The position numbers and the translations under genes were made by a program. 64,000 nt of DNA, taken from assembly GCA_028583605.1 (NCBI GenBank), contig CM053336.1, forward strand, positions 22,925,004 to 22,989,003, read 5' to 3'. The notes beneath the pieces were generated by a model, which did not search any database, was not told the origin of the DNA, and was given only the letters and a program-made list of their open reading frames with translations. Origin of the DNA: Dastarcus helophoroides (lineage: Eukaryota; Arthropoda; Insecta; Coleoptera; Bothrideridae). Below, one piece after another: positions 1 to 64,000 of this stretch; position 1 is the first letter of the stretch, and each line of letters starts with the position of its first letter.

Positions 1-429
1 ATCCTTTTTCTACAATATGATAATATAAAATTTGACATCCAGAAAATAGGGTTGTCATTTCTATCGCCTAGCTGCCATAACAATTTTCGCGACTATTCGA
101 TCTCTGGATTCGTGTATCTCTTGTGGATTTTCCCGTATTCCCAAGGTGTACGCGTACCAACGGATGAGAACTTTAACGTAAAACACTACCACACTGCTAT
201 ATAAACTCCTTGGTAAAATTGACGCACAACTTGATTTAACTAAAATTATTAGACCTATGAGAAAAAAATGGGAGAAACTAAACATTATTTTAAACTATTA
301 AACAATTCTTTTGATAAAAATGATAGAAAATATTAAGACGAACTTTGAAATAAAAATCATTTAAAAAATTAAAAATGATATAGTTAATGGATCCAATGCG
401 ACTTGAATTAACTTGAAGATCTTTCCTTA
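1..429. other. AT-rich sequence, nothing recognised
   Basis: No protein family, RNA gene or clear repeat boundary is recognised. A 74-codon minus-strand open frame at 61-285 has no recognisable domain and is taken as chance. Confidence 0.5.
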
Positions 430-1130
430 CTTCTTATTATTATAACTATACCCCTTGGCGTGTTAGTGATTACATTTTCAATAGTACCCTAGGGAATATT
501 TTCTCATTCTTCAATTAATGCAGTCCACAGTTGATTAAGATTGGCAAGTGAAAATCTGTTACCTCGAATATTCTTTTAAAATATTCTCATAGACTTTTAG
601 TGGGACTGATGTAGGTACGGTACTTATTTTATTAGCGGAATACCAACAACATCCAAGTAGTCAGTAACCTGTCCAACCAAGTAGAGACACACATTGTCCT
701 GCAATAATAGAAAAATTTTGACCACAAAATAGCAAATAGTATTATGCTTATTAGCTCAATAATTCGTACTCATAGACCTCTCATGTATAAGGGGCCAACT
801 CTGTATTAGCGACGAAAGGAAGCACTACAAAGCCGCCAACAAACAAAGCTCTTGGCATGCTCAGATCCTTTAGGCGATTTTAAGCTAAACCTGGTTTTAT
901 CAATGTTGACGATTTCTGGCAAATTCCACTCTTTGTACTTTGTGCCCTCTGGCAAGTAATTATTCTTTTGCTGGTCCCTTGCTTTTGATTATTTTAGATG
1001 ATATTGCAACATTTCGAAGCTTTCGTATCTCCTTTTTCAACCTATTAAAAGTTTCTGAGGGCTATTGTTTCGGAAAAGGGTAATCTCTTTGATGGGTATA
1101 GTGTGTTTTTTTTTCTCTTGATTTGGCCTT
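430..1130 (-). pseudogene. Tc1-type transposase relic
   Basis: Read on the minus strand, this holds scattered pieces of a Tc1/mariner-superfamily transposase, the DDE enzyme that cuts and pastes its own element. Visible pieces, in transposase order from high to low coordinate, are a block around 790-960 containing DKTRFSLKSPKG (equivalent to the usual DESRFSL region), a block around 600-710 with QDN followed by DYLDVVGI (second catalytic Asp region), and a C-terminal block around 490-545 reading ANLNQLWTALIEE, the usual NLxxLWxAL end. The frame breaks several times and stops occur at 495-520, so it is dead. Terminal inverted repeats were not located. The Tc1 assignment is by motif recognition only. 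Confidence 0.6.
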
Positions 1131-1745
1131 TGAATTGTAATCCTGTTCCGTTAAATACTCCTGTCATGTTATTTATTATAAAATGATTTTTTTTAAACAG
1201 AAGCAATATGATGCATCAAGTATTCCTTATCCAACAGAGTTGATTCCTATCCATCCAGTTAGTTATCCAGATAATTTTTTCTAAACCAAACGTTGTCTAA
1301 CTTTTTATTTTAAATTAGCTATTATCCACGACTTCAAATTACAGCTAATAATGTAATGAGATTATTATACAATTTATAATAATCTAGGACGCTGCCAAGT
1401 GACGAGGCGTTAGCAGAGTCGTCTAGCCACGTCCGAGATTGTTTAAATCGCTAATAATCGAGTTGTATTCAAAGCTTTATTGTATTACTGACAACGACGA
1501 CATAAAAAAAATCAACAAACTTTCAAAATGAAATATGTATCTTGGGTATTGTGATATGATATGTTACTAACGTATTATAATTGAAACTTACGTATTTTGT
1601 GCTACTAAGTTGTAACTAAGCTGCTATAATATTATGAGGTTAATAATTATTCATAAAGATTTAAATTAAAGGACACTTAATTTTCAATAATATGATAAAA
1701 TGAAACAGTTCTGGGAAATAAAGGAGCCTAATTTATATTTCGAGT

Positions 1746-1834
1746 TTCAAGTAAACTCTATAACAATTTTCGTCGAAATCTGTTCAAGAGTTCAGCCGTA
1801 AAAAGGTAAGCAGACTTATTCTCGTAGTTATATA
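1746..1834. repeat. Direct repeat copy 1 (flank of LTR piece)
   Basis: About 89 bp, starting TTTCAAGTAAACTCTATAAC and ending just before a TGTCGG LTR start, is repeated at 2688-2770. Both copies run straight into the same LTR start, so the flank and the LTR start were duplicated together. Confidence 0.75.
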
Positions 1835-2032
1835 TGTCGGAAATGTCTCAGGTGGCGGCGTGGACATTTAGATTCTTGCACGTTTACGGGGTGACGCTTT
1901 TGATTTACCACTCATAATTGCACAATTTATTGTTGTTGACACAAATAACAAACTTAACTTAACTTAATATAATAGTCTAAATAAGAATTGTCAATAAGTA
2001 AGTCTCAGAATTAATCGATAGAGTTCGGCAAA
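1835..2032. repeat. LTR fragment, TGTCGG family
   Basis: This matches the first 210 or so bases of the solo LTR at 36393-36770: the TGTCGG start, the TTTACGGGGTGACGCTTTTG block and the TTAATCGATAGAG block. It breaks off after the last block and lacks the CCGACA end, so it is a truncated LTR. Confidence 0.75.
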
Positions 2033-2687
2033 TTGCTGACTTTTTCAAAATTATTATTATTATTAAAAATTTCCATTCTCTCTTTAAAAAAACCTATGAA
2101 CTGTTCTTGTGAAAAGGGTTTAGTACCTACCATTTGAGATTTGAGAGTGGAGTGGTTTTTAATAGTCCTCAATAGTGTAAGTGTGACCGATCTTTGATAT
2201 CCTTCATTCTCTTGGGTAAAATTTTTCTTATCTAGTTAGTTAGATCCTCAAGTGACAGTTGCCCCATTTTTATAATAGGCATTCCCACTGATATATGGTA
2301 CAAAAAATAATACGATACCGTATTTATATAAACTATTTGCGGCCAGCAAGATAAAACAGTCAGACACACTAAGTAATCACAGTAATATAGACCTAATTTT
2401 CTATCTTTCCATAAATGGCTAGAGATTCTTTTAAGAAGGATCTGGTTGCTGCCGTTGGAAAAAAGAGGAAGCTAAAAGCGACGACTGATATTGCGACTTT
2501 GAAAAAATAACACAAGAGGGCAATTTTACAAAATCTTGTATAGTTCGCGAATGTCTTGGATCTAGTAGTGGGATCAATTTATTTTGCTGATAACCGCAGC
2601 TCCTGCACTGATAGTGTGCCTATGGAACCACCACAGTACCGTTGACCCGACCCCTGAAATTTTAGTAAGAAAATCTTGCAATAAAGT
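2033..2687. other. Unassigned spacer with a small Lys-rich ORF
   Basis: No family is recognised. A 31-codon plus-strand frame from the ATG at 2415 to the TAA at 2508-2510 is rich in Lys (starts MARDSFKKDL). It has no recognisable domain and is followed by further stops, so it is noted but not called a gene. Confidence 0.35.
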
Positions 2688-2770
2688 TTCAAGTAAACTC
2701 TATAACAATTTTCGTCGAAATCTGTTCAGTAGTTCAGCCGTGAAAAGGTAAGTATTCTCGTAGTTATATA
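2688..2770. repeat. Direct repeat copy 2 (flank of LTR element)
   Basis: Second copy of the segment at 1746-1834. It ends in TATA directly before TGTCGG at 2771, and the same TATA follows CCGACA at 4085, so this copy is the insertion-site flank of the LTR element. Confidence 0.75.
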
Positions 2771-4085
2771 TGTCGGAGATGTCTCAGGTGGCAGACTTCA
2801 CAACGGCTAAGGTTTCAAGTTCATATGAATGATAACGAGACTCGGTCGGGGTGGTCCTCTTACTAAAATACGCAATAACATGAAGCTTAGGGCCTCTCTT
2901 TTGAAACAAAATTGGCCCAAATCCTTCAGAACTGGCATCTGTATATAATTCAGTCGGTAATTCAACCATTTAACAAATTTTGAGGAAGAACTGATTAATT
3001 TGTACAGAGGCGTAGCTATTGTCGAAAACTTCGGAATACATTGACGAAAATAAGATGCTAAACCCAAAAACTGTTGGACTTGTTTTACAGTTCTAGGTAT
3101 CGGAGTATTCAATAAACAAATTCTAAATTACTTCTGTTGTTAGAATTTGAGTCGAGCTAAAGGACGAGCCACTAGCAATGCCTTTTAAGGAAGCAAAATT
3201 ACTAAATCTTTTTCCGCTAAAATGACCCGCGAGATTTTCTCAGACAAGAAAACATCGGAGCCTGTGTCAAATAAAAAAGGAAAGGTCTCACCAGTTCTCA
3301 GTCGCAGATTTCCTTCAGGCAAGGAAATAGTATGGAAACATTAATTATTCTCTTTTGGTGCTGCTTCCGTTGGTTATCCTTGATGGGACAATGGGGCGAA
3401 ATGTGTCCAGTTTTACCACATTAAAAATAGGTGATGACTAAAGAGCTGTGTTCCGGTTGGATTGGACTGCAAGGACAGATGATGACTTAAAGATGCACGT
3501 CCTGGATCTATCACCAAATCGAAGGCACTTATGACATCTTCCAGAAAAGGGCAATGGCATTGATTTTCCAGGATGATGCGGTGACATCGTATGACGCTTC
3601 AAATTAGTATGATGACTAGGAGGATATAGCGTCGGGCGTTTGATGAATTTTCCTTCCATTATGTTGCAGAATGTTGGAATGTCTTTGGGCAAGTCTGTTT
3701 GAAATCTCCTGCGGGCGTATTCGCGTGGACGTTTCGATTCTCGCTCGTTTACGGGGTGACGCTTTTGATTTTTTTTTTTGATTTGCCACTTATAATTGCA
3801 CAATTTATTGTTGTTGACACAAATATCAAACTTAACTTTATTTAAAATGGTCCATAATAATTTAAATAAGAATTGTCAATAATATAATTGGTAAGTCTCA
3901 GAATTAATCGATAGAGCTCGGCAGTTCGCAAGTTGCACACCGCGTATCGATCTATCCTGTCTCGATCGTCACCGCAATCTGTCTCACCAAACGCTGTGCT
4001 GGTCTCGTTCCGCCCGCCAAGGGAAAAGGTCCCTGGGTGCTCCAGATACGTTAATTCTCTGAGACCAGTGGGGTATCCGCCGACA
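2771..4085 (-). mobile_element. Internally deleted Gypsy-type LTR retrotransposon
   Basis: The element begins TGTCGG at 2771 and ends CCGACA at 4085, with TATA on both sides (2767-2770 and 4086-4089), a 4-bp target duplication. The right LTR (about 3724-4085) matches the solo LTR at 36393-36770 but lacks its first 28 or so bases. The left LTR is cut down to its first 23 or so bases. Between them lie minus-strand gag, protease, RT and RNase H relics, so transcription would have run right to left. Integrase was not seen. The extra T-run at 3771-3780 in the right LTR is absent from the solo copy. Confidence 0.75.
2784..3803 (-). pseudogene. Gag-pol remnants of Gypsy-type element
   Basis: Minus-strand reading from 3803 down. 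First comes a basic gag tail with a damaged zinc knuckle (CHKC followed by a late C; the His is not clear) near 3480-3540. Next is an aspartic protease site, DTGSDVFLSE, at about 3230-3275. Then follows a piece of the RT C-terminal region with VKQVQQFLGLASYFRQC (about 3040-3090), and finally an RNase H start with TDASSEGFGPILFQKR (about 2895-2950). These are the usual Ty3/Gypsy signatures in the usual order. The bulk of RT, most of RNase H and integrase are missing, and the pieces are in different frames, so nothing functional could be made. Confidence 0.75.
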
Positions 4086-4685
4086 TATATTATTTGGGAT
4101 TTCTGACTTTAGAAAGTTGAAATATTAAAAAAAATTGATCAGTTATGGGGACTGCCGACAGAAGTAAAAACCTAAAACTATGTAATACCAGTGATTTATT
4201 TAATTTTTAAATTGTAATATTAAAAATGAAAATTTGGGTTACTGCATATTAAAAAACCTGTCACACTATCTAAATTTCATATTTGCAGAGTAACACTTAA
4301 TTTGAATTATCTCAATAAATATTGCCAATAATGAATTACTACAGTCTTCATTGGATGAGTCGATATGCAAAATAGGTTTCAATTTAGTTTAAAAATTTAT
4401 GTATCTGTCAACAAATGCTTCATATGCAGCTTTTTACGTCACTTGTATTTATAAAGAAATAGTTCTCTACATGAAAAGGATACATAAAACTTTAATGAAA
4501 AAAAAAAAAAAATAAAAATCCTCAAGGTGTTATAATTATTAATACCCCTTGAAACTCCATGTGATTTTAGAAAATCTCCTTCCAGCTTCAGTTAAACTGA
4601 GTAAATGTTTAAAACATTTTTAGTCGCTCATCACAGCCCCACAATTGCCTTCTTGAAGTTCCTAATTCATTAGATTTCAACTGCC
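4086..4685. other. AT-rich spacer, nothing recognised
   Basis: No coding or repeat signature is recognised. It contains a run of A at 4498-4512. Confidence 0.4.
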
Positions 4686-4724
4686 TTCTTTATAATCTTC
4701 GTCTCACTCACGAAACGGTAACCG

Positions 4725-5258
4725 TAGAAGTAGAAGTACCAAAAAGGGTTAATCCAAAGATCATTATTGTTGGAATAGATAAAGAGGAATTCAAGAAGAA
4801 CAAGGATGAAATAAATAACTGAAAACTCAGAGCTGATCATTTTATATTTGAAACTATTGCATGTACCAAAATTAATAAAGAAAATTTTAATATAATTGTT
4901 GAAACAGATCCAACTACTTTTGCATATTTAATGTCCAAAGAAGAGCAAAATCTGCATGTAGGATGGAGGAATTGTAGGATGTTTGAACATTTTAGCGTAA
5001 GAAGATGTTTTAAATGTGCGGGATATGGGCATGAAGCAAAAAACTGCAATGAAAATGTTACATGTGTATTTTGTGCCGACATACAAGTCATACAAGAGTT
5101 AATTGTAGAAATGAAGAAGCGAAATGTATAAATTGTGTGAAGGCAAATAAAAAATTCAGTCTTAATTTAGACTCTAGTCATGCGGCTACTGATAGGAGAT
5201 GTGAGGGTTATATTAAGATTATTGAATCCATTAAAAAGAAAACTGCATATACCATATA
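4725..5258 (+). pseudogene. LINE ORF1 remnant with CCHC zinc knuckles
   Basis: This encodes part of a nucleic-acid-binding gag-like protein. One knuckle, CFKCAGYGHEAKNC, has the C-x2-C-x4-H-x4-C spacing (about 5007-5048). A second, more damaged set of Cys/His residues (CILCRHTSHTRVNC, then CINC) follows in another frame at about 5062-5150. The reading frame therefore shifts near 5060. A stop at 4818-4820 breaks the N-terminal part. It lies directly upstream of the endonuclease region. Confidence 0.7.
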
Positions 5259-5284
5259 GCAATTACTAAACACAAATGGCATAT

Positions 5285-7520
5285 TTTTAACTTTCTTCAA
5301 TGCTCAAAGTTTTTCTAAAAATAGAGATGAAATTCTAAATTATGTAAATAATTATCAGCCAAATTTGCTATGCCTAACCGAAACATGTATAACAGAAAAT
5401 ATATGTGATAGTGAACTAAACATAAAATACTATACTTTACTTCGCTGTAGCTCAAGTAGGCGACATACTGGAGGGGTGGTAATATATATAAAAAACAACA
5501 TAAAATTTAGTAACGTCAAAACATATATAATTGATATGAAACTCTGGCTACTAGCTGTTAAAGTCTATGTAAATAACGTTCCTTACTGTATAGTTACAAT
5601 CTATCGATCTCCAAGCTGTAACCCAAATATATTCTTAGATAAATTTTATGAGTGGTTAGACTCTTACTTGGATAGTAATAAAAGCAGTAATATAATTATC
5701 GCTGGAGATTTTAATATAAATTGGTGTTCAAATAATTCTGTTAAAAAGAACCTTAAATCCAATATGCAAAATAGAGGGTTAAAACAGTTCGTCAAAGAAT
5801 TCACGGGAACTACGAATATTAGTAAAACGTTGATAGATTTAGTAATAAGTAATGATTACACATTAAATGTATATGTAGAACAGGACTATATTATTACGGA
5901 CCATTCCATAATTCAAGTTAAATTAAAGCAAAATGAATATGTAAATAAATGTGTAACTATGCTCAGTAGGGGTAAAATAAATTTTGATTAAATGACAGAA
6001 CTGTTGATTAAAAAAGAATGGGAATATAGTATCACAAATGTTAGTTTAGTTAGTGAAGTTTTTATAGAAAATATCATTTCTCCATTAGATAAAGTAGCTC
6101 CAATAAAGGAAATTAAGGTTAAATCTAAGCAAAATTCATGGTTTGATAAAAAATGTAAAGAAACTGTAGTAACTAAAAACAAGGCATATAAAAAATATTC
6201 TTTTACTAGAGAGAAAAGCGATTGGGATAATTATAAAGTATGTAGAAATAATCTTTTTAAAGTGATACGAAATGCAAAGTGTAATTTTTACAAGAAAATG
6301 ATCGATGACAATAAGAAAAACAGTAAGCAAATGTGGAAGCACTTAAAGGAGATGGTTGGTAATAAAAATCAAACGATTAACAGTTTCCAAAATGGGATGT
6401 ATTAAATAAATACTATATAGGCAGTATTAAGGCTATAATTACAAGCATTGATTCTAATAACGTAGATAGAAACAATATCTTGAATACTATATCGCAATAT
6501 GAGTGTACAATGTCAACTGTTGCCAAAATATCGTTGCAAGACTTATATAAACTTATAACTAGCAAAGTTAAAAATTTCAGTACTGACGAAATAAGTTTAC
6601 CTATTGTAAAAAATTTGTTTCACGTCCTAGGATATCCTTTTGTAAATTTGATAAATCTGAGCTTAGAGATGGGAATTGTGCCAGAATGTTTCAAAATATC
6701 AACTATAAGACCTATACCTAAAGCTGTAAATACAAATCGGACCGAATAGCTACGGCCCATAAATATGCTGCCCTTTTGCGAGAAAATCCTAGAACAGGTA
6801 GTCTTTAATCAAGTTATAAAGTATATAAACGTTAACAACATTTTTATGCATCTACCAATCGGGATTTCGAGGTAATCATTCATGCGAACCTGCTCTTCAG
6901 TATGTTATTTCAGAATGGAAATATAAAATTGATAAAAAACGCTTTGGAGTATGTGCAGTTTTTATTGATCCAAAAAGAGCATTTGAAACTATAGATCGAG
7001 ATATTTTGTTACTGAAACTTAAAAAATATGGACTTAAAGAAAATGTGTTAAAATGGTTTAAGAGTTACCTTTCTAATTGCTATCAATGTACCAAAATAGG
7101 AAATACTAAATCTTCATTGGAAATAAATAACTTTGGAGTTTCTCAAGGAAGTGTATTAGGGCCGCTATTATTTATATTATATATGAATGATATAGAAAAT
7201 ATCCTAAAGAAATGTAGAATTCATCTCTTTGCAGATGATACCCTAATATATTATGCGCATGATGATTCTAATGAATTAATATCTACTATGAATGAGGAAC
7301 TTAAAATGTTTACAAATAAATTTAAATGTAACAAACTAAAAGTAAACGAACTGAAATCTAAATAGATAAGTAACAATTACTGGTACAATATATTTAAGAA
7401 ATTAAATTAAAAAATTGAAATAAATGATCAAAATGTAGAGCAGGTAGACCAAATAAAATATCTAGGTTTTACAATTGACAGAGAACTAAAGTTTACAAGT
7501 CATATAGATTTCTAGAAAAT
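5285..7520 (+). pseudogene. LINE ORF2 remnant: endonuclease and reverse transcriptase
   Basis: This is the target-cutting and copying enzyme of the LINE. The endonuclease domain (about 5290-5990) shows NAQSF, LCLTETC, GGVVIYIK, IYRSP, IAGDFNINW and the final SDH-like DHS of exonuclease-endonuclease-phosphatase folds. A linker follows (5992-6400), then the RT (about 6600-7365) with a GVSQGSVLGPLLFILYMND block and the catalytic FADD box at 7231-7242. A thumb-like tail with IKYLGFTIDRELKF ends near 7500. Stops at 5989, 6403, 6747 and around 6870 and frame changes between blocks make it inactive. No RNase H domain was seen. Confidence 0.8.
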
Positions 7521-7689
7521 GAGCATGTAAAATTATTGTTTGATATAATTCAATTCATGAGTAATGTATTAGATCATTTGCTAAATAAAATATTTACTTA
7601 CTGCTTACTTACTCCTTATCGTTAATTTCTAATTGTTACCTGCACGAGATGCCAATCTCAAAGAAAAAGATTTTCCGTTCCTTAATTTA

Positions 7690-8760
7690 GAGCACAATTT
7701 TTTTATTTCGCTTGTAAAAAATCGAATTGGAGACCCGGTTGTCCTTTGCTTTATTGATCATTTTCTATTTTCAATCTAAATTCTGACCGATTTTCTGTTA
7801 ACAAGTCTTTAAAATATTTCTCCCATCCATTTGATTGAACCGTACTTCTAAGATCTCTACCTCTTTCCTTCGGTATGTTTTTAATTACTCTCCAACTCGA
7901 AGAATTTCGTGGGATCTCGCAGCTGTCGAATTTTTTATAAAAATCCAATTATCTCAAAAACCATAACATTGTTATCCAAAGTGGCCTTAAAATATCAAAT
8001 AAAATCATAAAATGCAAAAATATATAGGGTGCCTTATTTTAAAATAACGAAGTTGGTGTCAACTTCCGATATAAGCGGAAGTACTAAAACTTTACAAATA
8101 TTTTAGTTGTGTTGGCCTTGTCGAATTTGCTGAGTTTTTAAATTTTCAAATTTTTAAGATAACTACTTTGTCAGATATCGATTGCGGCGATTCTCATTGG
8201 GACACACTGTATGTATTAATGCGTGTACATTGTCTTGTCTCACGTTTCGTTCTTTTTCTGTTTGATCATCTTACGGACCCTTGCTTGAGCTTCTTTGTAT
8301 GCTACTTTGTCACAAGTTTTTTTGAGCTGAGGCATCGTTGACATTTTCCTCTTTTATTCTTTATTTCTTTTTCAGTTTCGTGATCTCACGAGTACGGCTT
8401 TTCATTATTGCTTTTGATGTACAGTCCAAGAGCTTCTAAGGTGACCGAGTGTATACCCTTCATAATGTAATCGCAGATGTTCTTCTACATCTCTGAATGT
8501 TTTTGACTATAGTAACTGGTCTAGCCTATTATGGTATAACGTTTTTATGCTATAATGTTCTAAATTTAATAGATTGTATTTTGCTTTCTTAATTGTTTTA
8601 TTTTCCTCTTTGTTATCTTTTAACTCCTTCTTTCTATGCAGCAACGATATCTTCGAACCTAGAAAGTAATGGTCATTTCCGTATGATATACTTCTATATG
8701 CCCTGATATATCTAATGTATATATGTGATCTCTGTTTTATTATCATATAGTCAATTACAG
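7690..8760 (-). pseudogene. LINE relic (endonuclease-RT linker), minus strand
   Basis: The minus-strand reading from 8760 down gives a segment starting MIIKQRSHIYIRYIRAYRS with YGNDHYFLGSKI. It looks like the end of a LINE endonuclease of the type often annotated as craniofacial-development-protein-like. A Lys-rich linker with KVAYKEAQARVRKMIK follows (8230-8320), then a piece with WRVIKNIP and GWEKYFKDLLTEN (7790-7900), typical of the segment just before RT. The three blocks are in order but in different frames with stops between. The RT itself is absent. Recognition is by pattern memory, so the clade is left open. Confidence 0.55.
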
Positions 8761-8764
8761 ACTA

Positions 8765-9600
8765 TAGACCTTTTGTTTAATCTGTCGATCTTTTTTTTCA
8801 AATTTTTAGTTAAAACCTGATTTTTTTTAAAGTTTACTGTTAAGCTGTCAAAACTTTGCTTCCCTTTTGAAATTTTTGGGCTGAATTTAGTTTTTCAGTT
8901 TTTGGAAAAAAGGTTTAAATTTTAAAATGATTCGAAATTAAAAGAGAAAAAAGTATATTAAAAAAATATCCTGGAATTTAAAAATATGAAAAAAACCAAT
9001 TATTAGTTTAGTTTTTTAGCAACTAAAGGTGGTACACTGCAACTTTGAGTCATTTGAGGCATTACCACCCCATGTGTCACCGGAAGGTGGTGACATGATA
9101 TTGTCATCATGTTTCCTTCTCTGGTATGTGAATCAATCTTTATACAGTCTGCTGAACGTTTCTCGATTTGTAAAAACTATTGAAAATTTTTTAATTTTAA
9201 TTTTTTTTTTAATGAAGACATATTCAATGGCCTACAGCACAATTACATTATACATCGTCCAATCCTCCTCGCTTTTAAGAATAGCCTGGTACTCTTTGGG
9301 CATGTTTTATATAGGTTTTTCCAGTGTTTAATTATTTGGTTTTTTATCAGTTATTTACACACAATTTTAGATTATAAAACGCACTATTATTTGTGCAACA
9401 AGAGCGGATATGATGTCCATATCGCAAGAGAACGAAGTTTGCCTTAATCGTTCGAGTTGTACAGCGAATTTTTCCCACGACTACGATCCCCCAAAAACAA
9501 AAATACGATTTAACAAATATTTTTTTCGTTAAATACGTCAACTTGACAAATTCTATGGTATAATTTTGAACCTAAAAATGACATTCGTTCGTGACATTCG
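8765..9600. other. AT-rich spacer, nothing recognised
   Basis: A 100-codon open frame at 9029-9331 is rich in Leu, Ile and Phe but matches no family I recognise. The rest is A/T-rich with short degenerate AAATTTT-like runs. Confidence 0.4.
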
Positions 9601-9608
9601 CAGGGTCG

Positions 9609-9660
9609 TGATTGGTCAATTTCATATCCACACTAGTGTGGATATGAAATCGACCAATCA
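9609..9660. repeat. Loopless 52-bp palindrome
   Basis: Two 26-base arms (9609-9634 and 9635-9660), with one mismatched pair, meet at CACT/AGTG with no loop. Each arm contains ATTGGTC and ATTTCATATCCACACT. It is probably the centre of a small inverted-repeat element. Confidence 0.85.
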
Positions 9661-10103
9661 CTACGCGACTTACGTTATATCCGTTCACTAGACTGATATG
9701 GCCTATCTATCCTGCTCGCAAGTTATAAAGAAAACAGTGAATATGCGGGTGTGAGTGAGAATAATTTATTTCACACTAAATTCGAAACTTTATTTCATCT
9801 CCTTTGAACCTTTCTTAGCAAGAGAATTTACCATCATTTTTTCTTAATGAATTTTTAGATCACGAAAGGAGCCTCTGGTTTAAATTTTGTGCTTCCAGCT
9901 TCTATAGTTAAGATTATGTGTTGATAAGACAGATGGTCAGTAGATGAGGAAATTTTTCCGTAACACATTCGCTGCCAACTACGGAAAAACTAGTAGTTAG
10001 TGCCTCATTTTGTATGTCAACTGCAAGCTACCTCGCAAAACAATAATTATAATTGGTATTTTTGTAGTTCTTTATGGGAAGTTTGTTTAAAATGTGCTAA
10101 CAA

Positions 10104-10260
10104 AGGCTTCCACGACCATAGTCAGTACAGGATATACCTCTTCTGGGATGAGACCTTATTAAAGAACTACCAAAAATGTTCAATATTTCGCAAACCGTTG
10201 TAGGGGGCTTCTATAGAAACAAAAGAAAAAATAACTGAACATTACAAAACTTTCAAGCAA
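10104..10260. repeat. Copy of the inverted-repeat family also at 62723-63000
   Basis: The segment carrying GGCTTCCACGACCATAGTC, GTACAGGATATACCTCTTC and AAAGAACTACCAAAAATGTT matches the reverse complement of 62940-63000 and then the arm at 62730-62786, followed by the same A-rich inner segment. Only one arm of the palindromic family is clear here. Confidence 0.7.
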
Positions 10261-10370
10261 AATATACAAAAATGGAAAAATAAAAAACCAAATTCAAAAC
10301 AGCAGAGCACAGTAAATCAGTATGTGCACCACAGACAAAACTCCTCTGCATTGAAAATTGGTACATGGAC

Positions 10371-10414
10371 AAAAATCTTCTCGCGGGCCGTATGAGGCCC
10401 GCGAGAATATTTTT
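10371..10414. repeat. GC-rich hairpin
   Basis: Arms 10371-10389 and 10396-10414 pair over 19 positions with one mismatch around a 6-base loop. The inner 12 pairs (TTCTCGCGGGCC) are perfect and strikingly GC-rich for this AT-rich surrounding. Function unknown. Confidence 0.85.
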
Positions 10415-10461
10415 GGTAATCCTTGGTTTAGACCGAAGAGAATGGTAACTCAGTAATATCC

Positions 10462-10510
10462 ACCATACCAGAGGCGAAGTTTTTTAGAAGAGTTTCGCCT
10501 CTTGTATGGT
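10462..10510. repeat. Second adjacent hairpin
   Basis: ACCATAC and GAGGCGAA (10462-10478) pair with TTCGCCTC and GTATGGT (10493-10510) around a 14-base loop. It lies 47 bases after the GC-rich hairpin, so the two may belong to one small element. Confidence 0.75.
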
Positions 10511-10575
10511 AGACTTATTTTAACGATCAGAGTCAATCCTATCAGGAATTTTTGTTTTGCTTATTCTAAGAATAT

Positions 10576-10926
10576 TGTAACGCAATGTAAATAGATGAAA
10601 TAGGATTTAGAATAGAATTGTAGAATTGAGAAAATAAAAAAAGTTAGCGGCCGCGATAACGAAACAAACGGCAGATAAGCGTTCCAGAAATTTCGGCATT
10701 CGATAAGCCTTACCTGCCAAAAATTCTGGAAGCCGCGGGCCGAAACTATAAAAAGGCGGTCAGTTTTCCCTCGAGTCAGTCAGTTAGAAGCAAGTGCAAT
10801 AAGTTGGTTAGCAATTAGTCAATAATTAGTGAGTTACTGTTCAGTTGAAGTGTGTCGAGTTAATTCAGTAATAAAGTGGGTATAATCTATCACGTGTATC
10901 AATTCGAACCGATAACGCACATAACA
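10576..10926 (+). mobile_element. Solo LTR, Gypsy family (GCGGCCGCGATAA type)
   Basis: A 351-bp solo LTR starting TGTAACG and ending ATAACA, flanked by ATAT on both sides (10572-10575 and 10927-10930). It shares with the LTRs at 31414, 34696 and 56995 the blocks GCGGCCGCGATAA, GGCAGATAAGCG and, near the end, ACCGATAACGC. A TATA-like ACTATAAAAAGG at about 10745 followed by a CAGTCAGTTAG stretch is the likely retroelement promoter. Homologous recombination between two LTRs would leave this structure. Confidence 0.85.
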
Positions 10927-10930
10927 ATAT

Positions 10931-11210
10931 ATTGAAAATAGGAAAGAGATTTTGCTGTTTGCCAATTTAAAAAAAAAAAGTACTATTCTTGCTAAGAAAA
11001 CTTTATGCCCTGCCTTGTTCTTTTTAGAACATTTCTTATATTGTTCTTGCAGCAGAAACAAGTCAAGAACAGGAAAGAGCAAGACAAGTAAAATTCCTGA
11101 AACGCTTATTATTACCGTTAGCGTTAAAAGACATATTATTTAAATGGCAAATTTGTTTAAAAATTATAACACAAAAGACATATTTCTTGGATGTATCTAT
11201 TCAAATTCTA
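10931..11210. other. Spacer, nothing recognised
   Basis: Short overlapping open frames occur on both strands but no family is recognised. Confidence 0.35.
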
Positions 11211-11213
11211 ATA

Positions 11214-13971
11214 TACAGATTGAGCCAAACTTGATTTCCACTACAGTATCTCATAAACTATTAGAAATACAAGGAAGCTTAAATGGGCAAGGTAGTGCAG
11301 AATTTAATGCCTAATATTATTCCGCTGAGAAAACAATTGAATTTCAATTCGTCTTGGTTTTATTAGAAAAAACTGAAAATCGCCATTTCTAAAAATTTTG
11401 TTTATTTGAAGTTTGTTTATTTGAAGTTTATTTGAAGTTTGAGTAAAAAAATTCTAAAACTGTAATTAGGCCTTTTCACTAATGTACGTTAATATTTTCT
11501 AAATTTAACTGTTTCCGAGAAAATTATGTCAACTTTGTTATTTCTTATGGACGCTATATTGGATTTTACCATATTTGAGTTTGGCATATTTATCTGAATA
11601 ATTTAATATATAATAAGCCATAATTCAAATGTGACAAAGTGAGTTAATTGAACTAATTTTTTATTTTTAAACAAAAAAAATATAGTAGGCGATGCAAGTA
11701 ACAATAATTATAAAAAATTAAAAATATTGTAACAAACTGTGCAATATTTAAACAGTTATTAGTATAATCATACCGTGCATGCACTCCTTTAAATGGCGTA
11801 ATTTTATGAAAGCGTGTAGATGCTTTAAAAATTTTGTCGGCTATATTTTTACAAAAATTCTTTAAACATTGAATACTTATTTATGTAACGTGAAATATCT
11901 AATAATCTAACATTAGAAATGACTCTCATATTTATGCACATTATCTGTCTTAAAATATTTAACTTCTAGAGAAGTCTAGAACGCACATTTGCTTATGAGT
12001 AAAGGCCGGAAGTTTAGGCATCAAACATCTTTAAAATAAGCGCTTATATTAACACTAAAAAATAGGCATTTTAAGCTTTAAAAACAATATTTTAAGCATT
12101 TATTTCCAAATAATATACATATGTACATTTTTCTAACATTGGCCATCATCAACATCATTATCGTTCATATTACAAGTGATTACTAAATATCGCTTTAGGT
12201 TTTCTACGCTAATAAGAATATTTTAATTTAGAACATGTTCTTTCCACATCTACAGATGTAATAGTTTCATATTTAAAACATAGTTTTGTCCACTGGTAAT
12301 TCGACATTAGCTTAATTCCCACAAAGAATTTATGAAATACTTTTTAAAGTTTGGTATTCAGTATTCACACCTATTACCTGTGGCAATTTCTGAATTATCT
12401 TATTTCCTTTATCTCCAGGAATTCCAGAAATATATTTTATTATATTTTCAACAACTTTAATTAAAGCTGTCATTTTTTATCTTGTTTTTCCAAAGCTCTT
12501 ATTGAATCACACAAATCAGCGTAGTTAGAAGCAATAAAACTGAGAGCATTCTTAACACTGTTGCTGAATAAGTTCTTTTTGTCCACAATTTGCTTTAATG
12601 TGACAAAATTCTTAGAATAATATATCTATGACTACTACTACTAGCAATATGACTCCTGATAGTATCAGTAGTTTTGTCTATTAATACTCAAATGTTACTG
12701 TTACCAATGCCTTGACGTATTTGAACTAATTTTCCTCGATAGGCATTCTCCAAATATCTCTTTCTTAAAGAACATTCACAGAGAAGCTTTTCTTTTGTGT
12801 ATTTTTCAAATAAAACTTTTATTGATTTGTGTTGTACTTTCCATAAAGGAATACCAGCTTCAATCAAGGCCGTACATACATCCATGGAAAACTGAGATTG
12901 GCGATTATTTATCCCCGTAAAGTGCTACAGAAGGCCTTGTTTTTTAGATTATTTGAAATTTTTCTTTCTAATTGCAGCCTCCCTATAAAATTTTCCATTT
13001 AAATGCTGCGTAATATGGAACTTTTTTGTCTCCATTAATACTTACACACACTTTACATAAAAGCAGTTCATCATCCGTTGACAAAATGTCTTTTCCAAAT
13101 TCGCGAACGAATTTTTGTAATTTGTCTTTTAATAAAGGCGCAACTTTGGGCATTTTTTCTGAAGTTACGTACTAACAAATTTCCAAAGAATATGAACGAA
13201 CTTACATTTGCAACGTAGTAAACACGAAATAATAATGATAAAATAAATATTTTTCGAGAATTTAAATATACCTACTATACTACATTGCATTGTATAGGGT
13301 GAGGGCTAATGAGTAGAAGATTTTTTAATTTTAATAAACATTGAGAAGCAAAGATAATTAGAATGCAATTAAGATATTATTAGATTGTGAAAAAATTCAT
13401 TATTATGTTTCTACCAGCAAATATTTTCTATTATAAGCTTTCTAAGCAGTAACCTCTCAAAATTATAAAAAATAAGCATTTTAAGGATATTGCTGAAACT
13501 TTTGGGCTTTACTTATAAGTCATGGGAAAGTCGTTCTTAATAAAGCCCTTAGAATGTTCTGAGAACTACGTAATTTAAAGGAAACCATGCAAGTTACGAT
13601 TATTAATAAATATTTTAATACTATACAGTTTGTATATTTTTGGTGTTTTAATAATAATTATTGCTTTTTTAGGAAATGTATTTTTAACTATTGAAAGTTA
13701 TGGCACTTTAGAAAAAATTAATGTGCACCAATGAAAAAGCTTCAAAAGTCAACCAAATACATTTTTTGAATTTTTTAAATGGGACCGCAAATAAATAAGT
13801 TACAGCTGATCTTACAAAAGATGATTTTCAGTTTTTTTTTAACTGGAATTCAATTGTTTTTTTAACGGAATAATATTAGGCATTAAATTCTGCACTACTT
13901 TTCTTTTTTAAGCTTATCTCTAATGGTTTACGAGATCCCAGTAGTGGAAATCAAATTTGGTTCAACCTGTA
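11214..13971. mobile_element. TA-flanked element with about 180-bp inverted repeats
   Basis: The left end, TACAGATTGAGCCAAACTTG, is repeated inverted at the right end (TACAGGTTGAACCAAATTTG on the minus strand), next to TA on both sides (11212-11213 and 13972-13973). Similarity continues inward for about 180-200 bases, including a nearly identical block with GTAGTGCAGAATTTAATGCC (about 11290-11310 and 13885-13905). TA duplication and TACAG ends fit the Tc1/mariner superfamily. No such transposase is seen inside; instead the centre holds a CGGBP1-like hAT relic. The outer element may be non-autonomous and the hAT piece inserted into it. Confidence 0.75.
12688..13153 (-). pseudogene. CGGBP1-like hAT-derived gene remnant
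   Basis: Minus-strand reading from the ATG at 13153 gives a start MPKVAPLLKDKLQKFVREF, then CKVC, then in a shifted frame a QHLNGKFYREA-like piece, the usual damaged C2H2 finger of CGG-triplet-repeat-binding-protein-1-like sequences. After stops the frame at 12688-12885 gives CTALIEAGIPLWKVQH, LFEKYTKEK and LRKRYLENAYRGK, the typical downstream block of this family. These proteins are known as domesticated or mobile hAT derivatives. Stops and shifts at about 12910-13000 show it is dead. Minus-strand A/T-rich sequence to about 12000 may be more of the same element, but no motif is clear there. Confidence 0.65.
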
Positions 13972-14095
13972 TAAATGTATTATTAAGAAATTTTTAATAT
14001 TCATAACTAGTGTGGGGCGATAACATAAAAAGGCCAATCACTTTGCTGAAAATAATAAAAAAATTAGGCAATCTTGGAACCGCCTTCAGAAGTGA

Positions 14096-14465
14096 AAACT
14101 TCTTAAGGTAGCCACCGGTCAATTGCTTTTCCATATATTTTATTTTAATTTTTGTCAGATGTTACTAGTAGTGTAACCTAAACACCTGCAAAATAAAAAG
14201 ACTGTGGGGTACCGAAGCCGTGATATTCAATGCCAAAATTTTGATTTTTAACATGTACGGTATAGGTAAAATGATGTTTTCGAAACGATTTTAATTCACT
14301 GCCATCAAACTCTATATATTTTGATAAAAATATAATATATTATGTAGAGTTGATGTAGTAAATGAAATAGTAAAATATGAAGGTCCCCTGCGGTACCGTT
14401 TTTTCTAATCGTAATATAATAATCTCACGGAATTTCAATTATTCATTCCGCAGGTTAGCAAATTG
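14096..14465. repeat. Dispersed repeat, intact copy
   Basis: CACCGGTCAATTGCTTTT, then GTACCGAAGCCGTGATATTC, then GTTTTCGAAACGATTTTAATTC form a unit. A second copy is split in two at 26229-26290 and 35430-35615 by nested insertions. Class unknown. Confidence 0.65.
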
Positions 14466-14604
14466 TTATGTGCATTAAGAATCCGTCCGTGCAATCACGC
14501 CAAATGCTAACAGCGGTAGAAGCGTCTCGCTGTATGAAAAACTTCTTACTCCGATTACGGCCGGTAAACTACTTTAAATGTAGTTGAAATTCGTATTCTT
14601 GTCA

Positions 14605-14690
14605 ACCGTCGTACAGCCTAGCGGTTAAGGAAGTAGAATTTGTCTCATAGGTCTGATAAGTCGAGGGTTCAAACCCCACTGTCAACAACG
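14605..14690 (+). repeat. tRNA-like SINE head
   Basis: A perfect pol III B box GGTTCAAACCC at 14666-14676 lies about 45 bases after an A-box-like AGCCTAGCGGTTAAGG at 14615-14630, which matches the D-arm of a tRNA. A T-arm can pair partly but no 7-bp acceptor stem forms, so this is read as a tRNA-derived SINE or tRNA pseudogene, not a working tRNA gene. It ends about 730 bases before the OR1 start. Confidence 0.6.
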
Positions 14691-15421
14691 GGTTTTTTAA
14701 TTCTATGACACGTTCTACCCGTAGATATATAGTGCTGGTAACATTAGAGCATGTTGGTAACGCAAATTAGCGTGGTTATAATGCGAAACCATAACTTTTC
14801 AATCTATCTAAAATTGTCCAACCCATCTAAAGAAGTTTCCACTTTAAAAAATTCTTCATAAATACTACTGGTCCAAACACTTCGTATTCTTGCACTGATG
14901 GTTAAAGAAAACAAATTTGCATCAAATGTTAATTTAATTTCTGTTTGCAAACGCCAGAAATAAAGTTTTCGAGAGTGCGACTATTTTGTTTCTAACCCAC
15001 AACAGTTTTAATTTATCTCCAAATGTAAGTAATTATTAGATATTTTATAGATATCTATAAAAATAAACTTTGGAAAACAAAAAAAAATGTTTCTTTGATT
15101 ATTTGGTAGCAACAAACAATAAATCTCTATGGGAAAGAGGGCTTTAAGAAGTATTTTGCATGATGGCCTACTCCACTGGTACGTTCTTTAGAAATGTGCT
15201 TGCATGCAGTTGCTATAGTTTTCGATCTGTCAATAATGTTTGAGCGTTATTCAAATATTTACCAAAGAAAATATATTTTATGCCAAGTGATCAAATGCGC
15301 CCTGTTTATGAACTGCACTAATGTTCCTCATTACACATTTATTGACGATTGCCCATTTTTAATTCATATTGAAAGATCTCTATGTGTTCGATCTTTATAA
15401 GTATTGGCGTAAGTATAAAAT

Positions 15422-15722
15422 ATGTCGAAAAATAATTTACGACTATTGTCAGCAAAAATTTCAAGATTTTTTAAAACAGGTTTTTGTTTTACCAAATGAT
15501 TTACCATCCCACCAACATATTTTTATTGCAGAAGATCCTCTACGAGTTTGCAAATATATCATGGTTGATTTGTATAATAATTTCGTTTTATATAAGATGG
15601 CAATCCATTACATCATATTACTTCAAATTATCAATATTGCGGTCACACTCTTTGGTTTTATAACAACAGATGACTTTTATATTCTGGTGACGCACGGACC
15701 ATTTTGTTTGGCGGAAATCTAT
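15422..15722 (+). CDS. OR1 exons 1 and 2
   Basis: Exon 1 (15422-15479) starts MSKNNLRLLSAKISRFF and ends one base into a codon. A 52-bp intron (15480-15531, GT...TTTTATTGCAG) follows, then exon 2 (15532-15722), ending in phase 0 at TAT/GTATGT. Reading through the intron is possible from an ATG at 15369. The spliced start at 15422 is preferred because the paralogue at 49613 keeps the same ATG, donor and acceptor but has stop codons inside the 53-bp intron. Exon 2 carries TM1 and the start of TM2 (ILVTHGPFCLAEIY). Confidence 0.8.
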
Positions 15723-18700
15723 GTATGTATGCAAAACTTTTGTTTGCTTTAACGATGACAAAACATAAGGGATAGTATACGTTGAAATATGATACTAACA
15801 ATAACAGTGGTGGACTAAGCCTGTTAGAGGCCCGGGGCGGCAAAGCTAAATTAGGCCCCCCAGCTTTAAAAAAAAATGTAGTTTTACAAGCTTTTTATTC
15901 AGTTTACCTTTGTATGTATAAATAAGTGTTTATGTTTATTTCGTCAAAATCTGGCAAGTGAAATTTAAATTCGCCTTAAATTATTTAGTCTAAATAAACA
16001 TACATACCTACAATATGGAATGGATATGGGCGAGGAAAATAAAATACGAATCGATCGACAAAAAAAAATTAGATAAAATAAATCAAAGATAGATTTTTTA
16101 TTTTTTGTAGCGTGTTATATGTGTTTTCGTGCCTTCATTTTACTGAACTCCTCAATCACTTCTGTGAAATCGATTTCTTTCAATTTTTTTTTTATTGAAT
16201 GCACGGCTAGATTAACCAGTCGCTCTTGACCCACTGTAGATCAAAGATAATTTTTAATTAGTTTAAGTTTCGAAAAACTCCTCTCCCATGATGCAACCGA
16301 GATGCAAATGGTCAAGAAGTATTGAAGTATAAGAGATATACAAAGTAACGATTCTCTGAAGTCCCATTTTATTAAAAAATGAAAGATTTCTTGGCAGCAA
16401 CGTCCATACTCGTATCGGTGACTTTTACATGCCTGCGGTACCTTTTTAGGTCTTGGGAAACTTGCTCCTTGTCAAATTCACCATAAATTTGTATCAGATT
16501 GTCAACTGCTGCAGCCAGAGCGTCATCTGAAACTTCTAGCATAAACTTTGTTTCAATAATTTGGAAAATATTATTGATTTGTTTCATGACCCCGTATCGT
16601 GTCGACAATTCTTGTATAAATCGATATATGCATTCATACATTGACCGACGTATTTCTTCTTGAATTGATAATCCAGCATCATGAGCTGATTCACTTGGCA
16701 TCGTTCTTTTTACCTTCTTTCTTCCTTGTTTTTCGATGTTGATGTCCAGGTCATTGCATTTTTTTATGCCAAAAGTTACAGCATTGTCTACAATCGTGGT
16801 TCGTTCGGTAACTAAATACTCATTCAAGGCGTTTAGTTTGGTGATTCCTGTATCTAGAGTCATTTTTGGAGACTGCAAATATTGTTGAACTAAATTTACT
16901 TCCTCCAGTATAGAAAGCCAGAATTGAATATAGGTTAGAAAGGTAGAATCACAAACAGCCGGCAGGAGCAGACTTGCTCCTGATCTTGTATCTAGGTTTG
17001 CTTTTGTTGGATCTTGAAAATGTTCCAAGCTACTCACAATTGTCTCTTTGTTTTCTTTTACAACTTTTACTGACTTGTGTTGAGGGCTCCAGCGAGTATC
17101 CGATAAACGTTTTAAATTTTTTCCAGTTTTCTCTTTCAGAAATTGCCACCTCTATGTAGATGACGAAAAGAACGAATATAATTTCTTTACTGTTCCAAAA
17201 CACGTGACACTGGAAAGAACGCATGCAAATGCATGAACTTCACAAAGATTTAAGGAATGATTAGAACAAGTACTGAGCAATGCCTTTGAATTTACTTCTC
17301 GGATTTTATTTTGACATATCGTCAGCAGTTTTTCCAGACACTAAAAAAAACACAAGAAAGATTCTCGTACTTCCACTGTGTCATTCTCTATATGAACGAA
17401 TCTAATGACTTGACTCATTTGGTCTATTTTACCTTCGTCAGGAGTGCTGTCAAAAATGATTCCGTAATACTTAGCCTTTTTAATATGTGCAATAATGTTT
17501 TGCCTTACATGATCACCCAAACATTGAATAAATTCATTTTGTATACCTTTTGACAAATAACATGGTACTCTCTTTGACCCACCAGCAGCCTCTTCTAGTT
17601 TTAAGCGATGCTCTTTTAACACCTGATCATATTTCGCTAACAGTTGTACTAATTCTAGAAAATTTTCCGTGTTTTCCGAAGAAATATCTTCTTAGTGGCC
17701 TCGGGAGGCAAGATTTTGTTGGGCTAAGAATAGCGTTACATCTAAAAGGCAATATACAATGTTTCTGCATTTCTTAGTTTCATCGTTAAAATCTTCAAAT
17801 TATCTTTATCAATAATTTTATTAAGTTTCAAACCCATTGTTTTTCATTTTTCTAAGTTTGATAGATTTTCGTGAGACGATTTATGCTGTGATGTTCTTGG
17901 ATTTAATTTCCACCACTGACAAAACCAGAGACAAATTTATTAGTGTGATTGTCACCCTTAGATGCAAATAACCGGCAGCAGTAACAATATAATTTCTTTG
18001 TTAATGGAGAGTATAGTATCCATTTCCTTAAATATTTAGTCTCGTTTAAATGTGAGTAAAACCACTGCAAAGTTAAACAACGATGTTTCCCCTTAGTGCT
18101 TTCACCTGGTCTTTCTACAGATTTAAAAGGTCCGTCCTTGATTTGAAATATTTCGCTGCCCTTTTTGATAATCGAAATTCTGATATGCTTTGGCACAGGT
18201 ATTGGCCAATGTGCAGCATCATTGAATGATAAGAACTCTAACTTAGAAGCAACGTAGTCTTCGGCTTCCTCAGTATTTTTCTTTAATTTATTAGTTTTAT
18301 AGTCCTGTATTTCAGTGTCAGTCACGTCGGAGTTTTTATTAATATTACATTTAATAGACTTTTTAGCTATGTTTGCTGTTTCAATATCAATGATTTGTAT
18401 ATTAGATTCCGATTCAACAGTTTGATTAATTTTTTCGGCAACGCCACTTTTCTTCTCTTCAGAATTCGAAAGGTATTTGGATAAAGATCCAGGAAGCGAT
18501 TTTGCCTCTTCGGTCTTCGCTTTTTTTAGCTTCCTTTTCTGAGAGCCAGATGGTTGAATCATTTTCACTAAAAATAATGAGATAAATAAGAAACTTTTAT
18601 AGAAGATAGCTAAGTTACATAGACTAAAAAATTATTATTTGCATAAAAAACAATATTTTATGTGTTGGTTAAAGGAGAATATCTTTAAATTCCTTCAATT

Positions 18701-21700
18701 TTTTTTACAATTGTTGCAACCGCTAAATACAGCTCATGCATTTTACAAATGCGCCTTATCTTATTATTAGTGCAGTAAATTAACGATGTCATGAGCAGCG
18801 ATCGGAATAGGTAGACTATATAGCTAAACTTCTAGAAACCGACATAAATTGGAAACATCCTTACAACAATATTTTGATAAGCGGGTGTTCAATTCCCTAG
18901 TAAAAGTGCACTACAAATAAAATAAGGACTACTCGCGAAATGCAAGAACTGAAGCAATGTACTCGTAAGTGCATATTGACTAGAAACTACAATTATAATT
19001 TCTAGGCTAAATTATATGAACAATTACTTACGTTTTCCAAATACTCGAAAATGCACTCATTTACTTTTAAGCCGCAACAAAAATCAAAAACACTATTACT
19101 CTTTTTAATGAAATTACTTTAAACGGATAAGATCGCGTTTATTACTTTACAATTTGAAAAAAGGCTTATCCGTTTGCGAAAATATCAGAACGCACTAATA
19201 AACTATTAAATATCAACGTAATGAAATTTGATATATTTTAAATGAGGCCAATGTTTATTTTTTGACGTAAATAGAATGCAAATGTAGACGTACAAGAGTG
19301 AATTATCTGTACTTCATTGATTCAGGGATTTCTGGGAAAGTACTCGCTACAAAGACGGGAATTCCCCCAGCGTATTGGACGCATTCAGCAAAGTTAAAAG
19401 AATATTAGTACCGCGTAAAAAGACTGGATGGCTGCAGTGTTTTGATCTTGATGAAATTATGTAGGTACTAAGCACATTTTCAAAGTCTTCCCTGATAGCC
19501 AGGTTTTTACTACAAGATCTTGGACATCAGTAGTTGCATCAAACTTAACATCAAGTTTATGTTAAGTCGTAATTAAGTAATATTTGCATCTAAGTTAAAG
19601 ACAATGTGCAGTCGCAATTTGCAGTCAAGTTAACTACAAGACTTATAGTGAACTTGTCGGTTCCCGGTATTGTTCTTTCCTCATCTTGTCCTTTTACTTA
19701 TTTTTTTTATCTCCTGTGATGTTATTCTTGCAATCTTTAAAAACAAAGATGATGGAATATCTGCGTGCAAAAAATTCCGAACGTAACTACCCTCACGTTC
19801 GGATGTCCGGGTGGAGGGTGTGCCAGGGAATCCAAAATTAACGGAAAATTTTAATGTGCCACAGGCCAAGTCTCTTTCAAATAATTCATTTAAAATTAAG
19901 TTCTGCAACAATCGGGGGCTAGACTTAAATCTAAACTCGGTTCATCAACACATTCAAAATGAAAGACCACATGTGCCGTCCCTGACAGAAACCCAAGTCT
20001 CCCTATCCATCAATATGGTCCATTTGCCCTAATTACGACTTGCACACAACATTTCGACACAAGAGGAGAATTTGTGCTTTTGCGCAAAGCTGCATGTCCT
20101 GTCAACGACAAGAAGCACTGGAATCTGCTGATCATGATGTGATTTGGCTGAAAATTTTCTTCAAAAGCAAAGTTATATTTATTTGTTCACTTTATCTGTC
20201 TCCAAACGATCCCTCATACAGAGAGCTCTTCTCTTATCTCTCCGTAACTTTCGATCAACTATAGATGAATTATCCAAACGCTAAGGTTGTCTTTCTCGGT
20301 AACTTTAACGTACCCAACATCCCTAGGTTGAGGTTTTCTTCCAGAGCTGACGACGCGGGAAGGGTTGACAGACGCTTTCGCCATCACTTTTGGCCTATCG
20401 CAATTAGTTGAGGAATCCACAAGAATTCCTGATGTAGATCCTATCAACCTAATCTACTCGACCTTTTCCTTACAAATTCTTAAAATTCCTATAGAATCAC
20501 TGTGACATCACTGCTTGGAAATTATAATCACAAGCGTGTAGCAGCCTCTCGCTCCCTTTATATACCACCTTCTTCTCAGACACAGCCCCGTAGGGTTTGA
20601 TACTTTAACTCTGCAAACTGGGAAGAATTAAGAGACTTCTTTGCATCTTTCCCATGTCAAGAAGTCTGCTTTAACTTAGACAACCTTTTCTCAGTCGCCA
20701 AATCCATCACTGAAATTATCCTGGTTGGTATGCAATGCTCAATTCAGGTTTAACAAAAAATGTGCTTAAGCTGTCTCCTGTAAAACTCGCGCATATCGTC
20801 GTTTGAGAAATAATTTCTTGTGTTTTTATGTAAATAGGGTAACGCTGCACACAGCAAATTCAAAAGCCAAAACTACAGAGCGTTTATCATCCGGTTATTG
20901 GGCTTTAAAGTGTTTGCAATTATTTGTCAACTTTCCAAAATTTATCATCTATTGGTAATGAGTCATTACCAATAGCTGTTCGTTTATGGGTCTAAACTGT
21001 CGCGATTGTAAATATTTGTGTATTGCTATGCTTCAAAAATATTAACTTTTTTAGTATCATGGCAAATATGTAATATTTCTACCGTGTTTGCTCTCGTAAG
21101 TTTATGCTGTGCTTCTGATAGATGCTTTGCAAAATTTGATCCTTATTATTGATTGCAGACTGTAATTGTATTTTAAATTTTAGTTTGTTTCAACGATGGT
21201 AATTTGGTGGCAATATGGGTATATCTTCGACGACTTACTAGCCGATATAAACAAGATCTTATGGCCATGCAATCCTAGCATCATGAGTATATATTACAGG
21301 AATTATCAGTATAACTTCTTAGTTAGAATAATACTTATTTTGAACCTTCTTGTGGCTACAGGTTCCTTCCTTCTGTTTTTACCGACGAAAAGCAATAGCA
21401 GAGTACTGAGAAACATGATATACATTGAAATATTTGTGGAGCAATATCTCCCTAATTACTCAGAATTATTTCAGGTATTATGGTTACCCACCCTTACCTT
21501 AATATATCACGCAGTATTTTTGCCGTATTATGCGGTATATTACATCTCGAAAGGCATTCTTTTTGTAAGGCTACTGCGATTTTACTTGGAAAGTTTAACA
21601 CGCTGTAGAGAAAATGGGAAAATAAAATCAGTTTTGGTGGAATGTATCCAAAGGCATATCAAACTGAAAAGGTAAATAATATTATTTAAGATATGTAGGA

Positions 21701-24700
21701 AATGTGATAAGTATAAGTGTGATCAACAAAAGTCACTAATAATAATAGGGTCAGACGGCTATCGACTAAAACCCCTGCTTTTTCGGGTAGTGCCATTGGC
21801 TCCCAATCCCTCCGTCGAACCAGTCTGCTAATGCAAGGTGTTTGCCGGAAACAAACAAATACAAAAAATTTCCATCAGAAAACTCGCAGCCTAGACGACC
21901 ATTCTTAGTCTTTTAAACCTGGTGGAAATGGCTGGATTATAGTCCACTGCCTGCCTCACTAATTTGTTGGAATGAGCTTCTGTCTTCACCATGGTCCCAC
22001 AATTTACTTCTCTGAAAAATTCTTTTACCTTTGGTAGATTGGTTTCCCTGTGGAGCTATTCGTTTTTGGAAAAAAACCTGCAGCATCCATTATTTGCATT
22101 AGAACTATGTTCTCCTAGCTAAAGTTTCCTGATCTGATTATTATCGGTAGACTGCTCACAGGTGTGTAACCAGGCTACAGATGCGTAGGTCATTGCTGAT
22201 CTAATGATTGACTTATACAGCAACAATTTAGGTCCAATGGACTATTTCTTCTAATCATTGCTTAAAACAGTCCTTTTAACGCACTGGCCTTGGACACTGC
22301 ATAAGCGATGTATGTCTAAAATGTAAGTCTTTTACCAAGAATTACACCTAGATACTTTGCTTGGGTGCAAATATTTTAAAAACAACTAAATATCTACGAT
22401 ACCCTTCAAAAGTTTGGAAGCACTATGACTTATCGAATAAAAACATTATAGAAAAGTGAATGAAATATATTTATTAAAATAAGAATTTTGTTTAATACTT
22501 TGCAAGTCAATATTAAAGTTTGGCATTTTGTAAAGGACCAGTTTGCCACCAACTACTTTTTCATAAATGTTTGTGCATTCTGTTAATTGAACTTAATTAA
22601 ATTTGCAAGCGTCTGACTAAGCCATTTCTCTTGTGGGTGTGTCCACAATTCTTCTGAACTGGAAAGCAAACGGTTGTTGGTGTTCCCCTGTATAGCTAAC
22701 AATATGTTAACTCTCCAAGGAAGACGGATTTGGTAATTACAAGAAAATTTAATTTTTTGTAACATTTTTTCTACTTTTTTTTCCAAGAAAACCTTTGCAA
22801 ATTTGAAGAATTTTGCACCATTGTTGCGTTGAAACATAAAATTAAAACAAATGTTATGTAAAATTAATGGTGTTGCATCTTCCTGTACATTTTTTGAATA
22901 TCCTTCTTTATTTAATGTTCCACGTGTTTTAATAATTTTTCAGAATTTGCTGCTTTTAGAGCATCCTTAAGCCATTAGTTTTCCACTACCGTATTGATAA
23001 TAGGCACAGTACACACTTCCGGGCTCTAAAATTGTTATTCCCTCTGGCCAGTTGTACAATTTTTATTTCTGTTTCATTGTAATCTATTTTAATTATGTTT
23101 AGCTGTTGATCGAAAATTACGTTTTGCAGGTTTTGACTTTTAAATATTTTAATGTCGACTGTTTTGTATACATAGTAATACTTCAACATTTTCAACATTT
23201 CTCAAATTTTAACATTTTTGAAAATTTTGACTTATTTTAAAAACTGTTTACTACAATTCCGACTTTTTAAAAAATATGATTCAACTCTCTTTCCAAATTT
23301 TGACTTCTTTTAAAAAGTAGATACATATTAATTTTTGAATTTTTTTTTAATAATTAGGAAACAAAAAACCATAAATTGTTGTAAATAGATGAATAAAATT
23401 CTAATTCTTAACAGTTCGACTTTTTTTGCAAAATGGTTTATATACAGGGTGGACCATATGTAATGATAGATAGAGCAAGAGTAGATTTTTCGTATAAAAA
23501 TAATGTGATTTAGCCACATTTACCTTGTACCAAAAGTTGATATTAACCGAGATAAAGGGCGTCGAAGTTGAAAAAAAATTGTGATTTTTTCGCATAACTG
23601 ATGAATACATTTCACTATAGACAAGAAATTTGGCCTAGGGGGGTTTCTTTGGTCAAGAAATTGTAATTTGCCAACATATTGCCAGTAACTCATAGGGGCG
23701 CCACCTGCGCTATCCTGTATTATTCTAAAGCATCATAACTTTTTTGTACCTTTATGTACACTTATTTTAAATAGATGTTTTTATTAAACTACATTTTCTA
23801 AGTAAAAAAGGTAAATTTTCTAAATGTTGATACAAGCAACCGTTTTTAAGGTATTTGCCTTCAAAGTTTGCCGTACGTTTATTTTAAGTTATGTAATCGT
23901 GAATTTTTCGCAGTAGGTTTCAAAATAAAAGTAATAAAACTGACTCTAAAATAGTTTACATAAAATATTACTCTACTGACATCATTATTACACATATTTT
24001 TTAAATTTCTAAAGCAAATTTAAATGAAATACCAAAACAAAATCTATTTTCAAAAATAAATATGTGGGAATTGACTTTTTTCATGTAAAGGAATTGTAAA
24101 CAATTTAAAATCTGGCTGTCTTTTATTGAAATTAATTTTCAAATATCTGCTTTGACCACACAGACTATTAAAATTTTCTTGTGGAACTCAGACATCATAT
24201 CTCACATCTCTATGTTAGAAACTAAATTACGTCTTAGTTTTTTGGATTTTCTTTATTGAGATTTTCAAAATTTGGGTAAAGGTATTATCAGCAAAGTAAT
24301 ATTTGACATAAATAACTTTCAAAGCTGTCTTATGATTACTTTTTTTTCAAGCCTGCTTCGAAAATTTAATATCCTTATAATTTAAATCCAAGGCACGTCA
24401 AGCTCTTATTAACTTTAAGGAAGTACACATTTTTTACGTAAAATATATGGGGAAATAAAATAACCTATTTAAAATTAATATACGTGGGTGCACAAAAAAG
24501 TTATGATGATTTAGATTTATGCAGGATAGCGCAGGTAGCGCCCCCTATCAGTTGTTGGTAATATGTTAGCAGTTTACAGATTGTCGACTTAAGAAACCCC
24601 TTTGTTCCAAATTTTGTACCTATATTACAATTGATTCCATAGTTATATGAAAAAATCGATTTTTTTTTTCAGCTTTGACACCCTATATCTCTGTTAATAT

Positions 24701-27700
24701 TAACTTTTGTTATAAGGTAAATGTAGCTAAATTACCTTATTTTTATTTAAAAAGTCTACCATTGCTCTGTGTACCATTACTTATGGTATCCCCCGTATAT
24801 ATCTTCGATCCTTATTATTAAGAGTTCAACTCCAAACAAGAAAAAAATCTAAATTTGGTGATCTAACTGGAAATTGCTAAGACGATTCTAATTTCAAAAA
24901 CCTTTTTGTTTTCGAGTTGAATGTTGAAATTTGAGAAAGTACTCAATTTTATTTATGCATCCCAATAACAATTTATGATTTTAGGGCAGCAACTAAAGTT
25001 ATTAATAGGATAATTTTACCGATATTGTTGCAGCTGATATCAGGTATTGGAGTTGTCTATTTCTACGTATATTTGATATTTTTGGTAAGCAAAATTACGT
25101 CCTATTTTCTTCTATAGTATAGCTTTGGTGAGAAATTAAATTTAGTTTTCACAAAAATGTAGTCTTTATTTGAGACATTTTTATTTGATTTACTAGGTAA
25201 ATTTTTAGAAAATTTTTTCACTTGTTATTTTTTTAGTTCTTGCCATAACAAGTTATTTACTGAATTTAATTTTATTTTTAATTTACGTAATCTAAAAATA
25301 TGACAAAACTTGAACATTGCTTAGTTAAAAATTCAAAGTTGAAGTAAAAGAATTATAAGACAATATATTTTTTTTTTGATTTTCAGGAAGGTGTAAATAG
25401 AATAGGCTTATTTTGTGGTGGTTTGACTGTGATATTGGTCATTCTTATTTTGGCCAATATGGGACAACAGGTGGTCAACGTGGTCATTTGAAAAATGTTA
25501 TTAATATTGCAGGTTCTTTTTGATATCAAAAAAGAATACTATTTCGCTAACATTTTCAGGTTATAATTAAATTTTAGATTCTAAATTATACCTAATTAAT
25601 TAAAACACTATCCACAAAAACAAAGAATTGGCATTAGGAGTGTTTTTATAGTCTAAACAAGAAATTTGGGCCTTTTTCCCAATTGTTTGATTTTAGTTTC
25701 GAAATTTAACTTCAAATTTTAAAACTCAGAAAAAATAGAAATTCGGTTTTAAACTAGTTTAATAGTTTAATTTTCTCTAAAATTTGTGGATTTACAGTCA
25801 AAATTTTTCGCCTCAACTTTTAAAAGCTTAGCTTTAGAGATCTTAGTAAGGAGGTAAATAATTTTACCTTAAATTGGAAATTTTTCCTTGGTTTTTAAAT
25901 TATTTGGTTTTCAGCTTTCAGTGTTTGGTTTTGAAAAAAAATTTCCCAGAAATTCCAATATTCTTATAGTGTCGATATATAACTCGACAGTTCATGAAAA
26001 TGACGAAATGCAAGTAGAATGCAACATAGACTACAAATTTATGCAGCCTTCCAGGCGTGTATAGTGAATCATAGGTAGCTGAGCTACCACCAATAGAAAC
26101 ACTGTCACCTAGCGAAGCGATTGCTCTCTAGGAAAAAGTTCTCAGAAGACAAGGATTCGAATCTAATAAATTTTCAAGCCTATTGGTCTGTGCATTAAAA
26201 TGATAAAAATTTAAGCTTACGTTAGTTCACCGGTCGATTGCTTTTTTATAGGTTTTATTTAAATTTCTGTCCGATGTCACTAATGTGTCATTTACACTAG
26301 CAAGTAAAACTATCGCAAGTCTGAGAGTACTTCCAGCGAACTTGCGTAGGGTATACAGTAGGGTGGAGCGATTTTTAAAATTTTTTATTATTGCTTCGGA
26401 ATACCTGTAAAAAGTTGCTACTTTAGGTTAATATTAAACACAAGAAAAATCAGTTAGCTTATGCTGTTTTAAAAAAATTTAGGCAAATACTCAGAAAATC
26501 GCTAACATCTGATAAACGCTGAATAACGTCCTGAGCGATGTTATGTTACAGTTATTATCGGTAAAAACATGCGCGTTGAGACTTGTTGGCAGCAAGGCGC
26601 GGGGGAGGGGTATTTCGCTCTTGACACTCAAACACGGATCCAGTGATATTTAGTCATTTCGCGCGCTTAAAGCAGTTCAATTGTTTGCCGCCCATTTATT
26701 TGAAACATCGAGTTTTACAGCTGGGATCGAGGTATTTATTGTAAGTAGTATTTTTCACATTTTAGGCTTGCAGTTTAGTTCGTAATACTAGAGTATTTAT
26801 TTGCCTTGGTTACAGAAATATGTCTCAAGTTAAAACACGACAAGCGACGAGCTGTCCTGTCTTTGGTTTGCCGGAAAAGTTACCAGCATCGCAATTACCA
26901 ACTTATAATGATGTTATGAAGAATTATCTGTTCATAAGACATGAATTAAAGCCTGATAAAACAACAAAGGAGCCAACAGTTCGTAAAATATCTGAAAGAT
27001 GGCTTACGAAGTTATAAAAATATGGCAAAAATCGTCGCTGCCTACTGTGAGTGTAAAAAGAGTTCTACAACTGATTCATTCCTACCATGATAAATATAGA
27101 AGCTTAATGAAACCATATCAAGGCCGTCAGTCTAACATAAAATACCAAGAAAAGATTAATACATTTATATCAGAGTCTCATAGATTGTTTGATATTTGCA
27201 GTTGCAAATGCAAAGTTATCTGTAATTGTAACTGTGTAAAAGGTAGTCGCGTTCCCAAGGGGGAAGTAAGTTTCTTAATCGACCAAAGAACATATAGAAA
27301 AATGATGATAGGCGGTGTCGATGTGGTTGCAACTGTGAAGAATAAGAAAAAACAAGAAAGAAAAGAAAAAAAATTATCGCGTAAGAGAGAGGTAAACTAT
27401 TTTGACAAACCTTGTTGTTCTCGTTCTTTGACCGATGATTTTTCAATTGAAAGCAGCAGTTCATGCGATAGCTCACTCGTATTATCTTCTAGTTCTTACC
27501 ATGAAAACCAAGAACAGGTCAAACAAAAAGGTTCGCCACCTCAGAAAAAAAAAGGTTAAATTTACCATCATTAGCCCTTGCCTGTGATCGTACTGGAGTC
27601 TCCGATAGAGCCGCTGCTATTATAGCTTCTTCTGTCTTAGAAGATGTTGGCTTTAACTAAGGTCAGATCAACTTTACAAGAAGCGGACTGCAATAAAATG

Positions 27701-30700
27701 CTTCTCGGTTTATATTTCGATGGGAGAAAGGATAAAACTTTGGTTCGTATTGAAAAAGAAGGGAAACAGAAAACGGCAGATAGAAGATCACTATGTGATT
27801 TTATCGGAACCAGGAAGCAACTATTTCGGGCACGTCACCTGTGAGTCGGGGACTGCTAAAGGTATTCAAAATACTTTAATAACTCACTTGAAATCTAAGT
27901 CGGTAAAGCTGAGTGAAATAGCTGTCGTTGGCTGTGATGGGACAGTAGTCAATACGGGTTTGAAAGGTGGTGTTATTCGTCTGATGGAAGAAGAAATAAA
28001 CAGACCATTACATTGGTTTATCTGCCAGTTGCATTCTAATGAATTACCACTGCGACATTTGTTATTGCAGTTAGATGGAAAAACTACAGGGCCTAAGTGC
28101 TTTTCAGGTGCCATCGAATCTCAATTACAAAATTGTCAAACAATCCCGATGGTCGAATTCACCGTTACACCTACAATATTACCTGAAATTACTAAAAAAG
28201 AGCTGAGTACGGACCAAAAGTATTTATACAATATAATGACTGCTATAAGTACTGGTATATTTACTTCTGATTTAGCTTATATGGCACCTGGACTCCTAAA
28301 CCATTCTAGATGGCTAACAACAGCTAATCGAATTCTAAGATAGTATGCCACAAAAATTGACCCAGAAGAAAAATTAGTAGTATTAGCCACGTACTTAATG
28401 AAGGTTAATGGACGGATGTGGCTTACAATAAAATGTAATTCTTCGTGCATCAACGGAGCCAAGCACGTATGGCAAACTATTAATCTTAGTCGCTATTTGA
28501 ACTCCGATATGAAGGCAATCATTGACAAGATAATCCAACGAAATGGTTATTTCGGTCACCCATGCTTGGCGATGACAGAGAGGTTATACGGGATCTGGCA
28601 TATCAAAGAATTATAAAAGCAAGGTCGGAGAATGCTCGAGGACTTCGAAGGTTTAAGGTGCCGGTGTTCAATTTCGATGCCACAGACTTTACTGACATTA
28701 TTATGTGGCAAGATTGTGACATAACTGAGCCACATCTAACTTTAAATATGTCTCATGAAACCTTAGATAATATAAATAAATGGATGGAGCATTCGGTCCA
28801 AAATAAGGGCCGGGAAAATAGAGACAGACAATCGACGTGCCATCGGGATCGACCTTTGCGCATGCTTGAAAGTATGATATTGTCGACACTAACGCTAAAT
28901 CTCTTAAAGTATGTTTCATATTAACGACAAAATGGAAGTAATCTTTATTAGAAAAATTGTCCGAAAAATATTTATACATCCATTATTTGCGGATCTAACA
29001 TAAATGTTTAACCGCTGCATAAAGTATTTTTATGACTATTTAAATAAAGTGATCTGTAAAATATTACAAAAGTATTAATGATGTACAAATATAGCGAAAG
29101 ATAAAAACTTTTTTTTTTAAATTGAAATAAAACAGAAATATAGAAAAAATAATATATTACTAAAAAAAAACTTACAATTAGAAATGAATTTTACATTTAC
29201 CATGTCGTAATTTCAAGAAATGCACCCTTACATTTGAGGGCAAAGATGGTACATTTAAGGTGATAATAATTCTTGGGTTTTTAGTTATACCTAAAAGAAC
29301 CTCAAAATGGAATGCAGAATAGGCACATCTGGTTATTAAGTTGTAGACATTAAAAAACTCAACATTGTCCCAAGGTCCCAAAAACTGAAAATAATTTTAC
29401 TATCTCCTAGAGCCTCCCGTTCGATAACGAATGTGGCTGATTAATATGTTTGTATTTGCATCTTTATTAAAATCGTTTTTCTAAAAAAATCATAAAAAAC
29501 TTTCTATTTTATGAAGATGAATAGCTAACCTTTTGTGTTCTCATAAATGAAATGTTGAAACGCCTCTTTTCCCTAAGGAATTTCGGCGGAACCCATTAAC
29601 CTAAAAGTCAGGAATCTGGGTAAGATCAACCTCATTATTAAGACACCAACAGGACGAAATACTTATTACTAGCGAACTTCCTACTTTCCCGAAAACATTT
29701 AAACCTAATAAATTATCTAAATTGATTAACTGTAACCAAACAAAACAAGAAACTTATTAAAAGTAGAACGCATAAAAAGGTAAACAAACGCCATTCGACA
29801 CAAATGACATTTAAGCGACAAAAACGACGACAAATTCAATATTATGAACGTGATTGGATAGTTCTGGACATGACCATTGCATCGAACCCGATGGCAAAAC
29901 GTACTCTTTCTAGCTTGTTCTTTTTCAGAGTTCATCCTTATTCCACAATTACCGGCCTTAGTTAATACTCTTCTAACACATTGAATGCTCCGTCCATTTA
30001 TATGTATAGTCAAAGGATGAAACCTTGAAAGAAATTGTCAAAAATGGTCTCGACACATGTCAGAATATTAAAGATTTTCCATGCCACACTCAAGCCGTGG
30101 AGGGCTGCATCAAGTTGGTGACAGAAGCATCGAGTGCAGTTTGTGGAGAAACTAAACGAGATGGTTTCATTAGGGCAAGACTACAATCGCATCAACAAAT
30201 GTCTAAGATATTCTCTGTAATTTATTTGCGAAGTATTCATATTTTTTTTATTCAGTTTATTGGCTTTTTCTTCGCCAATAAACTGAATAAAAAAAAAAAA
30301 AAAACAAATGTCTAGTTTTAATACAAAGAAGCAATTTCATATTTAAATTGTATTTTTAATTTTTCTGGCATGTTTTTTGTAATAAATGATTTTATGATAA
30401 GAAAATTGTTTTTTTTTATTTTTTCAAGTGTACTGGGGCACCTCAAAATATTAAGACAGTTGTGTGATATTTTGTACATTTGTTTTATATATAACAAGGC
30501 AACTTTTCATCGCTATGCCGTTGAAAGAAAAAAAATTGAAAATTTCATATATTTTCGCTCCACCCTAGTATACAGTCTCTGATAATGCTCACAGAGCAAG
30601 TCGTAAAACTTGAGCAAATGTTTGCCGCAATAATTACTTGAACGTGAAAACAACTGCAGAGGGCGCTCTGGGCAAGTTCAGATTTATTTCCAATTTGTTG

Positions 30701-33700
30701 GAAGTTTTCTGAAAGTAGGTTTGCAAGTCGTACATGTGGAGGTAGAAATAGTCGTGTATGGTCAATAAATATATTCGTTTATTTGAAGAGCTGCCATGTG
30801 TAAAATTAAAGCGAAGTTTCTTATTTTATTACTGCACCATTATATGAAAAATAAAACTGAAGAAAAGTTAATACTTTTTGATTTATTTGAAAAAAACTAG
30901 AAAAAAATTGACTTTTTTTTGGATTTATATCGACAATTATGCAAGAAACTTTAAAAAATATTTTATTAAAGCACTTCCTCACAGAGGATTTAAAAATACT
31001 ACTAATTTAATTTATTCTTTGTATTAAACATCCCCACTACAACTAGCCTAATTTAAGATTCTTTTCTTGGATTTTTACAAATTTGGGAAGAGCTTTTTTT
31101 TCTAATTACATATGTATAGTCAAACACTTATAGGTTTATATGTAAAAGGGTTTATTTTATTAATTAAGCTAAAATTATTTATTAAAAATGCAAATAAAAA
31201 ATGGTTTCTTTCTAGAAAAGTATCGTACGTGGTTTTTATTTTTAAAATGCCATATACATAATCCTTGGATAATTTTAAATTTAAAAGTTTATATCAACAT
31301 AGCCCCGGAACCGCTTTGTTTTTAAAATGCAGTGTGCTGAGAATTAAGAAAAAATTGATTTTTTTATTAATTCTTTGACATCCCTTGAAATATTTTTTTA
31401 AATTTTGATATATTGTAACAAAATGTAATTATTAAGTTTAGTTAAGGAAATTTTCTAGAAAAATCTGGTAAGGGAAAGCGGCCGCGATAATGAAGCAAAT
31501 GGCAGATAAGCGCTGCAGAAATTTTGGCAAACGTTAGCCTTATATGCTTGATTTTTCTAGAACCCGAATCGGGATCTATATATAGGGGGGTCCGCTTGAC
31601 TTTCCCGCAGTCAGTTAATCAGCGTAGTCAGTTAGTGAGTTAGTAGTCAATAAATTAGTGGGTTAATTATTCAGTTTAGAAATAAAGTGGGTATAATTCA
31701 ACAAGTGTTAATAATCATTCGTACCGATAACGCGCAAAAACTGCTGTCAAAGTGGGATTATTTTTGTGAATTGTGCGGCGAAATATTGCGCTAGTGAATC
31801 GCGGCGATAATTAAATTTAGACTTTATCACGGACTCTTTAAACTGTTAAGTAGTTATACGAGGCGCATCAAGTAAAATCTTGAACATTCTAAAACGCTTT
31901 ATGGAAATGAGATTAAAATAGGTCAAAATGGAACACCAATTTCAAGCAATATTAGCAATGATAGAAGACAAAAACAACAAAGAACAAGACGAAGAACGAA
32001 GACGACAAGAAAAAGAACAGGAGGAAGAACGAAGATGACAAGAAAAAGAACAGGAAGAAGACGAAGACGACAAGAAGAAGAACGAAGACGACAAGAAAAA
32101 GAACAAGACGAAAAACGAAGACGATAAGAAAAAGAACAAGCTGAATAATGAAGACGACAAGAAAAAGAACAAGATGAAGAACGAAAACGACAAGAAAAAG
32201 AACAAGACGAAGAACGAAGACCATAAGAAAAAGAATAAGATGAAGAACAAAGACATCAAGAAAAAGAACAAGACGAAGAACGAAGACGACAGGAAAAACA
32301 ATAAGAAGATCAGAAAAGGAATGCAGACAAACAACAACAATTGCCTAGTCTATTAGTAAATATAACTGAAAAAATTGGAGTAGACGTTGCAAAAATGAGA
32401 AAAGAAATGCAAGAAGAGATTGGCGAAGTCAAAGGAGAAATTCAAGGAATGAAAGGAGAGATGGGCAAAGTCAGGAAAGAAATTGGAGAAGTAAAATAAG
32501 AATTCAATAACAAGCTTCTTGATTTAAACAAAGTAACACAAAAAAAGATCACCAACATCGAAAATGACATGACGAAGTTGCTAAGTGAAAAATTCACACA
32601 ACATGAATCCGAAAGTGTACCCGCTATCTCTTCCCAAAAAGTGAAACCTCCCACCTATGATGGACAAACATCTTTCGAGGCCTACAGGATACAGTTCGAA
32701 GCTGCTGCTAGGGCGAATAGGTGGACGAAAGGCAAAAAAGTGACTTCATCGGTGATAACCCTGCGCGGAAAAGCTCTGGAACTACTTCGAGGTCTATCTG
32801 ACTATGAAATAGCTAACTATGAAGATTAAGTTAGGGCTTTAGAGCTGAGATTTGGAGACAATCATTTGCCGCAAGTCGCCCAGTCACAGCTACTAGAAAG
32901 GAAGCAGAAAAGTGATGAAACGCTGCAAGAATTCAAAGCTGACGTAAAAAGACTGGCATACGCCGCCTATCCAACGGCACCAACTTAATTTCTGGAACTT
33001 TACACAGCTAGAATTTTCATAGAAGGAATAAGAGACCCAGAAATCCAGAGAGTGATGCGCTTGTCAAACTTCCGAACATCGAGAGAGGCACTGATTAGAG
33101 CTTTGAAGGTTGAAGCTGCTTACAAGGTTTCGAAGCAAGAAGCGTCACGTAGAAAAAGGAAAGCCGACATCGAAGGGGCCGCGTATAACCCTGATCTCGC
33201 GAACATCATAAGCGATAACATAAAGGAAACGAACGCGAATATAAATGCAAGCATGAAGAATATGGATGCGAGCATCCAAGAGCTGCTGGGAGCTGTTAAA
33301 GGTAGATCCAGCAGAAGCATAACATGTTACAGCTGTGGCAAACCAAAGCATTTCAAGAAGGACTGTAGATTAACTTCCAAGAAGTCGACAAGCCCCACAG
33401 TAAGAAAACAACACGGCAAGAAGGAGAACTCACTAGCTAATGTCAAGAAATCAGTCCCCAAAACTCTTCCCATCAAACAAATAAAAAGGACCAAGGAGAG
33501 TGTGGTGGTGGAAGTCAGCGTGGATGGAAGGAATGTACAGGCAACAGTGAAAACAGGAGTCAAGGTCACTGTGGCACGCGATACTCAAGCAATATGTAAC
33601 TGGCCAAGACCCAAAGATAAACAGGAGTTGAGGAACTACAGAAGACTTGTAAAAGGTTACGCCATCATCGCTGCGCCATTACACCGGCCAAGACCCAAAG

Positions 33701-36700
33701 ATAAGGAGTTGAGAAAGTTCCTTACAGAAGATTTGTAAAAGGTTACGTCATCATCGCTGCGCCTTTACACCAACTAACGGAAGAAAGAACGCCTTATGTC
33801 TGGACTCCCGATTGTGATACCGCTTTTCGAAAACTAAAGTTTGCCTTGTGCACAAGCTCCATCTTGGCTTATCCTTGGCAGAATGGGAAATTCGTGTTGA
33901 ATACTGATGCCAGCAACGTCGGCACTGGGGCTGTGCTGTTTCAAGTTCAAGGCGGTGAAGAAAGAGTCATCCTATAATACAGCAAGTTCCTGACGAAGCC
34001 GGAGAGGAACTACTGCACCACCAGGAAGGAACGTCTTGCGGTAGTGAAGGCGGTGGAACACTTCCACAAGTATTTGTACGGGCAAGAAAAAGTATTCCAC
34101 ATCTTCATCCACAGTCTGATGGAATGGTGGAAAGATTTAACAGAACCTTAGAGGAACATCTTTCGAAGTTCGTTTCCAAGCATCAGACATCTATTACTAT
34201 TTCTAATGGCGTATCGTGCGGCAACTCATAAAATTACGGATCAGACTCCGGCAAAAGTGATCTTTTGGAGGGAACTGCGGCTTCCGTGTGACTTGGTGTT
34301 TGGATCACCAAGAGAGAGACCCCCAGGAAGACGATGGATTTTGTAGACGGTTTGAGAGAAGCAATACTGGAGACACATGCCTTGGCGCGGACGAAGATCA
34401 ACTTGGTGACGGACCGGATGAAGACAATATATGACGTAATTACCAACCATGGTGGTTTCAGTGAGGGCAAATAGGTGTGGTTATACCACCCTCAGCGGAG
34501 GAAAGGAGTTTCGCCGCAGTTTACGCCATCTTGGGAAGGGCCGTACAAAGTGCTAAAGAGAATCAACGACTTGGTGTACAGGATCCAGCGTAGCCCCAGA
34601 ACCAAAATGAAAGTGGTACATCTCAACAGACTGTGCAAATATAGTGGCGAAGTGACTGATTGGAAATGATCGGGACGATCAGTCTTAAGAAGGAGTGATG
34701 GAATGTAATTATAAAGTTTAGTTCAGGAAATTTTCTAGAAAAATCTAATAGGGGAAAGCGGTCGCGATAATTAAGCAAACGGCAGATAATAGCTCCACAA
34801 ATTTCGGCAAACGACAAGCCTTATCTGCTTGATTTTTCTAGAACTCGAATCGAGATCTAAATATAAGGAGGTCCGGTTGGCTTTTTCTCAGTCAGTTTTT
34901 CAGCGTAGTTAGTTAGTGAGTTAGTAGTGAGAAATCAATAAATATGTGAGTTAATTATTCAGTTGTAATGTTCCGAGTTATGTTTAGAAATAAATTGGGT
35001 ACAATTCAACAAGTGTTAATAATCATTCAAACCGATAACGCGCAACAATATACTAACTAGGTATAACATTAGAATAGCAGCTGCTGAAACTCTCTTTCTG
35101 GGACGGAAAATTTTTCGCACTGTGTGGATATCACCAAAAGCTATCTTTTAACCTTCTATTTAAGGCAGCACAAACACAATTAATCACTTAGCGGGGGTTT
35201 GAATTGGAATGTCGCCTAGAAATAGAATTATAATTCAGCACATTAGCTTGCATGATCCACTTTACCGTGTAAACGGCCATGCAAGCAACTTGCAAATAGT
35301 AGTGTCTGGATAGTGCAGGTAGGACCTGCTGAGAGCACTTGCTTTTAAAAATTTGCTTTAGTGTAAACGCTCTTACAAGTCGCTCTCGCAAGTGCTATCG
35401 CAAGTTTTTATCCCGTGTAAACGGCACATAACTGTGTTACCCATACACACGCAAAATTAAAAGATTCATACGGGTGCCGAAGCCGAAATACTCAATACCA
35501 AACATAACATTTTTAACATGGTATAGAGCAGTTTAGGCGAAAAAAATGTTTTCCAAGATATTTCGCAATTTAAATTCTCGCAAAATTTCGATGTTTTATT
35601 CCGCACGTTAGGGAAACACCTTATAGTAAGGGCAACATAATACTTCTTCTCCTTAGTTCTTCTTCCTTTGGTTTAAGCTCGGTTGCGTAAATTTAATCGC
35701 AAACCGGTGCAGTGTTGTGCGCTTAGAAGATTAAATGCAAAGTAGCTTGGGGATTTCTACCAGGCGAACAGTCAGTGAAAAAATCGAGTAGTAGTTCCGG
35801 TTTTCGTTTCGACAAAAATAGAGGTTTTTTCTGGTTATGGATTCAGTTCCGAGTGACTCATTTTTTAATATTTTAAAAGTTTTTATTTGACTTAAAAAGA
35901 GACTTTCTAACATAATTTAGAAAATGTTCTCTCCCCTCCCTTTTTTAAATATTACAGCATATAACTACCCCGGAAATGCTTAAAATTTGAAGAAACTATT
36001 TCACGATTTTTCAAGTTTAAAAATTTCACGCTGAAACTCTGAATGCTGAGTTTATTTTCAGTTCAAACTTCAAAAAACAACCGAACTTAATAAAAAAAAC
36101 TTGCTGATATACGCATTTTTGCCTAGGTGAAAAAACAAGAAATGATTCTTTGGTTACTTTTTTTAAAGCTTAGACTTTTCTGAAGAATTCAATTTTTATT
36201 GAAAATTTTGACTTATTTCGACAATAAAAACCCAGTTTTTAGCAAAGTCGATCCTTTTTCGTTCGACTTCCAAAATTTCATTTTTTTCTCGAAATTTTGA
36301 CTTGATTTTGAAAATTTCGACTTTTTTCAAAATTTTTATCTTTTGCATATTTTAAATTCCTTAAAATTCTGTCTTATTTGAAGATACATATATGTCGGAG
36401 ACGTCTCAGGTGGCTGCGTGGATGTTTCGATTCTCGCACGTTTACGGGGTGACGCTTTTGATTTACCGCTCATAATTAAACAATTTATTGTTGTTGGCAC
36501 AAATAACAAACTCAACTTAACTTAACTTAAAATGGTATATAATAATCTAAATGAGAATTGTCAATAATGTAATCGGTAAGTCTCAGAATTAATCGATAGA
36601 GCTCGGTAGTCCGCAACCCGCACACCGCGTATCGATCTATCCCGTCTCGATCGTCACCGCAATCTGTCTCCTCAAACGCTGTGCTGGTCTCGTTCCGCCC

Positions 36701-39534
36701 GCCAAGGGAAAAGGTCCCTGGGTGCTCCAGATTCGTTAATTCTCTAAGACCAGTGGCGTAGCCGCCGACATATATTTTGATTTTTTTGAACATTTTACTT
36801 TTTTTATAACTTTTGTCCTTGTTACAGATATTATTTTTTTTAAATTTCATTTTTTTTTGTTCGAATGTTTGACCTTATTAAATATTGACCATTTATAAAG
36901 CTTCAGACTCAAAATTTCAATTTTTTTGCAAATCTAACTGGTTTTAAATTCGATTTTTTCAAAACATTTTAATTCCTTTTAAAAATTTAAATTTTTTGAA
37001 AGTTTTAATTTTTTGCAGATATTGACTCTCTCAAGTTGACTTTTTCTCAAAGTGCTGACTATAAAAATGACTACTTTTTGAAAAGTCTGTCTTCAATTTT
37101 TATTGAAATTTCTTAGACATTTTTCGACTTCTTTAAAGCATTTCGTCTTTATATTTTGAAAGCTTTACAATTCAAATGTTCTTTTTTTAGCTTCAACTAT
37201 TTTCAAATGTTTATTTATTTAATTGCATTAATTGCAAGACTTTTTCAGTTTGACTTTTCTGTAAGATATTAATTTATTTTCCAAACTCTGAATTTTTTGA
37301 TAATGTTTACACATAATTGCGATCTTTTCTCAAAATTAATTTTTTTTTCAAAATTTTGATTTTTTCTTTATTGATGTTAAAAAACTGACTTTTAAAAACT
37401 TCTACCCTGTTTTTTTAAATTTTTATCTTGATCCAACTTTTGACAATTTCTCAAAATTTTGATCTTTATTGAAACTTCAGATTTTTTTTAAATTTCGACT
37501 TTTTCTCGAGGTTTCGGCTTTTATGTAGTTAACTAAATTTTTATTTAAAAAATTAGATTTTCCTCTAATTTTTGGTTTTTTGAAAAATTAAATTTTTCTC
37601 AAAATTTCAACATTTTTAATATTTTTGAACCTTTTTAAGGATTTAGGTTTTTTCGGAAACTTCGACCTTTCATCATCAAAATTTAAACTTTTTCTCGATC
37701 GAAATTTTCAATAAATAGAAATATTCAAAAGAAGTGTAATACTCCCAGTACTTTTATTACTTCGTTTTTATATTTGCGGAAAGAGTCATTAAAATCACAA
37801 ATCTCTGCATTAAAAATTTCGTCTGAAATTTTTAAATTTTGATCCTAAACTTAGGGATTATGGAAAGCGGTTTAAAAGTTTTACTTTAACCTGGAATTGC
37901 CCCCTATTTTTTTTAAAATATAGAATTTTTAGCTGATATTTTGGAACCAATCTGAATTTTTTTTTTAGTTTGTTCAAAATTTCGATTTGGCATCAACATG
38001 GAAGGAAATAGTATAAGTTGCACTAGTAATTTGGGTATGCTAATTGCTTTTAAAAATTTGGAGTACACTTCAAATATTTAAAGGTTGGAATTACCCTTCG
38101 AATTTTTGACTATTATCTCGAATTTAAATTCCAAATTTCTAAGGATACTTGACCAGAAAGTTTTTGTTAAAGGTCAAGATTCTCAATAGGAAAAGAGGAG
38201 GAGAATATCTCTCAGCTTTACAAAATGTTTGAACATTCACTGTTAAAAATCTTAGTTAAATACCTTTTTGACTTAATGAAAAATTATTAAAAATGGCTTG
38301 TCATTGGATTTTTAAAACTTATTTTTAGAACTTCCAAGATTACATTTTGCAACAGTAGTCGCTTAATAACTTATCCTTACGCTTACCATATATAAGTTAA
38401 AATTACCACGTGAAAAGTATGTGTATGATGTATCGTTTAAATCCCTTTTTAAAACACAAATCTCTCAGTTGACAAAGGGATAAAAAACTAGATCCTATAT
38501 AAATATAAAAGATATAACAACTAGAAATAATCATTTTAATTTATAAATTATAAAAATATTAGTTTTGATATTACAATTTAAAAATTTTAAAACACACTGC
38601 TTTACCATAGTTTCAAGTTTTCATTTCTATCGGAAATCCCCATAAATGCCCAATTTTTCAAAAATAATTTTTAATTTTAGTGTGAAGATTTATACAACAC
38701 CTTAACCCATTTGCCATACTATCAATGGAATTCTTCGAATCAGAAGTTGCTCCTAATGTTTCTAATTAACACTAAGGAACCAATAAGAATCTCTAAGTAC
38801 GTTGCACAAATTGATCACAGTTTAGTGGTTACCGTAAGTTGATTGGTTTTTACAAAATATAATACGCTGTTCAAAGAGTAGTGTGGGTTATAATTTCGAA
38901 TGGCACTTTAACATGTCCCATTCATTAATCACTGTTGCTGCTATTACAAATTTTAAGGAGATTCTCTCTAAAGCTCGGTTTGATATGTTAAATAAATATT
39001 ATATATTGTTGTTTATTTTCAATAAATTGAAACCATTTTATGGAGCTGGAAAAATTAAGTAATCAATATTTATTAAACATTTTTGTATTGTTACTTGACT
39101 TTGGTCAATATTGTTTAGATTTTCTGAGCCATTTTATCTTAGATATTATGTGCCAATTTCAACATGCCTGGAACTACCACATTTAAAATTCCAACCTGGT
39201 TGTAAAGGGGATGGCGTCATTTTTGACCCGGAACCGGCTTTTACTGTCGACTGTGGCCTAGTGCGCAAAGTAATTTGATTAAAACTGTAAAGTAAAAATC
39301 AAAGAAGAAGATCGTGGACATTCCAAAATATTTGTATGTAATTAAATATTGCCTATGCGAGCGCCAATGTGTTTGGTTCTTTTATTTAGTCACCCTACTT
39401 TTTGAACTGGTGTTTATTTAAGGAGAGGTTTATTAAGGGTACAGATATATTATTATTTTCAGATGTTGAAGCCTGTCAGCACAATAGCAGCTTTTATTCT
39501 TCGGACCAAAAGCCGAGTAAACGTGCATAATTAA
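15422..39534 (+). CDS. OR1: insect odorant receptor (7tm_6), split gene
   Basis: A seven-transmembrane ligand-gated receptor subunit of olfactory neurons; in insects such tuning receptors act with the co-receptor Orco at the dendritic membrane. Exons assembled by eye: 15422-15479, 15532-15722, 21184-21671, 24985-25084, 25387-25479 (or to 25470), 38681-38833 and 39463-39534 (stop TAA at 39532). Every junction has GT/AG and keeps frame, giving 384 (or 381) residues, the normal receptor length. Hydrophobic segments fall at about residues 41-63, 69-92, 128-149 and 178-205, in exons 4 and 5, and near the C-terminus. The late block YYQWNSSNQKLLLMFL followed by a P and the last TM is the classic C-terminal pattern. 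Introns are 52 bp, about 5.5 kb, 3.3 kb, 0.3 kb, 13.2 kb and 0.6 kb; the large ones are full of transposons. No stop breaks the assembled frame, so the gene may be active. Donor choice of the fifth exon is uncertain. Confidence 0.85.
15805..18620 (-). mobile_element. hAT element, ZMYM1-like, one end seen
   Basis: The probable left terminus begins CAGTGGTGGACTAAGCC and is followed by AGGCCCGGGGCGGC, like the ends of ZMYM-type hAT elements. A matching right terminus was not found, so 18620 is simply the end of coding similarity. The transposase is on the minus strand, opposite to the host receptor gene. Confidence 0.65.
16130..18568 (-). pseudogene. ZMYM1/TTF-type hAT transposase, broken
   Basis: From the ATG at 18568 down: a Lys/Ser-rich N-terminus; a TTF-type zinc-finger-like region with HWPIPVP, LTLQWFYSH, RKWILYSPLTKKLYCYCC and RLF (about 17940-18230); a DUF4371-like block at 17341-17622 with YYGIIFDSTPDEGKIDQMS and VRFVHIEND; a weaker block at 17030-17225; and a long helical C-terminal region 16372-17037 beginning with LEHFQDPTKANLDTRSGAS. 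A tail with a damaged dimerisation block follows near 16150-16370. At least four frame changes and stops separate the blocks. This family is known from hAT transposons and from domesticated zinc-finger MYM-type proteins; here the breaks argue for a dead transposon. Confidence 0.75.
18621..19679. other. OR1 intron sequence, nothing recognised
   Basis: No coding or repeat family is recognised. Around 19520-19650 the sequence is rich in AAGTTAA-like words, some in opposing orientation. Confidence 0.4.
19680..20940 (+). pseudogene. LINE endonuclease-region fragment
   Basis: Plus-strand frames carry NNRGLDLNLNSVHQHIQNE and SLTETQV (19900-20000), then DHDVIWLKIFFKSKVIFIC and LYLSPNDPSYRELFSYL (20130-20240), then VVFLGNFNVPNIPRLRFSSR and ADDAGR (20280-20370), and finally FNSANWEELRDFFASFPC (20600-20660). 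In order these are the start, YxSP, GDFN and post-catalytic linker of an apurinic-type LINE endonuclease. The blocks are in several frames with stops, and the RT is missing. It sits in OR1 intron 2 in the sense direction. Confidence 0.75.
20949..20975. repeat. 13-bp-arm palindrome
   Basis: CTATTGGTAATGA (20949-20961) and its exact inverse (20963-20975) are separated by a single G. It lies at the 3' limit of LINE similarity. Confidence 0.9.
21184..21671 (+). CDS. OR1 exon 3
   Basis: A 488-bp exon, the same length as its OR2 counterpart. The acceptor TTTTAG/TTTGTTTCAAC and donor AAAAG/GTAAAT are both conserved in OR2. It encodes the rest of TM2, TM3 (FLVRIILILNLLVATGSFLL), TM4 (about residues 178-205, with LWLPTLTLIYHAVFLPYY) and the cytoplasmic loop ending ECIQRHIKLK. 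The exon ends in phase 2, and the AG+G codon completes Arg in exon 4. Confidence 0.85.
21745..22330 (-). pseudogene. Jockey-like LINE C-terminal fragment
   Basis: Minus-strand frames show AMTYASVAWLHTCEQ (near 22150-22220), then LHRETNLPKVKEFFREVNC (about 21990-22050), the usual tail of Jockey-group reverse transcriptases. Stops occur between the pieces. It lies in OR1 intron 3, antisense to the receptor. Confidence 0.6.
22385..22835 (-). pseudogene. Tc1-like transposase C-terminal fragment
   Basis: The minus-strand reading gives a FQRNNGAKFFKFAK block (matching the FQQDN...H region), a degraded SPDLN region, then SSSEELWTHPQEKWL, the typical NLWxxLxxxW end. The sequence near 22385-22410 reads CCCTTCAAAAGTTTGGAAGC, which resembles a Tc1-type terminal repeat. 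Only this end of the element is seen. Confidence 0.55.
22990..23442. other. OR1 intron 3, degenerate A/T repeats
   Basis: No gene seen. Many short imperfect AAATTTTGACTTTT-like runs occur, as at 36-38 kb. Confidence 0.5.
23443..24797. mobile_element. Long-inverted-repeat element with TA flanks
   Basis: The left end TACAGGGTGGACCATATGTA and the right end (minus strand TACGGGGGATACCATAAGTA) sit next to TA on both sides (23441-23442, 24798-24799). Similarity between the two arms continues for about 300 bases (to about 23755, and from about 24491), including CCTGCGCTATCCTG and the ATCATAACTTTTTTGT block. The centre has no recognisable gene. This is a 1.36 kb non-autonomous element of Tc1/mariner type inside OR1 intron 3. 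Confidence 0.75.
24985..25479 (+). CDS. OR1 exons 4 and 5
   Basis: Exon 4 (24985-25084) follows GATTTTAG and ends TTG/GTAAGC in phase 0; it encodes TM5 (ILPILLQLISGIGVVYFY). Exon 5 (from 25387, after TTTTCAG) encodes TM6 (GLFCGGLTVILVILILANMG) and ends either after GQQ (25470) or after GQQVVN (25479). Both keep the frame with exon 6, which starts on a Cys codon. The 302-bp intron between them is A/T-rich. Confidence 0.75.
26010..26215. repeat. Fragment of the hammerhead repeat family
   Basis: The segment from TGCAAGTAGAATGCAACATA to TTGGTCTGTGCATTAAAATG matches the outer arm of the insertion at 51039-51899, then joins a short piece in the opposite orientation (ATTCGAATCTAATAAA...). The ribozyme core is not included. 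It lies in OR1 intron 5. Confidence 0.7.
26820..30200 (+). pseudogene. hAT-like transposase, frameshifted and interrupted
   Basis: Blocks in order: N-terminus MSQVKTRQATSCPVFGLPEK (26820); a helical block VIKIWQKSSLPTVSVKRV; a Cys-rich motif LFDICSCKCKVICNCNC (about 27187-27240); a Lys/Ser-rich hinge; a block DRTGVSDRAAAIIASS (27586-27634); YFDGRKDKTLV (27715-27750); VVGCDGTVVNTGLKGG with the probable first acidic residue (27925-27975); WFICQLHSNELPLRH with a hAT-style C-x2-H (28015-28060); HSRWLTTANRILR, like the hAT RW motif (28300-28342); and a tail DFPCHTQAVEGCIKLVTEAS (30076-30140). Frame changes at about 27000, in the A9 run at 27547-27555 and near 27780-27840, stops at 27655 and 28340, and the 1.2 kb insert make it dead. 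I recall similar uncharacterised proteins in aphids and cnidarians but cannot name the lineage safely. Confidence 0.7.
28779..29998. mobile_element. TA-flanked element nested in the hAT
   Basis: AATGGATGGAGCATTC at 28779 is inverted at the other end (minus strand AATGGACGGAGCATTC ending at 29998), with TA on both sides. It splits the transposase between the block ending SHETLDN (about 28750-28772) and the DFPCHTQAVE block (30076 on). No coding capacity is recognised inside. Exact ends could shift by a few bases because the flanks are ATA-rich. Confidence 0.65.
30246..30294. repeat. Hairpin with 19-bp arms
   Basis: TTTATTCAGTTTATTGGC and its exact inverse flank a 9-base loop TTTTTCTTC, followed by a run of A. 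It lies just after the transposase reading frame in the hAT element. Confidence 0.85.
30576..31413. other. Middle segment of the split inverted-repeat element
   Basis: It starts right after the hAT target duplication and ends at the Gypsy 5' LTR. A/T-rich, no gene recognised. Confidence 0.45.
31414..31739 (+). repeat. 5' LTR of Gypsy element
   Basis: It starts TGTAACAAAATG, has the conserved GCGGCCGCGATAA block at about 31478-31490, a TATA box TCTATATATAGG near 31575 followed by a CAGTCAGTTA stretch (probable start region), and ends near GATAACGCGCAAAA. Confidence 0.8.
31928..33480 (+). pseudogene. gag remnant of Gypsy element
   Basis: Starts MEHQFQAILAMIEDK at 31928, passes through a Lys/Glu/Asp-rich stretch coded by tandem repeats, then a coiled-coil-like segment (GEIQGMKGEMGKVRKEIGE, about 32425-32500). 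The capsid-like part begins near 32640 with PPTYDGQTSFEAYRIQFEAA and continues past a stop at 32827 (ALELRFGDNHLPQVAQSQL) and another at 32986. A CCHC knuckle CYSCGKPKHFKKDC (33328-33369, C-x2-C-x4-H-x4-C) closes it. At least three stops are present. Gag would form the retrotransposon particle and bind its RNA. Confidence 0.8.
31975..32310 (+). repeat. Tandem repeat coding Lys/Glu-rich gag segment
   Basis: About nine imperfect units built on GAAGACGACAAGAAAAAGAA with spacers CAAGACGAAGAAC, giving a period near 33-36 bases. The unit length stays near a multiple of three, but indels shift the frame so that the same DNA encodes KKKNKTKNEDD-like runs instead of RRQEKEQ-like runs. Confidence 0.75.
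33481..34669 (+). pseudogene. pol remnant of Gypsy element
   Basis: A worn protease-like start (VEVSVDGRNVQATVKTG, the catalytic DTG reduced to KTG) jumps straight into the end of RT (NWPRPKDKQELRNYRRLVKG; the segment around NWPRPKDK is partly repeated about 80 bases later). RNase H follows with LNTDASNVGTGAVLFQVQ (33895-33950) and the KERLAVVKAVEHF block. A second jump leads to the end of the integrase core (PQSDGMVERFNRTLEEHL, 34113-34165) and its C-terminal domain (WEGPYKVLKRINDLVYRIQ, VVHLNRLCKY, to about 34669). Several stops are present. Two internal deletions removed most of RT and the integrase catalytic core. Confidence 0.8.
34696..35047 (+). repeat. 3' LTR of Gypsy element
   Basis: It matches the 5' LTR along its length but has visible base differences and short indels (for example GCGGTCGCGATAA instead of GCGGCCGCGATAA, and an extra TTGTAATGTTCCGAGTTATG stretch near 34963). 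The insertion is therefore not recent, unless gene conversion has acted. Confidence 0.75.
35430..35620. repeat. Right half of the split dispersed repeat
   Basis: GTGCCGAAGCCGAAATACTC and the following TTTTAACATGGTATAG and GTTTTCCAAGATATTTCGCA blocks match 14205-14310. The left half is at 26222-26290. Confidence 0.65.
36393..36770. mobile_element. Solo LTR, TGTCGG/CCGACA family
   Basis: A 378-bp solo LTR with TGTCGG at the start and CCGACA at the end, flanked by TATA on both sides (36389-36392 and 36771-36774). It is the most complete LTR of the family whose deleted element lies at 2771-4085. GC-rich blocks such as CCCGTCTCGATCGTCACCGC stand out from the AT-rich intron around it. Confidence 0.85.
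36775..38680. repeat. Degenerate AAATTTTGA/CTTTTT repeat tract
   Basis: No gene seen. Most of the sequence consists of imperfect short words such as CAAAATTTTGACTTTTT, TCGAAATTTT and TTTTTCTCAAAATTT. There is no fixed period, so this is not a simple tandem array. The same tract also lies on the left of the solo LTR (about 36000-36390), so the LTR inserted into it. Confidence 0.6.
38681..38833 (+). CDS. OR1 exon 6
   Basis: A 153-bp exon after TTAATTTTAG, ending ACC/GTAAGT. It encodes a segment starting CEDLYNTLTHLPYYQWNSS and containing QKLLLMFLINTKEPIRIS, the conserved intracellular stretch before TM7 in insect odorant receptors (a WY-like aromatic position, then basic-LLL and a Pro). The frame is phase 0 at both ends, as needed by exons 5 and 7. 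Confidence 0.85.
39463..39534 (+). CDS. OR1 exon 7 (last exon)
   Basis: After TTATTTTCAG the frame MLKPVSTIAAFILRTKSRV continues to VHN and a TAA at 39532-39534. It completes TM7 and gives a short cytoplasmic end, as is usual for this family. A possible polyadenylation signal AATAAA is at 39636-39641. Confidence 0.75.
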   Translation: MLKPVSTIAAFILRTKSRVNVHN

Positions 39535-39649
39535 AACGGACATTCGCAGCTAATTAAGGAATTGAAATATTTGGAACTAATAAGATTTAATAAACTGCGG
39601 CATTACTGACTAAATCCTAAAAGTGTTGCTAAAAAATAAATACCTAATA

Positions 39650-40775
39650 TCGGATGAGAGAAAATTGTTAGTAAAATAGAAAATTTAATGAATGAATAAA
39701 GTTCATTTATTTCTATTTTGTTTTCGAAATTTTGTGTTAAACTTTAAATTTAGAACTTTATGAACTTAAACTTCAAATCTCGAGATAGAAAGTCTAATTT
39801 TAGTAATTAAAATGGATATAGATTTGGAAAAAAACAAAGAGTTAACACTTCGTTAAGGACAAAATTTTCGAAATAAGTAGGACTATCTAAACTTTCAAAA
39901 TTAACTTAAAGTTTGGATAAAACTAATAATATAAAAATTTTCTCCAAATTTTGACGAATGTTTTAGTTTAAATAAAAACAATATTTTGTCATTAAAGTGA
40001 ACCCTTTTGAAATTTTCATTTTATATTATTAATTTTAAGATTTTTTTTTGAAATGTTCATCTCATCTTAAAGTTTTGGTTTTAATTTGAAACAATCCAGA
40101 AAATAAGCTGGGAAATAGATAAAAATAATACAGTAAGTTAGATTTTCAAAATTATTTTTGCATTCAATTTCTGATGACCCAAGGATCATTCACTGCTACT
40201 AAGACGAAGTCGCTTGACCCTCCTTCACCCCCTAATCATGAAAACAATCCACCAAATGGGGCGTTTCTCTAAGAAATTCCGAAATTTGGAAAATTAACGC
40301 AAATTGTCTAGGAAATACATCCTAGAAGGTTATTTAGGTCGCTGATCACAAATCCGTGATTGCTTTTCCCGGAAAACTAAGTGCTTGTTAGTAGTAAAAT
40401 ATTTAATTAAAACTGTGTTCTGAAGGTTTCCGGGGTAGTTGATTAAGAATCCAAGATCTGTTTTTAGAAAAATTTATTTTCAGGTCGGAAGATCATTAGA
40501 ATTTTTTAATATCCTAGTGGTCTTGATTGGGTTTTGAGACAATATTATAAACCTTTTTTTGGAACTTGTGTCTTATGGTTTTTTTGGGTACCTGATCAAG
40601 AAGGCTTGCTTTTCCGAAAAGCTCATTTTCTGGTCGGAAAATCAAGAAAATTCCCCAACAAAAATTTGAACAGAAACTTGACATTTTAGGAAATTTTATT
40701 ATAAAAATTAAGAGTTTGTTTTTGGTGGAACGGACTGGTCCTTGGTTATTTCCAAAAATTGAAAACAAATCTAGT
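39650..40775. other. AT-rich spacer, nothing recognised
   Basis: Degenerate A/T words as at 36-38 kb; no gene family recognised. The open frame at 40514-40807 (minus) runs into the hairpin arm and is not credible. Confidence 0.45.
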
Positions 40776-40945
40776 CTTCTGAAACCAAGAAAGATTAAAA
40801 AACACAAGAAATGTTGTTCTAACGCGTTTCGCTAGCCAAGCTATCATTTTCAGAGCGATACTCTGAAAATGATAGCTTGGCTATCGAAACACGCTGAAGC
40901 AACCTTTGTTGTGTTTTGTAATCTTTCTTGGTTTCAGGCGACAAT
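40776..40945. repeat. Long hairpin, arms about 80 bp, 5-base loop
   Basis: The left arm (about 40776-40856) and right arm (about 40862-40945) are inverted copies with few mismatches, meeting at CAGAG-CGATA-CTCTG. Words in the arms include AAACCAAGAAAGATTA and AGCCAAGCTATCATTTTC. A direct repeat of the outer part of the right arm (GCAACCTTTGTTGTGTTTT, then TTTCTTG and TTTCAGG) recurs at about 41006-41045. Confidence 0.85.
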
Positions 40946-41639
40946 ATTTCTATTTAAGAGAGATGCTGTACAGTCGATATCTATCAGCTATCTAAACGCT
41001 GTAGAGCAACCTTTGTTGTGTTTTTTAATTTTTCTTGCTTTCAGGGGACAAGATTTATATTTTAACGAGTTTTTTTGAAATGTCAAGGTTTTTCTGAAAA
41101 TTATAAGTATGAATCGGAAATATTTATCGTTTTTTTTTCAAAAATTTCTATTCAGAATTCGAAGTGTTTTTTTTTTGTCAAAAGATCCCGATTTAGATTT
41201 TCAAAATTTAAAAGTTTTGAAGATTTTCTCGGATTCTTCATATGAAAAATAGATAAAATATTAACTTCTTCCTGTCGATATTTTTTTTCACATTTAGAGT
41301 TTTTATACAATTTTAAATGTTTGTTTTCGTTTTATAAAAACTTCAAATTTTAAACTCTAATAAAAACATTTTTAAAATTTCTTTTAAATTTTGCTTTTAG
41401 TCTTGAAATGTCAAGTTAAAAGTGTTCTGTATTAATATCAAGCTACTAATGTTATCGAGATATTTACGCAACGTTAAAAAGTTTCTACCCCAAAATGTAA
41501 ATTGGGTTTAAAAAAAAATAGGAGGATCATTTGCGCAGAAGAGCCTTCTGCATCGCAAACTACTCCGTTCAGTAGCTACGCCATTTTATTTTGACCATTC
41601 TACTTCAGTAGGAGGTAACGGATCAAATTGTGCTAATCC

Positions 41640-42130
41640 TTTGTCCCTACTCCGTCTTGGCCTATCTTATTAGTTCCTGCAAGCATCTGCCATGAAAGTA
41701 CTTATAGAATAGATATCGCTCTTCTTTGAATTGAATCCAAAAGAGCTAAAGTCTACTTTGAATTTGAACTCTAAACATAAGAACAGTACTCTAGTGCTGA
41801 CCCAACTTGAGCATTGTAAAGAGTGAGAAGCCGATGAGACGTGAAGTACTTTTAGTTCTTAAAAGAAAGTCTAGCTTCTGAGAGGCGGACAATGGCAATG
41901 GCAATGGAGCGCACATGAGCATTCCAAGAGAAGCCAGTGCTTGCATTTACTTCTAGGATAGAGAGATTAAATTCCATCTGGAGGATTTTACCGCTCATGA
42001 GTATGTTTGTTGCATTGTCCTTTGATGTTTTTCTGGAGAAATACGCGGCTTGAGTTTTTAAGGCGTTGCAGTCGACCAGATTTCTCCTACCCCATTTCAG
42101 AATAGTTTTGATATCCCGAGTAATCATCTG
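41640..42130 (-). pseudogene. LINE reverse transcriptase fragment, minus strand
   Basis: From 42127 down the minus strand reads ITRDIKTILKWGRRNLVDCN, ALKTQAAYFSRK, and then a thumb-like LSILEVNASTGFSWNAHVRS with SIAIAIVRLSEAR. Past the frame end a piece with ALEYCSYV follows at about 41765-41800. These match the region after the RT catalytic core of LINEs with WGxxNxxxFNxxKTQ and PSLEYCSHIW motifs. No FADD box remains. Clade not assigned. Confidence 0.65.
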
Positions 42131-42409
42131 TATCTGCTGTTTCCTTAGCCGATTTGAAGCAGTAACGAATAATGGTTTGTTGTAGAAAAAATATGATACC
42201 AGGCTACTATCACCTGCGTAGCATATGGTCGCTCTTAATAGGTACTATAGCCTTCAGACTGACGAAAAACCAATCGCACGATCTACACTTTTGTGCCAGC
42301 CCTCCCCTTTACAAAGCTTCAAATGAAGAAATCCATTTTATTTTCAATCTGAAGAATTTGGTAGCCACTGTGTCAAAGAAATGAAATTTGGAAAGTTGTT
42401 TTTTAGCTA

Positions 42410-43110
42410 TTCTTTGTTAATGTGCGTTTTATGAGACTATGACGAGTCTTGCTGAAATATTCACGGTCTGCACTCAAAATGTTTGTGAACCCAAGGCTTC
42501 TATGCTACCTCTAAAACACTTTCATGTCCGCGTTTATTTTTTTGACCTTGTGGTCTAAAATACGAACGAAGAGCGACCAACGGCGCCTGCGGCTGTCCAA
42601 ACCATCACCATTGGTACCCTCTGCTCTTTAGAGACCATTCAGAGGTGTATATTAAAAAAAAATTCTTTAAAAAGTAAACTTTCATTTTGTTTGGCAATAT
42701 GATACTCATTTAGGAATGGACATCGCCAGAGAAAACAAATTTCGGTAACACACCACTTGCTTTCAAAGGAAGCAATTCTTTGTCTCGTTTTGCTATAACC
42801 TTTTTTGTTTCAGTGTAGGATAGGGTAGTTTCTGTAACGTCAAGAGCTTTAGAAAAAGCTCATTTTACAACATTGCACGCTTTGCGCTGATATTTTCAGG
42901 TGATTCAAAGAAAAATTTGGATTAGCAGTCAATTTTCTGCTATAACTTTTCGAACATTTTGAAGATGTCGCTGTCCTTTTTCGACCACCACATTAACATT
43001 TTGCAATGATGCAGTATCATTGTATCTGTTTATGGTCTAATGCACAAGAGATTTATTTACGTTGAAATGCTGGAGCTCTCTAACCATCGTCTTTCTGCTA
43101 AATATAAAGG
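42410..43110 (-). pseudogene. Tc1/mariner-type transposase relic
   Basis: The minus-strand reading gives, in order, a helix-turn-helix-like block with NPNFSLNHLKISAKRAML (about 42860-42935), a VMVWTAAGAVGRSSFVF block (about 42555-42610, like GSVMVWGxxxxxGxxxLVFI), and IFQQDSS followed by SHKTH (about 42430-42460, the second catalytic Asp). The pieces are in different frames with stops. Ends were not located. Confidence 0.55.
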
Positions 43111-43800
43111 AATTACACTGTTTGGTTTAAACTCGAAGACTTAAAACTTTTTTCTCTCAAAAGAAACAAAAGCAAGGCGTTTTATATACTTGTAAACAAT
43201 ACAAGGAAGTAACATCATCTACATTTTGAGACATTTATCATCAACGCTTTGGCAGATGTAGCAGTTTAAAGTTAGTTGACAGTTCAATTGCGCCACTCTG
43301 CAGTATAATTTTATTAATAAACGTATATGGAATCCTTATAACATTTTTAATAGATGTGTGTATTTTTTACATAGAGTTAGGTATAAACATTTAGAAAAGT
43401 ATTAAAATTTAATAAAGACCAAAATCAAGTAAAACTAAGTTGAGAGTTCAAAGTGAACTACTTCCTGTTATGTCCTGACGTTGTCGTAAACGTTCTCAAA
43501 AGTGATGAATGGTATTTTGTTCACATAATAGTAGTAGCTTTTATCTCTTATTCTCGTTTGAAAATTGTCTGACCTTTTACTTTTAAATCGAGTTTTGAAG
43601 GGTTGTTCTAAAGTTATCTGACATAGTGTTTGCTTTCATTTACTTGCTTTTATTAAACAAAGATTGCGGAAAATTTTTGTAACATAACTTCTACGGATGC
43701 ACTAAATGATAGTTTTTCCACATTCACAAATGAGAGCAATATCAGTTTATAAAATTCGCGAATGCCAATGTTGAATTTTGCCTGGGACCTACTTAAAGAA
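43111..43800. other. Spacer, nothing recognised
   Basis: No coding or repeat signature recognised. Confidence 0.4.
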
Positions 43801-44770
43801 TTTTGTGAGAAAAGTCGTAATTTCTAGAATAAATTGAATTTTCAGGAAAAAACCAATTTCTAAGAACATTTCTCTGACAATTTTTATTTTCATTTAAATT
43901 TCCCAAAAATATTATTCTCAGAATTGCTATATTTTTTATAAAATTTTAGAAAAATAAACAAATTTTGAGAAAAAGTCAAATTTCAGATAAAAAGCCTAAT
44001 TTGAAACTTCGAAAATAAGACGAATTTTAAAAACAGCCTAAAGTTTCCGGACAGGCAAAATTTTAAGAAAAAGGGAGAAATTTCTATAAAATAATTAAAA
44101 TTTCCAATAGAGTCAGTTCAATTTTGAGAAAAAAAGTAGAATGTTGAGTGTAAAGTTGTAATTTAGTAAAAGACGAATTATAATAAAAAAGAAACAGTTT
44201 TGGAATAAAGTCGGAATTAGTAGGAATCCAACTTAATATAAAAATCTAAACTCTCTAAACGAAATTTCGGAAAAAAGGCAATATTTGAAGTAAAAATTGA
44301 AAGCTTCAAAAATCCTAACGATTTTCGAATAAAAAATCATTTCAAGGAAAAGATCGACACTTTGAGAAAGAGATCGAAATTTCGAAAAAAAAGTCAACAT
44401 TTAGTGGACATTAGAAATTTCACAGAAGGGGTCTACGTTTGTCGCACCTTCGAAAAGAAAATAACATTTTTAGAAAAATTTCAGCAAAAACCTGGAAATT
44501 TCAAAAAAAAAGACTTATAATTTCTTACTACATTTATTTCTCAACGACTGCCTGGGTGAAGGACAAGCTACTAACCCCCTGCTCCATTTTTAAGAAAGTC
44601 GGGTTTTAAAAAACAAGTCGAATTTTAAAATTAATTTCAAACTTCAGAAGAACGACGAAAATTTATTGCAAAAGACGAATTGTGAGAATAAAGTTAAAAT
44701 TTCGAGAAAGTGTCGAAATTTTAAGGATAGGGCTAATTTTCACAAAAAAATGTTAACTGAAAAAGCTTCC
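43801..44770. repeat. Degenerate A/T repeat tract, opposite orientation
   Basis: Imperfect words such as AAATTTCGAAAAAAAAGTCG, AATTTTGAGAAAAA and TTTCGAGAAAG dominate. These are the reverse complement of the words seen at 36-38 kb. No gene. Confidence 0.55.
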
Positions 44771-45311
44771 CGCAATTGGAAGTATAAATTTTTGGTTGCC
44801 TGTGTGAACCAGGGCAAGCGTCCCACTCTGCCTTACTAGAACCATAACTAGCTACAAGGAAAAGGAAACAAGGGGATTTAAATATACTTTTTATTAGGTG
44901 AGACTGGATAACTTATTACATTAGTTATTACCTTAATAAATGTTTGTCCTTCAAGGGTTAATGGACACCAGTTTAAGAAACCCTGCTTTAGCAGTTGCGT
45001 TGCTATTTTGTAAATAATGTCCCGTGTTATTATGTTATTATGCCAAATACATTCGCAATATATTCATAATTTCTTGCGAATGCGAATATTAAAAATACTT
45101 AAATATTAAAAAACATACAAATATTCGCGAAAGCGAATATTTGTTACAATACTAAACCTCTGTTGCCTGTTAAGCGATTATTTTTTATTTTTTATTCTAA
45201 ACTTTGTGCGGATCTTCGTGCCTTGTTGCTTTGTTCTGTTCTTTATTGCTTTAACACTTATGGGCTGACTTACTCGTCCATAAAATCAACTTGCGGGTGT
45301 GCAATTTTGAT

Positions 45312-48300
45312 CAGGGCGTCGAACCGGAACTGAACCGGAAACCGAAAAAAAAAACATTATTTGTGTCGGAACGAAAATCGGAACCAAACCGAAAAGAAAA
45401 TATCGGTTTATTTTTGTTCAGAACAGATTCAAAAGTGCACAATTAACGAATTCTCCCCCCTTCAATGTCAGTTTTACATTTAAAGTCTCGAATTTCAACC
45501 CAATATTTTGCTTGACTATTATTATTGTGTTGTTCACGAGGTTTTTCAAACTTCGACTTTTTTCAAATAAAATTTCGAATTTGAATTTATTTTTATTTTG
45601 TCCCATAAATGTCGGCTTTAAAATTAAAATGTTGATTTTTTCTTGAAATGTTAACGTTAATTTTTAAATATTTTGACGTTTATCATTAGCATTTATATCA
45701 AAAATATGTAGAATTTTTGTAAAATAAATTTGGAATATTTTCTACAATTTCACCTTCTTTCTCAAAATTCTGTGTTTACATTTTCATTTTTTTTCCTATT
45801 ATTTCAATTATTATAAGACATTGGTGCCTAATCCATAGTTCCCGAGCCACATGTGGCTTGAGTAACTTTTCATGTGACTCGCGTTAACTATAAAGAAAAA
45901 TGTATTTCATTTTATTTACCAAATTTATGTCTTCAAACTGAAGTCGAATATTCCATAAAAAAATCGAAATTTGAAATTTAAAACCGAAAAAAAAATAAAA
46001 AAATTAACGTTAGCGTGAAAAGATTAAGACAAAAGTCAAAAATGGTAGAAATTATTCGAAATAAATTTATTTAAAAAAATCTAATTTTCAAACTCTAAGT
46101 TTAAAACTTAAAATTATCAAAAAAGTTCAAAAAGAAAATAAGTAAAATATCTGGAATTTTAAAAAGTATAATTTTTAACTTTCAATTAAAAATGTTATGC
46201 AAACATTGAAAGGATAATCTCTTATAACAAAACCATTTTCCAATTTTCAATTCTAAAATTTAACATAAATTCTTGAGAAAATATCAAAATTTTGAAAAGA
46301 AACTAAAAGTTATTTACAAGAATTTAGATCTAGCACAAAATTTCGAGAACATGGTCTAAATTTTGAGTTTAAATTCGAAATTTCGAGAAAAAGTTCGAGC
46401 TTTGAGATTAAGATAACATTTTGAGATTAAGATAACATTTTGAGATTAAAAGTTAGAATCTCTAAAAAAAGATTCTAGATTTCGCGTTTTACATCAAAAA
46501 TTTAGAAAAAAATATCAAGGTTCAAGTTTGAATCCACAATTTTCTGAAGAAACTCGCCTAAGAAATTCTTAAAATTTCGGCCTTATTCTCGAATTTTGAG
46601 ATTAAAGTAAAAAATTCGTGGAAATAGCTAAAATTTCAAATTAAAATTTTTGTGAAACGTTTTTCTTTAATGAATAGAACTTTTTTGTAAATTGTGACTT
46701 TTTTCCTCAAAATTTCAACTTTTACCTTAAAATTTTAAACCATTCATAATTTTTTTTACTATAAATTTTCCTGTTTTTAAATTGACATTTTCAATCCTCA
46801 CTTCGTGGAATCCATTAATATTTATAACTATTAAACTTTATTAACAATTAAAAAGCAACAAATAATAAAAATTCCAGTATGTTTCGATAAATATTTGCTA
46901 ACACCGGACCAGGTTTCGCATTACTACATCATCGGCGGTTATACCAGAAATTTGTTTAACAGTTGTAATGCTAACAATCTCCATGGATCACAGACTCCTA
47001 CGAATATTCCGTCTAATGCGGATTCTCGTCCAAAGCTTCAATTAGAATTCTGTTCAGACATTGTGGAATTTTCTGTTGCTTTTTTATCGTTAATAAAGTT
47101 GAATAGTTATGAATATTAATGAGTTTGTAAATGTCAAGTATAAAGTCGGAATTTTGATTACTTTTTAATAAATAATGTTTTTATTTGGTAAGAAATTTCT
47201 AAGAAACCTTAATGTTTTTTGAAATTTTTGGTTAAAACCATTTTTTTTACCCACTGCGTTAGTAACTCCAAATTCTTAAAATCAAAAATACCAGAACTTT
47301 CTTAAAATCTGTGGTTTTTGTTCAAATTTCTAGTTTTCTGTCAAAATGTTTAAATTGAAATTTAAATTTTTACTTTTTTCCGAAAATTTCAACTTCAGAA
47401 GAAAAATATCGACTTTATTTGGACTTTTATTTCAAACTGTCGAATTTTTATGAAATTTTGAGTTAAAATCCAAAATTATTTAAAGTTGAAATTTTTTGAT
47501 TTGACCTTCTGAGGTGAAAGCTTCAAATAAACAAAATTAAAAAATGTTTCTTCTTAATCAAAAAATGTTAACTTTAATAGGTAAGTTTTGGTCTGCATTA
47601 ATTACTTAATTTGACTTTAATCACGAAATTTCGAATATAAACTCGATACTTTAACTTGCATATCGAATTTCTAACTTTAATCGCCATGCTAATTAATTTT
47701 ATTGGACATTTCTGCGACCTAAATTTTTAATCGCCACATTTGGAGGAAAATGTTTTTATAAAAAAAAATTAAAAGTTTATCAAAAATCTTTATTAATTAA
47801 AAGTGCTAACTCTGATTTTCGATGAAATTCCCAACATTTGCTTAAAAAATCAAAGTTGTTAAAAAAATGGAAATCTCATTGGTTATTAAAGTTTAAATTT
47901 TGACAAACGTGTTTTAATCAAAATTTGGACTATTTCAAAAAAAATTTTGATATTTTTTTCTTCAAATGTAAGCTACTTTTATCTTAAAATATTATAATTT
48001 CTAATTTAAATTTTTGATCTTCAAAATGTAATAAAGTTTTGAAAAGAACCTGGATCAAAATTTTAATACAGTTTTTGTTAATATATTTGATGTATTTTTG
48101 AAATTTTCATATTTCTTTTAAAATTTTATATATAAATAGCAATTTTCTAAAATTTCGATTTGAAACACGAAATGTAGTCTTTTTTAAAAATTGACTTTTT
48201 TATGTTTACGCCTAGATCTCAAATTCGAATGTTTAATAGGCTTCTTACCCAGATTTACTAGGAAAAGCTGAAATCTTGAGAAATTTTTATTCATTAATTT

Positions 48301-49225
48301 AGTTTGTTATTTCGGACTTCGATCTATGATTGAACTGATATTTAGATTTTTTTCTAGAATTGTGAAATTGTTTTTCCTAAATTTAAATGTTTTTCGCAAA
48401 ATATCGAATTGAAACACGAAATTAAAAAGATGTTAAAGTTTAACTTACAATGTCAAGGTTTAACTTATACGTTAAGAAAGCAGTGCAAATTTAAAAAAAA
48501 CCTCGAAATTAATGTAAACAAATCTAGTTTTCATTTTTATCATAATATTTTGACTTTCAACTTGATTGTTCGAATATTTGCTCTGAACTTAAAATTTCAA
48601 TTATACGTCGGAATTTTGCACATTAATACTTTTTTTTAATCAGGAATTTTGCAATTGCTAGTTTTTTTTCTAAAAATTTTATTTCAAATGCAAATATAGA
48701 CATTTTCTAGAAATATTAACTCGGTTTTATCCAAAAGATTTTAAAAGATAATTTAAACTTAATAAGCTTTAACATTTCTAAATAGTCTAAACCCAAAATT
48801 TTAAAATATATACTGATCATAGGTTTTATTTTAAAAGATATTTCCTGCGGTTCATCCCTTTGTTGTTATCACGTCAATTTGTTTTATAATGTTTTTTTAT
48901 TCTATTTATTCTAAAAGTTAGAATACAAACTTACAATACTTATATTTTAAAAAAAAATTGACTTAACATTTCAACCTAAATCGAAATTTTAATTTCAATT
49001 GGTTCCCTAAATTTCTGTTTTTTTCTTGAAATTCGGACTTTAGTTTGGAGATTACCCAAAATATTTTCTTTCTTTTAAATTAAAAATTAGTCACTCGAAG
49101 TTGAACCGAAAATCGATGCCGGAAAAAACTATTATTTTTGTTGGAACGAAAATCCGAAATGAACCGCTATAATATTTTTTCGGGAACGAAAACCGAAACG
49201 AATATAATAACGGTTTCAAGCCCTG
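45312..49225. mobile_element. 3.9 kb hAT-ended element without a gene
   Basis: It starts CAGGGCGTCGAACCGGAACT and ends, on the minus strand, CAGGGCTTGAAACCGTTATT. Both ends are followed inward by GGAACGAAAA-type words (45369 on; 49140-49190). An 8-bp near-identical flank is present, ATTTTGAT at 45304-45311 and CTTTTGAT at 49226-49233. CAGGGC ends and an 8-bp duplication fit hAT. The interior carries no transposase that I can recognise, only degenerate A/T repeats, with CGAG/AAAAA words in one half (45950-46640) and mostly the complementary words in the other (46680-49080). A 74-codon frame at 46895-47119 is not recognised. Confidence 0.65.
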
Positions 49226-49612
49226 CTTTTGATTATCCCAAGAATTCTAAAATTGTCAAAAACATGATACCCAAATTTATTATGAGTTTTGTACATCTTG
49301 ACCATCTCTAAGGAGCGTTTATTGTCAATTTTGTTATCGTACGTATGAACATAAATATCTCATCCGTTTCTAATTTTAGATGCCTTATTTATAAATTAGT
49401 TTAACGCTAATGTATGATTTTCAAATTATCAGTTGTATCGTTGTATGTTATTCAAATATTTACAAAAAAAATGTATTTATGTACGCAAATGCGCCTTGTT
49501 AATAAATTGTACTAATGTATCTGATTACAAATTTATTGACCACATCTCATCGTTAATTCATATGGAAAGACTTTGAAGTATTTCATTGTTATATGGGACG
49601 TGAGTATAAAAT

Positions 49613-52600
49613 ATGTCGAAGATAAAAAATTTTCGAGAATTTTCAAGCAAAGTTTCAAGACTTTTCAAAACAGGTCTTTGTTTTTTTAAATAATTTAACG
49701 ATTTTGCCAATATACTGTTATTGCAGATGATCCTCTGCGAATTTGTAAATATATCTTCGTTGATTTGTATGATAATTCTATTGTATGCAAAGTAGCAGTC
49801 TATTACATTATATTACTTCAAATTATCAACATCTCAGTAACGGCTTTTGGTTTTCTAAAGACAAATAACTTTTATATACTGGTGACATATGGACCATTCT
49901 GTTTGGCAGAATTCTATGTATGTATCAGATGGATAATACATTGAACTAAAATATTAAACGTTAATAATCTCACACAAATAAAATAAATTAAATCCATTAT
50001 CAACAAAATGGGATACATGTGATGAATCAGTTTCTGCGTTTCATAGTCTCATCAAATAAAATATAGGCATGTTTAAATGTAAAGTCGTGTAAGAGCTAAA
50101 AGTACGAACCTTGCGACCCCAAAATTTAACTCAATATACAGGGCCGGATGCAGGGGCATCGGGGCCGGGGGCAGTGAAGAAAGTGGAGACCCTTTCAATA
50201 AATAAATATCGGTCGATATTTTTACTTGTACATAAAAAACAAATTGTCACTGTTAATATACTTAGATACGCCTAGTATTACACTTACATACTATTACACT
50301 TACATACTATGTTTGTAATTTTGTATTTCTTTTTAACGAGTAATGAGACCGATGTGTGATGAGAAACAATTGATGGATTTACTATATTTAAGTGAAAGAC
50401 ATTTTACGTGCTTTTTTAGAGGCAAAATCAGTAATGATTTCTCCGAAGTGCATTTCTCAAAGCAAATTACTCTCTATACTGAACAATGTCAGATACTCTA
50501 GATGTTTGTGCGCCATCGTCGTACGCAGCCTATATTTAATAATTTTTATTTTAGAAAATGTACGTTTACCTCTCTAGTTAGCCACTAACAACACTAAATG
50601 TAATTTCAATACTAGGGTATGCAGCAACGAAGCTATGATCAATTAGAATCCTGTAGTAAAACAACTCTTTTGGTTCACTGTTGACATTGTAGTCCTTCTT
50701 GAAGGTATCTATCAAGGCTACAAACTGGACAAATTCATTCCCAAGACTGATTTCCAGATGGTCATTATAAATTTTCACTAACTTGTCGGCAGCCTTGTGT
50801 AACTCCGTTAAACTCAAATCCTCTAAATGATTCAGGAAATCAAATCAATTGCAGATAACGTCATAAGCTCGAATTCTATCACTCAAAGATGGTGAATGCT
50901 AATTAATTACTGGAATAAATTTTTCTACTCGAAATTTTTCCTTGCTTGATAGCTGGGTATCTGAGGCTTTTGCATAATTCACTGGATCAAGCTTAACATT
51001 TATTGATCCAGAGCGTGTTTCAGTAAATTCATCGGTATGCAAGTAGAATGCAACCTAGACTACAAATTCATGCAGCCCTCCAGGCGTATATAGTGAATCA
51101 TAGGTAGCTGAACTACCAACAGTTGAAACACGTCCACCTATCGAAGCGGTTGCTCTCTAGGAAAGTTCCCAGAAGACAAGAATTCTAATATGCACAGACC
51201 CATAGGTTTGAACATTTATTAGATTCGAAGTTTGGAAACCAAATACCGGTTTCGATCTTGTTAGATCTCGTCAGTTTGGTATATCCAACTCGAATGCTAA
51301 CCAATGTTCCGACAAGTAAGTACTAACACATTCACAGATGTCAAGCGAGTGACTCTTAGTAGTACCATCTGTTGGTCCATAGAGAAAAGCCTGGAGGGCT
51401 GCATGAATTTGTAGTCTAGGTTGCATTCTACTTGCATACGACATTGTTGGCGATGGCCATAGTTTCTCGGTATTTGGTTTCCAAACTTCGAATCTAATAA
51501 ATGTTCAAACCTATTGGTCTGTGCATATTAGAATCCTTGTCTTCTGGGAACTTTTCTAAAGAGCAACCACTTTGCTAGATGGCAGTGTTTCAACTCTTGG
51601 TAGTTCAGCTACCTATGATTCACTATACACGCCTGGAGGGCTGTATGAATTTGTAGTCTAGGTTGCATTCTGCTTGCATACGACATTGTTGGCGATGGCC
51701 ATAGTTTCTCTCATAGGTGGTAGTACTAAGAGTCACTCGCTTGACGTCTGTGAATGTTTTAGTACTTACTTGTCGGAACATTGGTTAGCATTCGAGTTGG
51801 ATATACCAAACTGACGAGATCTAACAAGATCGAAACCGGTATTTGGTTTTCAAACTTCAAATCTAATAAATGTTCAAACCTATTGGTCTGTGCATATTAA
51901 AATTCATCGGTATTTAAATATTTTCGCGCTGCTTCTTCGTATTATTCAAATTTATCTCTACTGGACTCTACGAATAATCTGAGCGATTTAAGCTCTTCCA
52001 CTGCAGAAGAAAGGACCATTTTAGGAACCTGCAACATATTATTAGTAGCACTGAATAGCTCTAAGATATAGTTTCAAAATCCAGCTTATAGTGCTTCTTT
52101 TTTTAGAAGTCTATCAGTTTCGATTATGACGACGTCTTTCAGTTTTTGATCGTGCGATATGTTAGCGAGAGCTTTTTTAATTTTCTTGGATCCATGAACA
52201 ATAGCTCTTGTCGCATCAGCGGCGATAAGCCAACGAGTTTCACTCAAGACAACACTGACAATTTCTTAACCAAAAGCGAAAATCGCTCGGTAGTCGCTGT
52301 GAAAAATACATATAAATTTTGAACGAAATCGAAAAAATGAACAACACAAGAACAAGAATAAGCTGCAGCTTTGCCAACTAGGTTTAAAATATGGCAACAA
52401 CAAGTAACGAATATGGACAATTTATTCTTCTCCAAGATGAGAGCTTGTATTCTACTGTGCTTGGCACCCATGTTTGCTGTGTTGTCATACGAACACTCAT
52501 ATCGACTTTATGAGTGTCTAAAAATTTAAGCAGCGTTTTTGTCATATCAGCGTCGTTGTAACTACAATTTAGAATGAAAGAAGCAATAAATCTTTTCCTT

Positions 52601-55013
52601 GAAACAAGTCCTTCCATATACCGCAAAACCATTGTCAGTTGATTAATTTGTGCTTAGGCAGCTGTAGAATCAACTGATATTGAATGATATTTAGACAGTT
52701 TTATCCTCGCTATAATCTCATTAAGGACTCTTTCACAGATTAAAGCTATCAGCTCCTCACAGGTTGTAGATGAAAGATAATCGACGTAACCACTTCCTTT
52801 ACTTGCCTTTTTTTTTAAAATGAGTTAAGAAATGGTTCGTACTCTGCCAGCAATTCCAAAATAACCAGAAATTATCATTTCTCGATCAAACAGTTAATTT
52901 GTTATTACTTCTAAAAGCTTATCTTTGTTCTGCAATAAATATTATTGTACTGACAACTCGCATCAAAACTTTTCGCCCATATGGAGATTGCTCTGCTTCC
53001 TTTCTCGCTAAACTCTGCTCAATGCATTCCTGCTTCACTCCCAATTTTGCAAAAATTAATATAGCTTCTAGGGTTTTTTTTGAATTTTCGTGTTCAGAAG
53101 TACGTTCACATGCATGTTTCCAATCGTTCAACCCACCTCCACTGAGTTGATTTTTCCGAGTAGCTACTAATTTACATGCATTACAAGTAAACTTTGCTCT
53201 TGGTTGGAGGAAAGCAAAATCAAGAAAAAATTGAGGTCTTATTATTTTTATTTTTGGGACAAATAGATGCTTCGAGCATTTTCGGGTGAAGCTAAAATCA
53301 GTTTTTTTCAGAAGTTGAAACGATTTTTCAAAAAATTGTTCATCACAGTTGCAAAGACTACTGAAATCTTTATTGGCCCAAAAAGTTATAATTTGAGTCT
53401 AATCTGTGATATACGAAACACACGAAGTTTCACAAAAAGAAGTAGATAAATAAATGTAAGCGCAGTGGATTGAACTTTGAGTTTTTATTTTTATTTAACC
53501 ATGCGAGTAAAGACCGTCCGAAATCTCTGAATTTCTTTAGAAGAGTAAAAAACTGGTCACTAAGATTAAAAACAAAAGCATCACGTATTAACTAAGAGGT
53601 CTCTGTACTCTTTTATTACTTTGTACATATGTGGCCATTGTATACGTTTATGTTATTGGTATACCTTTCTAGCAGTCCATTTTTACCAATTCGTTTTTGG
53701 CAACATTCATAAATTTGGTAATTTGGACATTGTCTGGCAATGTGGAGATAAACTTTTTAAATTATGCGGATTATTGCCCTGGAGACCCACAAATTTTACA
53801 ATGGAAACTATTGAGAAACATTTAATTTGTAGTTGAGGAAAAGCAATATTCAAAATGGTCAATAATTTTTTATTAGCGTATTTTGCCTTTTTACTGTCTC
53901 TTTTAGCTCTTCGTTTTTGCCTGATTTCACATTTTTCTTATCTTTTTAGCTTATTTGATTGTGTCTAAAATTCAGTCTCTACTTATTACTCTCTTAAAAA
54001 TTAAAAAAAAATTATTGTTATAAAATTTTGAAATACAAGATTTGTCGAGGCCCTCAATGCTCAATGTGTGGGGGCCCCGGGGCTCTCGATATATCCGGCC
54101 CTGTCAATTTACAATGTTCAGGTTTCGCAAAGCATTTGAATTTGAGCGCGAGGTGTGTGAACGAGCGTTGTCATTAGAATCTGCTGCAGTAATCGACATT
54201 CGACTGAGTGTTTCATCTACTGTAATCACGAACTTTTATTATCAACCTATTTATTGTCTGAGAATGATAAGTCTCAGAAGGAGTCATTTATTTCAGTAGT
54301 TACAAATTCAGATATTTCCGCTTCTCAAAATACACTGACTGGAATACAACTACCTTAAACCTGTGCATTTATATAGTGTATTTTGAAGGTCATTTCCTTC
54401 GCCCTGTAGAAGCATGTGTGTATTACTTTTATACGACCCTCTTATTAATAATAAAGAAATGAGTTAAGCATTCACTATTTCCGTTTATTATTGATTGCAG
54501 ATTAAAATTCTGTTTTCAATTTCAGTTTGTTTCAACTATGGTAATTTGGTGGTATTTTCGATATATTTTCATCGAATTACTAGCAGATATAAACAGGATT
54601 ATTTGGCCGTGCAACTCTTCTAATATACGTATTTATTGCGAATATTACAAGTACTGCTTCTTCATTAGAAAAATACTCGTTCTCAACTTACTTATGGCTA
54701 CATGTGCATTTATGATATTTATACCGACGAAAAGCAATAAGCATGTAATAAGGAACATGATATATATTGAAATATTTGTACAACAATACTTCCCCAATTA
54801 TTTAAAATTAGTTCAGTTGTTGTGGATGCCAACGGTTATGTTAATATATCATGCCGTACTTTTGCCGTATTATGTGGTGTATCACATTACAAAGGGAATT
54901 CTTATCGTGAAGCTGATAAGATATTACTTAAAAAAATTAACGTACTGCAGGAAGAATAGCATAATAAAATCAACTTTGATGGAATGTATCCAAAAGCATA
55001 TTAAATTAAAAAG
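49613..55013 (+). CDS. OR2: odorant receptor paralogue, 5' part
   Basis: Three exons parallel OR1: 49613-49673 (starts MSKIKNFREFSSKVSRLF), 49727-49917 (191 bp, as in OR1) and 54526-55013 (488 bp, as in OR1). Splice sites are GT/AG with identical phases; the first intron is 53 bp and contains in-frame stops, so it must be spliced. By hand count 45 of 64 residues of exon 2 match OR1. TM1 to TM4 are covered. The third exon would read on to a stop at 55090 if not spliced, but the donor AAAAG/GTATTT matches OR1. Exons 4-7 were not found before 64000. They could lie beyond the window, as OR1 itself spans 24 kb, or be lost. The large intron holds a hAT element. The direct repeat of the gene pair suggests tandem duplication. 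Confidence 0.75.
49727..49917 (+). CDS. OR2 exon 2
   Basis: Encodes DPLRICKYIFVDLYDNS, TM1 (VYYIILLQIINISVTAF) and the TM2 start ILVTYGPFCLAEFY. The donor TAT/GTATGT is the same as in OR1. No stop or indel relative to OR1. Confidence 0.8.
51226..51294 (-). ncRNA. Hammerhead ribozyme, minus-strand copy
   Basis: The same motif on the other strand: core CUGACGA is the complement of 51268-51274, stem II and the AACA loop are the complement of 51254-51267, GAAAC-CGGUA the complement of 51244-51253, and the stem I strands the complement of 51238-51243 and 51275-51280. Every core and stem base is conserved relative to the plus copy, and the outer stem I is slightly better (CCAAAC retained). Confidence 0.8.
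51793..51858 (+). ncRNA. Hammerhead ribozyme, plus-strand copy
   Basis: The core C-U-G-A-C-G-A is at 51811-51817. Stem II is GATCT (51818-51822) with AGATC (51827-51831) around the loop AACA. The GAAA core is at 51832-51835. Stem III is the palindrome ACCGGT (51835-51840), so the last A of GAAA pairs with the U before the cleavage site; cleavage would follow A51841 (GUA). Stem I pairs ACCAAA (51805-51810) with TTTGGT (51842-51847), and an outer part pairs GTTGG with CCAAAC-like sequence across an internal loop (here TTCAAAC). All invariant core bases are present. A self-complementary 2-3 bp stem III is the kind reported for dimer-active hammerheads in Penelope-like elements and satellites. 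Confidence 0.8.
54526..55013 (+). CDS. OR2 exon 3
   Basis: The acceptor CAATTTCAG/TTTGTTTCAAC is conserved with OR1. Encodes MVIWWYFRYIF, LLADINRIIWPCN, TM3 (VLNLLMATCAFMIFIP), TM4 (LLWMPTVMLIYHAVLLPYY) and ECIQKHIKLK. Same length as the OR1 exon with no indel, which argues for selection on the coding frame. Confidence 0.8.
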
Positions 55014-55424
55014 GTATTTACAGATAAGGAAAATGTTTAACTGTCCATGTGGTACCACTATTTTTCCTGAGCAAGCTCGTTTCTTTATTTAATTTATTTG
55101 CCAATAAATACCAGAATGCCTCAGAGGGTACAAAACTGTGACTAAATCAACTCACTAAAAGAACATGTAGATAATTCAAATCGTAATAAAATTATTTTGT
55201 GCTGGTCCCAGTAATTAACACATCTAAGAGCGATGATGTAGTACTGAAATTTCTATTGGCTCTCCATTCAATTGGTTTGGTCGATGTAAGGAAATACCCA
55301 CCTGTTTATTCCATGACCTGCTTTCAATCTTAAATCACCCTATGGATAGTTAAAAATTTTCCTCACATGTATAATATTAAGTTAAGTTAAGTTATGTAGG
55401 AGGTAGAAACTACACTTCACTCGT

Positions 55425-55482
55425 TTAGAGGGAGGGCTGCATACTGCAGTCTAGGTTGCATTCTACTGCGCGTAGCAAAAGT
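55425..55482. repeat. Short fragment of the hammerhead repeat family
   Basis: GGAGGGCTGCAT and GCAGTCTAGGTTGCATTCTA match the family segment at 51393-51430. No ribozyme core. Confidence 0.6.
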
Positions 55483-56039
55483 TTTCCAATCTAGTGTTCT
55501 GATTTTAATTTTTGTTATGTTAATACGTCGGTTTCGTGCTTAATTAGGATCTTAAACTTTAAATGGTAATATGTTTATCAAGATTCCTAGTTTGATTTAT
55601 CATGTTTACCGTAAAAATTGTTTTTTTTCTGATAATCTTGACTTTGTGCTGGATCACGTATGTCTCAAAAGTTTTGGCCCAAAGTATTTAACGATATTTT
55701 TTTGGAATGAATAATTTAAACTTATATTATTTACTATAGTTAACAGCTTACTAACTAACAGAATTGTTAGGTTAAACTAAATGAAGGAGCAATTTTCTAC
55801 GAATGCCAGCTATTAATAATTTGGGAGCTTAAACATCAATTTCGAGTATTTTTGTGACAACTTTAAGCATTATAGTTGTTCTTTGTTTTTTATTTGCCAC
55901 CCCGCATCATGCATTTTGAGAGATGAAAGTGGCCAAAAAGTTTAAGTTGGATGAATCAGAGGTAAATTACGAAGATTGTCTCCAAAATTGTCTCCAAAAT
56001 TATATTCGCGTACAGAATCAAATTTGGTTAAATTTTTTG
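55483..56039. other. Spacer downstream of OR2, nothing recognised
   Basis: No receptor exon, gene or element recognised. It would be OR2 intron sequence if the remaining exons lie beyond the window. Confidence 0.4.
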
Positions 56040-56994
56040 ATCTCTTTCTGTTTCTCTCCCTCTCCTGAATTTCTGGATTTGGAATGGGTTGCCTAAAGTT
56101 GTTTAGGCCAGCACTTAGGCTACCCTTTTCATGTCCATTGTGCTATCCCCATGATTGGAGGCGTCCTTAGTCATTCATTTAGCCACCTAACCTTGTTGAG
56201 AAACTGAAGAACGTCATTTGGATGCGCCTCATTCAAACTAGCCACACCTAGGCCAGAAGTCTCCCAGCGAGGATGCTCTGATTGATGATGGTGCCCGGCA
56301 GTGGCACATCATGTGTTCGACACTCTCATCTTCTTCTAAATGCCCTCTACAGCTAGGGTCGCATTTAATTCATATTTTGTGAAGGTGTTTGTTTAATCGA
56401 CAGTGACCTGTCCAAATCCTTACAAGTTTTCTTGAAAGTTGTGAGCATAGTTTTCTCCTTCCTTTGCACGGCATTCTGATGAATGCGTGAATCTGTTGGC
56501 ATGTTGTTATTGACTCCCATTGGGCTTTGTGTTTAGGACAGATTTTTTCGTTAAGTAGGGTTCTTAAGGCTGATCTAGCCAGGGAAAGGATAGGTTCTAG
56601 TACAACAAATTTTTCCTTTGAACCTCTCCTTGTCAGTTTGTCAGCACGGTCGATTTTCTTCTTTCCGGAATGTCCTTTTGATCCATATTAGATCAACTAC
56701 ATTCTCATGTAATAGACGTTCTTAAGCTAGGTGACAGTTCCATACCAGCACTGAGTTTATTTTCACATTCTTCACAGCCTTAAAGGGCTGCCTGGCTGTT
56801 CGTCTTCATTTGTATATATTTTCCTGTAATGTTCAGTCGCGTCATTTGCTCGGCGCTATATAAAATTCTCAACATCTTCGCTTGGAAGATTGTTGAGCAT
56901 TTATCTAATTTAATACTTACGTTTAGGTTAAGGTTTTCCGAAAATACTCCCGTTCCAGTACCCGTGTTTGTTTACAATCCATTCGTGCATATAC
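56040..56994 (-). pseudogene. LINE RNase H and C-terminal part (one half of split LINE)
   Basis: The minus-strand reading from 56994 down shows GAGVFSENLNLNVSIKLDKC (about 56900-56960), then FQAKMLRILYSAEQM, then SQAALKAVKNVK (about 56770-56800), the central strand and helix of a LINE-type RNase H. Further down come worn pieces with a Cys-His tail (CRGHLEEDESVEHMM, about 56300-56350). Stops are frequent. The RT half of the same element is at 58350-58985 on the same strand, so a Gypsy element inserted between them. I- or R1-group LINEs have this RT plus RNase H layout; the exact clade is not decided. Confidence 0.7.
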
Positions 56995-58349
56995 TGTAAC
57001 AAAATGTAGTTATTGAATTGGTATTAGTAAGGAATTCTATAGAAAAAATTGATAATGGGAGGCGGCCGCGATAATGAATCATACGGCAGATAAGCGCTCT
57101 AAATGTTTCCGTAAGCGATAGGATTCCGTTTTAGAAAACAAGGAGCCTATAAATACGCGGTTGTCTTTCCCTCAGAAGTTAATTAAATAGTCAGTTGGTT
57201 AGTTAAGTTAGTTAATAAAACAGTAAGTTAGTTGGTTCGTTAGTTAGTTAATTAGTCAGTTGGTCAGTTAGTTAAGTGAATTATAATTACAGGGTTTCGA
57301 AATCAGTTTGGAAATAAAGTGTTACAATTCACGAAGTTTAAATTTTCGGCCGATAACGCGCAACAACTGGTGTGAGAAGCAAGATTAGTTTTGTAAATTG
57401 TGCTTTATTTCCCGGAGGAATTCGTGCGAGGTCCCGAAATATCGCGTTAGCGACTCGTAGCAATAATTAAGTTTGGACTTACGACGAACGTTATAAATTG
57501 AAAAATAGTTTATATGGGTCACGTCAAGAAAATTCATCATCATTCTAGAACGCTTTATGAAAATGAGATTAAAATCGGCCAAAATGGAACAACAATTGCA
57601 AGCAATATTAGCAATGATGAAAGACAAAGAGAAAAAGGAGAAAGAACATAGGCGACAAAAAAAAGATGAATAGGAAGAACAAAGACAACACGAAAAAGAA
57701 GAGGAGGGACAGAAAACGAATGCAGACAAACAGGAATTGCTTAGTCTATTAGCAAATATAACAGAAAAGATGGAAATAGACTTTGCAAAAGTAGAAGAAG
57801 AAATTTGAGGAATGAAAGATGAGATGGACGAAGTCAAAGGAGAAATTGGAGAAGTAAAAGTAGAAATTGCAGAAATAAAAGGAGCAAATTTAATAACAAG
57901 CTTCTTGATTTGAACAAAGCAACACAAAAAAATTAACAAAATCGAAAATGCCATGAAGAAGCTGCTAAGTGGACAATTTACACAATATGAATCCGCTATT
58001 TCTTCCCAAAAAGTAAAACATCCGATCTACGATGATAAAACATCCTTTCAGATCTACAGAAAACAGCTCGAAGTTATTGCTAGGGTTAATCGGTGGATGA
58101 AAAACAAAAAGGCGGCCTCATTGGTAGTATCCCTGCGCAGAGAAACTCTGGAACTACTTCTAACTCTATCTAATCATGAATAAGCTAACCATAAGGATCT
58201 ATCAGGGCTCTAGATTTGAGATTTAGAGACCACCATTTGCAGCAAGTTCTCTAGTCTCAACTACTAGTGAGAAGGTATAAAAGTGGTGAAACGCTGCAAG
58301 AATTCGACGCAGACGTGATAAGACTGGCCATATGTCGCCTACCCAAAAA
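56995..58349 (+). mobile_element. Truncated Gypsy element inserted in a LINE
   Basis: It begins with an LTR at 56995-57365 (TGTAACAAAATG start, GCGGCCGCGATAATGAAT block, TATA-like CTATAAATA near 57148, GATAACGCGCAACA end), continues with a leader and gag, and stops abruptly near 58349 where the LINE resumes. No pol and no 3' LTR are present. A tandem TTAGTTAGTTAG-rich stretch (57186-57275) is expanded compared with the other LTR copies. Confidence 0.8.
57584..58345 (+). pseudogene. gag remnant of truncated Gypsy element
   Basis: It starts MEQQLQAILAMMKDKEKKEK at 57584, closely like the gag at 31928 but without its tandem repeat expansion. It passes a stop at 57671, then ELLSLLANITEKMEIDFAK, a Glu/Lys-rich coiled-coil-like stretch, then SSQKVKHPIYDDKTSFQIYR and QLEVIARVNRWMK (58000-58105), the counterpart of the capsid block of the other copy. 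A GETLQEFDADVIRLA piece closes it. Stops at 57671, 57807 and 58180 and frameshifts are present. No zinc knuckle remains because the element is cut at 58349. Confidence 0.75.
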
Positions 58350-58985
58350 TGTAGGATACGTTTGGTATTCTTGTTTGTGGTTCATCCATTTTTATACGGT
58401 AGAATGTTGTGAAGTTTTAACTTCATCGGTAGATGGTCCATCAGTTCACCCAAAATGGACCACTTGTGGAGCGCCTTTTTCATTATGCGCCGATGGCCCA
58501 CCATTTTACCTGCCGTATTCCACATTCCTGCAGATCGCAAGCAAAGAACCGAACCCTGTGACGCCCCCTCAAGAAATATATAAAGAGGTGGCAGAACACA
58601 AGATCTTCTCTATAGCCGCTTTTAGCGTAAATTTCGTGGCTCCTATCACTGTCAGACACGCTAGTCTCTGGATGTGATTTAGCTTTTGTTTCATAGTGGT
58701 CCACTTTGTCTTTGACCACCAAACTATAACGCCTTAGCTTACAATTGGTGTGATGTCTGCTGTGTATAGCTAGTAGACCATCTTAGGGAATAACCTCCAA
58801 GACTTTTCGATAGCCCCACGGCATTGCCAAAAGATTTTTCCATGCGTTGATCAAATTTTACTACTGATAGTTTCCTCTTGTTCGTGAAAAAAATTATTTC
58901 CGTCTTCGCAGGGTCTACTGCTAGGGAATGTTCTTTACACTATTTCTCGACTTCCTCTTACTCCCTCAAGATTTACTCTTCAGTA
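58350..58985 (-). pseudogene. LINE RT C-terminal part (other half of split LINE)
   Basis: The minus-strand reading from 58985 down shows KTEIIFFTNKRKLSVVKFDQ (about 58855-58920), then a VYxLYTADITPIVS and VIVWWSKTKWTTMKQKLNHI block (about 58690-58800), RLACLTVIGATKFTLKAA (about 58620-58675), and down to ELMDHLPMKLKLHNILPYK. These match the thumb region that follows the RT core, with the YxAxIxPIxxYGxxVWW and TGAxxxTPTxAxE patterns of R1/Jockey-like LINEs. It joins in order to the RNase H half beyond the inserted Gypsy element. Confidence 0.7.
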
Positions 58986-60029
58986 GGCCTTTGTAAATGA
59001 TAATCCCGCTAATAACACCTCAAACCCACCCAATTGAAAATTTTTAAGGACTACTATATAGCAAAGTGTACGATAAACAGCTGCAGCCAAAAAACAGAAA
59101 CAACTAACTGTTAGGTGTAAAAGTTTCGAAAAGATATGCAAAACTAATGTTTAGGCCGCTCAAATTCTGATGGTTGAAGTTCGCACAACATTACCCCACG
59201 TTGAACAGCACGGGCCCGTTCATTTGGTTTAAGCTGGTAATTGTGTTATTTACTAATCTGCTAATCGCACTTATTACAGAAAAATATGGTTAAGTGTTTT
59301 GTGCCAAAATTTTGAGACATAAACATAGGATATTTTGTTAGATAGGTTAGGCAATTCTTATTAGATTTTTTGAGTATGAAACTCAGAATTTTGCTATTTT
59401 TAAAATATTGCCACATTTTCACACAAAATATTTATATTTAATTTTAATATTTCGACGTTTTTCTTGAGATTTCAACTCAAAATATACTTCCTTTCTGCGA
59501 ATATTTGTAAGAATTAAGTGTTTTTATGAGGTTTTAGTTTATTAAAATTTAGCGTTTAACTAAACTGATAGTGCCTTTTTTCTAAAATGTATAATTGAAA
59601 TTAAAAATGTCAGTTGTTTTAAAGGCTTTGTACTTTTAAAGGAAAATAACGGAACCCTTATAATCTCACTCTCGTGTCTATCCCAAAAAGTTTGTCCCGA
59701 AAATGTTTCCTCAAAGACTATATAACGTAAAAATTTGAAATTTCGCATAGAGCTAGTTCTCGATAACCCAGGTAAACACCACCAGCCAGTGACTTGAAAA
59801 AGAAAATATTTTATAATAAAATGGGGGTTCATTTAATCTTCAAGAAATCAAGTTTTGGTTAATATATCGTGTGAGGTATCATTTGAAACAGCTAGCGTTA
59901 AGGATTTTAAAATATGTTTTTTTGATCCAATCGTCTTAAAGATACAGCTACAAATATGTTAGAAATGACCGTTCCCCCCTGTTTTCCTAGGTTTCTTAAG
60001 ATAAAATTTAAATTTTAATAGGGTTAGTA
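58986..60029. other. Spacer, nothing recognised
   Basis: No gene or element recognised. A 90-codon minus-strand frame at 59560-59832 has no known domain. Confidence 0.4.
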
Positions 60030-60453
60030 TACAGGGTGTTACAAAAGTCCGGGCCGCTACTTCAGGAGCATATTCTATACATTAAAATATGAAAAATATT
60101 GAAATACATTTTTTCTTTAAATTGCCTCCTAACGGAGATATGACCATTTAAAGATGGCGCCCCTAAAGTGGTTTTTTTACTACAAAAAGTTAACGGTTAG
60201 TAGCAAAGTCATGAAATTGGGCAAGCAGTTATAGAATTGGATTAGGCATATTCTCATGTAACATATTTTTTAAATAAGCAGTAGCGTGGTGTGTAGGGGG
60301 TTGCCCGCGATTATTTTTTGCCGTAACTTTTTTGTATTGCAATATTTCGACACAAAAGTGCCATAATCGTAAAAAGCAACATTTTTTATACAAAAAAGGT
60401 ACTCTTTCTCAAAGTCGCTAAAAGTAACCGTTTCCGAGAAAAAAGCGTTTAAA
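60030..60453. repeat. Left long inverted repeat of DD41D element
   Basis: Pairs with 61833-62262 in inverse orientation. Its inner end is GCGTTTAAA. Confidence 0.85.
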
Positions 60454-60670
60454 TAATCCTATCCCGTCTTCGAAATTCTAACTAATTTGTATAAGAAAAA
60501 ATAAGTTGGTCATGCAAACTGATCGTAAAGAAAACAATTGTACTTGACAATATTTGCCAGAGATTGACGTTGTGTCACTGATAAAATTTGGTCGTAAGCT
60601 GTAAACTTTAGCAGATTTTGTTGTCAATAGTAAGTGTAGTAGTTTTTTAACTTTTCATTATTTTGATAAA

Positions 60671-61732
60671 ATGGACTATTCAAATCAAGAAATGGCCGAT
60701 ATGCATTTAATGTACGGGCTTGCAAATTGTAATCGTGCTGAAGCAAGACGGCTTTATGCTGAACTAATAGACACCTACCAGGAGAAAAATTGTTCCAGAA
60801 AATTCATGCTCGTTTATGTGAAACAGGAAATTTTGTTTTCAAAGGCGAACTTGTTGGAAGGCCAAACGCAGAAGTTGCTAATTTAGAGGAGCGTGTGCTT
60901 CAGCGAGTTGAAGAAGATCCATGTGTCAGCACTAGACAACTTGCTTTAGCCGAAGGAGTAAATCACGTAACTATCTGGCGAATTTTGAAATTTTACCAAT
61001 TTTACCCCTATCATTTTCAAAGAGTGCAAGGGTTACTTGCTGCTGATTATCCTCCAAGAATAGAATTTTGCAACTGGCTATTGCATAAGATCGCTGAAAA
61101 TGAGAACTTTCCATCGCTCATATTATTTACGGACGAAGCGGGTTTTACCAGAAACGGGATACTTAACTTTCACAACATGCATCAGTGGCAAGTTGAAAAT
61201 CCCAATGCAGTTATTCAGTCGAGACATCAGCAACATTTTTCACTTAACATTTGGGGAGGAATAATAGGAGACTATAATTGGACCGTTTTTTTTACCTCAT
61301 AGGTTAACAGGAGCATCATATAGATATTTTTTGCAAACAGAGTTACCCGTGTTACTTGAAAATGTTCCACTCATAACAAGACAGCGAATGTGGATAATGC
61401 ACGATGGGGCACCTGCCCATTTTAGTGCAGTTGCTAGGGAATTTTTGAATAACAACTGTCATCAACGATGGATAGGTCGAGGAGGTCCGATACCATGGCC
61501 AGCTAGGTCTCCTGACCTCAACCCACTCGATTTCTACTTATGGGGACATCTAAAGCAGATCGTCTATTCCACACCAGTTGACAATATCAATGATCTTCGT
61601 GAACGAATTGAAAATGGGTTCAACCAGATTCACAATACACCAGGCATTTGCGAAAGAGTAAGGAGTTCCCTTAGAAGACGAGCCGAGCAATGTATTGCTG
61701 CAGGGGGCAGTAATTTCGAACACTTGCTTTGA
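60671..61732 (+). pseudogene. Mariner-superfamily transposase, DD41D, two frameshifts
   Basis: A cut-and-paste DDE transposase. It starts MDYSNQEMADMHLMYGLANC at 60671; a first frameshift lies in the A-run near 60785-60789, after which the frame reads LFQKIHARLCETGNF, a linker with VGRP, then a helix-turn-helix VSTRQLALAEGVNHVTIWRI. The first catalytic Asp is in FTDEAGF (about 61132). A second frameshift sits in the T8 run near 61288-61295. The second Asp is in HDGAPAHF (61403) and the third in SPDLNPLDFYLWG (61529); 41 residues lie between the last two, so DD41D, the spacing reported for the rosa-type lineage. It ends with FEHLL and TGA at 61730-61732, about 353 residues in all. Both breaks are in homopolymers, so sequencing error or recent decay are both possible. 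Confidence 0.9.
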
Positions 61733-61832
61733 TTTTTTTTTTCTTAATTTTGTACTATTTTTATATCAATGCAGTTAGTAGTGGATAAATTAGAAATTTG
61801 CAAAACGAATTCTAATAAATGCAACAATTTTG

Positions 61833-62262
61833 TTTAAACGCTTTTTTCTCGGAAACGACTTATTTACTTTTAGCGACTTTGAGAAAGAGTCCCTTTTTTG
61901 TATAAAAAATGTTGCTTTTTACGATTATGGCACTTTTGTGTCGAAATATTGCAATACAAAAAAGTTACGGCAAAAAATAATCGCGGGCAACCCCCTACAC
62001 ACCACGCTACTGCTTATTTAAAAAATATGTTACATGAGAATATGCCTAATCCAATTCTTTAACTGCTTGCCCAATTTCATGACTTTGCTACTAACCGTTA
62101 ACTTTTTGTAGTAAAAAAACCACTTTAGGGGCGCCATCCTTAAATGGTCATATCTCCGTTAGGAGGCAATTTAAAGAAAAAAATGTATTTCAACATTTTT
62201 CATATTTTAATGTGTAGAATATGCTCCTGAAGTAGCGACCCGGACTTTTGTAACACCCTGTA
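61833..62262. repeat. Right long inverted repeat of DD41D element
   Basis: Inverse copy of 60030-60453. A few single-base differences and small indels are visible, such as CATTTAAAGATGGCGCC on the left against CATTTAAGGATGGCGCC read inverted on the right. Confidence 0.85.
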
Positions 62263-62264
62263 TA

Positions 62265-62722
62265 TTGGGCCATAGATTACGTTGGTCAACAAAATTGAAG
62301 TTTTGTCATGTCACATGAACTTCTTTTGTATTTTTTAGTAGTGTTAATTGTTGTCATTTATAATAAGCACTTGTGAATTTTTCATCACCCATGACATTTG
62401 TTTGTTAAATGTTTGAAAAATGATAAATCTCCAGAAATATAAAATAAGAAATGTAAATTAGGAACCTATAATCTTTGTTTTTCGAGATAATTTAGTTTTT
62501 AATTGGTTCCTCTTGATCAAGCAGTAGTAGTCAGTCAACACCCTTGAGTTTAATCTGCCCTGATAAATTTTTTCCATCATTGGAATGTCCGCATGAAACT
62601 TTTATTAGTTCTTATCACTTAGAACCCCCAGATTTCTCCAATTCGTTGACATAAAGTCAATAAATGTGCCTAAAAAATGAATCTTGATCCCCATATTGCA
62701 ACCCAAAGTTTTATAAGATAAA
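62265..62722. other. Spacer, nothing recognised
   Basis: No gene or element recognised. Confidence 0.4.
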
Positions 62723-62724
62723 CT

Positions 62725-62955
62725 TCTTCCGAGATTGGACCGTGTCAAAGAACTACTAAAAGTGTTCGACGTTTCACCCACCATCGCAGGGGGCTTCTTC
62801 AAGAACAAAGAAAAGAAACAATAAATGAAAAGAGGTATATGAGCGAATATGCAAAAATGAAAGAAGGAAAAGGCCAATTTCAAAACATCAGAGCACGATG
62901 GTGGGCGAAACGTCGAACACTTTTAGTAGTTCTTTGACAGGGTCCAATCCCGGAA
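62725..62955. repeat. Inverted repeat, arms about 62 bp, 108-base loop
   Basis: The arms at 62725-62786 and 62895-62955 are near-perfect inverses containing AAGAACTACTAAAAGTGTTC and CGACGTTTC. Sequence beyond the right arm (to 63000) recurs at 10104-10160. The family is probably a small palindromic element. The right arm contains CGAAACGTC, which resembles the 3' half of a hammerhead motif, but the CUGANGA half is not seen. Confidence 0.75.
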
Positions 62956-63000
62956 GATGTATATCCTGTACTGACCCTGGCCGTGGAAGCCTGCGTTATC

Positions 63001-64000
63001 ATATCAAAGTTTTATACTCCAATAAAAGATTTTTAACCAAATACCTTTAGATGTCACTCTTATTGGTAAACCAAAAAATTTACATTTAAATTTTTAAAGC
63101 ATCTTCATGCTAAGTGTTTCAAAATATTTAATTTTTCATTTAAATGAGTATTTTATTCATTTTCTTAATTTGAGGTTCTACTACTACTACTTCACTCATT
63201 CTGGGGAATTTTCCTTTGAAATATAAAAATCCATTTTATTGGGATCCATCGCCTCTAAAAAAAATTTGGTACGCCTAATTTGATATGAAGTGGGGGAGAA
63301 ATAAACCAGAGAGCTTGGCAAGTATAAATGCTTGACAGTATTCTATTTACAAATTAACGATGTACGTGTAATACAAACTTTTTTCTAATTATGATTTTTT
63401 CGATCTCTGGTGTCCCATTCACATTAAAAGTACCCAAATTTTAATGATAAAATAGACTTTAAATGAGGAATTAACATGTCCATGATATTATGTTTTACTT
63501 CTAATAAAATGTTTTAAGATGTAAATAATATATGGACCTAAATAAAAACGGGACAATATTTGGGAAGATTACATTTCCAAAAATAAATTTTACCCTGTCA
63601 CAAGAAAACTGGGGGTAATGGAAAAAATAATATAAATGGTTTCATAATGGGGGTAGGTAATCCAAACACAATTACCTACCAGAGTTCGTGTGACAAAACC
63701 AATGTTGACCAGTGTTATCGGACACTGCGGGTGTTTTCGATATCCTAATAGTTGTTGAACATAAAAATATTTTATGAAATAACAGATCCTTGCATTTCAA
63801 AGCTTTTTGACCCATATAGTAATAACTTTTTCAAATAGAAACTTTAATTAGCTAAAAGATAGAACGCAGATCAAATTTGTCTTTTATTTTATTTCATTTG
63901 GATGACTATTTTCGTAGTTAGTTGGTTGCATAAACAGAAGAAAAAAGTTGATTAAAAAAAAATAATGTTTGAGTTCGTCGTTAAAGATCGACTTATTTCA
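63001..64000. other. AT-rich spacer to window end
   Basis: No gene seen. A small hairpin, GGTAGGTAAT with ATTACCTACC around CCAAACACA, lies at 63652-63680. Confidence 0.5.

Follow-up and report, generated by a model that had tools for sequence, protein, structure and literature searches.

A ribozyme-bearing, retrozyme-like element of the beetle Dastarcus helophoroides appears to insert head to head in the fashion of Penelope-like elements

The stretch of Dastarcus helophoroides DNA analyzed here (64 kb of contig CM053336.1, hereafter the window) carries, at 51039-51899, an insertion made of one inverted copy, a defective direct piece, a whole unit, and a 58-nt tail, all derived from one 369-nt unit. 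We number this unit from the first base past a predicted ribozyme cleavage site (u1 = 51473, u369 = 51841). The inverted copy (51039-51388, minus strand), delineated by blastn (336 nt, 18 mismatches) and by junction alignment, reads u243-369 over 51370-51244 and u1-209 over 51243-51035, with 51371-51388 alignable only loosely, to about u233-242. It abuts a plus-strand piece (51389-51472) in which u159-238 is joined to u365-369 and u239-364 is missing. There follow the complete direct unit, u1-369 (51473-51841, plus strand), set by a direct-repeat spacing of 369 nt, and the tail, u1-58 (51842-51899, plus strand), which forms the right end of the insertion and carries two changes (u9, u18) relative to the whole unit. 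The initial annotation had described tandem and inverted copies of a roughly 369-base unit, a description borne out by this spacing and by two inverted arms, one 214 nt long (93%) and the other 191 nt (96%), to which a direct pair of 80 nt (98%) can be added. The 51 nt common to both arms, u159-209, are identical, and the next unit differs from them at u172 and u200, as if both arms had been copied from one template stretch.

The insertion is bounded by a 14-bp target site duplication, AAATTCATCGGTAT, present at 51025-51038 and 51900-51913 (plus strand); the two copies agree at 14/14 positions, a score reached by none of 2,000 random position pairs, which upholds the duplication as originally proposed. 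The last four bases of the left copy, GTAT, match the element too. When the block and one duplicate are removed, one minus-strand frame crosses the site with 6 stops in 240 codons; the other two frames have 25 and 21. Since 161 of 2,000 random 240-codon stretches have six or fewer stops, this frame argument is mild, and the target duplication is the main evidence of insertion. Pfam returned nothing for the joined flank peptide. The flank resembles 17.1-17.6 kb (E 8.5e-7 and 0.003); this similarity is located upstream of the insertion site and falls in the other two frames, which leaves ‘transposase-like’ as a tentative label for the flank. The unit itself has no long ORF, with a longest stop-to-stop frame of 53 residues when tripled, and a G+C content of 40.9%.

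Each strand of the insertion carries one whole hammerhead ribozyme. The two cores, 43 nt each, are identical (51805-51847 on the plus strand and 51280-51238 on the minus strand, letters verified at both) and read ACCAAA-CTGACGA-GATCT-AACA-AGATC-GAA-ACCGGT-A-TTTGGT. Stem II has 5 bp (GATCT/AACA/AGATC) and inner stem I has 6 bp (ACCAAA/TTTGGT), with an A preceding the cleavage point, which is predicted to fall between 51841 and 51842 on the plus strand and between 51244 and 51243 on the minus strand. The invariant core, three stems, a NUH cleavage site, closed stems II and III, and an open stem I mark the ribozyme as type I. Every feature that the initial annotation listed for two complete hammerheads is present at both sites. 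Its phrase ‘one per strand’ is correct as a count, and what it describes is an inverted copy of one unit rather than a design of two polarities.

A covariance search, which had been suggested for the window, gave Rfam RF02275 (Hammerhead_HH9) as the best match, with both sites spanning all 77 model positions and five positions of the stem III loop deleted. The plus-strand site scored 32.9 bits (E 3.6e-6, over 51793-51864) and the minus-strand site 34.4 bits (E 1.2e-6, over 51292-51221), both E values being computed for a search space of 1,101 bases. Because these scores lie under the HH9 gathering score of 52 bits, a search of the whole window at gathering scores listed no family. A stem-checked hammerhead descriptor matched at these two sites only within the window and at no site in 100 simulated windows drawn from a first-order Markov model of the window. 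We regard the self-cleavage of both hammerheads as putative, judged by fold energies. Within one molecule, stem III amounts to a single A-U pair capped by a palindromic CCGG loop, whereas between two copies it comprises six pairs, ACCGGU/ACCGGU. The 47-nt core gives -24.7 kcal/mol for the dimeric hammerhead and -25.0 for the most stable dimer fold, whereas its most stable monomer fold pairs core bases away and is not a hammerhead; a dimeric form is plausible in these models.

The evidence for conservation of the ribozyme is mixed at the sequence level. Comparing the inverted copy with the whole direct unit, 0 of 18 differences fall within the ribozyme span (p 0.013), and the real 3' side of the plus-strand ribozyme carries two changes. 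When the insertion is folded as a whole to minimum energy, the plus-strand ribozyme pairs locally with its core misfolded, and we make no firm claim that the inverted arms occlude it. The initial annotation also expected a 369-nt monomer if the first plus-strand site (51468-51472) were whole. The tandem 369-nt spacing is there, but the upstream direct copy has no catalytic part (u239-364 missing); the substrate half is kept, and a monomer can be envisaged, in line with that expectation. This half and the catalytic half downstream fold together into a hammerhead at -12.6 to -12.8 kcal/mol, compared with -16.0 for the whole site, and with two more bases another fold wins at -13.5. We accordingly dropped the statement that the locus is unable to release a 369-nt monomer: release of such an RNA from the plus strand is conceivable on these energies.

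A second insertion, without a ribozyme, lies at 26008-26195 (copy 2; the 51039-51899 insertion is copy 1). It was recognized by blastn (87% over 155 nt, 95% over 40 nt) and by alignment, and it joins antisense u207-55 (26008-26162) head to head with sense u15-54 (26156-26195), the overlap of the two arms marking junction bases common to both. By blastn, the window holds these two insertions plus a short fragment. The fragment, at 55431-55467 (plus strand; copy 3), matches u163-202 at 80% over 40 nt, ends near the left-end site, and is perhaps a third, heavily truncated insertion. Comparing the flanks of the three copies with one another by blastn gave no match at E 0.01, and a shared segmental duplication as the origin of both insertions was rejected on this ground. 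The target duplication of copy 2 is weak: its best alignment, 10/11 including element bases, is equalled or bettered by 19 of 2,000 random pairs, and the form without element bases, 10/12, is equalled by 49 of 997.

The outer ends of copies 1 and 2 are nearly the same, and their inner junctions differ. Copy 1 ends at u205-209 (four bases being common with the target) and u58, and copy 2, judged by ungapped similarity, at u207 and u54. For random ends on a 369-nt circle, the chance of such agreement is about 1.6e-4 (within 2 nt) to 6e-4 (within 4 nt); a gapped alignment carries the left end of copy 2 to about u215, which would loosen the left-end agreement to some 6-10 nt. The two end sites, separated by about 151 nt, are situated some 54-58 and 205-209 nt beyond the cleavage site rather than at it. 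Ends unrelated to the cleavage site had been named in advance as refuting the proposal, and this outcome is found here in part. TGCAT ends at u54, u174, u196, and u207 once u172 and u200 of the unit take their sister-copy states, and both common insertion ends adjoin it, a post hoc observation on a motif with four occurrences in the unit. Loss of the center of a copy-1-like structure could have given copy 2; at the 13 informative sites of the copy 2 inverted arm, 7 agree with the inverted arm of copy 1 and 6 with the direct unit, a split that is mildly against it.

The window has further repeats. Direct-orientation recurrences 25-34 kb apart, at about 60-82% identity, pair 15451-18631 with 49646-53400, 21143-21442 with 54485-54784, and 31422-32957 with 57006-58328, and reflect an old tandem duplication or related genes. 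They include a repeat-rich block and an ORF (54463-55092) that we take to be odorant-receptor-like, for which no homologue was found at E 0.001 and no Pfam family at E 1; this resemblance, with the mix of transposons, is a weak indication of an insect-like host. At 31951-32342, a 33-bp (11-codon) unit is repeated in tandem about nine times, and a weaker relative lies at 57634. Two ORFs at 60028-62264 are flanked by nearly perfect inverted repeats (319 nt at 99%, 94 nt at 94%), and one of them matches DDE_3 weakly, below cut-off; judged by these features, the segment is probably a transposon of mariner-like type whose terminal inverted repeats are long. Another inverted pair (40759-41069; 97-nt arms, 84%, 5 nt apart) adjoins a direct repeat of the same sequence, and this head-to-head repeat is unrelated to copy 1 as far as checked.

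Beyond the window, an IMG/VR scan yielded 14 loci with the ribozyme pattern and 20 with a 19-base segment of the unit, and all 34 were dropped: with the unit as blastn query, the 14 gave no match at E 1 or less, and alignments to the 20 cover only 19-21 bases, 19 of these loci having one common unrelated context, presumably a phage gene. A scan of a bacterial and archaeal genome collection gave 0 matches.

Animal retrozymes are ribozyme-bearing, protein-less elements of 170-400 nt, according to the available portion of PMC7229834, in which Penelope-like elements (PLEs) are considered a strong candidate helper. The 369-nt unit, with its type I hammerhead, its size within about 170-400 nt, G+C below 50%, and no long ORF, resembles the animal non-LTR retrozymes of that account, as does the target duplication of more than 4 bp, clear in copy 1 (14/14) and weak in copy 2. 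Characteristic of such retrozymes as well are tandem copies that all bear a hammerhead, abundant RNAs in linear and circular form, and many copies per genome. Similarly, the axolotl HHR_Amex1, as presented there, has a one-pair stem III with a palindromic tetraloop as its cap, like the ribozyme described here, and cuts better as a dimer. In contrast to these retrozymes, the beetle element has two head-to-head insertions with near-identical ends; the word ‘inverted’ does not occur in PMC7229834, and no report of head-to-head retrozyme insertions was found in the literature searched, which took in a minority of subscription papers. Another insect tandem repeat with a hammerhead, the pDo500 satellite of Dolichopoda cave crickets, also has a proposed dimeric form, but, in the accessible text of PMC2837043, its stem III forms inside a single strand in the dimer too, unlike that of copy 1, and no insertion structure is described.

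The layout of copy 1, i.e., direct copies and an adjacent head-to-head inverted copy within a target duplication, is that of PLEs. In the part of PMC3846280 at hand, the PLEs of Adineta vaga typically have two direct pLTRs plus an adjacent inverted pLTR, most commonly head to head, with duplications of 8-10 bp and some copies without any. Pen2a from that source is alike in its direct and head-to-head inverted copies and in a duplication of about 8-14 bp; it differs from the 51039-51899 element, which has no reverse transcriptase or GIY-YIG ORF and whose end sites are about 151 nt apart, compared with a 31-bp tail in Pen2a. A biochemical parallel is Poseidon PLE PAc of Anolis carolinensis (PMC11167929), which has a hammerhead beside internal reverse-transcription initiation sites and whose purified protein cuts and extends both target strands in vitro, starting at two internal RNA sites. 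PAc, in contrast to the beetle element, is autonomous, with sites that are adjacent and not homologous to the target.

On balance, we consider it somewhat more probable than otherwise that 51039-51899 is a non-autonomous, ribozyme-bearing animal (non-LTR) retrozyme-type insertion with a 369-nt monomer, moved by PLE-type machinery. The Rfam match, the duplication, the 53-residue longest frame, and the second copy in the window sustain the original proposal of a short, ribozyme-bearing non-autonomous retroelement. Its hint at Penelope was drawn from stem III, and the insertion layout, from which we infer a PLE helper, is better evidence. A linked PLE reverse transcriptase, which had been proposed as a check, did not emerge: the unit has no PLE-type ORF (telomerase-like reverse transcriptase plus GIY-YIG endonuclease), a GIY-YIG-like regular expression found nothing over the 64-kb window, and Pfam, applied to 10 of the 13 window ORFs of at least 150 residues, returned one RVT_1 domain, read as LINE-type. 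Thus, the element is best filed as retrozyme-like and appears to insert PLE-fashion, with most testable retrozyme features present and the PLE protein missing.

Insertion may be rationalized as follows. Tandem source copies would be transcribed, and the type I hammerhead, probably dimerized via ACCGGU/ACCGGU, would cut after GUA. The cleavage junction is passed intact in both orientations (51841/51842 and 51244/51243), so the RNA copied into the site was uncut or religated there. A reverse transcriptase acting in trans, most likely PLE-type, would open the target with a 14-bp stagger and prime from both DNA ends at two preferred RNA positions. The bottom-strand end would start at about u54-58 and copy a multimeric or circular RNA; the top-strand end would start at about u205-209. 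Head-to-head joining of both cDNAs, in a presumed order of steps, would then give the inverted arm plus direct copies seen at the locus. Two-ended priming would leave the outer ends fixed and the inner junction variable, as in copies 1 and 2, and the near-coincident ends of the two insertions are consistent with reverse transcription starting at internal sites. Within the first direct piece, the discontinuity between u238 and u365 may be a template jump or a defect of the source.

Other origins can be weighed against the same features. If the block were a palindromic non-autonomous DNA element or a rearranged satellite, the head-to-head unit would be fixed and the ribozyme a passenger; the common outer ends, with ATGCA/TGCAT at both as a tiny terminal inverted repeat, agree with this, yet the inner junctions are unlike between copies and the 7 versus 6 split reveals no arm-by-arm descent, making such an origin very improbable. 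LINE machinery is a more substantial, though still improbable, mover. A twin-primed LINE product has an inverted 5' segment, a poly(A) or LINE-derived 3' tail, and variable inversion points, and L1 enzymes prefer TTTT/AA. On that account, the head-to-head shape would be ordinary twin priming with 5' inversion at chance annealing positions: LINE-type endonuclease and reverse transcriptase ORFs occur within the window, the nicked strand of copy 1 would read ATTT/AC, loosely resembling the L1 site, and the GTAT that copy 1 has in common with its target at the left end is expected of annealing. Inversion is present, but the right ends have no poly(A) or LINE tail, and both insertions are inverted with nearly coincident outer ends, which chance positions do not predict.

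Another candidate origin is an autonomous PLE of the host that left a deletion derivative or solo terminal repeats here, the 369-nt unit then being a PLE terminal repeat whose coding part was lost. In the available parts of PMC7761336 and PMC3846280, PLE terminal repeats have minimal hammerheads (little or no stem III) and such a layout, and the latter reports solo pLTRs around unrelated DNA. We nonetheless hold this origin to be rather unlikely: no frame in the unit exceeds 53 residues, none exits the ribozyme, unlike the lizard PLE with its ORF starting at stem II (PMC11167929), and both size and 41% G+C agree with retrozymes. The preferred reading of a PLE-moved retrozyme has difficulties of its own. 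Clear insertions number two, the left end of copy 2 is ambiguous, and its target duplication is weak. As for a PLE tail signature, the ends of the two insertions are close, but the sites are about 151 nt apart, whereas those of the lizard PLE are adjacent (tail 30-40 bp), and its enzyme starts without target homology, unlike the left end of copy 1 with its shared GTAT. The authors of PMC3846280, in the text accessible, favored self-priming on an antisense RNA template, not two-sided priming, for the head-to-head PLE copies of Adineta vaga.

What is new here is a second, ribozyme-less insertion at 26008-26195, also head to head, with nearly the same unit ends and unrelated flanks. A ribozyme-only element with two insertions, a PLE-style head-to-head layout, and near-same ends turns a guess at the helper into something that a count of ends within one genome can test, and the insertions, by their shape, hint at the copying machinery that moves ribozyme elements in animals. 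More generally, we advance only tentatively, at less than even confidence, the idea that PLE enzymes mobilize animal retrozymes by priming on both sides of the target at a pair of preferred UGCAU sites in multimeric or circular RNA, so that insertions are born head to head and their scar identifies the helper. If true, these insertions would exemplify in nature the priming from both DNA strands that has so far been shown with a PLE enzyme in vitro, and the head-to-head scar would name the helper of ribozyme elements, for which the accessible portion of PMC7761336 sees no conserved motif in animal retrozyme repeats from which a helper retrotransposon could be deduced.
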